A stretch of DNA of 30,845 bases from a virus. Shown here piece by piece: positions 1 through 30,845 of the stretch. The notes beneath the pieces were generated by a model. That model had not been told where the DNA came from. It was given only the letters and a program-made list of their open reading frames with translations, and made no database searches. Location of the stretch: positions 1 to 30,845 of IMG/VR virus record IMGVR_UViG_3300037104_000437, one strand, 5' to 3'. Both the position numbers and the translations under genes were made by a program. Numbering within the stretch: position 1 is the stretch's first letter; the number at the start of each line of letters is the position of its first letter.

Positions 1-298
1 CTTCTGGGCATTTATCTTTCATTACTTCTTTTATTTGTGTAATTATTTCATCAGCTTCATATTCACCCACATATTGTGTTATGATAGAATAAATTATAGT
101 TATTAAATTTGCGTTTACATCTTTATCTTCAAAGTCTATTTTTATAGGAGCTTGCTCCATTGATTCTCTAAAAACTACTTCAGCTTTTTTCTGAGACATG
201 TGCTTCAATACATCCTCAAGAGATTCAATTTTTTTAGGAAATACAACAATAAAACTTGAAGAACTTGAGTTGGTTATAAAATCTCCTTTGATCTTCAT
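1..298 (-). CDS. Partial hypothetical protein with N-terminal TNSSSSSF motif
   Basis: The gene is cut by the left window edge; 99 codons of its N-terminal part are visible. It begins MKIKGDFITNSSSSSFIVVF and continues as a soluble, acidic, mixed alpha/beta-looking sequence (ending ...KEVMKDKCPE at the edge). The start is supported by AGGA about six bases upstream and by a TAATG overlap with the stop of the preceding gene. I recall a D-F-V/I-T-N-S-S-S-S-S-F-I/V segment near the start of many otherwise unrelated hypothetical proteins from Firmicutes and phages; I know of no assigned function. It is the last visible member of the leftward accessory cluster. Gene reality is well supported, function unknown. 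Confidence 0.85.
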   Translation of the reverse strand, partial: MKIKGDFITNSSSSSFIVVFPKKIESLEDVLKHMSQKKAEVVFRESMEQAPIKIDFEDKDVNANLITIIYSIITQYVGEYEADEIITQIKEVMKDKCPE

Positions 299-762
299 TA
301 TTCTTCCTCATCTATAAATTTTTTTATTATTTTATGATATGGAATCCAAGCAACTGCAGAACCTTGTTTAGATTTTTTGTCATGAAGTATACATCCTTCT
401 TTTTCTGGTCTTGGTTCAATCATTTTACAATTGGTTGGTCTTTCATCTGATGATAATTTACATCCAGTTCTAGAAAGAAAAGTGCATACCCCACCCCAAG
501 TAGGATCAGTTGTTTTACCTTCTTTACCTTTAATAGCTGGACGAATAAAATATCCGCGAGATAATTTATTTTTGTTAGGTCGAGGATCTCCTTCCCACCA
601 ATCAATAGTATATAAACCAGATTTTAATGCTATCTCTAATTTTTCTTTAGATGGAAGATTAAAATCTTCAGGGAAGTTTGCACCAGGCATAAATTTACAA
701 CATGATCCTCCACATTTTTTGCACAATTCTGGGTTTTCGAACATTGTTATATTATTTCCCAT
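298..762 (-). CDS. YkgJ-like cysteine-cluster (zinc/iron-chelating) protein
   Basis: A 154-residue protein with cysteines in the pattern of the YkgJ/UPF0153 family. An N-terminal CKKCGGSCC (residues about 14-22) is followed by GGVCTF, GCKL, and a final TNCKMIEP segment. Family members are predicted to bind zinc or an iron-sulfur centre; no reaction is established. The gene is translationally linked to its neighbour: the annotated start lies 16 bases inside the preceding gene. That ATG has no well-spaced Shine-Dalgarno, so the internal Met7 (ATG at 744, two bases after the upstream stop) is a credible alternative. Two other cysteine-rich proteins with a similar ending motif occur at 8061-8985. 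Family call moderate, function unknown. Confidence 0.8.
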   Translation of the reverse strand: MGNNITMFENPELCKKCGGSCCKFMPGANFPEDFNLPSKEKLEIALKSGLYTIDWWEGDPRPNKNKLSRGYFIRPAIKGKEGKTTDPTWGGVCTFLSRTGCKLSSDERPTNCKMIEPRPEKEGCILHDKKSKQGSAVAWIPYHKIIKKFIDEEE

Positions 763-1205
763 CCTATTTTAAGCATTCTTAATTTTTCAGATGATATATA
801 CACAAATGAATTTAAAAAATTATTTATTATTTTTAATTGCTTTTTAGCTTTATCTTTATGACTATCTAAATATCCTACTTCATCTTGATTTAAGAAAAAA
901 TCAACATCCTTAATATTTTTATAATATCTTTTTAAAACATTTAGTATAAGAACTTCACACCCTAGTTTCTCAAACCACCCTGGTTCTGATTCTTCTTCTC
1001 TAAAGCAATCAATTGGGCATTTTTGACAACTATTATATAAATCTACATTATAATATTTTTTGCATAATGGACATGATGCAGAAGATTCCATTGACTCACT
1101 TGTTGTTATTCTTTTATATTTAGTATAATCAAATCTTTTACATATTTGTTTATATTCTTTTTCTGTAAAAATAATAGGTTGTTTTTTATAATATCCTAAT
1201 CTCAT
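747..1205 (-). CDS. Hypothetical protein with zinc-ribbon-like cysteines
   Basis: The protein is 152 residues when started at the ATG at 1205. That start has GGAG five bases upstream and overlaps the preceding stop as ATGA. A longer reading from 1223 would put the start inside the neighbour without a ribosome site. The centre carries CPLCKKYY...SCQKCPIDC, a compact four- to five-cysteine cluster that looks zinc-binding, and the C-terminal half is rich in lysine and predicted helical. It lies directly behind the radical SAM gene and is translationally coupled to it, so it may act with that enzyme; this is inference from position only. I do not recognise the family. Confidence 0.8.
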   Translation of the reverse strand: MRLGYYKKQPIIFTEKEYKQICKRFDYTKYKRITTSESMESSASCPLCKKYYNVDLYNSCQKCPIDCFREEESEPGWFEKLGCEVLILNVLKRYYKNIKDVDFFLNQDEVGYLDSHKDKAKKQLKIINNFLNSFVYISSEKLRMLKIGWEII

Positions 1206-2191
1206 TTGAACTCCAGAGGACATTTATTTGGATTTTCTTTTAATTTATCTCTAAAGTAATTGAATACATTAGAATTTTCCCATATATATTTAATTGGGTA
1301 ACCATTTATAGGAACTCCAATCTCATCATGATTTGCAAATGAACAAGGCATAAACTTCATATCTGGAGTTATATAACAAGACATTCTAGCACCTTCACAG
1401 GTATCTAAACATTCTAGTTCTTCTTGTGTAAAATCATGACAAACTTCTGAAATTCTACAAACTAAACAACTATCAAGTCCAACTTTAAAGTGGGTTTTAT
1501 ATCTTTTTAATTCTTCTCTAAAAAGTTTTATTCCACGATCTGTAACTTGTAAATCTCTATGATTTGCTCCATTTCCTTGTGGTTTAAATAATAAGAAAAT
1601 TATTGCATTTAATTTATCTATATTAAATTGTTTATTCCAAACATCAATTCCTCCCAATATATTTATAGCTCTAATCATTGAAGTTTTAGATAAAACATAA
1701 TGAATGTTTGTTTTGACACCAGAATTTATAAACATATTTAATGCTTTAAAAGTGAAATCTTTATTGTAAGCGCTTACTGCTACAGCACCACAATATTTTT
1801 TTGTAATTTTAATATGCTCTTCTGTTAATCCGTTACCAGAAGTTGTATAATTGGGAACTACATTATTTAATTTACAATATTCAAGAATTTCTTTAAAGTT
1901 TTCATGAAGATTGGGATCACCTTTTCCTCCTAATGCAACTTGGGTAATATAGTCTTTTGATTCATCAATTATTCTTTTGAAATCTTCCAATTTCATATTA
2001 GGTTTATCTGTATTTCCTTGATAACAAATTTCACAATTATTTTTACAATGACCCATAATTCCAATATCCATTAGCGAAGGATAATCCAAAACAAAAGGAT
2101 CTGCATATCCATTAATTCCTCCACTAATTTCCATTCCATTTTCTGTGTTAAAAACAATTGCGTATTTGTCAGTTTTAATCTCTTTAATCAC
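1202..2191 (-). CDS. Radical SAM protein with SPASM-like C-terminal cysteines
   Basis: This 329-residue protein carries the radical SAM signature CX3CX2C as GHCKNNCEICY (Cys49, Cys53, Cys56), which binds the [4Fe-4S] cluster that cleaves S-adenosylmethionine. It is followed by a glycine-rich GGKGDP (about 88-93) in the place of the SAM-binding GGEP motif. The C-terminal third has eight further cysteines (about 242, 245, 251, 261, 265, 272, 283, 324). One stretch, CEGARMSC...MPC, has the spacing of SPASM/twitch auxiliary cluster domains found in peptide- and protein-modifying enzymes. Length fits this class. Neighbours are a coupled cysteine protein downstream and a CxxCxGxG protein upstream. 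No precursor peptide is evident nearby, so the substrate is unknown. The radical SAM assignment is confident, the subfamily is not. Confidence 0.9.
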   Translation of the reverse strand: MIKEIKTDKYAIVFNTENGMEISGGINGYADPFVLDYPSLMDIGIMGHCKNNCEICYQGNTDKPNMKLEDFKRIIDESKDYITQVALGGKGDPNLHENFKEILEYCKLNNVVPNYTTSGNGLTEEHIKITKKYCGAVAVSAYNKDFTFKALNMFINSGVKTNIHYVLSKTSMIRAINILGGIDVWNKQFNIDKLNAIIFLLFKPQGNGANHRDLQVTDRGIKLFREELKRYKTHFKVGLDSCLVCRISEVCHDFTQEELECLDTCEGARMSCYITPDMKFMPCSFANHDEIGVPINGYPIKYIWENSNVFNYFRDKLKENPNKCPLEFK

Positions 2192-2697
2192 TTTTTATTT
2201 TTCTCCTTTACAAGAATATTATCAACCCAATTAATTTTTCCAGTTCCTTCACAATAACTACATATCACGGTTCCATCTTTTTCTACCTTAACTATTTGAT
2301 GATCAGAAAAAAATGGTTTTTCATACTTTTTACAAAAAATATCATACTCTACTCTTTTTAAATCCTTTACAAGCTCATGAAAATTAAATATAGTTTTTTT
2401 CTTAGGTCTCATATCTTTAAATCTAAATATACCACCATCAAACAAAAAATTTCCTTTAGAAAGCCAAGCATAAAATTTATTTGCATTCCAAAATAGAAAT
2501 TCTACTCCATTATTAAATTTAACAAATCCTTCATATTCTGAAAGAGCTGATGATTTATAATCAATTCCATGAGTTATACAACTTACTAATATTTCATCAT
2601 ACTCTTTATTACTTGGATAAGTAAAAGAGTTTAAATAAAAACTTATTTTATTTAAACTCTTATTTATTTCTAATATTATACTTTTAATATACTTCAT
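2188..2697 (-). CDS. Hypothetical protein with C-terminal CxxCxGxG motif
   Basis: A protein of 169 residues counted from the ATG at 2697. Upstream TTG and GTG codons could extend it by four residues, but the ATG sits behind GGTGA and next to the preceding stop. Most of the protein is aromatic-rich and looks globular (FLFWNANKFYAWLSKG). Close to the C-terminus is CSYCEGTGKI, the CxxCxGxG motif known from DnaJ zinc centres and from many small phage proteins, here as a single half-site. The stop overlaps the radical SAM start (ATGA), so the two are likely translated together. No function can be assigned. Confidence 0.8.
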   Translation of the reverse strand: MKYIKSIILEINKSLNKISFYLNSFTYPSNKEYDEILVSCITHGIDYKSSALSEYEGFVKFNNGVEFLFWNANKFYAWLSKGNFLFDGGIFRFKDMRPKKKTIFNFHELVKDLKRVEYDIFCKKYEKPFFSDHQIVKVEKDGTVICSYCEGTGKINWVDNILVKEKNKK

Positions 2698-2698
2698 T

Positions 2699-3397
2699 TT
2701 ATTCACCAACTAAATATTTTTCAACAACTTCTCTATTTTCAGTAAAGATTGTTGTAAAATTTAAAGATATATTATTTGTTTCTATCAATGTTCCATTCTT
2801 CCATATTGGACTAAGATCTGCCCAATTTATATTTTGAGTATATAACATTTCATGCATATCTGCTTGAGACTTTTTATCAAGTTGTTTATGAGAGAATTTA
2901 GATTGAGCTAACATTTGAACTGAATTTCTAATCCAGTCTTTTTGTCTCCAAACGAAATAATTACAAACTTCTTCTTTTGGAATGTTAAAAACTCTGCAAT
3001 CAAAAACTGCAATTTTCTCATTATATGCATCTGGATGGGTATATCTTAATTTAGAAAAAATTGCTGAAGCAATTCCAGCTGAAATAGATGTCATTTTTTG
3101 AATGTTATAATCAAACCATGCATCTGTTGTTAATCTATCAAAGTCAGTAATTAAAATTGAAATTTCATCTGATTGAACATATGCTAATTTTGCTCCTTGA
3201 ATTTCTCCAATTAATTCTTGAGCTGTGGATACCATACAAGTTGCAAAAACTATATCAAATGGTTTTTGACATTCTCTTGTTACTGTATGAAATGCTCTTC
3301 CATCCAATCTCATAATAACTGGAGTTCTTCTTGTTAATTTATATCTACTTCTATTTTCATAATTATTTTTCATTCTGTCGCCAAGTTGGTCATTCAT
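2699..3397 (-). CDS. Thg1-like 3'-5' nucleotide polymerase (tRNA 5'-end repair)
   Basis: This 232-residue protein is a clear member of the tRNA-His guanylyltransferase (Thg1/TLP) family, which adds nucleotides in the 3'-to-5' direction to tRNA 5' ends. Visible family motifs, in order, are MRLDGRAFHTVT (metal-binding Asp32), QSDEISILI (Asp77, Glu78), a KMTSISAGIASAIF helix, and FDCRVFNIP...NYFVWRQKDWIRNS (about 132-159). The catalytic carboxylates are intact and the length matches bacterial and archaeal Thg1-like proteins. No tRNA-His gene is in the window, so general repair of truncated 5' ends, the known activity of Thg1-like proteins, is more likely than histidine-specific G-1 addition. It starts behind GGAGG and overlaps the preceding gene by eight bases. 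Confidence 0.92.
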   Translation of the reverse strand: MNDQLGDRMKNNYENRSRYKLTRRTPVIMRLDGRAFHTVTRECQKPFDIVFATCMVSTAQELIGEIQGAKLAYVQSDEISILITDFDRLTTDAWFDYNIQKMTSISAGIASAIFSKLRYTHPDAYNEKIAVFDCRVFNIPKEEVCNYFVWRQKDWIRNSVQMLAQSKFSHKQLDKKSQADMHEMLYTQNINWADLSPIWKNGTLIETNNISLNFTTIFTENREVVEKYLVGE

Positions 3398-3614
3398 TTT
3401 TATCCTCCCAATTTACATGACCTTCCAAAATTCTTGCTTGACCAGATGAATGGTTATAACACCAGTCTTTAGCAAGTCTTCTAGCTTTAAACAATCCATT
3501 AGTATGTGTCAAAATTTCTTGCTGATTTATTGGACTCCAAAAATGAGAATAATCACATGCAACTGTAAAAGGATCTTTAAACATTTTATAAAACCATTTT
3601 TTTATTTTTACCAT
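3390..3614 (-). CDS. Small basic hypothetical protein
   Basis: This 74-residue protein has a lysine- and aromatic-rich N-terminus (VKIKKWFYKMF) and no recognisable domain. The start follows GGAG with seven bases spacing and overlaps the end of the preceding gene. Its own end overlaps the Thg1-like gene, so it is co-translated with that enzyme. Nothing in it indicates a function. The reality of the gene rests on its ribosome site and packing. Confidence 0.7.
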   Translation of the reverse strand: MVKIKKWFYKMFKDPFTVACDYSHFWSPINQQEILTHTNGLFKARRLAKDWCYNHSSGQARILEGHVNWEDKNE

Positions 3615-4153
3615 ATTGGGTCTCCTTGATATGGTTTTCCATCTACAAGATCACCTTTTTCAATCCAAGGTGTATCAATATCTGGATCAGCATAAGCTTT
3701 TTTCCTTCCAAATTCTTTTTTTAACTCTTTCTGTTGTTCAGAGAGAAATTGAGTCCAGTTATAACAATTACCAGGATGCTCAGCTACTTCTACGTATAAA
3801 ACTTTTTCACCTCCACTGACTCCTTTTGTAATTTTTGTTATTGTTGCTAATCCTCCTACTACATCATCACTTCCATGAGATATATAAAAATGAGAACCAA
3901 CATATATTTTTTGACCTACTTTAATTTCCTCATAAAGTTCAATTTTTTTAACATTATCTGGAGCTAGAGTATGTTTATATGAAATCTTATATTCTTTACC
4001 AACTTTTAATTTTTCGTGATGTATAAAATGAATTGGTCCTTCATTACAATTTTTAGTTTCTTTCAGTACCTTTCCACGAATATAAAAAGATTCATCTCCT
4101 TCTATTACACTTTTTTTAGCTTGTGTTATTTTAACTATTATAACGTCTTTCAT
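3608..4153 (-). CDS. Hypothetical protein, beta-rich
   Basis: A protein of 181 residues, rich in alternating hydrophobic/charged stretches that suggest beta strands (for example EIKVGQKIYVGSHFYISHG, then GGLATITKITKG at about 97-115). The central GQKIYVGSHFYISHGSDDVVGG segment resembles SH3-like or KOW-like barrels by eye, but this is not a firm match. The C-terminus is acidic, proline-rich and aromatic (DPDIDTPWIEKGDL). GAGGA lies about eight bases upstream of the start. Function unknown. Confidence 0.8.
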   Translation of the reverse strand: MKDVIIVKITQAKKSVIEGDESFYIRGKVLKETKNCNEGPIHFIHHEKLKVGKEYKISYKHTLAPDNVKKIELYEEIKVGQKIYVGSHFYISHGSDDVVGGLATITKITKGVSGGEKVLYVEVAEHPGNCYNWTQFLSEQQKELKKEFGRKKAYADPDIDTPWIEKGDLVDGKPYQGDPIW

Positions 4154-4163
4154 AATTTTTTCC

Positions 4164-4391
4164 TCATCTGGTTGTAAGAACTTTGAGTTCTAGAAGTTTT
4201 TCAATTTGATCTTTTGTTATTTCTATTCTTCCAATTCCATTATCTTCTGAATCTCTAATTTCTATCAGAATACAAGGAATGTTTCTAGCTGAAATTAGTA
4301 AATTATGTCTACCTAAAGAATGATTATGAAGATGTATAAAATCAGAATCCTCAAGAATTAAATGAGTATAACATTTTAGATTATTTGACAT
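4164..4391 (-). CDS. Small hypothetical protein downstream of tRNA-Ser
   Basis: A small protein (75 residues) with several histidines near the N-terminus (FIHLHNHSLGRH) and a C-terminal helix (TKDQIEKLLELKVL). AAGGAG precedes the start. Its start codon lies 19 bases after the mature 3' end of tRNA-Ser, so release of the tRNA by processing should leave this mRNA with only a short leader that just contains the ribosome site. I do not recognise the family. Confidence 0.75.
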   Translation of the reverse strand: MSNNLKCYTHLILEDSDFIHLHNHSLGRHNLLISARNIPCILIEIRDSEDNGIGRIEITKDQIEKLLELKVLTTR

Positions 4392-4410
4392 ATTTTCTCC
4401 TTTTTAAATT

Positions 4411-4495
4411 GGCGGAGGGAGTGCGATTCGAACGCACGGACCTTTCGGTCAGGGGTTTAGCAAACTCCTATAATAGACCACTCTAACATCCCTCC
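4411..4495 (-). tRNA. tRNA-Ser(GCU) with encoded CCA
   Basis: On the minus strand this folds as an 85-nt class II tRNA. The acceptor arms GGAGGGA/TCCCTCC pair perfectly, followed by discriminator G and an encoded CCA. The anticodon loop TTGCTAA gives anticodon GCT, which reads AGC/AGU serine codons. The variable arm GACC-GAAA-GGTC is the long arm expected of tRNA-Ser, and the T arm GTGCG-TTCGAAT-CGCAC is perfect. The anticodon stem GGAGT/ACCCC contains an A.C mismatch at its middle pair, and the D stem is weak. It sits four bases after one coding sequence and 19 bases before the next, so it must be excised from a polycistronic transcript. Confidence 0.93.
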
Positions 4496-4499
4496 ATTT

Positions 4500-5189
4500 T
4501 TACATATTTCTGAAAGATGTTTTTAAATCAAAACCTGCTTTAAGAATTTTATCTTTGTTTGAAATTTGAACTATATCAGGATTACAATTAGTTAAAGTAT
4601 TAGCTATAAAAAAACTAATATCATTAAATAATTGAAGAGGTTCAAATAATCCTGAAATGCCTTTAATATCTTTTAACACTGGACTTCTTTCACGCAATTT
4701 TACTCCACAACTACCAGAATAATATACTGCAAAAATTGGTGATCTTAGTTTTTTAGAAATTTCAACTAAACCTTCATCATATACACCATGTACTTTAGGA
4801 TAAAGATTTTCTGCTTTTTCAAATTTAGTTAATTTTTTATTTTTTTTAAATCTAGTAACTTTCCACCAATCTCTCATATCAATGGAACTAAAAATCTTAT
4901 CATACACTTCATCCTTATAAAGATCTTTTTTTGTTACTAGATGAAAGTCAGACCATTTGAGATCTAAAGATTTATAGTTGTTTATTATAAAATATCTTTT
5001 TCCGCAGATAGAAATTACTAAATATCTATAATTATCAACACCATAATTAGGTGTAAGCGTAAAGTTAATTTTAGACTTAGGAAATTCTGTTTCTCTTAAA
5101 TTTTTTCTATAGAATATTACTTTTTTATCAATTCCTGTAATTCCAAGCGCTCGGTCATAGTAATCTTTAAAACTTGATATTATAACCAT
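4500..5189 (-). CDS. Conserved phage hypothetical protein
   Basis: This 229-residue protein opens MVIISSFKDYYDRALGITG and contains YSGSCGVKLRERSPVLKDIKG near residues 150-175. This layout resembles conserved hypothetical proteins I recall from several large phages, always without assigned function. No catalytic motif is obvious. The start follows GGAG with six bases spacing. Its stop lies four bases before the 5' end of tRNA-Ser, so tRNA processing would trim the mRNA right behind this gene. Confidence 0.85.
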   Translation of the reverse strand: MVIISSFKDYYDRALGITGIDKKVIFYRKNLRETEFPKSKINFTLTPNYGVDNYRYLVISICGKRYFIINNYKSLDLKWSDFHLVTKKDLYKDEVYDKIFSSIDMRDWWKVTRFKKNKKLTKFEKAENLYPKVHGVYDEGLVEISKKLRSPIFAVYYSGSCGVKLRERSPVLKDIKGISGLFEPLQLFNDISFFIANTLTNCNPDIVQISNKDKILKAGFDLKTSFRNM

Positions 5190-5209
5190 TTATTTCTCCT
5201 TATTAATTA

Positions 5210-5578
5210 TTATTCTTTATTTTCGAATTGTGGACATTCCCAAACAGGAGTGACCAAATCATTTACCAAACAAATATTAAATAATTGATTTGCAATTGGA
5301 CAATTTTTATCTCTATCATTAACATTTAATTTTTTACATTTATGACACAAACAGAATTCTCTATGTCTTCCTTTTAAATCTTCTCGAACCCAAACTTCAT
5401 CATCTGAATGATGTTTGTATTTTATAAAACTTACAGACGGAGTAAAGGAAACACATTTTTTATCTTCTACATCTGATACATCAAAATATCCATCTGGCAT
5501 CCAGTTTGAATTGGTGCAAACTTCTACTCCAAGTCTGTATGCATACCATTTACATTTTTTACATTGTTCTCGTAACAT
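5210..5578 (-). CDS. Cysteine-rich hypothetical protein (two zinc-ribbon-like knuckles)
   Basis: A protein of 122 residues, beginning MLREQCKKCKWYAYRLG. The ATG at 5578 has AAGGAG six bases upstream, whereas a TTG further upstream would swallow that ribosome site. Cysteine pairs occur at the N-terminus (CKKC, then VCTNS), in the middle (CLCHKCKKL), and as single cysteines in NCPIA and WECPQF. Such spacing is typical of small zinc-binding proteins common in phages and clostridia. It likely binds metal; partner and role are unknown. Confidence 0.82.
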   Translation of the reverse strand: MLREQCKKCKWYAYRLGVEVCTNSNWMPDGYFDVSDVEDKKCVSFTPSVSFIKYKHHSDDEVWVREDLKGRHREFCLCHKCKKLNVNDRDKNCPIANQLFNICLVNDLVTPVWECPQFENKE

Positions 5579-5588
5579 TTTTTTCTCC

Positions 5589-6161
5589 TTATTCAAATCT
5601 ATAAATCGTAGATGTATTTGCTATAATATTATCCGCTAAATAAATTTTCATTTCAAAATTGAATGGCCAAACTCCAAATTTCTTATCTGTTACGGGTATA
5701 ATAATCCCTGCTCTAGAAAGACAGTCACAAGTAAATTCATGACAATAATATTTTGAAGGATCATTAAATGTAAAATCATATTGTGTATGATTATTAATAT
5801 GCCAGATTGCTCTATTAAGAGATAGAATAGTATCTTCTTTAGTTTTATAATCTGGTCTGCAAATAATAAATCCATCTGTATCTTTAATAAAATCAATGGG
5901 ATTTATATATTGAACTCCTTCTGCTATAGAATGAACCATTTTAGTAGAATCTATAACGATTCCAGAATGACTAAATTCACCAGGAATCAAAATAGAATCA
6001 AGATAATAAACATATTTTCTACAAATAACATCACCTGGAACGATTAAATCCATCATTTTTAAAATTTGTTCTGCTTTTGTTTTTGGTGGTTCTGTAGCCA
6101 CCATTTGATCACCAATCCATGTTAAAAATTGTGAATATCTTCCATAGATATATGCTATCAT
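5589..6161 (-). CDS. Papain-like (NlpC/P60 superfamily, YiiX/C92-type) hydrolase
   Basis: The protein (190 residues) has the layout of permuted NlpC/P60-like papain-fold proteins (YiiX/DUF830, peptidase family C92). GDVICRKY at about 43-50 is followed by FSHSGIVID with the candidate catalytic histidine (His65). A hydrophobic strand runs to DGFIICRP, and then YYCHEFTCDCLSRAGI carries the candidate nucleophile Cys140. Known relatives cleave amide or peptide bonds in cell-wall peptides or lipoproteins, or act on lipids. There is no signal peptide, so it would act in the cytoplasm or be delivered during lysis. AAAGGAG precedes the start. Fold assignment is fairly secure, substrate unknown. Confidence 0.83.
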   Translation of the reverse strand: MIAYIYGRYSQFLTWIGDQMVATEPPKTKAEQILKMMDLIVPGDVICRKYVYYLDSILIPGEFSHSGIVIDSTKMVHSIAEGVQYINPIDFIKDTDGFIICRPDYKTKEDTILSLNRAIWHINNHTQYDFTFNDPSKYYCHEFTCDCLSRAGIIIPVTDKKFGVWPFNFEMKIYLADNIIANTSTIYRFE

Positions 6162-6177
6162 TTTATCTCCTTTTATT

Positions 6178-6384
6178 TCAAAAAAGTTTATATTTTTTAA
6201 TTAATATTATTTGAGCAAATAATATTGGATAAACTACAAATCCACTTAACAGATAAATACCTGCAAATATTTCTGCAAATATTTTATCACTCATTTGTGA
6301 ACAAGCAAGAGCTAATATTAGAGATATAATATAAGTTAACCCTCCCCATATAAATAGTCTTTCTGTCCATTTAATTCTTTTCAT
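6178..6384 (-). CDS. Small membrane protein (two predicted TM helices)
   Basis: A 68-residue protein with a basic N-terminus (MKRIKWTER) and two hydrophobic stretches, about residues 10-28 and 37-60, then a basic end (KKYKLF). It is predicted to sit in the host inner membrane with both ends in the cytoplasm. Its start overlaps the preceding stop (ATGA) and follows GAGG. The similar two-helix protein at 6903-7109 is a possible distant relative. Such small phage membrane proteins can affect superinfection or lysis, but nothing here points to either. Confidence 0.75.
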   Translation of the reverse strand: MKRIKWTERLFIWGGLTYIISLILALACSQMSDKIFAEIFAGIYLLSGFVVYPILFAQIILIKKYKLF

Positions 6385-6563
6385 TTTTTAACCTCAACTG
6401 GTTTATCCCAATAACTATCAATTGACTCAGTATGAATTGGAATTCCTATATTTTGAGTTAAAAGACTAATTGCTTCAGATCCATTTCTTGCTTCAATTTT
6501 ATATGTTTTAATTATAGTTTCTATGAGAGGGACTTCATATATTTTCATTTTTTTATTAGACAT
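6381..6563 (-). CDS. Small hypothetical protein
   Basis: This 60-residue protein starts MSNKKMKIYEVPLIETIIKTYKIEA and looks like a small alpha/beta domain (strand, helix with SEAISLLTQN, strand). AAAGGAGATAAAA lies immediately upstream of the ATG. It is coupled to the membrane protein that follows. No family recognised. Confidence 0.72.
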   Translation of the reverse strand: MSNKKMKIYEVPLIETIIKTYKIEARNGSEAISLLTQNIGIPIHTESIDSYWDKPVEVKK

Positions 6564-6577
6564 TTTTATCTCCTTTC

Positions 6578-6889
6578 TTATTGAAATCTTTTCAAAGTAA
6601 TTTCCTCATCTTTTATTGATGAATTTGGATAACCCAATTTTAAAATTGTTACTAATCTATTTGATTTGTTTACCCATTTTTCATGATTTACCAAAGCTTC
6701 TTTTTTGCTTTCACAACGTTCAACAGGGTGAGCTCCAACCATATCAAAGATTGCTGTTTCATATCCAAGATCTGATATCCATATAGTGGATATAGTTAAA
6801 CCATATCTTTTAGTTTTACTAAGAGATTTTATTCCACCTGATGATATTGATTTAATCATTTTTATCCTAACATCTAATTGACTATCCAT
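6578..6889 (-). CDS. Conserved phage hypothetical protein
   Basis: A protein of 103 residues with a strand-rich middle (YGLTISTIWISDLGYETAIFD) followed by GAHPVERCESKKEALVNHEKW. I recall proteins with this sort of sequence in large phage genomes, annotated as hypothetical. AAAAGGAG precedes the start. Cysteine is limited to one residue, so metal binding is unlikely. Function unknown. Confidence 0.8.
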   Translation of the reverse strand: MDSQLDVRIKMIKSISSGGIKSLSKTKRYGLTISTIWISDLGYETAIFDMVGAHPVERCESKKEALVNHEKWVNKSNRLVTILKLGYPNSSIKDEEITLKRFQ

Positions 6890-6902
6890 TTTTATCTCCT
6901 TT

Positions 6903-7109
6903 TTAATCAGATATCTTTAATTTAATAAATAAATATAAAGATATACAAAAACTTGCTGTAATTATTATATCAGCAAATAGCATTGGATAAAAGAACTCAC
7001 TCTTTGAGTGCATAACTCCAATAGATCTTGGAATTGTTCCAACAATTACCCAACCAAAAGAACACAAACAAATATGTTTACATATATTTATTGTTTTAGC
7101 TATCTTCAT
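6903..7109 (-). CDS. Small membrane protein (two predicted TM helices)
   Basis: This 68-residue protein has two hydrophobic stretches, about residues 13-30 and 42-63 (ADIIITASFCISLYLFIKL), each flanked by lysines. The start follows GGAGG with ten bases spacing. It has the same size and topology as the product of 6178-6384, and both contain a YP-x-LFA-x-II segment at the second helix (YPILFAQII versus YPMLFADII). The two therefore look like diverged duplicates. Function unknown. Confidence 0.75.
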   Translation of the reverse strand: MKIAKTINICKHICLCSFGWVIVGTIPRSIGVMHSKSEFFYPMLFADIIITASFCISLYLFIKLKISD

Positions 7110-7113
7110 TTAT

Positions 7114-7797
7114 TCAATCCTCCAAAGGAATCCACCATCTATCTTCAAAATCAATAGCAGATAAACAAACCCATTTACAATTGTTATCAAAACCTTGTTG
7201 AAATTTATGCATATGACCAAAATACCAAAGTTTTGGTTTATATTTATTTAGCAAATAACTTAAAGCTTTTCTAGAAGGATCTGAAGAATATTCTTCATGA
7301 TAATCTTTAATTTTGAATTCAGTTGGTGCTGTATGAGAAATTATAATATCAATTTCTTCATCGGGAAGTTCTTCAATATCTTTTTGAGATATTGTTTCTT
7401 CCCAAAACCATCCAAAATCTAATCCTCTTTCTGTTCTATATTTTCTATCAATTGATAGACCACCACCCATGAATAAAACTTTTCTTCCATCAGGAATAGT
7501 TAATATAGATCCTCTTTTCATATAAAAAACATTTGGACTAACTTCATTTGTTTTTAAGTTTTTTAAAGATTCCCAGTCTTCATGATTTCCTGGACACCAG
7601 AAAACTTTTACATGTTTATTTTTTAAACCATAGTTATTCCATCTAATGACACCTTTATTAAGAAAAGTCTTTCCATGAAACCTTGGCCACCATCCAAAGT
7701 CTCCACATTGTAAAATCATGGAGATTTTCAGGTGACTATTTAAGAACTGATTTACTTTTGACCAGCTACCATGAAAATCTCCACACACTGCAATCAT
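7114..7797 (-). CDS. Calcineurin-like metallophosphoesterase
   Basis: All metal-ligand motifs of the calcineurin-like phosphoesterase fold are present in this 227-residue protein. They are GDFHG (Asp7, His9), CGDFGW (Asp33), PGNHEDW (Asn71, His72), IISHTAP (His155) and YFGHMHK (His195, His197). These enzymes use a two-metal centre to hydrolyse phosphoesters of nucleotides, nucleic acids or phosphoproteins. The length is that of a single catalytic domain without extra modules. It overlaps the preceding gene as ATGA. In an RNA-repair-rich neighbourhood a nucleic-acid end-processing or nucleotide-hydrolysing role is plausible but unproven. Confidence 0.92.
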   Translation of the reverse strand: MIAVCGDFHGSWSKVNQFLNSHLKISMILQCGDFGWWPRFHGKTFLNKGVIRWNNYGLKNKHVKVFWCPGNHEDWESLKNLKTNEVSPNVFYMKRGSILTIPDGRKVLFMGGGLSIDRKYRTERGLDFGWFWEETISQKDIEELPDEEIDIIISHTAPTEFKIKDYHEEYSSDPSRKALSYLLNKYKPKLWYFGHMHKFQQGFDNNCKWVCLSAIDFEDRWWIPLED

Positions 7798-8051
7798 TTT
7801 AATTCCTCCACCTCTTTTTTTGTTAAGAATGCTAATTTTTTTTCATCTATAATCTGATTTAATGAATATCCCCATACTTTTTCACCAGGGATTCCTACAT
7901 CCTTTTCTATAACTTCTCCGTCAAACTCAAATATTTTAAATAATCTTCCTTCTTTTGGAATATTCATTTCTTTTGGAGTTTTGAAATATATTGCAATAGA
8001 TACAACTTTCGAACCCCAGTCCATTTTTAAAACTCTTCCTATTTCTTTCAT
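7794..8051 (-). CDS. Small hypothetical protein
   Basis: An 85-residue acidic protein with strands suggested at GSKVVSIAIYFKT and GRLFKIFEFDGEVIE and a C-terminal helix (TKKEVEELK). The start follows AAGGA, and its stop overlaps the metallophosphoesterase start, so the two are co-translated. No known family recognised. Confidence 0.78.
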   Translation of the reverse strand: MKEIGRVLKMDWGSKVVSIAIYFKTPKEMNIPKEGRLFKIFEFDGEVIEKDVGIPGEKVWGYSLNQIIDEKKLAFLTKKEVEELK

Positions 8052-8060
8052 AATAGATCC

Positions 8061-8519
8061 TTAATATGGAAGTTTTAATTCTTGTCTTGCTAAATAGATA
8101 GTTCTAACTGCCATTTTAATTTCATGATGTTTTGCTGAAGTTAATTTCATTCTTTGACATGCGTAATCTAAACAAGTATAACTTCGTAATTCTCTTGGTA
8201 ATTTACATCTCATTTTTTCATCATCAAAAAAACCATATGTTTTTGAATCAAATAAAAACATTTCCTTAATTTTTTCCATCAATTGAAATGTTTCATGATA
8301 TTTTGGTTCTCTAAAATGTCCAACTTTTCTAGCGCAAGCACCACAACAACCAGTTGGTTTTTCTGATTTATTATCTTTTCCACAATCTGAACAAATATCA
8401 TCATTCAGTTTATCAAAAATTTTTGCTAAAATTTTTGCTTGTTTAGAAATTATAAAAAATTCAGTGCTTGTATAGTATGGTGGAAATAGTAATTGAAATA
8501 TCTTTGGAACTCGTTTCAT
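8061..8519 (-). CDS. Cysteine-rich YkgJ-like protein, paralogue A
   Basis: The protein has 152 residues counted from the ATG at 8519, which has GAGG nine bases upstream; the ATG at 8528 is only two bases from that site. Cysteine motifs are ICSDCG, GCCGACARKVGHF, and a C-terminal CKLPRELRSYTCLDYAC. The last motif, arginine-rich between cysteines, recalls the end of YkgJ-type metal-chelating clusters. It aligns along its full length with the product of 8536-8985, sharing KILA(K/D)IFD, the cysteines, FGFF, LPRE(L/I)RSYTCL and a final LPY. The two therefore arose by tandem duplication. Likely binds a metal or cluster; role unknown. Confidence 0.82.
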   Translation of the reverse strand: MKRVPKIFQLLFPPYYTSTEFFIISKQAKILAKIFDKLNDDICSDCGKDNKSEKPTGCCGACARKVGHFREPKYHETFQLMEKIKEMFLFDSKTYGFFDDEKMRCKLPRELRSYTCLDYACQRMKLTSAKHHEIKMAVRTIYLARQELKLPY

Positions 8520-8535
8520 AGGTAACATCCTCTAA

Positions 8536-8985
8536 TTAATATGGAAGATTTAAATCCATTTTAGCAAGTTGTATAATTTTAGAACTTATTCTAACTTTAT
8601 CAACTTGATCTCCAGTTAATTTCATATCTCCACATATATAGTTTAAACAGGTATAACTTCTTATTTCTCTGGGAAGACTACAAATCATTTTTTCACTATT
8701 AAAGAACCCAAATTTTTTCTTGTCAAAATTAAACTTCTTTTTCATTTTATTTAGAAAAAGATTAGAGACAATATTATCATACAAATTTCTGAAATATCCA
8801 TTTGAATGACCACAGTCTGAACAGCAGCCATATTTTAAGTCTCTGGTTTGAATTCTTGGACAGGTTGAACAAATTTCTTTATTTTTCTCATCAAAAATGT
8901 CTGCTAAAATTTTTGAATTATCAATAATTATTCTATAATGCAAAGAGTGATCTGCTTCAAATAATTCCTTAAGTAATTTTTTCAT
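8536..8985 (-). CDS. Cysteine-rich YkgJ-like protein, paralogue B
   Basis: This 149-residue sister of the preceding gene product has ICSTCPRI, GCCSDCGHSNGYF and CSLPREIRSYTCLNYICGDMKLTG. The ten or so cysteines are kept between paralogues while the rest diverges, which points to metal or cluster binding under selection. AAGGA precedes the start, and the ATG overlaps the stop of the gene before it. Function unknown. Confidence 0.82.
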   Translation of the reverse strand: MKKLLKELFEADHSLHYRIIIDNSKILADIFDEKNKEICSTCPRIQTRDLKYGCCSDCGHSNGYFRNLYDNIVSNLFLNKMKKKFNFDKKKFGFFNSEKMICSLPREIRSYTCLNYICGDMKLTGDQVDKVRISSKIIQLAKMDLNLPY

Positions 8986-9176
8986 TTGTTAATATCCTTA
9001 AAGGTTTTATCATCATAAAAATTAGTATAACTAAATAGTTTATGATTTTCTCCGTTAAAAATCCTATCAACTTTTCTTCTTGCACCTGAAATAGTTTTTA
9101 ATTGAAATAGTAATTTATTAAAACTTCCTAATGGTTCATTTCCATTTTTATCTGGTAAGTATGCGTAAAATTTCAT
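8982..9176 (-). CDS. Small basic hypothetical protein
   Basis: A 64-residue protein beginning MKFYAYLPDKNGNEPLGS; the tyrosine-rich start and LGSFNKLLFQLKTISGARRKV suggest a small alpha/beta fold. A GTG three codons upstream is an alternative start, but the ATG at 9176 is preferred by analogy with the identical GTGAATAAAATG arrangement at 2697. There is no cysteine cluster. Function unknown. Confidence 0.68.
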   Translation of the reverse strand: MKFYAYLPDKNGNEPLGSFNKLLFQLKTISGARRKVDRIFNGENHKLFSYTNFYDDKTFKDINK

Positions 9177-9199
9177 TTTATTCACTTTGATCTAATATA

Positions 9200-9403
9200 T
9201 CATATAAATGATAAAGACTTATTTTTTTTAACTACTTTTAATTTTCTTATTCCATGCCTTAAAACTTTAGCTAATAAATAGTCATCAATTCTATATCTTC
9301 TATCTTCATTATCAATTAGATTAATCTCTAAACGATATCTACAATTTATATTACATCTTTTAATATTATCTAAATCTAAAATTGGGGGATAATCTTCTGA
9401 CAT
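9200..9403 (-). CDS. Small hypothetical protein
   Basis: A 67-residue protein starting MSEDYPPILDLDN at 9403. This ATG has AAAAGGAAATAAA directly upstream and follows the stop of the preceding gene. A longer reading in this frame would run antiparallel to good sense through the neighbouring gene and is rejected. The sequence is strongly charged (DNEDRRYRIDDYLLAKVLRHGIRKLKVVKK), with two cysteines in KRCNINCRY. Function unknown. Confidence 0.7.
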   Translation of the reverse strand: MSEDYPPILDLDNIKRCNINCRYRLEINLIDNEDRRYRIDDYLLAKVLRHGIRKLKVVKKNKSLSFI

Positions 9404-9404
9404 T

Positions 9405-9617
9405 TTATTTCCTTTTCTTATACTTTTTTGGTTCCCATCTTTCAGATATAAATTCCATATCATCTCCACATTCTGAGCATATAGGAATCCCAACACTTTC
9501 AATATCTTTATATGTTACATTTTTTTGTATCATATGATCATGAAAAGGACATTTCCATGCACTAAAAGAATTTCCACTTTTAATTTTTCCCAATTGTTTT
9601 ATAGTTTCAAGAACCAT
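9405..9617 (-). CDS. Small zinc-ribbon-like protein
   Basis: This 70-residue protein has a CPFHDH element (about residues 23-28) and ICSECGDDMEF (about 47-57). Together they supply the cysteine/histidine ligands of a small zinc ribbon, with a basic C-terminal tail (KKYKKRK). AAGGAG precedes the start. It probably binds zinc and possibly nucleic acid; this is inferred from composition. Confidence 0.75.
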   Translation of the reverse strand: MVLETIKQLGKIKSGNSFSAWKCPFHDHMIQKNVTYKDIESVGIPICSECGDDMEFISERWEPKKYKKRK

Positions 9618-9629
9618 ATTTTTATCTCC

Positions 9630-10742
9630 TTAACTTTTTGAATATTTAGAAATAATTGATTGTAAATCTTTTAATATCATTTGAGAATCATTAGATAAAA
9701 CAACAGGAACTACTTCTAACTTCCCAAAATACATCTCTAAACAATCTAATAAAATTTGTTTAACTTTTAATTCATTCGGATAATTAGGCAGTTTACTTTC
9801 AAGATATACTTTTTCTAATTCTATTTCTTTTATGCTGAAGTAATTTGTAACTTGTTCTAATGTCCATTCTCCTCGTCTTATAGCTTTTAACTGCTCTCTG
9901 TTTCTATCAAGCTCCAGATTTCCCTCAACTAAAATTTGTTCAATTTCATTTAGAAGTCGAACTACATGATAAGCAAATTTTACATCAAATCCAAATTTTT
10001 TAATACTTGCTAAACGATTACCAAGTTTTCCTCCTTCTTTTAAACATTCTCTCATGATATTATAAAGTTCTCTTACATCATTTGTTTCTAATTTATCAAC
10101 TCCAGTTTCTTTAATATTTAATAACTCCTTTGAACATTGTAATTCTCTATTTCCACGTCTAATTAACTCAACTACAATTAGATCACTATTTAATTCTTCT
10201 GGATCTATTGATAGTTTATTACATTTATCTACCAGTCCTTTTAATGATTTATTATTCATCTTGTGAACTTGAGAAAATGCATAACCTTTAAATTTAAACC
10301 ATGAACCTTTATGTAAAAATTCTTTTCGTCTTTCTCTTAAATAGTTAGCAATAGAAGTTGATTGTAAAATACAAAATTGTGGAACAAATAAAGAATCTAT
10401 CATGTTCGGATTGTTTTCCATACATAACATGAAATATTTCACAATGTTATAAATGGTAACATCATACATTATTCCTTTTGATTTATCCTGAATATGATGT
10501 TTCATAAATTGTTCAAACCCCTGCTTTTGTCTACCAAATCCTACAATCTCTCCATTAAGATGAGGAAATATTATTTCTTTATATGGAATACAAAACCCAT
10601 AGATATCTCTATCTGATAAATCTGAACTTACTCCATATGCAATTGATCCCATCATAACTTCATATTGAACACTATTATAAAGAAATGATGGAACATCTTT
10701 TATTAGTTCCCTCTTTATTAAATCATCAATTAAGCTAGACAT
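9630..10742 (-). CDS. RlaP-type Pol-beta superfamily nucleotidyltransferase
   Basis: The N-terminus of this 370-residue protein shows GSIAYGVSSDLSDRDIYG (residues 32-49), the Gly-Ser ... Ser-Asp-x-Asp active-site signature of the Pol-beta nucleotidyltransferase fold. The version matches the YcgL/RlaP family (RNA-ligase-associated nucleotidyltransferases). A long helical C-terminal region follows. In phages and bacteria this family often accompanies RNA ligases and repair enzymes, and a role in RNA end modification is presumed rather than shown. The window adds a Thg1-like polymerase and a CCA-adding enzyme nearby but no RNA ligase. AAGGAG lies upstream of the start at a slightly long distance. 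Confidence 0.85.
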   Translation of the reverse strand: MSSLIDDLIKRELIKDVPSFLYNSVQYEVMMGSIAYGVSSDLSDRDIYGFCIPYKEIIFPHLNGEIVGFGRQKQGFEQFMKHHIQDKSKGIMYDVTIYNIVKYFMLCMENNPNMIDSLFVPQFCILQSTSIANYLRERRKEFLHKGSWFKFKGYAFSQVHKMNNKSLKGLVDKCNKLSIDPEELNSDLIVVELIRRGNRELQCSKELLNIKETGVDKLETNDVRELYNIMRECLKEGGKLGNRLASIKKFGFDVKFAYHVVRLLNEIEQILVEGNLELDRNREQLKAIRRGEWTLEQVTNYFSIKEIELEKVYLESKLPNYPNELKVKQILLDCLEMYFGKLEVVPVVLSNDSQMILKDLQSIISKYSKS

Positions 10743-10757
10743 ATTAATGAAGTCTCC

Positions 10758-11183
10758 TTATACCTGTGAAATTCCAAAATTACAATCTTTAAATTTTAAT
10801 GATGCCATCTGATTTATTTTTATTTTTTTAGCTTTTGATACTGTTAAAATTTCAGATCTTACAGCTTCAATTCCTGATCCTTTAAACCCACTTTCTATTT
10901 TTCCAACTGAATAATAACTATTTTTTGGAATTAACATTCCTATTATCCAAACTGGTTGATATGTTCTTATAATGTGAGCATATGTAGTAGCATTTTTTTT
11001 AGATAAAAACGAATGATAACCAAAACCATCAAAAAACCCATGAGATCTATTAGAGCAAACATCAAAAACAGTTTGATCTTTATCTTTAAATGGTAATGTT
11101 ATTTTTTCATCTCGTATAAAAAATACTTTAAATACTCTTATACTTTTTTGTGTAAATTCACTTTTGGTTAATTCTAAGCACAT
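10758..11183 (-). CDS. Hypothetical protein, GFGYHSF family, paralogue A
   Basis: A protein of 141 residues starting MCLELTKSE behind AAGGAG. It aligns with the product of 11174-11596. Shared blocks are MC at the start, (F/Y)KVF...LPF, G-F-x-x-GFGYHSF with a preceding basic residue, MLIPK/MIIPKG, and GSG(I/L)xAxRSE(I/F)L near the end. The GFGYHSF and GSG...RSE blocks hold conserved His, Ser, Arg and Glu residues that could form an active or binding site. No known family comes to mind. The gene overlaps its paralogue by ten bases. Confidence 0.8.
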   Translation of the reverse strand: MCLELTKSEFTQKSIRVFKVFFIRDEKITLPFKDKDQTVFDVCSNRSHGFFDGFGYHSFLSKKNATTYAHIIRTYQPVWIIGMLIPKNSYYSVGKIESGFKGSGIEAVRSEILTVSKAKKIKINQMASLKFKDCNFGISQV

Positions 11184-11596
11184 TTGATTTTTTCTCCTTT
11201 TGGTAATTGAAGAAATTCAGATCTTGTTGCTCTTAATCCAGATCCAACATAACCATGTTGAATTATTCCTCTTTCATATACAGTTCCTTTTGGAATTATC
11301 ATTTTCACAATTACTTTATGTTTATGATTCATTTTAATTTTATATAGTTCAGCTTGTTTTAAAGAACCAAAAGAATGATAACCAAAACCATAATTAAATC
11401 CGTAAGCTCTGGTATTTACTACATGATTTATAGTTGAGTGAGTTAAAGATACCTTTGTTAATTTATATTGATCAATTCCATTAACTCTTCTAAATGGTAA
11501 AACTAATTTTTTATAATAAGATAAAAAAACTTTATATACAACTAGATTTTTTTCAGCTACTCTAATAATATCATTTTTCTTTGCTTTTATACACAT
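11174..11596 (-). CDS. Hypothetical protein, GFGYHSF family, paralogue B
   Basis: This is a 140-residue sister of the preceding protein. The start at 11596 (MCIKAKKND) is chosen because it aligns with the MC start of the paralogue and has GAGGA seven bases upstream. An in-frame ATG at 11662 with AAGGA upstream would add 22 residues with no match in the paralogue. Key blocks are YGFNYGFGYHSF (about 66-77), VKMIIPKGTVYERG and GSGLRATRSEFLQLPKG. Tandem duplication is evident; function unknown. Confidence 0.8.
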   Translation of the reverse strand: MCIKAKKNDIIRVAEKNLVVYKVFLSYYKKLVLPFRRVNGIDQYKLTKVSLTHSTINHVVNTRAYGFNYGFGYHSFGSLKQAELYKIKMNHKHKVIVKMIIPKGTVYERGIIQHGYVGSGLRATRSEFLQLPKGEKIKCA

Positions 11597-11671
11597 ATTT
11601 TTTTCCTCAATATTTTGATTTGTAATGTTTTGATATATTGGCTGACTCCAAGTGAGTGACATTTAATTCCT

Positions 11672-11848
11672 TTATCTCCTTATTATAAATAATATAGCTT
11701 CTAAACATTCTCTACATAGTCTTTTTGATACAGAATAATACTTTGCAGATCCTATAAATTTTAAATGTTTTTCTTCTGGATGAATTTGATTATTACAGTT
11801 TGTACAAAATACATATTTTTTTGGTTCTACAGCAACACTAAAACCCAT
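11672..11848 (-). CDS. Small zinc-binding protein (58 aa)
   Basis: This short gene encodes 58 residues, starting MGFSVAVEPKKYVFCTNCNN and ending ...LFIIRR. Two CxxC knuckles (CTNC at 15-18 and CREC at 45-48) flank a basic stretch, the layout of a small zinc ribbon. AAGGAG lies ten bases upstream of the ATG at 11848, and the stop is buried in sequence that supplies the ribosome site region of the next gene. A strong hairpin (11870-11905) sits just upstream of its ribosome site. Function unknown; the coding call rests on ribosome site, cysteine pattern and packing. Confidence 0.72.
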   Translation of the reverse strand: MGFSVAVEPKKYVFCTNCNNQIHPEEKHLKFIGSAKYYSVSKRLCRECLEAILFIIRR

Positions 11849-11869
11849 TTTAATTTTTCTCCTTATTGA

Positions 11870-11905
11870 TCTAGTAGAGTCTTATTAAAAATAGACTCTA
11901 CTAGA
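11870..11905. other. Perfect 13-bp inverted repeat between genes
   Basis: TCTAGTAGAGTCT at 11870-11882 is exactly complementary to AGACTCTACTAGA at 11893-11905, with a ten-base loop. It is the most stable hairpin I see in the window outside the tRNAs. On the minus strand it lies between the stop at 11915 and the ribosome site of the 58-aa gene, and no U-run follows it, so it is not a standard terminator. It could stabilise or process the mRNA, modulate translation of the next gene, or bind a protein as DNA. Confidence 0.8.
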
Positions 11906-11914
11906 ATTTTAACA

Positions 11915-12451
11915 CTAGTCATAGATATCTGAAAATACAGCTAGAGCTTCTGCTTTATGTTTAAATCCATCAAATCTTTTTGCCCAACAATCACAATCTT
12001 GAATAACCCCATTATCTATTATGGGATTTTTTTGTCTGAAGGAACATATTTTTCCTTCATTGTTATTGTGACTACATTCAGCCATGCATTTTTCTCTTTT
12101 AATTTTTAATATCTTTTTATTTTCTACTTTTGGATATTCTGATCTTGTTGGGTGTGAAGGATAATTAAATGAAATTTTACTAACTTTTTTTATACTTGTT
12201 TGGTCTTTTAATTCACAAAGAAGAATTTCATAAGGGTATCCTCCATATACCATGGGTGTTATTTTAAAACCTTTTTCTCTTAACATCTTAACAAATAATA
12301 ATGGAACTTCACAGTTATATTCTCTATTCCACTTACTCTTTTCCTTATTCGAAATATTATAGGAATTAAATTTTACAAAACGATCAACTAATTTAAAGAA
12401 GTTTTCAAGAGAATAATTCTCAAAAGACTTTGGTACTGATATTCCTCGCAT
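11915..12451 (-). CDS. Hypothetical protein
   Basis: A 178-residue protein with a strong GGGGAGGAG ribosome site. The N-terminal half is helical (ENFFKLVDRFVKF), then FKITPMVYGGYPYEILLCEL suggests strands. The C-terminal third has cysteines in KCMAECSHNN, KICSF and DCDCW that may bind metal. A PTRSEYPK segment recalls the RSE block of the two GFGYHSF proteins, but the similarity is too short to build on. No family recognised. Confidence 0.78.
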   Translation of the reverse strand: MRGISVPKSFENYSLENFFKLVDRFVKFNSYNISNKEKSKWNREYNCEVPLLFVKMLREKGFKITPMVYGGYPYEILLCELKDQTSIKKVSKISFNYPSHPTRSEYPKVENKKILKIKREKCMAECSHNNNEGKICSFRQKNPIIDNGVIQDCDCWAKRFDGFKHKAEALAVFSDIYD

Positions 12452-12482
12452 TTTATTTTCTCCTCCCCATACCTAATTTAGT

Positions 12483-13814
12483 TTAATTTTTGGTTATTAG
12501 ATTAATTAACTTTTCCGCGTCATTTAACTCAGGATCATCTAAAACACAATCCATTAAATATTTTAAAATCTCACCAACTTCTTTTCCTGGTTTTAATCCT
12601 GTTACTTCCATAACTTTAAAACCATCAATTGCAAGATCTGAAAATTTAGAAACTGATTTTCTATTAATCTCAGTTTTAAAAGCTTTAACAAGATTATAAA
12701 TATCTCTCATTCTATATGTTTCTCTTGCTTTTAATCCACCCATCTTATCAGAAATAGCAACCCGAACTAAATCTTTATATGTTAAATTATCATCTGATAA
12801 TGTTTTTAAAGTTCTTCTTACACCCTTCGGACTTGTTCTTTCATGAGAAATTCTCATATGATTTTTAACTAAATTTGAAACATACGAAATTTCATCATTT
12901 GAGAATTTAAGATGAGATAAATCTTCTATAACAGCAGTGTGTCCAGTTTGTTCATGACCTTCAAACCATAAATCATCTGTTCGTGGATTTATTCTAGATG
13001 AAATAGGTTTACCAACATCATGAAGATATCCAGCTAATTTGATTAAAGGATATTTAGTTGATACATGATCTCCTGCCATCATACAGTGATCATATACATC
13101 TTCAATATGATACGGACCACCAGGATGTAAATAAGAATCATCTAAACTTGGAAGGATATATTTCAATCCTCCAATATCATGTAATGCTGTAAAAAATCTT
13201 GATGATTTTTTAATGGTTGATAATGCTTTCAAAATTTCTAATCTTATTCTTTCTTCTGCTACAGATGAGTCAATATAATGAGAATACATTTTAAGAAATT
13301 CGAAAGTTAAATCTTCAAAGTAACCATTAATTTTTGCTAAAAACCTACATGCTCTGATAATTCTATTAGGATCTTCAAAGATTCTATGCATTGGAATTCC
13401 AATAAATCTAATTATTTTTTTATGTAAATCAGATTGACCATTATGAAAATCTATAATTTCTTTATTTATTGGATTATAAACAATTTGGTTGATTGTGAAG
13501 TCACGTCTGGAAACATCTTCTTCGAGACTAGAACAAAATCCAATCTCACAGTTCTTATCATTTAAACCATGATATATATCGAATCTGTAAGTTGCAACCT
13601 CAATATCATCAACCAAAATTACCCCAAACGATTTTCCAACTTCTTTTATTTTTTGTGTTTTAAAAAGATCAATTATTTCTTCTGGTTTGGCAGATGTTAC
13701 GATATCTATGTCTTTAGATTTTAAACCCATTAACATATCTCTTACACATCCACCAATAAAAAATGCTTCAAATCCATTTGCTTGAAGTTTATATACTATT
13801 TCATACGGCGTCAT
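12483..13814 (-). CDS. cca: CCA-adding tRNA nucleotidyltransferase (class II) with HD domain
   Basis: This 443-residue enzyme adds or restores the CCA end of tRNAs. Class II motifs appear in order: FIGGCVRD (19-26), DIDIVTS with the metal-binding Asp pair (35-37), RRDFTIN (103-109), EDPNRIIRACRF (147-158) and ERIRLE (188-193). The C-terminal part carries HD-domain residues (HIEDVYDHC, LAGYLHDVGKP, a later His in GHEQTGH), as in bacterial CCA enzymes that also have phosphohydrolase activity. Length fits an HD-containing bacterial type. AAGGAG precedes the start. The gene lies 19 bases behind tRNA-Gln, which has no encoded CCA, so the operon supplies both substrate and enzyme. Confidence 0.96.
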   Translation of the reverse strand: MTPYEIVYKLQANGFEAFFIGGCVRDMLMGLKSKDIDIVTSAKPEEIIDLFKTQKIKEVGKSFGVILVDDIEVATYRFDIYHGLNDKNCEIGFCSSLEEDVSRRDFTINQIVYNPINKEIIDFHNGQSDLHKKIIRFIGIPMHRIFEDPNRIIRACRFLAKINGYFEDLTFEFLKMYSHYIDSSVAEERIRLEILKALSTIKKSSRFFTALHDIGGLKYILPSLDDSYLHPGGPYHIEDVYDHCMMAGDHVSTKYPLIKLAGYLHDVGKPISSRINPRTDDLWFEGHEQTGHTAVIEDLSHLKFSNDEISYVSNLVKNHMRISHERTSPKGVRRTLKTLSDDNLTYKDLVRVAISDKMGGLKARETYRMRDIYNLVKAFKTEINRKSVSKFSDLAIDGFKVMEVTGLKPGKEVGEILKYLMDCVLDDPELNDAEKLINLITKN

Positions 13815-13833
13815 TTTTTCTCCTTTTTATGAG

Positions 13834-13904
13834 TTCAGGGAGAAAGATTCGAACTTTCGTGAGAGGGTCCAAAACCCTCTATACTTCCACTATATGATCC
13901 CTGA
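13834..13904 (-). tRNA. tRNA-Gln(UUG) without encoded CCA
   Basis: On the minus strand the acceptor arms TCAGGGA/TCCCTGA pair perfectly, with discriminator A. The anticodon arm GAGGG-TTTTGGA-CCCTC gives anticodon TTG, which reads CAA and CAG glutamine codons. The T arm GAAAG-TTCGAAT-CTTTC is perfect, and the D arm (ATA...TAT) is short but formable. The U1-A72 pair is typical of bacterial tRNA-Gln. The 3' end continues as CTC rather than CCA, so the mature end must be added by a nucleotidyltransferase. The gene sits between a terminator-like hairpin and the CCA-adding enzyme gene. Confidence 0.93.
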
Positions 13905-13915
13905 AGAATAATATA

Positions 13916-13949
13916 TTAAAAATGGGATATAAACATACCCCATTTTTAA
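13916..13949 (-). terminator. Hairpin terminator or attenuator between small gene and tRNA-Gln
   Basis: TTAAAAATGGG at 13916-13926 is the exact complement of CCCATTTTTAA at 13939-13949, with a 12-base loop. On the minus strand the stem ends in a U-rich 3' arm followed by AAUAUAUU, and it begins two bases after the stop of the preceding gene. This fits an intrinsic terminator whose U-run is part of the stem; the symmetry could make it work in both directions. It would limit read-through from the upstream promoter into tRNA-Gln and everything beyond. Confidence 0.55.
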
Positions 13950-13951
13950 AT

Positions 13952-14137
13952 TTACACTGGTCTGAACAAATTTGAAAATTTTTCTAAATCTGCTACTCTG
14001 TAATATCCTGCTCTAATTTTTTGAGTAGGAAAATTTAATAAAACTGTGTTTGATATTATATCAGGATTTATGGTTATTTCCTGAACCTCTACTACTGAGT
14101 TATCAAAAAATTTGTAAACTTGTCCTACTTGGATCAT
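13952..14137 (-). CDS. Small hypothetical protein
   Basis: A 61-residue protein beginning MIQVGQVYKFFDNSVVEVQEI; the pattern of short strands suggests a small beta barrel of SH3-like type. AAAGGAG precedes the start. It is the second gene behind the leftward promoter and is followed at once by a terminator-like hairpin, so it and its neighbour may form a highly expressed short transcript. Function unknown. Confidence 0.72.
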   Translation of the reverse strand: MIQVGQVYKFFDNSVVEVQEITINPDIISNTVLLNFPTQKIRAGYYRVADLEKFSNLFRPV

Positions 14138-14158
14138 AAAATATTCTCCTTTCTTTGA

Positions 14159-14329
14159 TTAATTTTTATCAAGTTTATTTATATCTCCGTTTACTTTTTT
14201 ACGAAAATTTTCAATCTGTTCTTTAGGTATTATAAAAGCATAAGGCCCAAGGATAGATGATAATACCCCTCTCAAATTTTCAAGTTGCTCCGATGTAAGT
14301 TCTTTATTCATAATTTCTTCAATACTCAT
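14159..14329 (-). CDS. Small hypothetical protein, first gene of the leftward cluster
   Basis: A protein of 56 residues counted from the ATG at 14329 (MSIEEIMNKELTSEQLENLR), which has an AAGGGGG ribosome site upstream. The longer reading from 14371 would start almost at the promoter element and has no ribosome site. The protein is helical and charged, with a central LSSILGPYAFIIP segment. It is promoter-proximal in the accessory cluster. Function unknown. Confidence 0.7.
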   Translation of the reverse strand: MSIEEIMNKELTSEQLENLRGVLSSILGPYAFIIPKEQIENFRKKVNGDINKLDKN

Positions 14330-14373
14330 ATAATTATTTTCCCCCTTTCTTTGACAAATTATTTTATTCACTT

Positions 14374-14390
14374 ATTAATATATATAGTAA
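14374..14390 (-). promoter_or_regulatory. Promoter element A (leftward), TTACTATATATATTAAT
   Basis: On the minus strand this 17-base sequence lies 44 bases upstream of the first leftward gene and recurs exactly at 30544-30560 upstream of a rightward gene. It is AT-rich with a TATAAT-like core (TATATT). I infer a phage promoter class serving the accessory cluster; the sigma factor or polymerase is unknown. Confidence 0.65.
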
Positions 14391-14425
14391 AAGTAACTTT
14401 AAATAAAATACTCAACCTAGCAATT

Positions 14426-14445
14426 TTCAAGAACAAATAATAAAT
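14426..14445 (+). promoter_or_regulatory. Promoter element B (rightward), TTCAAGAACAAATAATAAAT
   Basis: This 20-base sequence lies 23 bases before the first gene of the tail operon and recurs exactly, on the other strand, at 30489-30508 before the lipoprotein/terminase operon. Its TAATAAAT end recalls the T4 late promoter TATAAATA, though this is only a resemblance. I infer a late promoter for structural genes. Confidence 0.65.
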
Positions 14446-14468
14446 TCATTATATTTTGGGATTATTGC

Positions 14469-14639
14469 ATGAATATACTTAATTTGTATCTTGAATATTT
14501 ATCAAAAGAGCAAGTATCTTCTGCAGCAGGAATATGTGGAATTGATTCTATCTCTTCTGGAAAACCTTTAAAAATGCCAATTAAAAAAAAGAACGATGAA
14601 GATAAGGAAGATGAAGAACAAAATGAAGATGAAGATTAA
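14469..14639 (+). CDS. Small protein with strongly acidic C-terminus
   Basis: A 56-residue gene product reading MNILNLYLEYLSKEQVSSAA at the start and ending in a run of about 16 mostly Asp/Glu residues (from NDEDKEDEE onward). A weak GGGA lies eight bases before the ATG. It is the first gene behind the rightward promoter, ahead of the tail tube gene. A short helix followed by an acidic tail could suit an assembly factor or DNA mimic, but this is speculation. Confidence 0.62.
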   Translation: MNILNLYLEYLSKEQVSSAAGICGIDSISSGKPLKMPIKKKNDEDKEDEEQNEDED

Positions 14640-14641
14640 TA

Positions 14642-14667
14642 TAATTAAAACTATTTTATTTTAATTA
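14642..14667 (+). other. All-A/T inverted repeat ahead of the tail tube gene
   Basis: TAATTAAAA at 14642-14650 pairs with TTTTAATTA at 14659-14667 across an eight-base loop, directly after the stop of the small acidic gene. The stem has no G-C pair, so it would be weak; it may be a partial terminator, an mRNA end stabiliser, or chance in AT-rich DNA. Confidence 0.3.
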
Positions 14668-14707
14668 GAAAATATATGCTTAACAAACAATAGGAGGAAA
14701 TAAAAAA

Positions 14708-15418
14708 ATGAAGACTTCGTTTGCTGTAACAGCCGACAATATTTTAACTAGAAAGTTTGGTGGTACTACTGTTGGAGTCGCCACCCCATATACATCAGGT
14801 CAGTTCTTTATCTGGTTTGAACCTCTTCCCGCAGCACTTAGTACTTATTTAGATGCTAATGCAAGTGGATTATCTGTTGATGATGCTCAAAAAATTCTTG
14901 CTGCATCATGTTTATCATTTACCCCTCCAGGTGGAACTTTAAATTCTATCGAATTTACTGGACTAGGTGGAATCAAATGGAATGCACCTGGAAATATAGA
15001 ATATGGAACAGCTTTCACAGCTAAATTTCTTGAGTTTTCCAAAACACCAATTCTTAATATTTTCCATTCTTGGGTTAAAATGATTAGAGATTATAGATTA
15101 GGAATTTCTGACATTTTAAAGGACGATGATGATGGAAGCGGCTGGGTAAAATCAAAATATGCTTCAACTTTATACTATTGGACAACTGCTCCTGATGGAA
15201 TTTCCATAGAATATTATGCTTGCTATGATGGAGTTTTTCCAACTAAAGATCCTCAAGATTTATTCTCTGGTGACGTTGAAACTGTTGGAAGACTTGATAT
15301 AGAACAAGAGTTTAAATTTGACTATATGTGGCACGAACCATGGGTTAAGTCAAAATGCGAAACTTACGCTTCTGCTCTTACTGCTGCAGCAAGTGCAGTT
15401 AAAAGTTATCAATACTAA
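14708..15418 (+). CDS. Tail tube protein (T4 gp19-like)
   Basis: A 236-residue protein whose C-terminal half resembles contractile-tail tube proteins. YACYDGVFPTKDPQDLFSGD (about 173-192) is followed by EQEFKFDYMWHEPWVKSKCE, the strand pattern around which gp19-type subunits stack into hexameric rings. The N-terminal half has alternating strands (FTGLGGIKWNAPG). A strong AGGAGG ribosome site suggests high expression, as expected for a subunit present in hundreds of copies. It precedes the baseplate genes in the same operon. The family call rests on overall pattern and context, not on a catalytic motif. Confidence 0.75.
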   Translation: MKTSFAVTADNILTRKFGGTTVGVATPYTSGQFFIWFEPLPAALSTYLDANASGLSVDDAQKILAASCLSFTPPGGTLNSIEFTGLGGIKWNAPGNIEYGTAFTAKFLEFSKTPILNIFHSWVKMIRDYRLGISDILKDDDDGSGWVKSKYASTLYYWTTAPDGISIEYYACYDGVFPTKDPQDLFSGDVETVGRLDIEQEFKFDYMWHEPWVKSKCETYASALTAAASAVKSYQY

Positions 15419-15485
15419 AAATTGATTTTCGAATAAAGTAAACAATAAAAATAATGAATAGTTCAGAATGAAAGGAGATTAAAAA

Positions 15486-16280
15486 ATGCCATTCAAAGGT
15501 TTCAATTTAAAGTACCCAGAGTATGAGGTAATTACTCCTCATACACATTTATCTTTTTCTCTTAGATCACTCAGTGTTTCTGAGGAAGAAAGATTAAAAG
15601 GTAGTCTTTTGACTCCAACTAAGATTACTGAGCACCTGAATAAATGTTTATATGAATCTATTGTTCAAAAACCTGAAAGTATTACAGATTATAAAACATT
15701 TTTAAAATCTTTAAGTTTAAAAGATAGAGATGCTCTCTTATATGGTCTTTATCACATAACATATGAAGAAATTAGAAACTATGATATTAGATGTACTAAT
15801 TGCAAAAAAGAATATCCTGTTACAGTTAAAGCTTCTGATATGTTTAGTATTAATCCATATCCATTTGAAGATATTTTATCAAAAAAATATAAGGTTGAAC
15901 TTCCTATATCAAAAGGAGTATATGCATATATAAAGCAACCTAGTATTGATGAAGAAGAAATAGCTATAAAGACATTATCAGCTACTCCTGGTTTAACAAT
16001 TGAAATGATTACAGAAACATTAATTGTTGATAGATTTGAACAAGATGTTGAAGAGGCAGTTGCTGATCCAATAGTTTATGCTAGCAGATATGATATTATT
16101 GATGCATATAGAAGTTTACCCGCAAGAGATAAACGAGTAATTTATGAAAAGTATAATGAAGAGTTTGGAAAATTTGGGATTGAATTAAAGATGAAATCTT
16201 TTTGTACACACTGCGGATTTGAGGAGGTAATTAAAGTCGACATGGTCGAAAACTTTTTTCGCATGGTATACTCTTCATGA
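15486..16280 (+). CDS. T4 gp26-like baseplate hub/assembly protein (zero-frame product)
   Basis: This 264-residue protein resembles the T4 gp26 baseplate family. It has an N-terminal helical region, a zinc-knuckle pair CTNC (Cys103, Cys106) and CTHC (Cys240, Cys243) that should close one zinc site, and a C-terminus ending ENFFRMVYSS. AAAGGAG precedes the start. In T4 this family works in hub assembly rather than as a major structural part. Just before the stop lies a six-T run after which the +1 frame stays open for 73 codons without its own start codon, so a longer product is likely. A second ribosome-site-like GAGGAGG (16221-16227) precedes the internal Met253. Confidence 0.8.
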   Translation: MPFKGFNLKYPEYEVITPHTHLSFSLRSLSVSEEERLKGSLLTPTKITEHLNKCLYESIVQKPESITDYKTFLKSLSLKDRDALLYGLYHITYEEIRNYDIRCTNCKKEYPVTVKASDMFSINPYPFEDILSKKYKVELPISKGVYAYIKQPSIDEEEIAIKTLSATPGLTIEMITETLIVDRFEQDVEEAVADPIVYASRYDIIDAYRSLPARDKRVIYEKYNEEFGKFGIELKMKSFCTHCGFEEVIKVDMVENFFRMVYSS

Positions 16281-16482
16281 GGTTGAAATAGATAAATATA
16301 AAAAGAATTTAAGTGAAACTATATTTTCAGCTATTGAATTATGTCACCAAACATACAGTGATATAATAACTATGCCTGTTAAAAGATTATATGATTTATT
16401 AAAATGGAAAACAGATTTAGAAGAAGAAAAATCTAAAATAATGAAAGAAAAACAAACTAAATCTGGTAGTCATAAAAAATAA
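16254..16482 (+). CDS. Probable +1 frameshift extension of the gp26-like protein
   Basis: From the TTTTTTC at 16254-16260 the +1 frame reads AWYTLHEVEIDKYKKNLSE and onward, a helical charged domain ending ...KSGSHKK at the stop 16480-16482. In this frame the last stop upstream is at 16228-16230, and no ATG, GTG or TTG lies between it and the slip site, so independent initiation is unlikely. Ribosomes slipping from UUU to UUC at this site would make a fused protein of about 332 residues, as tail assembly chaperones do in many phages by frameshifting. A one-base error in the T run would give the same picture. Confidence 0.65.
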
Positions 16483-16499
16483 TATAAGAGGGTAAATAT

Positions 16500-16928
16500 T
16501 TGGCAAATCTATTAGATAAATTTAAGAAAAATGTTGTAGGATCTAATAGTAAGGTTTCCGATTATACTTGTAAATTAACACCATCTGGAGAATTTACAAG
16601 AATTAATGATTTAGAAGCAATATTAAATTCATGGAATAATATTTTATTAACCCCAAAAGGAAGTTATGACCATGACCCAGCATATGGGAGTAATTTATAT
16701 AAATTTGTATTTGAACCAGCTGATGATCAAACAATAGAAGAAATAAAAGATGAAATTGAAACAGTTTTAGAAATTTATGATAATAGAGCAACTCCTTCTA
16801 ATATTACTATTAATTTTTTAAAAGAAAATAAAGGTTTTTCAGTTGATATATCTGTTGAGTATGACCACCAGGAAGGACAATTATCTGCTATTATAGATAA
16901 AAATACTTATTTTAACTTATCTTCTTAA
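16500..16928 (+). CDS. Baseplate wedge protein, T4 gp25-like
   Basis: This 142-residue protein matches the gp25/lysozyme-like wedge family. LEAILNSWNNILLTPKGSYDHDPAYGSNLYKFVFEP (about 38-73) has the conserved sequence in which a loop enters PxxGSxxxxPxxGSxLxxxLFEP. The C-terminus forms the expected strands. Gp25 links the wedge to the tail tube end and helps nucleate sheath assembly. The start is a TTG at 16500, seven bases behind GAGGG; no closer ATG exists. It lies between the gp26-like gene and further baseplate genes, as in other contractile phages. Confidence 0.88.
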   Translation: MANLLDKFKKNVVGSNSKVSDYTCKLTPSGEFTRINDLEAILNSWNNILLTPKGSYDHDPAYGSNLYKFVFEPADDQTIEEIKDEIETVLEIYDNRATPSNITINFLKENKGFSVDISVEYDHQEGQLSAIIDKNTYFNLSS

Positions 16929-16947
16929 AAAATAGGAATAATAAATA

Positions 16948-17469
16948 ATGATTCTATACTATTGTGTACTTAAAAATTACAAAGGTATTTTTAAGAAAAA
17001 GCATGTAGGGAATACACATCTATTTCTAGTTCCAATTTCAGAAGAAGCATATTTATATTTGGGAATGATTGGGGAACTAATTGATAATAAAGGAGTTTAT
17101 GCAACACAATTGATTATAAGATTATCTTCTGAAATAGTAGAAGATATTATTGAAAAAGAAAAAGAATATTTTAAAGATAGATTTATTGTGTTAGAAGAAA
17201 TAACATGCACACCAACAAAAATAACTTCTGGTGAGTATGATATTAAATTGGATGAAAAAGGAAAAATGATCTTATCTGATTTACATATTGATTTTGAAGC
17301 AGATTATAGTACTGATAAAAGAAGAATTTATTTAATGACTGGTGAATTTGATTTTGAATCTTCTGATATTAAATCAACAACTGATATGAAAATGTCAGCA
17401 GATAAGAAAATGGCTTATATGGGTGATAAAACAAGATATGAATCTTATATAATAAAAACGGAGGAATAA
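16948..17469 (+). CDS. Hypothetical protein in baseplate operon
   Basis: A 173-residue protein, rich in strands and charged turns, for example HLFLVPISEEAYLYLGMIG near the N-terminus and LSDLHIDFEADYSTDKRRIY at about 112-131. The C-terminal third is acidic with lysines and repeated methionines. AGGA precedes the start. The place between the gp25-like gene and two membrane-segment proteins suggests a baseplate or tail assembly part; I do not recognise the family. Confidence 0.78.
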   Translation: MILYYCVLKNYKGIFKKKHVGNTHLFLVPISEEAYLYLGMIGELIDNKGVYATQLIIRLSSEIVEDIIEKEKEYFKDRFIVLEEITCTPTKITSGEYDIKLDEKGKMILSDLHIDFEADYSTDKRRIYLMTGEFDFESSDIKSTTDMKMSADKKMAYMGDKTRYESYIIKTEE

Positions 17470-17474
17470 TTAAG

Positions 17475-18167
17475 ATGGAAAAAAATAAAGCAATTGACTC
17501 TAAAATATTAGAAATGGCTTGTAAAGATTATTTGCTTGCTGCAGTTACTAATAGCGCATCTTTAAGAAAAAAATTAACTTTTGCTGAACAAGTTAAATTG
17601 ACAGAACATGTTATGTCTATGAGTTATAAAGATTTAGTTTCTGTATTATTTTACGAAGGTAAAAATATTACAACTGAGAAAATTACAGACTTTGAAGGTA
17701 AAACTAAAAAGGCTTTAAAATATGGAGCTGCAGGGTTTGTAGGAAGAAAAATTGGAAAGACTGCAATTGGTGGAGCTCCACTAAAAGCTCTTGGGTTTAC
17801 ATTAAAAAAGGGAAGTGGTGTAGCTGATAGAATGACACATGGGGGAACAAAAGGTGGATTTTTAGGAGCTCTTGGTGGGGTTGGTCTTTTTTATCTATAT
17901 AGAAAACTTACAGATCCTTGTGTTCGAGCATCGTTATCTATAAAAAATATTGGTCATAGAAAATTAGCTAAACACGAATGTCAAGCAGCAGCAGCTAAAA
18001 AAGTTATTTCTACAATATCTTCAGATTTATCTAAGTGTGCAGAATCTTCTAATCCAGAAAAATGTAGGAGAAAATTACAGAGTGAAATCATGAAATGGAG
18101 AAAAAGATATCAAAAAGAATTAATTGAAATTTCAAAGTTAAAATCTAAAGAAGGAAATAAGGGTTAA
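17475..18167 (+). CDS. Glycine-hairpin/cysteine virion protein, paralogue A
   Basis: In this 230-residue protein an N-terminal helical region leads into glycine-rich sequence (about 80-126). A hydrophobic stretch GGFLGALGGVGLFYLYRKL (127-145) is followed by a C-terminal coiled, basic region with spaced cysteines (about 149, 169, 188, 197). GGAGG overlaps the end of the preceding gene. The next gene product has the same order of parts: hydrophobic glycine segment, RKLY, spaced cysteines including SKC, then KCRxKLxxEI. The two look paralogous. A membrane-inserting tail component is possible, but no function is known. Confidence 0.8.
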   Translation: MEKNKAIDSKILEMACKDYLLAAVTNSASLRKKLTFAEQVKLTEHVMSMSYKDLVSVLFYEGKNITTEKITDFEGKTKKALKYGAAGFVGRKIGKTAIGGAPLKALGFTLKKGSGVADRMTHGGTKGGFLGALGGVGLFYLYRKLTDPCVRASLSIKNIGHRKLAKHECQAAAAKKVISTISSDLSKCAESSNPEKCRRKLQSEIMKWRKRYQKELIEISKLKSKEGNKG

Positions 18168-18169
18168 AA

Positions 18170-18748
18170 ATGCCCTCAAGTTTTAAGTTAATTAGAGATA
18201 AACTTATAGCAATTATAGAATCAAGTTCTTTAACTAAATTTGAATCTAATTATTTAATAGAAAGTACTAGAGATCTTTCAGACTCTAGTACTTTCAAATT
18301 GTTATTTTTGTTAAATGAGAAGTCTAGTTCAGAAACTCAAAAAATGATAAAAATAGCTTTAACATCTGGAATAGCTGGAGCAATAATAGTTACTCCAGGT
18401 GGCATTCCGATTGCTTTATTAACTAGAAAATTATATCAAATGTATAATTGGAAATGTGGATATAATTGTAAAATAAATAAAAAAATTAAAGATAAAAAAT
18501 TATGTTATAAAAAATGTAATGTAAAGTCTCTTGAAAAAGTAGAGGATATGTTAAAATCTGAGATTTCTAAATGTAAAAACTTTAAAGCTCAAAAATATTC
18601 AGAAGATAAAATCACAAATAAAATTAAATCTATTAATTTACAAAATAAATGTAGAAATAAACTATTTAATGAATTAATCAAAATAAGACAAAAGAGAGTA
18701 GAAGCAGATTTAAAATTAAGTCAATACTTAAGGAGTCTTAATAAATAA
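18170..18748 (+). CDS. Glycine-hairpin/cysteine virion protein, paralogue B
   Basis: This 192-residue protein has a membrane-like segment with GIAGAIIVTPGGIPIALL (about 67-84). A lysine- and cysteine-rich region follows, with Cys at about 96, 100, 112, 116, 135 and 161, and then a helical end (LIKIRQKRVEADLKLSQYL). It shares the hydrophobic segment, RKLY, E-I-SKC and KCRNKL features with the preceding protein. Both are highly basic. The stop overlaps the next start (TAATG). The cytoplasm is reducing, so the cysteines may bind metal or become oxidised in the particle. Function unknown. Confidence 0.8.
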   Translation: MPSSFKLIRDKLIAIIESSSLTKFESNYLIESTRDLSDSSTFKLLFLLNEKSSSETQKMIKIALTSGIAGAIIVTPGGIPIALLTRKLYQMYNWKCGYNCKINKKIKDKKLCYKKCNVKSLEKVEDMLKSEISKCKNFKAQKYSEDKITNKIKSINLQNKCRNKLFNELIKIRQKRVEADLKLSQYLRSLNK

Positions 18749-19392
18749 TGCAGAATTATCAGCGGCAGTATGCCTATATAAATGAATTTTGGAGTGAGTT
18801 GTATGACATATATAGTAAACATGCTGTTGCTTATTTAGTTACATATTATAATATAGATACAAGTACTACTGTTTGGGATAATGAATTTTTAATGGGTGGT
18901 TCTTATGAAAAAATTGGAAGTTTATCTGGAATAAAGTGGAATAAATATTTATTTCTTCCTGTTTATTTTATTGAAGAAACATCTACAACCTTTGATGCTC
19001 AAGAAACAGGTTATGTAAATGAAGGTAATTCTGCAATAGTTTTTCCAGATACATATGGACTTATACCATATCCAAATGATATGGTTGTAATTGGTAGAAA
19101 ACAATATTATTCAACTGATCCAGATTCATATGCTATTTTTGCTGTAACAGGATTAACAAAACAAGGACCAGATAAGACTTATTGGAAATTAACGTTAACT
19201 GTTGAACAATCAAGAACAAACCAAGAAGTAGATCTACAAGTATCAAATAACTATATTTTTTATGAGTATGATAAAAAAATTCACACAATTCCTGAATCTC
19301 AAACGATGACACGAATGTTATCTAAATCAGAAATTTTAAGATCAAATTTAAAAAATTTATATGATGATAATTCAGGATTATATTTCGTATAG
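18748..19392 (+). CDS. Virion structural protein of baseplate/tail operon
   Basis: A 214-residue protein rich in Tyr, Trp and Phe. The N-terminal half runs YYNIDTSTTVWDNEFLMGGS, then SGIKWNKYLFLPVYFIEE. A block around IPYPNDMVVIGRKQYY (about 108-123) looks like paired strands. This pattern recalls structural proteins found next to gp6-like genes in large myoviruses, but I cannot name a T4 equivalent. AAGGAG lies slightly far upstream, with the start overlapping the preceding stop. It ends with TAG, which argues against recoding of that codon. Confidence 0.75.
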   Translation: MQNYQRQYAYINEFWSELYDIYSKHAVAYLVTYYNIDTSTTVWDNEFLMGGSYEKIGSLSGIKWNKYLFLPVYFIEETSTTFDAQETGYVNEGNSAIVFPDTYGLIPYPNDMVVIGRKQYYSTDPDSYAIFAVTGLTKQGPDKTYWKLTLTVEQSRTNQEVDLQVSNNYIFYEYDKKIHTIPESQTMTRMLSKSEILRSNLKNLYDDNSGLYFV

Positions 19393-19425
19393 AAAAATAA
19401 AGTTTTAACTAAATGGAGATTTGAA

Positions 19426-21906
19426 ATGGCTGTAGACACTAGTATAAGTAATCAAATTTATTTATCTAGAGATCAAATTAGAACTCAAATAATAGAATAT
19501 ATACAATATTATATGGAGTTGGAAAATGTAGATTTAACGAAATCATCTTTTCTTTCTTTTGTAATAAATATATTATCAACTTTAACTTCAAATCTTCTAT
19601 TCTATGAAACTTCTGTATATAAAGAATTTTTCCTCACAAAAGCTCAACTTCCTGAATCAATTATTAATTTATCAGCTTTCTTAGGATATAATACCAGAGA
19701 AGCATCATTTTCTACAGCAAATATTCTAATGTCTATTCCTCTAGGTTTTGGAGACTCAAATGCAACATTTTATATTCCAAATGGGTTTATATTTTATGCA
19801 GGAGCAATTCAATTTACAACATATTATTCTGTAGCAATAAACGTAGTAAATAATGCATCTGTTACTATAACGGTAACAGATGGAAGTAAATCATATAATT
19901 TACCTGTTGAAATAGATTATACTGTACCAGAATTTAGATTTGTTTTACCTGTTAGACAATATAAATTTAGTCAACAAGAATTTCAAATAGATTCAGATTT
20001 ACAAATATATCAATTTGTAACAATAGATGTTCCCATTAAAGGTAAAGTTTCTAGTTTAGCTGTTGAAGTCATAGATCCAAATGGTTCAGGATCAACTACT
20101 TATACAGAATATAATAGTTTATATTTAATGTCTTCAACTGATTATGGATTTGTTTCAAGAAGAACTCCAGCAGGAAGAACTTTATATTTTGGTAATGGAT
20201 TAATAGGAGCTCAACCAGCAGCTGGTTCAACGGTTGCGGTTACAATATATGAAACAGAGGGTGAAGATGGAAATGTAATTACTGCATCTATAAACAAAGG
20301 GGATAAAATTTATATTACAACATTGTCTGGAGCGGTACAAATTGTTAATTATACCTGTGTTAATACATCTCCAGCTAATGGTGGTCAAGACGAAGAATCA
20401 ACTGAAGATATTAGATCTAATTCAATAAAAAATTTAGTTTCACTTGGTCGACTAGTTTCAGAAGTTGATTATCAAAATACTGATGTAGTTATTCCATATT
20501 CTCCGTTTCATTCTTCTCCGCTTCCTGTTTTAAAAAGATCAGATATTAAGTGCAATGAAATTCAATTATACTCTAATTTAGATTTTGGTGGGGTTTTGGT
20601 TCCAACAAGAAATGAGAAATTAATAGTTCCTAGATCAACTACTAATATTCCAAGAGGAACAATTATAACATCTAATGGTGTTAATTATTCTACACTATTT
20701 AATCTTACATTAGATTATACAAATGGTTCAGGATATTATGATTATATAATGTATGATGTTACTCTTACACCAAATCTACAAACAACTTTTAATCCAAGTT
20801 ATAATGATATTGCAATTCAAAATTTAAATATGTATCTTGATTCTACAACTGGAGCTGCTGTTTTTGAATTAACTTACACCGGAACTGATACAAATGCTTC
20901 ATGTAAATTAGAAATAATGAAATCAAGTCAAATTTATCAAATGACAAATGATACAACAAATAAATTATTTACATATTCGTTTAATCCTTATACTTTATTT
21001 CCAGATGGTGATATAATTCTTAATTTTATAATTAGTTCTGGATCAACTCAAATATGTATATATTCTATAACAGTAACTTTTAGAAAATCACTAAATGATT
21101 TTATGATGTCAAATATGATAGATGATCCTATTAATAATATAGCTACCATATATGATATTCCAGTTATATTAACAAGTTATTATAATTCTATAATTAAAAA
21201 AGACTTCGAACTTCAAGTTTTACAATATATGATGTCATCATTAACATTTTCAAATTATAAAATGATAACAGATTTTGTTAATGTTAAATTTTCTAATACA
21301 ATTGGACTTTTAACAAATATGCAATATAACAATATAACAAAATCAAGTGTTATGAGTATAAGCCAATCTTCGGTTCCTCATGGAAATATAGGAGATTCAT
21401 ATATTGTTAATGGAACAGAGGGTGGTGTCTGGACTGGTCAAAAAAATAATATAGCGCAATGTATAGATAGTACTTCGCAAACTTGGTATTTCTTTAATCC
21501 AATTATGGATGATATGATTTATGTTGCAGATGTAGATCTAAAATACATATTTACTGGGTCACAATGGTTCCTTCCTGAATATAATATACCTTTACAAATT
21601 AGTATAGAGGTTGTTAAAGCAACTGATTATTTATCATCTGATTCTGCCTTAACAAGTTTAATACAATCTAATATCTTAAGTGCTTTTAAATCTAGATTTG
21701 GTTCCAATATTAGTCTTTATAGATCAGAAATAATAGCAGTAGTTCAAGAAACTGATGGAGTAGGATATTGTAATTTAATAAAACCAGAATCTAATATATT
21801 TTTTAATTTTAATCTTGATGATTTTAGTCAATCTCAATTATTAGAGTATACTCCAGAATATATTTATTTTTCAATTTCAGATATTTCTGTAAAGGTTTTA
21901 GGTTAA
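19426..21906 (+). CDS. Baseplate wedge protein, T4 gp6 / baseplate J-like
   Basis: At 826 residues this is the largest plus-strand gene. An N-terminal helical region (SRDQIRTQIIEYIQYYMELE and a following LSTLTSNLLFYE) precedes strand-rich domains. The stretch RRTPAGRTLYFGNGLIGAQP (about 246-265) followed by STVAVTIYETEGEDGNV is typical of gp6/baseplate-J proteins, and so is the EDIRSNSIKNLVSLGRLVSEVDY block (about 326-348). Two gp6 chains per wedge form the ring around the hub in contractile tails. The C-terminus holds an SALTSLIQSNILSAF helix typical of the family. TGGAG precedes the start. Confidence 0.87.
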   Translation: MAVDTSISNQIYLSRDQIRTQIIEYIQYYMELENVDLTKSSFLSFVINILSTLTSNLLFYETSVYKEFFLTKAQLPESIINLSAFLGYNTREASFSTANILMSIPLGFGDSNATFYIPNGFIFYAGAIQFTTYYSVAINVVNNASVTITVTDGSKSYNLPVEIDYTVPEFRFVLPVRQYKFSQQEFQIDSDLQIYQFVTIDVPIKGKVSSLAVEVIDPNGSGSTTYTEYNSLYLMSSTDYGFVSRRTPAGRTLYFGNGLIGAQPAAGSTVAVTIYETEGEDGNVITASINKGDKIYITTLSGAVQIVNYTCVNTSPANGGQDEESTEDIRSNSIKNLVSLGRLVSEVDYQNTDVVIPYSPFHSSPLPVLKRSDIKCNEIQLYSNLDFGGVLVPTRNEKLIVPRSTTNIPRGTIITSNGVNYSTLFNLTLDYTNGSGYYDYIMYDVTLTPNLQTTFNPSYNDIAIQNLNMYLDSTTGAAVFELTYTGTDTNASCKLEIMKSSQIYQMTNDTTNKLFTYSFNPYTLFPDGDIILNFIISSGSTQICIYSITVTFRKSLNDFMMSNMIDDPINNIATIYDIPVILTSYYNSIIKKDFELQVLQYMMSSLTFSNYKMITDFVNVKFSNTIGLLTNMQYNNITKSSVMSISQSSVPHGNIGDSYIVNGTEGGVWTGQKNNIAQCIDSTSQTWYFFNPIMDDMIYVADVDLKYIFTGSQWFLPEYNIPLQISIEVVKATDYLSSDSALTSLIQSNILSAFKSRFGSNISLYRSEIIAVVQETDGVGYCNLIKPESNIFFNFNLDDFSQSQLLEYTPEYIYFSISDISVKVLG

Positions 21907-21908
21907 AA

Positions 21909-23024
21909 ATGGAAGAATTATTATCAGTATCTAAAATTGATAAAGTTGCTTTAAAAAACTATATAAATAAAGTTGTTGCTACAGAACTTGGAAAATTGAA
22001 TGAACCATGTTATGCGCCGCCATATAAACATTATTATGGAGAAGAAATTTTACAGTTAACAGGGTTAACAGTTAAAGATATTAGAGATTTTTCCAAAAGA
22101 TTTCACACAGATAGATTAGCAGCTGATTATGTATTAAAAGATACTCTCACAAATATTCTTCTTTTTACACTCTATTATTTTTCGTTACAAAAAGATCTTC
22201 CATCCTTTATGGCTACAATGATATTATTGTGTATAAATTTTTATTCACATAGATTTTATGTACATTTTAGAGACTATTGTAATTCTGAAGTTTTCAGCTA
22301 TACTCTTGATAATATATCTAAAACTAATTTAATGTCTAGAGAAAAAACAATTCCTAATTTCCTATATCATATTGCACAAGAAATGCATCGTAGATATAAA
22401 AAAGATTTAGAAACATTTGATGATCCTGAAAGAATATCAAGATTTGTATATGAATGTAGACATAGAATAGCTCAAACAATTAGATCATTTGCTGAATTAT
22501 ATTATAAATATTCAAAGGAAGGTATTGAAGGATATTCTCCAAGTGAAAAAGAAGGATCAGAAGGAACATATGAAATTGAATCTTTAAAGAAAGGACAAAG
22601 AGTAATTGAAGATATTGTTTCAAAAATTACTATTTATAAAGAAGTAGACCGAAAAGCTTTTGATGATGCAAAAAAATTATCAAGAATAAATATATTGTTT
22701 GCAGAATATATAGTTGATAATTTAAGTGATCTTAAATATGCAGATGATATTAGGTTAATATATGAACTATTTTTAAAAAATATAAATAGTATGAGTCAAT
22801 TATGTGGAAAAGATTTTCTTAAATATACTAGTGATTTAATGGGAATAAAAAGAACTAATCAAAAAATATATTACAAACAACAAGTTTCTCAGTTAACTGA
22901 AAAAATTATTACTGATTCAAAATATAAAAAATCCTACCAAAAACTAACCAACCAAACTAAATTCCTCACCCAATCTTTCACATCCTTTTATCTAGCAATG
23001 TTTCTTAGAAATAAAGTTTGTTAA
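21909..23024 (+). CDS. Virion structural protein, last gene of the tail operon
   Basis: This 371-residue, mostly helical protein has an early CYAPPYKHYYGEEILQLTG block and a hydrophobic region (ILLFTLYYFSLQ ... FMATMILLCINFYSH, about 87-117). A helical C-terminal half follows. Similar proteins follow gp6-like genes in large phages and are called virion structural proteins. The last 27 codons switch to C-rich choices (CTA, ACC, CTC, TCC) unlike the rest of the gene. Its TAA shares two bases with the stop of the convergent minus-strand gene. Confidence 0.78.
   Translation: MEELLSVSKIDKVALKNYINKVVATELGKLNEPCYAPPYKHYYGEEILQLTGLTVKDIRDFSKRFHTDRLAADYVLKDTLTNILLFTLYYFSLQKDLPSFMATMILLCINFYSHRFYVHFRDYCNSEVFSYTLDNISKTNLMSREKTIPNFLYHIAQEMHRRYKKDLETFDDPERISRFVYECRHRIAQTIRSFAELYYKYSKEGIEGYSPSEKEGSEGTYEIESLKKGQRVIEDIVSKITIYKEVDRKAFDDAKKLSRINILFAEYIVDNLSDLKYADDIRLIYELFLKNINSMSQLCGKDFLKYTSDLMGIKRTNQKIYYKQQVSQLTEKIITDSKYKKSYQKLTNQTKFLTQSFTSFYLAMFLRNKVC
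22915..22994 (+). promoter_or_regulatory. G-free, C-rich tract resembling a Rho-utilisation site
   Basis: These 80 plus-strand bases hold no G and about 23 C, in a genome where C is scarce. The tract sits at the end of the rightward operon, just before the convergent stops at 23021-23024. C-rich, G-poor unstructured RNA is the known loading signal for Rho. No hairpin terminator is present here, so Rho-dependent termination would explain how transcription is kept out of the opposite-strand genes. Confidence 0.5.
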
Positions 23025-24421
23025 CCACCTCTCAACTTAGCAACCTGGTTTGCTCTATCTTGTAATAATCTTAAATTCATAGCAGTACTCTTTGCTTTTG
23101 ACGTATCTGCTTTTATAGTTTGTGCATCTTGTACAGATGTAGGCATTTGAGATACTGTAGGTGGAGCCACTGGAGTTAATGAAGAATATGTAATCGTTGG
23201 TTGAGTTGATAAATCTTTAGGATTTAAAGTTTCTAAACTATCAGATGCACCCGAAGCGCCTTGATCTACTCTTTCTGTAGGAGAAGTTGTGGTACTTGGT
23301 TGAGGTCCTGGTTGTGCAACACTCTCTCCAGCAGCAGGTATTTTTTGACTTTTAAGATCTTCAGTGGTTGGTGTTTTAATATATACTGGTTTTAAAATAA
23401 GTTGTTTTCTTAAACTCTCAACATAGCTCATTAAAGTTGGAATAGGAGATTTTGAAGAAGAACTACCAATCATATGAGCATGTAAGTTTGCAAAATCCAT
23501 TCGTACTTCAACTAAACCTAATCTTTGATTAAGTCCTATTGACCCTTCACCACCTTTACTAACTTGTATTGACGTTATAGCACCTTGATGAATATTAAAG
23601 AGACCTTCACTATAAATTTTATGAAAATATGGATAATTATAAGCTCTATTATCTTCGTTTTGTTGTGATGGTAAACCTAATAATAATAATGCGGTTAATG
23701 GACCAATTATAAAATATTCTGTTGCTTTAATGTTACCTGGACTTGGATTATATAATTTAACAGTAATAGAATAGCTTGATGAAAATGCGCTATTTTTCCA
23801 TACTTGAGGAAAATCAATTCTTGCTCCACCTAACATGGCATTAATCATTCCAGCAGTCCCACCCATTTTTCCAGCATTAGATTTAGCCCATTTATCTAAG
23901 TTTTCACTTTTTGCCTTTAAATAATCACCTGCTTTTTCGAACATAGTATCTTTAGCAGCTCCACTTAAAGCGTTTGCTAATTTTTTAGCAGATTCGGTTC
24001 CAGTTTTAGAACCTGTTATTTGATTTAAATCAGATATTCCTTCGGATGCCATATTTGTCATTTTAGCTAAAAATGACTCACCATAATCATTAGAAAATGC
24101 TTCAGATGGAGTAACATCTCCTTGAAAACATATTTTCACTGTATTACCAGTACCAAGTTCATATCCAAGCTCTCTAAGTTTACTTTTATATTGAGCCATT
24201 TGACCAGTTAAAGTAAATAATGTTAACCCCTCTGCTATATGTGGTGTACAAGGAACTATATTAATAATAGGCATTGCATTACGTTGCATATTTGATGTTG
24301 CTTCTAAATAAGGTATCATTGGAGCTCCTATAATTGGAGTAATAGGTCGTCCTGTTTTAGTTCCTTTTGCACTTTTTGGTTGGGTTTTTATAGATGACCC
24401 AGGTTTGGTTATAGATGGCAT
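23021..24421 (-). CDS. Baseplate/tail-tube-associated structural protein
   Basis: The core of this 466-residue protein reads ARIDFPQVWKNSAFSSSYSI (about 197-216), then TVKLYNPSPGN, FIIGPLTALLLLGLPS, and later SEGLFNIHQGAITSIQVSKGG and NQRLGLVEVRMDFANLHAHM. These blocks recall a conserved virion protein of large myoviruses that I associate with the tube/baseplate junction; a T4 counterpart such as gp48 or gp54 is possible but not shown. The N-terminus is basic and low complexity, and the C-terminal 120 residues are rich in Pro, Thr, Ser and Gln. It is the last gene of the leftward structural operon. Confidence 0.75.
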   Translation of the reverse strand: MPSITKPGSSIKTQPKSAKGTKTGRPITPIIGAPMIPYLEATSNMQRNAMPIINIVPCTPHIAEGLTLFTLTGQMAQYKSKLRELGYELGTGNTVKICFQGDVTPSEAFSNDYGESFLAKMTNMASEGISDLNQITGSKTGTESAKKLANALSGAAKDTMFEKAGDYLKAKSENLDKWAKSNAGKMGGTAGMINAMLGGARIDFPQVWKNSAFSSSYSITVKLYNPSPGNIKATEYFIIGPLTALLLLGLPSQQNEDNRAYNYPYFHKIYSEGLFNIHQGAITSIQVSKGGEGSIGLNQRLGLVEVRMDFANLHAHMIGSSSSKSPIPTLMSYVESLRKQLILKPVYIKTPTTEDLKSQKIPAAGESVAQPGPQPSTTTSPTERVDQGASGASDSLETLNPKDLSTQPTITYSSLTPVAPPTVSQMPTSVQDAQTIKADTSKAKSTAMNLRLLQDRANQVAKLRGG

Positions 24422-24437
24422 ATTTTTTAAAACTCCT

Positions 24438-27400
24438 TTATCCTACATTTCCTGATAACACATCCGTTATAGCTTTATTGGATGGTTTATTATCTTTCAT
24501 AGCATTAGCTACTGAATTCATAGAACTACTCATTTGAGCAGAAATAGAACTAGTAACATTGGTTATAATCGTTGCATTATTTTTTTGGTTTTCTCCTATT
24601 GCTTTTTCTGTTGTATCTCTCAATGATATAATAGATTGTACTAATGCATCTGTATCATTTATCTTTTGAGTTGCTTGCCCTTTAGCAATAGATGACTTAT
24701 CTGTAAATGATTTTCCAAATACTTCTTTTACTTGTGTTGCATCTCCTCTTTGGTCTTTTAAAGCTAAATCTTTTCTAGTATTAAATACTCCACCAGATCT
24801 TACTTCATTATATTTTCCTTGAATTGCGGTTGGTTCAATATGCCAAGGTTCAACCTTTCCTCCTCGTCTTCCAGGATACATTGGTCTAGTAAATCCATAT
24901 TTATCCAACAACCCCATTTCTCCTAATTCATTTCCAGTTGCAGTTCCAATATCTGCTGCAACTCCAAACTGGTGCATTGATCTACCTGGAGGTGCTGCTA
25001 AATCAGGTTTTTGTTGATATAATCTAGTTTGTTCTTCCATGGATCTAAAACCATCAGTTACAGTAATTGGTTTTCCTGTTTTTTGTTTATACTCTTCTGC
25101 CATATCTATCAAAGCTTTATACATACCAGGGTTTATTCTATCAATATGAGCTCCACCTGGTGCAATTAATCCATGTGATTTTGCTTCTTCTTTATTTTGA
25201 GATGGAAATGGTGTAGAGTCTAACATTTGGGATGGTGAAACCCCAACTAATTTTTCTTTTGCAAACCCAATTGCTTTTTTAAATCTACTAGTGATTCCAC
25301 CTGATTTTTCAGCTTCGCTTGATTGTTGTTGTTTTAAATTTTCGTTAATTTTAAATATATCCTCAGTTGAATCAAATATTCCAAATTTATTAAGCATCTC
25401 TAATTTTTGAGGGACTTCTTTCCAATCACTATCTCCACGTTGCGCTCCAGCAGTAGCAGAAGAAAATGGATCTCTAGTAACTGGTTCAGGTATAGATTCT
25501 TTTGCTGTTTTAGCTGTTTCGCTTATAGGTTTAGTACTAAATAGGTCTTTTGCCCAATGAGGAAGCTTATCAGTTATCCAATCTATCATTCTAGTTGGTA
25601 AATCCGCCATCCATGTAGTTAAACTTTTAAATGCTTTAGTAATTGGATTTATAATATAATCTTCAACTAACATAAATATATTAAAATTTTTAGCCATCCA
25701 ATCTCCAATACCAAATGCAGCTTTTCCAATTGCATCTCCCAATAGTTTTCCAACTACAGTTCCAACAGGTCCAAGAATTAATCCACCAATAGTTGATAAA
25801 CTTCCAGAAATCATTCCTTGAGCAACTCCAGATGCTACACCTCTTTCTTTCCCAACTTCCATCCCTGACATTATTCCAGCTCCAGCACCACCAAGAGTAG
25901 ACATAGTAGCACCCATACCCATACCTGCTATTCCACCTGCTCTAACTCCAGTTCCCCCATATTTTCCATATTGTCCTTTTCCTGCTGTTCCTTTGTTGAA
26001 TAATCCAGGTTTTGCTACACCACCTGTACCTCCTGCTGCGCCACCAGCAGCTGCTTCTCCTGCTGCTGCTCCTGCTGCACCTTTTTTTGCATGTTTTAAA
26101 AGACTTCCACCTATTCCTTCTAATCCACCAAGACCAGGTATATGACTTAATAATTGAAGAGCTTTTCCAAATATAGTTTTAAGTAAACCAAGACCACCTG
26201 TTATAATCATCATAAGAGTACTCATATGTTCACTTGAACTTTTTCTAATTTTAGTTAATTCACTCTTAGAATCTTCAGTAATTTGTAATAATTTTTTATC
26301 AGTTTTAACTTTTTTTGTAGTTAAGTCTACTAGTTCTCTTAAATTTTTCTTAGATATATTTTTTAATTCAACAATATCTTTTGATGATTTAACACCCATT
26401 GCTTTTTTAGCAAATCCTGTTGCTCCGCTTTTATCTAGGGCTTTTTTATCTAAACCCAGTGATCCTATTACATCTTCTATTATTTGATTTTTCCACTTAT
26501 CTTTATTCTTTCCTTGAATAAAATCTTTACCTCTTTCAAACATAGTCCAGGTTTTAGATTCAACACCTTTTTGTTTTTGTCCTGTTAGAGCTTCTCCTAT
26601 ATTCTGTAATATTTTTAACATTGCATCTAACTTAGGTTGAGTTGCAGAATATATAAGTCCTAAAACAGTTACTGCATTTGTAAAAGGATTTCCTTTTCTT
26701 GGAATATGAGCAAAATAACTTCCTCTTGGTCTAAATAAAAATTTTAATGGGGTAGTAAAAGATTGAGTTAATGAAGTAAATGCTGTAAAAATTCCTCTAA
26801 ATCTTGGATTTTTTGTAAACCCTTCTAATATTCCAGCTGGTATTTCTTGACCCAATCCAACCAATGAAATTCTTAATTTTCTAATTTCTTTAGCAGCCGA
26901 CCCTGAAGCTTTTAAATTCTTTGATAGAGGTTCAAATATTTTTGTAAATCTATCAAGTAGTTTATCAAATGGAACAACTACTTCAGCGGCATGAAGTCTA
27001 GCTACTCCTCCTTTTTGAACATATCCTCCCTTTTGCATTTTTGGAATTGTTTCGGGTTTTTCTATTTTTATTTTTTTAGATTGATCTTGAGCTTCTTTTC
27101 TTTCTCTCAATTTTGTTTTTATTTTATCTATTCCACCTTTTCCTGATTCTTTTGCTTTAGTCCACCATTCTCTTACTTTCATTCCTATAACAGAAAATGT
27201 ATCTGCTAATGACTGCTGTATTTTTACTTTTGCTTTTGCAAATACATCAGTTTCCATAAATTTAGCTGCAAAATATCCAAAGATAGGAGTAGCTTGTGAT
27301 AAAGCCATAGCTACCATATTTTGTTTATTAACACTTAAATCTTGACCAATTGCTCTTGAATATTGTTTTAAAGTATCTCTAGTTGCTACTGCTGTTTGTG

Positions 27401-27713
27401 CTGCTATTTTTTTAGCACCTCTTCCAAATTCATCTATAGTATATCCTAATTTTTTCATTATGACAGTCATTGATTTATCTACTTCTTTTATTCCTTTTGA
27501 ATAACCAACCTCTCTAATTCTTAATTTCTTAGTTGTGTCTCTTTGCTCTTTCGCTACACTTGCTATAGTTTTTGTAATAGCTTGCATGGTTTTATTTGTT
27601 TCATCTTGATGTTTAGATAATGTTGCAGAAAGAGAACTTATATTTGCTGATCTACTTTTAGACGAAACATCTTTTGGATCCATATTTGCTAGATCTGGTT
27701 TCTTTGGTGCCAT
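24438..27713 (-). CDS. Tape-measure protein with embedded M15 (VanY-like) peptidase domain
   Basis: The longest gene in the window, 1091 residues. Helical, charged segments at 30-115 and 430-490 and hydrophobic Gly/Ala-rich stretches at about 500-680 fit a tape measure. So does GGYVQKGGVARLHAAEVVVP (230-249), a motif common in such proteins. Residues about 855-960 form an M15/D-Ala-D-Ala carboxypeptidase-like domain: VTDGFRS, SMHQFGVAADI (His914, Asp921) and EPWHIEP (His958) supply the zinc ligands. At about 0.15 nm per residue, 1091 residues would specify a tail of roughly 160 nm. The peptidase probably nicks peptidoglycan during DNA entry. Confidence 0.88.
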   Translation of the reverse strand: MAPKKPDLANMDPKDVSSKSRSANISSLSATLSKHQDETNKTMQAITKTIASVAKEQRDTTKKLRIREVGYSKGIKEVDKSMTVIMKKLGYTIDEFGRGAKKIAAQTAVATRDTLKQYSRAIGQDLSVNKQNMVAMALSQATPIFGYFAAKFMETDVFAKAKVKIQQSLADTFSVIGMKVREWWTKAKESGKGGIDKIKTKLRERKEAQDQSKKIKIEKPETIPKMQKGGYVQKGGVARLHAAEVVVPFDKLLDRFTKIFEPLSKNLKASGSAAKEIRKLRISLVGLGQEIPAGILEGFTKNPRFRGIFTAFTSLTQSFTTPLKFLFRPRGSYFAHIPRKGNPFTNAVTVLGLIYSATQPKLDAMLKILQNIGEALTGQKQKGVESKTWTMFERGKDFIQGKNKDKWKNQIIEDVIGSLGLDKKALDKSGATGFAKKAMGVKSSKDIVELKNISKKNLRELVDLTTKKVKTDKKLLQITEDSKSELTKIRKSSSEHMSTLMMIITGGLGLLKTIFGKALQLLSHIPGLGGLEGIGGSLLKHAKKGAAGAAAGEAAAGGAAGGTGGVAKPGLFNKGTAGKGQYGKYGGTGVRAGGIAGMGMGATMSTLGGAGAGIMSGMEVGKERGVASGVAQGMISGSLSTIGGLILGPVGTVVGKLLGDAIGKAAFGIGDWMAKNFNIFMLVEDYIINPITKAFKSLTTWMADLPTRMIDWITDKLPHWAKDLFSTKPISETAKTAKESIPEPVTRDPFSSATAGAQRGDSDWKEVPQKLEMLNKFGIFDSTEDIFKINENLKQQQSSEAEKSGGITSRFKKAIGFAKEKLVGVSPSQMLDSTPFPSQNKEEAKSHGLIAPGGAHIDRINPGMYKALIDMAEEYKQKTGKPITVTDGFRSMEEQTRLYQQKPDLAAPPGRSMHQFGVAADIGTATGNELGEMGLLDKYGFTRPMYPGRRGGKVEPWHIEPTAIQGKYNEVRSGGVFNTRKDLALKDQRGDATQVKEVFGKSFTDKSSIAKGQATQKINDTDALVQSIISLRDTTEKAIGENQKNNATIITNVTSSISAQMSSSMNSVANAMKDNKPSNKAITDVLSGNVG

Positions 27714-27732
27714 TTATAAAATCTCCTCTAAT

Positions 27733-28605
27733 TTAAACAAGTTTCTTTATTGCTTTATAAGTTTCTGGTGTTTGTTTATATTCAGTTATACTACATATTA
27801 CTTCAGAAGGAACAAAAAGTTCTTGAACACAATTTTTAGTAATTGGAAAAAATCCAAACTTATCTTTATATACATGATAAGGTTCTCTTAAAATATATTT
27901 ATTATTTGGAGTAAATACATTAGCATGTTGATCTGTAAGATGATAAACAACAATTTTTACATAATCCATTGATACTTTTTCAAATTCTTCTTTTTTTAGT
28001 AATGAATATTTTTTTAAGAGATTAAATGAAAAAACAATTCTATGCATATCTAATTTAGGATCTGCAGCTTCATTACTATAAAACAGTTTTTTATAAAAAT
28101 CTTCAACTATTAAATCTATTTTTTTTGAATCTTTTAATTTGAATAGTCTAGTAAATAAGTCTTTATAAAAAATAGTTAATTGTGGTTTAAAAGTTACTAA
28201 AAAATAATTTGGATTTAAAGAAGCAACCATATGCATAAGTTCATGTAATAATAATCTTGCCAAAAAATTATCTTTTGCAAATCCTATTAAGTTTGAATTA
28301 TTATCAATAAGAATATATATTTTGTCATGGTCACAAAACCCCATACTTTTAAAAAATTTATCATTATCAGGAGGAAATAATTTCTTTTTTAAATATGATA
28401 TAATTTCAGAATTTGAAAAAATAGGTATTATCCTATTATCATTTATTAATGTTATTACTTCTTTTTCAATAGGTTTTAAAATAGATGATTCTTTTACAAC
28501 TATAATGAGTTTTTCTTTCAAACTATTAGAACTAAAAAACTCTTCATCTTCAAATTTTGCTACAGTTTGAAGTCCTATTGGTAAAGCAAATAATTCAGTT
28601 ATCAT
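27733..28605 (-). CDS. Putative zinc metallopeptidase (HELMH) in the structural operon
   Basis: This 290-residue protein has LARLLLHELMHMVASLN (about 115-131), a clear HExxH zinc-binding helix with ligands His121 and His125 and catalytic Glu122. The third ligand is not obvious; an EAA sequence near residue 178 is a candidate. The rest is hydrophobic/charged alpha-beta sequence without a known family. Lying between tape measure and terminase, it may process a virion protein or be carried in the particle. Possible decay to a non-catalytic structural role cannot be excluded. The start follows a weak GGGATAAAAAATT. Confidence 0.72.
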   Translation of the reverse strand: MITELFALPIGLQTVAKFEDEEFFSSNSLKEKLIIVVKESSILKPIEKEVITLINDNRIIPIFSNSEIISYLKKKLFPPDNDKFFKSMGFCDHDKIYILIDNNSNLIGFAKDNFLARLLLHELMHMVASLNPNYFLVTFKPQLTIFYKDLFTRLFKLKDSKKIDLIVEDFYKKLFYSNEAADPKLDMHRIVFSFNLLKKYSLLKKEEFEKVSMDYVKIVVYHLTDQHANVFTPNNKYILREPYHVYKDKFGFFPITKNCVQELFVPSEVICSITEYKQTPETYKAIKKLV

Positions 28606-28611
28606 AATTTT

Positions 28612-30258
28612 TTATCCCTTATTATAATATTGTAATGTATCAACAAAAGATTTTGTAGGATCATGAATTTGTGATTTAACTTGTTTCATAATAATACTAT
28701 CCAAATCTACACCTTTTTTTCTATATTGCTGGTCGTTCATATCCATAATATCTTCAAACATAGATTCATGATATTTACTAGAATCTATCATTAAAGGAGG
28801 ATCATATTTTCTACAATAAAAACACATTGATGCTGTAAGAGCTAAGTCATCTCTACATTCTTTATCTCCTTCAACTTTTCCAGAAGGTTTTTGAACTAAT
28901 CCTATTAATTCTAAAGCTAATCTTTTTGATTTAACTATCTCTGGAAATTTTGTAATATAATCATATAATGAATCTATCATTAAAGGTCTAGTTTTTACAT
29001 TAGTTGTAAGTCCAGGTTTTGTAATATTTTCACTTCGTTTTTCTCTATATAACATGTGCATATATTCGCTGTTATCTAAAGACTCAGTTGTTTGATTTCC
29101 ATATGAATTATTTTCAACTACAACTGTTCCATTATATTGACTACAAGCAAATTTTACAACTTTTTCAAAATCTCTAACTGGTAATTTTCCTTGGTATTCC
29201 CAAACTTGATTTAATGTTTCATAATCATATATAGTAATCGCAGAATTATCTGTTCCATATTCAGAAGCAGTATCTACTCCAGTAATATAATAACGACCTT
29301 CAATTGGTTTTTCCCATACCCAAATTTCACCATTGAATAATTTCATAGTTTCTATTGGATCAATTGTATTATTTTGAAGTTTGAGACAAATCTCATCACT
29401 AAAGAAAGATCCTCCAGCTGGAAGAAATTTCATTTCTAATTCTTGTTCAATTTTTTTAGGATCATTATCAAATAGTTCACATTGTGTTTTATACCATAAT
29501 GGATCATTTGCTAATTCTTCAATATGTTTCCAATGTATAACAAAAGGTTTAACCGAACCAATAATTTCATCACTAACTCTTGAAACAGCTCTTGTATATT
29601 TATTATAAAACCAAGCTCCAGTTCCTAGTGTTCTATTTGGTGTTGATAATATAAGTAAACCATATGGAACTTTATTTAATCTACATGCTTTATGTTGTGT
29701 TGATAAAGCGGGCACAAGACCAACCCAAGCTTCATCAATTTTTTGAATGAATGCTCCTTCGTCTATTACAAGAAATGTAATTGCTTTACCACGAAGAGTT
29801 TTTTCTGGAGCATTTGGGTTAACTGTAGAAGCAAATACTTTACTTCCATTTGTTAAAATAAAACTCTGTTCAGTAAATTTTGCAAATCCTGGTCCACTTG
29901 AACCTTTAGGAGGTTTCATCCAAGGTGGCAGCTTCTCAATCATTCCTCTTATTGTTCTTGCAAAGACTGTAGCTTCTGGAGCATCTTTACTTATGATTCC
30001 AATTACAGTATTTTCGTAGAAGTTAGCTAACCAAGAGCAATATGCTTGTGTAACTGTACTGATGCCGATTTGACGTGATTTCAAAATTATACAATATTTT
30101 TCTTTGTTAATAAAATCAATAAGTTCAATTTGTTTTTTATAAGGTTGAAATAAAATATCTTGACCAGGAATCTCTAGATAGACGTAATTTCTACAATAAT
30201 ATTCAAACGAGTTTTTACACTTCAAGTATTCATTTACTTGCTGTGATTTACTTAACAT
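28612..30258 (-). CDS. terL: Large terminase subunit (DNA-packaging ATPase/nuclease)
   Basis: The terminase motor pumps DNA into the procapsid and cuts the concatemer. This 548-residue protein has the ATPase motifs in order: SRQIGIST (Walker A form, 61-68), FLVIDEGAF (Walker B, Asp167/Glu168) and LLILSTPN (coupling motif, about 201-208). The RNase H-like nuclease domain follows with GVDTASEYG (Asp329), VVVENNSYG (Glu382) and RDDLALT (Asp470, Asp471). Length and layout match T4 gp17-like enzymes. No small terminase is recognisable in the window. The start overlaps the end of the lipoprotein gene by eleven bases. Confidence 0.96.
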   Translation of the reverse strand: MLSKSQQVNEYLKCKNSFEYYCRNYVYLEIPGQDILFQPYKKQIELIDFINKEKYCIILKSRQIGISTVTQAYCSWLANFYENTVIGIISKDAPEATVFARTIRGMIEKLPPWMKPPKGSSGPGFAKFTEQSFILTNGSKVFASTVNPNAPEKTLRGKAITFLVIDEGAFIQKIDEAWVGLVPALSTQHKACRLNKVPYGLLILSTPNRTLGTGAWFYNKYTRAVSRVSDEIIGSVKPFVIHWKHIEELANDPLWYKTQCELFDNDPKKIEQELEMKFLPAGGSFFSDEICLKLQNNTIDPIETMKLFNGEIWVWEKPIEGRYYITGVDTASEYGTDNSAITIYDYETLNQVWEYQGKLPVRDFEKVVKFACSQYNGTVVVENNSYGNQTTESLDNSEYMHMLYREKRSENITKPGLTTNVKTRPLMIDSLYDYITKFPEIVKSKRLALELIGLVQKPSGKVEGDKECRDDLALTASMCFYCRKYDPPLMIDSSKYHESMFEDIMDMNDQQYRKKGVDLDSIIMKQVKSQIHDPTKSFVDTLQYYNKG

Positions 30259-30460
30259 CTATCTCCTCTATATTGGGGTTTCTATTATCAAAAACAATTT
30301 TATTTCCATCATATATAATTTTTGCTGGATTATCAATGTCGGTTTTACTAACTCTTGTATCATACATATTATCTTCAACATACCACATACTATTTTCATG
30401 AATATATGGAGTGCTACATGATATTAATAATATTGCTAAAATAAAAATTAGTTTTTTCAT
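30248..30460 (-). CDS. Small lipoprotein
   Basis: The product is 70 residues counted from the ATG at 30460, which has AAAGGA just upstream; the longer reading from 30484 would bury the signal peptide start. It begins MKKLIFILAILLISCSTPY, a lipoprotein signal with lipobox L-I-S-C, so Cys15 would be lipidated and the mature part of about 56 residues exposed outside the inner membrane. The mature part is polar and acidic. Phage lipoproteins of this size act in superinfection exclusion or as outer-membrane spanins; the location ahead of the terminase, in a late operon, does not decide between them. Confidence 0.75.
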   Translation of the reverse strand: MKKLIFILAILLISCSTPYIHENSMWYVEDNMYDTRVSKTDIDNPAKIIYDGNKIVFDNRNPNIEEIDVK

Positions 30461-30488
30461 TAATTCCTTTAACCGTATTACCATTGGT

Positions 30489-30508
30489 ATTTATTATTTG
30501 TTCTTGAA
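30489..30508 (-). promoter_or_regulatory. Promoter element B (leftward), second copy
   Basis: The minus strand carries the same 20 bases as 14426-14445, here 28 bases before the lipoprotein start codon. It would drive the leftward lipoprotein-terminase-tape measure operon. Its distance to element A, 35 bases, is identical in both modules. Confidence 0.65.
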
Positions 30509-30517
30509 TTAAATAGT

Positions 30518-30533
30518 AACTAAAGTTTTAGTT
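30518..30533. other. Palindrome AACTAAAGTTTTAGTT between the divergent promoters
   Basis: Seven bases on each side are complementary around a two-base centre. It lies in the spacer between elements B and A and could be an operator for a regulator acting on both promoters. The corresponding spacer at 14391-14425 has no such palindrome, which weakens the idea. Confidence 0.35.
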
Positions 30534-30543
30534 TTGGTTGAAA

Positions 30544-30560
30544 TTACTATATATATTAAT
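30544..30560 (+). promoter_or_regulatory. Promoter element A (rightward), second copy
   Basis: An exact copy of the 17-base element at 14374-14390, here on the plus strand, 31 bases before the gene starting at 30592. It is followed by TATAAAG and then the GGAGG ribosome site. Inferred promoter. Confidence 0.65.
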
Positions 30561-30591
30561 TATAAAGAAAATAAATTTGGAGGATAAAATT

Positions 30592-30845
30592 ATGGTAAAT
30601 ATTTATGATGAAGAAACTATTATAGATAGAAGAAAAATCATTGAAGATAGTATCATTTCTTACCTTAACCAGAAAACTTCAGTTCGTGCAGCTGTTAGAT
30701 GTATAAAACATTTTCCTTCATGGAAAAAAAGAATTTTAATTAAAGTTTTTAATGAATCTCCTGATGGAAAATTTAGAGATGAAGCATTGGTTGCTTTAAG
30801 TAGAATAACAGGTTCTGAAAGATACTCAGAAGAAGGTTTAAACTA
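30592..30845 (+). CDS. Partial hypothetical protein, runs off the right edge
   Basis: Eighty-four codons are visible, starting MVNIYDEETIIDRRKIIEDS behind a strong GGAGG ribosome site. The visible part is helical and basic (FPSWKKRILIKVFNESPDGK, then RDEALVALSRITGSERY). It is the only gene seen behind the second element A and is transcribed away from the terminase operon. No family recognised. Confidence 0.8.
   Translation, partial: MVNIYDEETIIDRRKIIEDSIISYLNQKTSVRAAVRCIKHFPSWKKRILIKVFNESPDGKFRDEALVALSRITGSERYSEEGLN

Follow-up and report, generated by a model that had tools for sequence, protein, structure and literature searches.

What would two short DNA elements, repeated back to back in the only divergent gaps of an uncultured viral genome fragment, do for the phage that carries them? 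The window analyzed here is the whole of IMG/VR record IMGVR_UViG_3300037104_000437, a fragment of 31 kb (30,845 nucleotides) with a GC content of 28%, and its open reading frame (ORF) map contains two divergent strand switches only. As an earlier note on this DNA had described, both gaps contain exact copies of two elements: A, TTACTATATATATTAAT, at 14374-14390 (minus strand) and 30544-30560 (plus strand), and B, TTCAAGAACAAATAATAAAT, at 14426-14445 (plus strand) and 30489-30508 (minus strand). The elements point away from each other in both gaps and are 35 nt apart each time. The note had proposed two promoter classes, B probably late and A earlier, and the comparative evidence below, together with the different gene classes behind the two elements, supports that proposal. 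We further suggest that the enzymes reading these predicted promoters are probably multisubunit RNA polymerases encoded by the phage itself and not the host enzyme.

B faces a structural operon at both sites, and A faces away from it, toward an accessory cluster at one site and a gene of unknown function at the other, just as the note had read the orientation. Based on ORFs, PHROGs, and Pfam, the operon downstream of the first B copy (14469..23024, plus strand) encodes a small gene, a virion structural protein, a T4-type baseplate protein, and gp25-like and gp6-like baseplate wedge proteins. The operon downstream of the second B copy (23021..30460, minus strand), assigned from ORFs and protein matches, encodes a small lipoprotein-like gene, a T4-type terminase large subunit, an unknown protein, an endolysin-domain protein, and a virion structural protein; a 1,091-amino-acid protein of this operon (24438-27713) carries an endolysin-type domain close to its C terminus. 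The cluster downstream of the first A copy (1..14329, minus strand; ORFs, PHROGs, and Pfam) contains genes for a tRNA nucleotidyltransferase, an RlaP-like nucleotidyltransferase, a metallophosphoesterase, Thg1, a radical SAM protein, and a C92 peptidase, along with many unknowns, and the gene downstream of the second A copy (30592..30845, plus strand) is unknown and runs off the contig. Pfam places an RNA-repair set behind A, made up of Thg1, the RlaP-like nucleotidyltransferase, and a CCA-adding type enzyme (2699-3397, 9630-10742, and 12483-13814), which suggests early tRNA repair. The same cluster also holds small paralogs arranged as two tandem pairs (8061-8985 and 10758-11662; repeats D2 and D3).

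Within each element, a shorter core can be delimited. The A core, CTATATATATTAAT, was defined by exact match and by the core common to the clade, whose predicted start is a purine; the B core, AGAACAAATAATAAA, was defined by exact match and an AACA-(6N)-A-purine layout. At the first site, the A core lies at 14374..14387 (minus strand; predicted start near 14369) as a predicted early promoter for the accessory cluster, and the B core lies at 14430..14444 (plus strand; predicted start about 14443) as a predicted late promoter for the baseplate operon, with an unconserved spacer between the cores (14388..14429). At the second site, the B core at 30490..30504 (minus strand; predicted start about 30491) would serve as a late promoter for the small gene and then the terminase operon, and the A core at 30547..30560 (plus strand; predicted start near 30565) as an early promoter for the gene starting at 30592. 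The predicted starts would give leaders of approximately 26 to 40 nt. In shuffles of the window, B was matched by chance 0.15 times at up to three mismatches, compared to the two copies seen, both of which are exact; for A, chance gave 1.9 matches at the same tolerance compared to five seen, two of them exact. Being AT-rich and near-palindromic, A carries less weight than B when taken by itself.

Exact repeats of 17 and 20 nt with an equal 35-nt gap could also arise from recent duplication of one intergenic region under no functional constraint. However, the gap sequence is identical between the two copies at only 11 of 35 positions, and the same cores occur in phages with terminases that are 53 to 76% identical. 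The comparative data refute duplication, to which we give virtually no credence, and bear out the functional constraint that the note had claimed.

The comparison began with two relatives that were found without the motif, one from a terminase search (G001; 47.6 kb, 76% identity) and one syntenic relative from a baseplate search (G005; 50.3 kb), and both carry A together with B-type elements in the equivalent gaps. A core pattern was built from these, and the whole of IMG/VR was then scanned with it. The clade cores are (C/G)TATATATATTAAT for A and AGAACAAAT(A/T)ATAAA for B. The divergent A/B pattern occurs at 39 IMG/VR loci, whereas scans for the reversed pattern and for A in tandem with B returned no locus. 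The fixed geometry that the note had described stands within the window but not across relatives, in which the conserved cores are 14 nt (A) and 15 nt (B) long and the spacing between A and B ranges from 20 nt up to 50 nt or more, 20 and 50 being the limits of the scan. Since nine of the ten cases with a spacing of 50 come from near-identical relatives, raw locus counts are not independent, and we used 25 A and 23 B nonredundant modules. Several features that the search did not impose are shared among these modules: the base preceding A is C in 23 and G in 2 of the 25, the base preceding B is A in 23/23, and the predicted A start, 4 nt past the core, is a purine in 25/25. Querying with B as an exact 20-mer matched only unrelated contigs because the flanks of the B core are not conserved, and looking up the A and B motif strings in the full-text literature gave no relevant hit.

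Terminase relatives gathered by protein alone gave a consistent picture. Among 16 close relatives (54 to 62% identity), 11 have B with up to two mismatches on the coding strand, no more than 110 nt ahead of the gene, and a divergent A is present in 4; among 15 distant relatives, B is present in 1 and A in none. In one terminase relative at only 26% identity (L144), the terminase match is preceded at approximately 97 nt by a B with one mismatch, and the reach of B may extend beyond the clade. Separately, the 595-kb uncultured huge phage LR756511.1 (W07) contains one exact B core (261475-261489) and two with one mismatch but no A. The only match in genome_contigs was to a contig from a Thermoplasmatales MAG (DAOVGR010000059.1, 4614-4660; L112). 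Several contigs of the same bin (G022 C10, C18, C31, and C47) carry many exact A cores, which points to a phage of this group binned with the MAG; the contig may be misbinned, and we do not take it as a host assignment.

The note had proposed scanning a full phage genome for both elements, which was possible in a relative with a 277,131-bp contig (G006). This contig carries a direct terminal repeat of 94 bp, and the same genome was recovered from another metagenome (G007) at 99.998% identity in circularly permuted form (loci L059-L072 versus L073-L084), so we consider it a complete circular assembly. In line with the proposal, A and B-like sites lie upstream of genes on the right strand. There are 13 exact A cores and no reversed cores, and of the 11 A sites in intergenic DNA, 9 precede a right-strand start codon by no more than 80 nt; 14 B-like sites are similarly placed within 80 nt of a right-strand start, with no reversed patterns. 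Scoring with a model trained without this genome, at a cutoff of 16 bits or more for A, yielded 16 A sites compared to 0/0/0 in three shuffled genomes, and the same left-out model yielded 13 B sites compared to 1/0/0. The top 25 hexamers enriched upstream of genes are all G-rich words of the Shine-Dalgarno type except for GAACAA (37 upstream versus 12.8 expected, with 8 antisense) and AACAAA (50 versus 19.5 expected, with 16 on the other strand). All 36 of 36 upstream GAACAA sites are preceded by a purine, and most have an AAA end at a fixed distance. At these 36 sites, where AACA is fixed by the query, the predicted B start and the next base are A or G in 31 and 33 cases, respectively, and the base before the predicted start is A in 22 and T in 9. 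Several B copies adjoin the Shine-Dalgarno sequence directly (AAAGGAG), so that a transcription start would have to sit at the 3' end of B, matching the AR9 late promoter. The genes behind B include the terminase, the baseplate block, the portal-capsid operon, DNA polymerase, very long genes, and both RNA polymerase operons, and those behind A are small unknowns and PilZ-domain, DnaJ-zinc-finger, and radical-SAM genes.

From this placement we infer promoter activity. Operators or sites for replication or packaging would also fit a nearly palindromic A and two copies flanking the structural block, but these functions are hard to reconcile with more than 12 oriented copies in a single genome, mostly 15 to 80 nt upstream of starts, or with a B that abuts Shine-Dalgarno sequences, and we consider them very improbable.

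Promoters in front of T4-type structural genes could instead be read by a host RNA polymerase that phage factors have redirected, as in T4 with its early host promoter and its gp55-type late promoter, TATAAATA. Like that promoter, B is AT-rich, particularly in its 3' half, and lies upstream of T4-type structural genes, and the B element of copy 2 in G005 includes an exact TATAAATA. However, the octamer is absent from both B copies in the window, where its exact occurrences fall away from B, and the conserved bases of B differ, being RGAACAAA plus AAA; on these grounds, B as a T4-type late promoter was rejected. Scans for sigma-70 promoters (-35/-10 with 16- to 18-nt spacing) found no more sites than in shuffles and none that overlapped A or B in the right direction, and a -35 signal upstream of A showed no conservation across the aligned modules, so a host sigma-70 reading was rejected as well. 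Combined with the two RNA polymerases encoded by relatives, these observations make transcription by a redirected host enzyme quite unlikely.

Although no RNA polymerase gene lies within the 31-kb window, dual beta/beta' sets are present in two relatives, G006 and G009. In G006, both pairs are full and also match solved structures (RNAP1, 81080-87010; RNAP2, 113878-121314). RNAP1 is 59 to 64% identical in G001, G005, G008, G009, and G010, which include the two closest relatives of the window, and RNAP2 was found also in G009. The best match of the RNAP2 beta' is g145 of the AR9 virion polymerase, a member of phrog_2986, which is also the best functional family for this subunit; phiR1-37 g099, which carries a structural-protein annotation, is closer to the RNAP2 beta than to the RNAP1 beta; and the RNAP1 beta' matches the AR9 non-virion g154. 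These matches suggest that RNAP2 is likely the virion enzyme and RNAP1 the non-virion enzyme, an assignment that rests on moderate evidence because the comparison set did not include the N-terminal subunit of the AR9 non-virion beta'. A search for the AR9 specificity subunit gp226 found no homologue.

The system closest to A and B in type, position, and use appears to be that of the Bacillus jumbo phage AR9, although the letters differ. AR9 also has two promoter classes and two multisubunit RNA polymerases. Its early promoter is AAATATATATTAT-(6N)-G and its late promoter is AACA-(6N)-TA/G, with the last base as the start in each case, and primer extension showed that the divergent gaps g120/g121 and g152/g153 are read early in one direction and late in the other (PMC5312081). 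A divergent early/late arrangement before virion genes is predicted for the clade as well. Like the AR9 early promoter, for which the annotated copies were inspected, A has an AT-rich block with the core TATATATTA and a predicted purine start; it reads CTATATATATTAAT, and with TTA aligned its distance from core to predicted start is about one base shorter. B shares the AACA-(6N)-x-purine layout of AR9 late promoters but has a purine before GAACAAA and mostly A at -1, where AR9 has T. The beta and beta' subunits of AR9 are split, and those of the clade are single chains. The AR9 late class also depends on uracil in the template strand, and early transcription of the phiKZ/AR9 type proceeds independently of protein synthesis, with AR9 early promoters staying active under chloramphenicol. 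Exact A or B was not found in AR9, phiR1-37, RHph_TM30, Carin-5, immuto, Va2, or the huge phage LR756508.

Other phages with two RNA polymerases offer a further comparison. The early promoters of phiKZ and phiR1-37, read by vRNAP, have an AT-rich block of approximately 10 nt near -10, and A, as a conserved AT-rich 14-nt core upstream of genes, resembles the early block of the phiKZ/AR9 type, with its timing being predicted; in that type a purine start lies 6 nt downstream of the block, compared to a predicted 4 nt for A. Among isolates, the capsid protein of G006 is best matched by the phiR1-37 head protein. In the phiKZ group, motifs vary from phage to phage, late promoters consist of TATG only, and they are not predictable from sequence (PMC7598289), whereas the clade described here shares one pair. 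The genomes also resemble the multimeric-RNAP-encoding Caudovirales (mReC), an uncultured group (Weinheimer and Aylward 2020, PMC7481178), in having unsplit beta and beta', a Gp23-type capsid, a T4-type terminase, and, in some cases, sizes above 200 kb. G006 carries both the Gp23-type capsid (PF07068) and the T4-type terminase. Promoters were not described in the mReC study (PMC7481178).

The polymerase roles could instead be swapped or shared, with one polymerase using different factors, or with the non-virion enzyme at A and the virion enzyme at B. Both polymerase gene sets of G006 (81080-88228 and 113878-125149; L063 and L113) lie downstream of B-like sites and neither is clearly behind A, and in a transcriptomic study of phiR1-37, early promoters could not be told from late ones by sequence (PMC4848604). 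We consider such an arrangement unlikely, as the A and B sequences are unrelated and each fits its AR9 class both in type and in gene class.

Overall, we consider it likely, with good confidence, that the window derives from a jumbo-type phage with two RNA polymerases of its own, with A as an early promoter for the virion enzyme and B as a late promoter for the non-virion enzyme. A, an AT-rich block of 14 bp centered near -10 and followed within a few bases by a predicted purine start, would most likely be read by a virion polymerase that enters with the DNA. B, with AACA at about -11 to -8 followed by six bases, A, and a purine start, would most likely be read by a non-virion polymerase made during infection. 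Placed back to back, the two would allow a single gap to serve accessory genes on one side early in infection and structural genes on the other side late. On balance, it also seems probable that one near-invariant vRNAP/nvRNAP promoter pair is common to an entire clade of uncultured jumbo phages that have T4-type particles, with divergent modules at both ends of the tail/terminase block that hard-wire early and late timing, unsplit phage polymerases, and a late code related to but distinct from that of AR9.

Judged from sequence comparison, what is added here is that A and B very probably represent the early and the late promoter in a two-polymerase phage group, as a pair conserved across that group. 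Sequence alone would thus suffice to predict early and late promoters in a large group of uncultured phages that has so far been recognized mainly by its RNA polymerases. As both promoter types appear predictable here, unlike in the phiKZ group, expression classes could be assigned in metagenomic genomes, and the promoter specificity of deep-branching polymerases would become directly testable in vitro.
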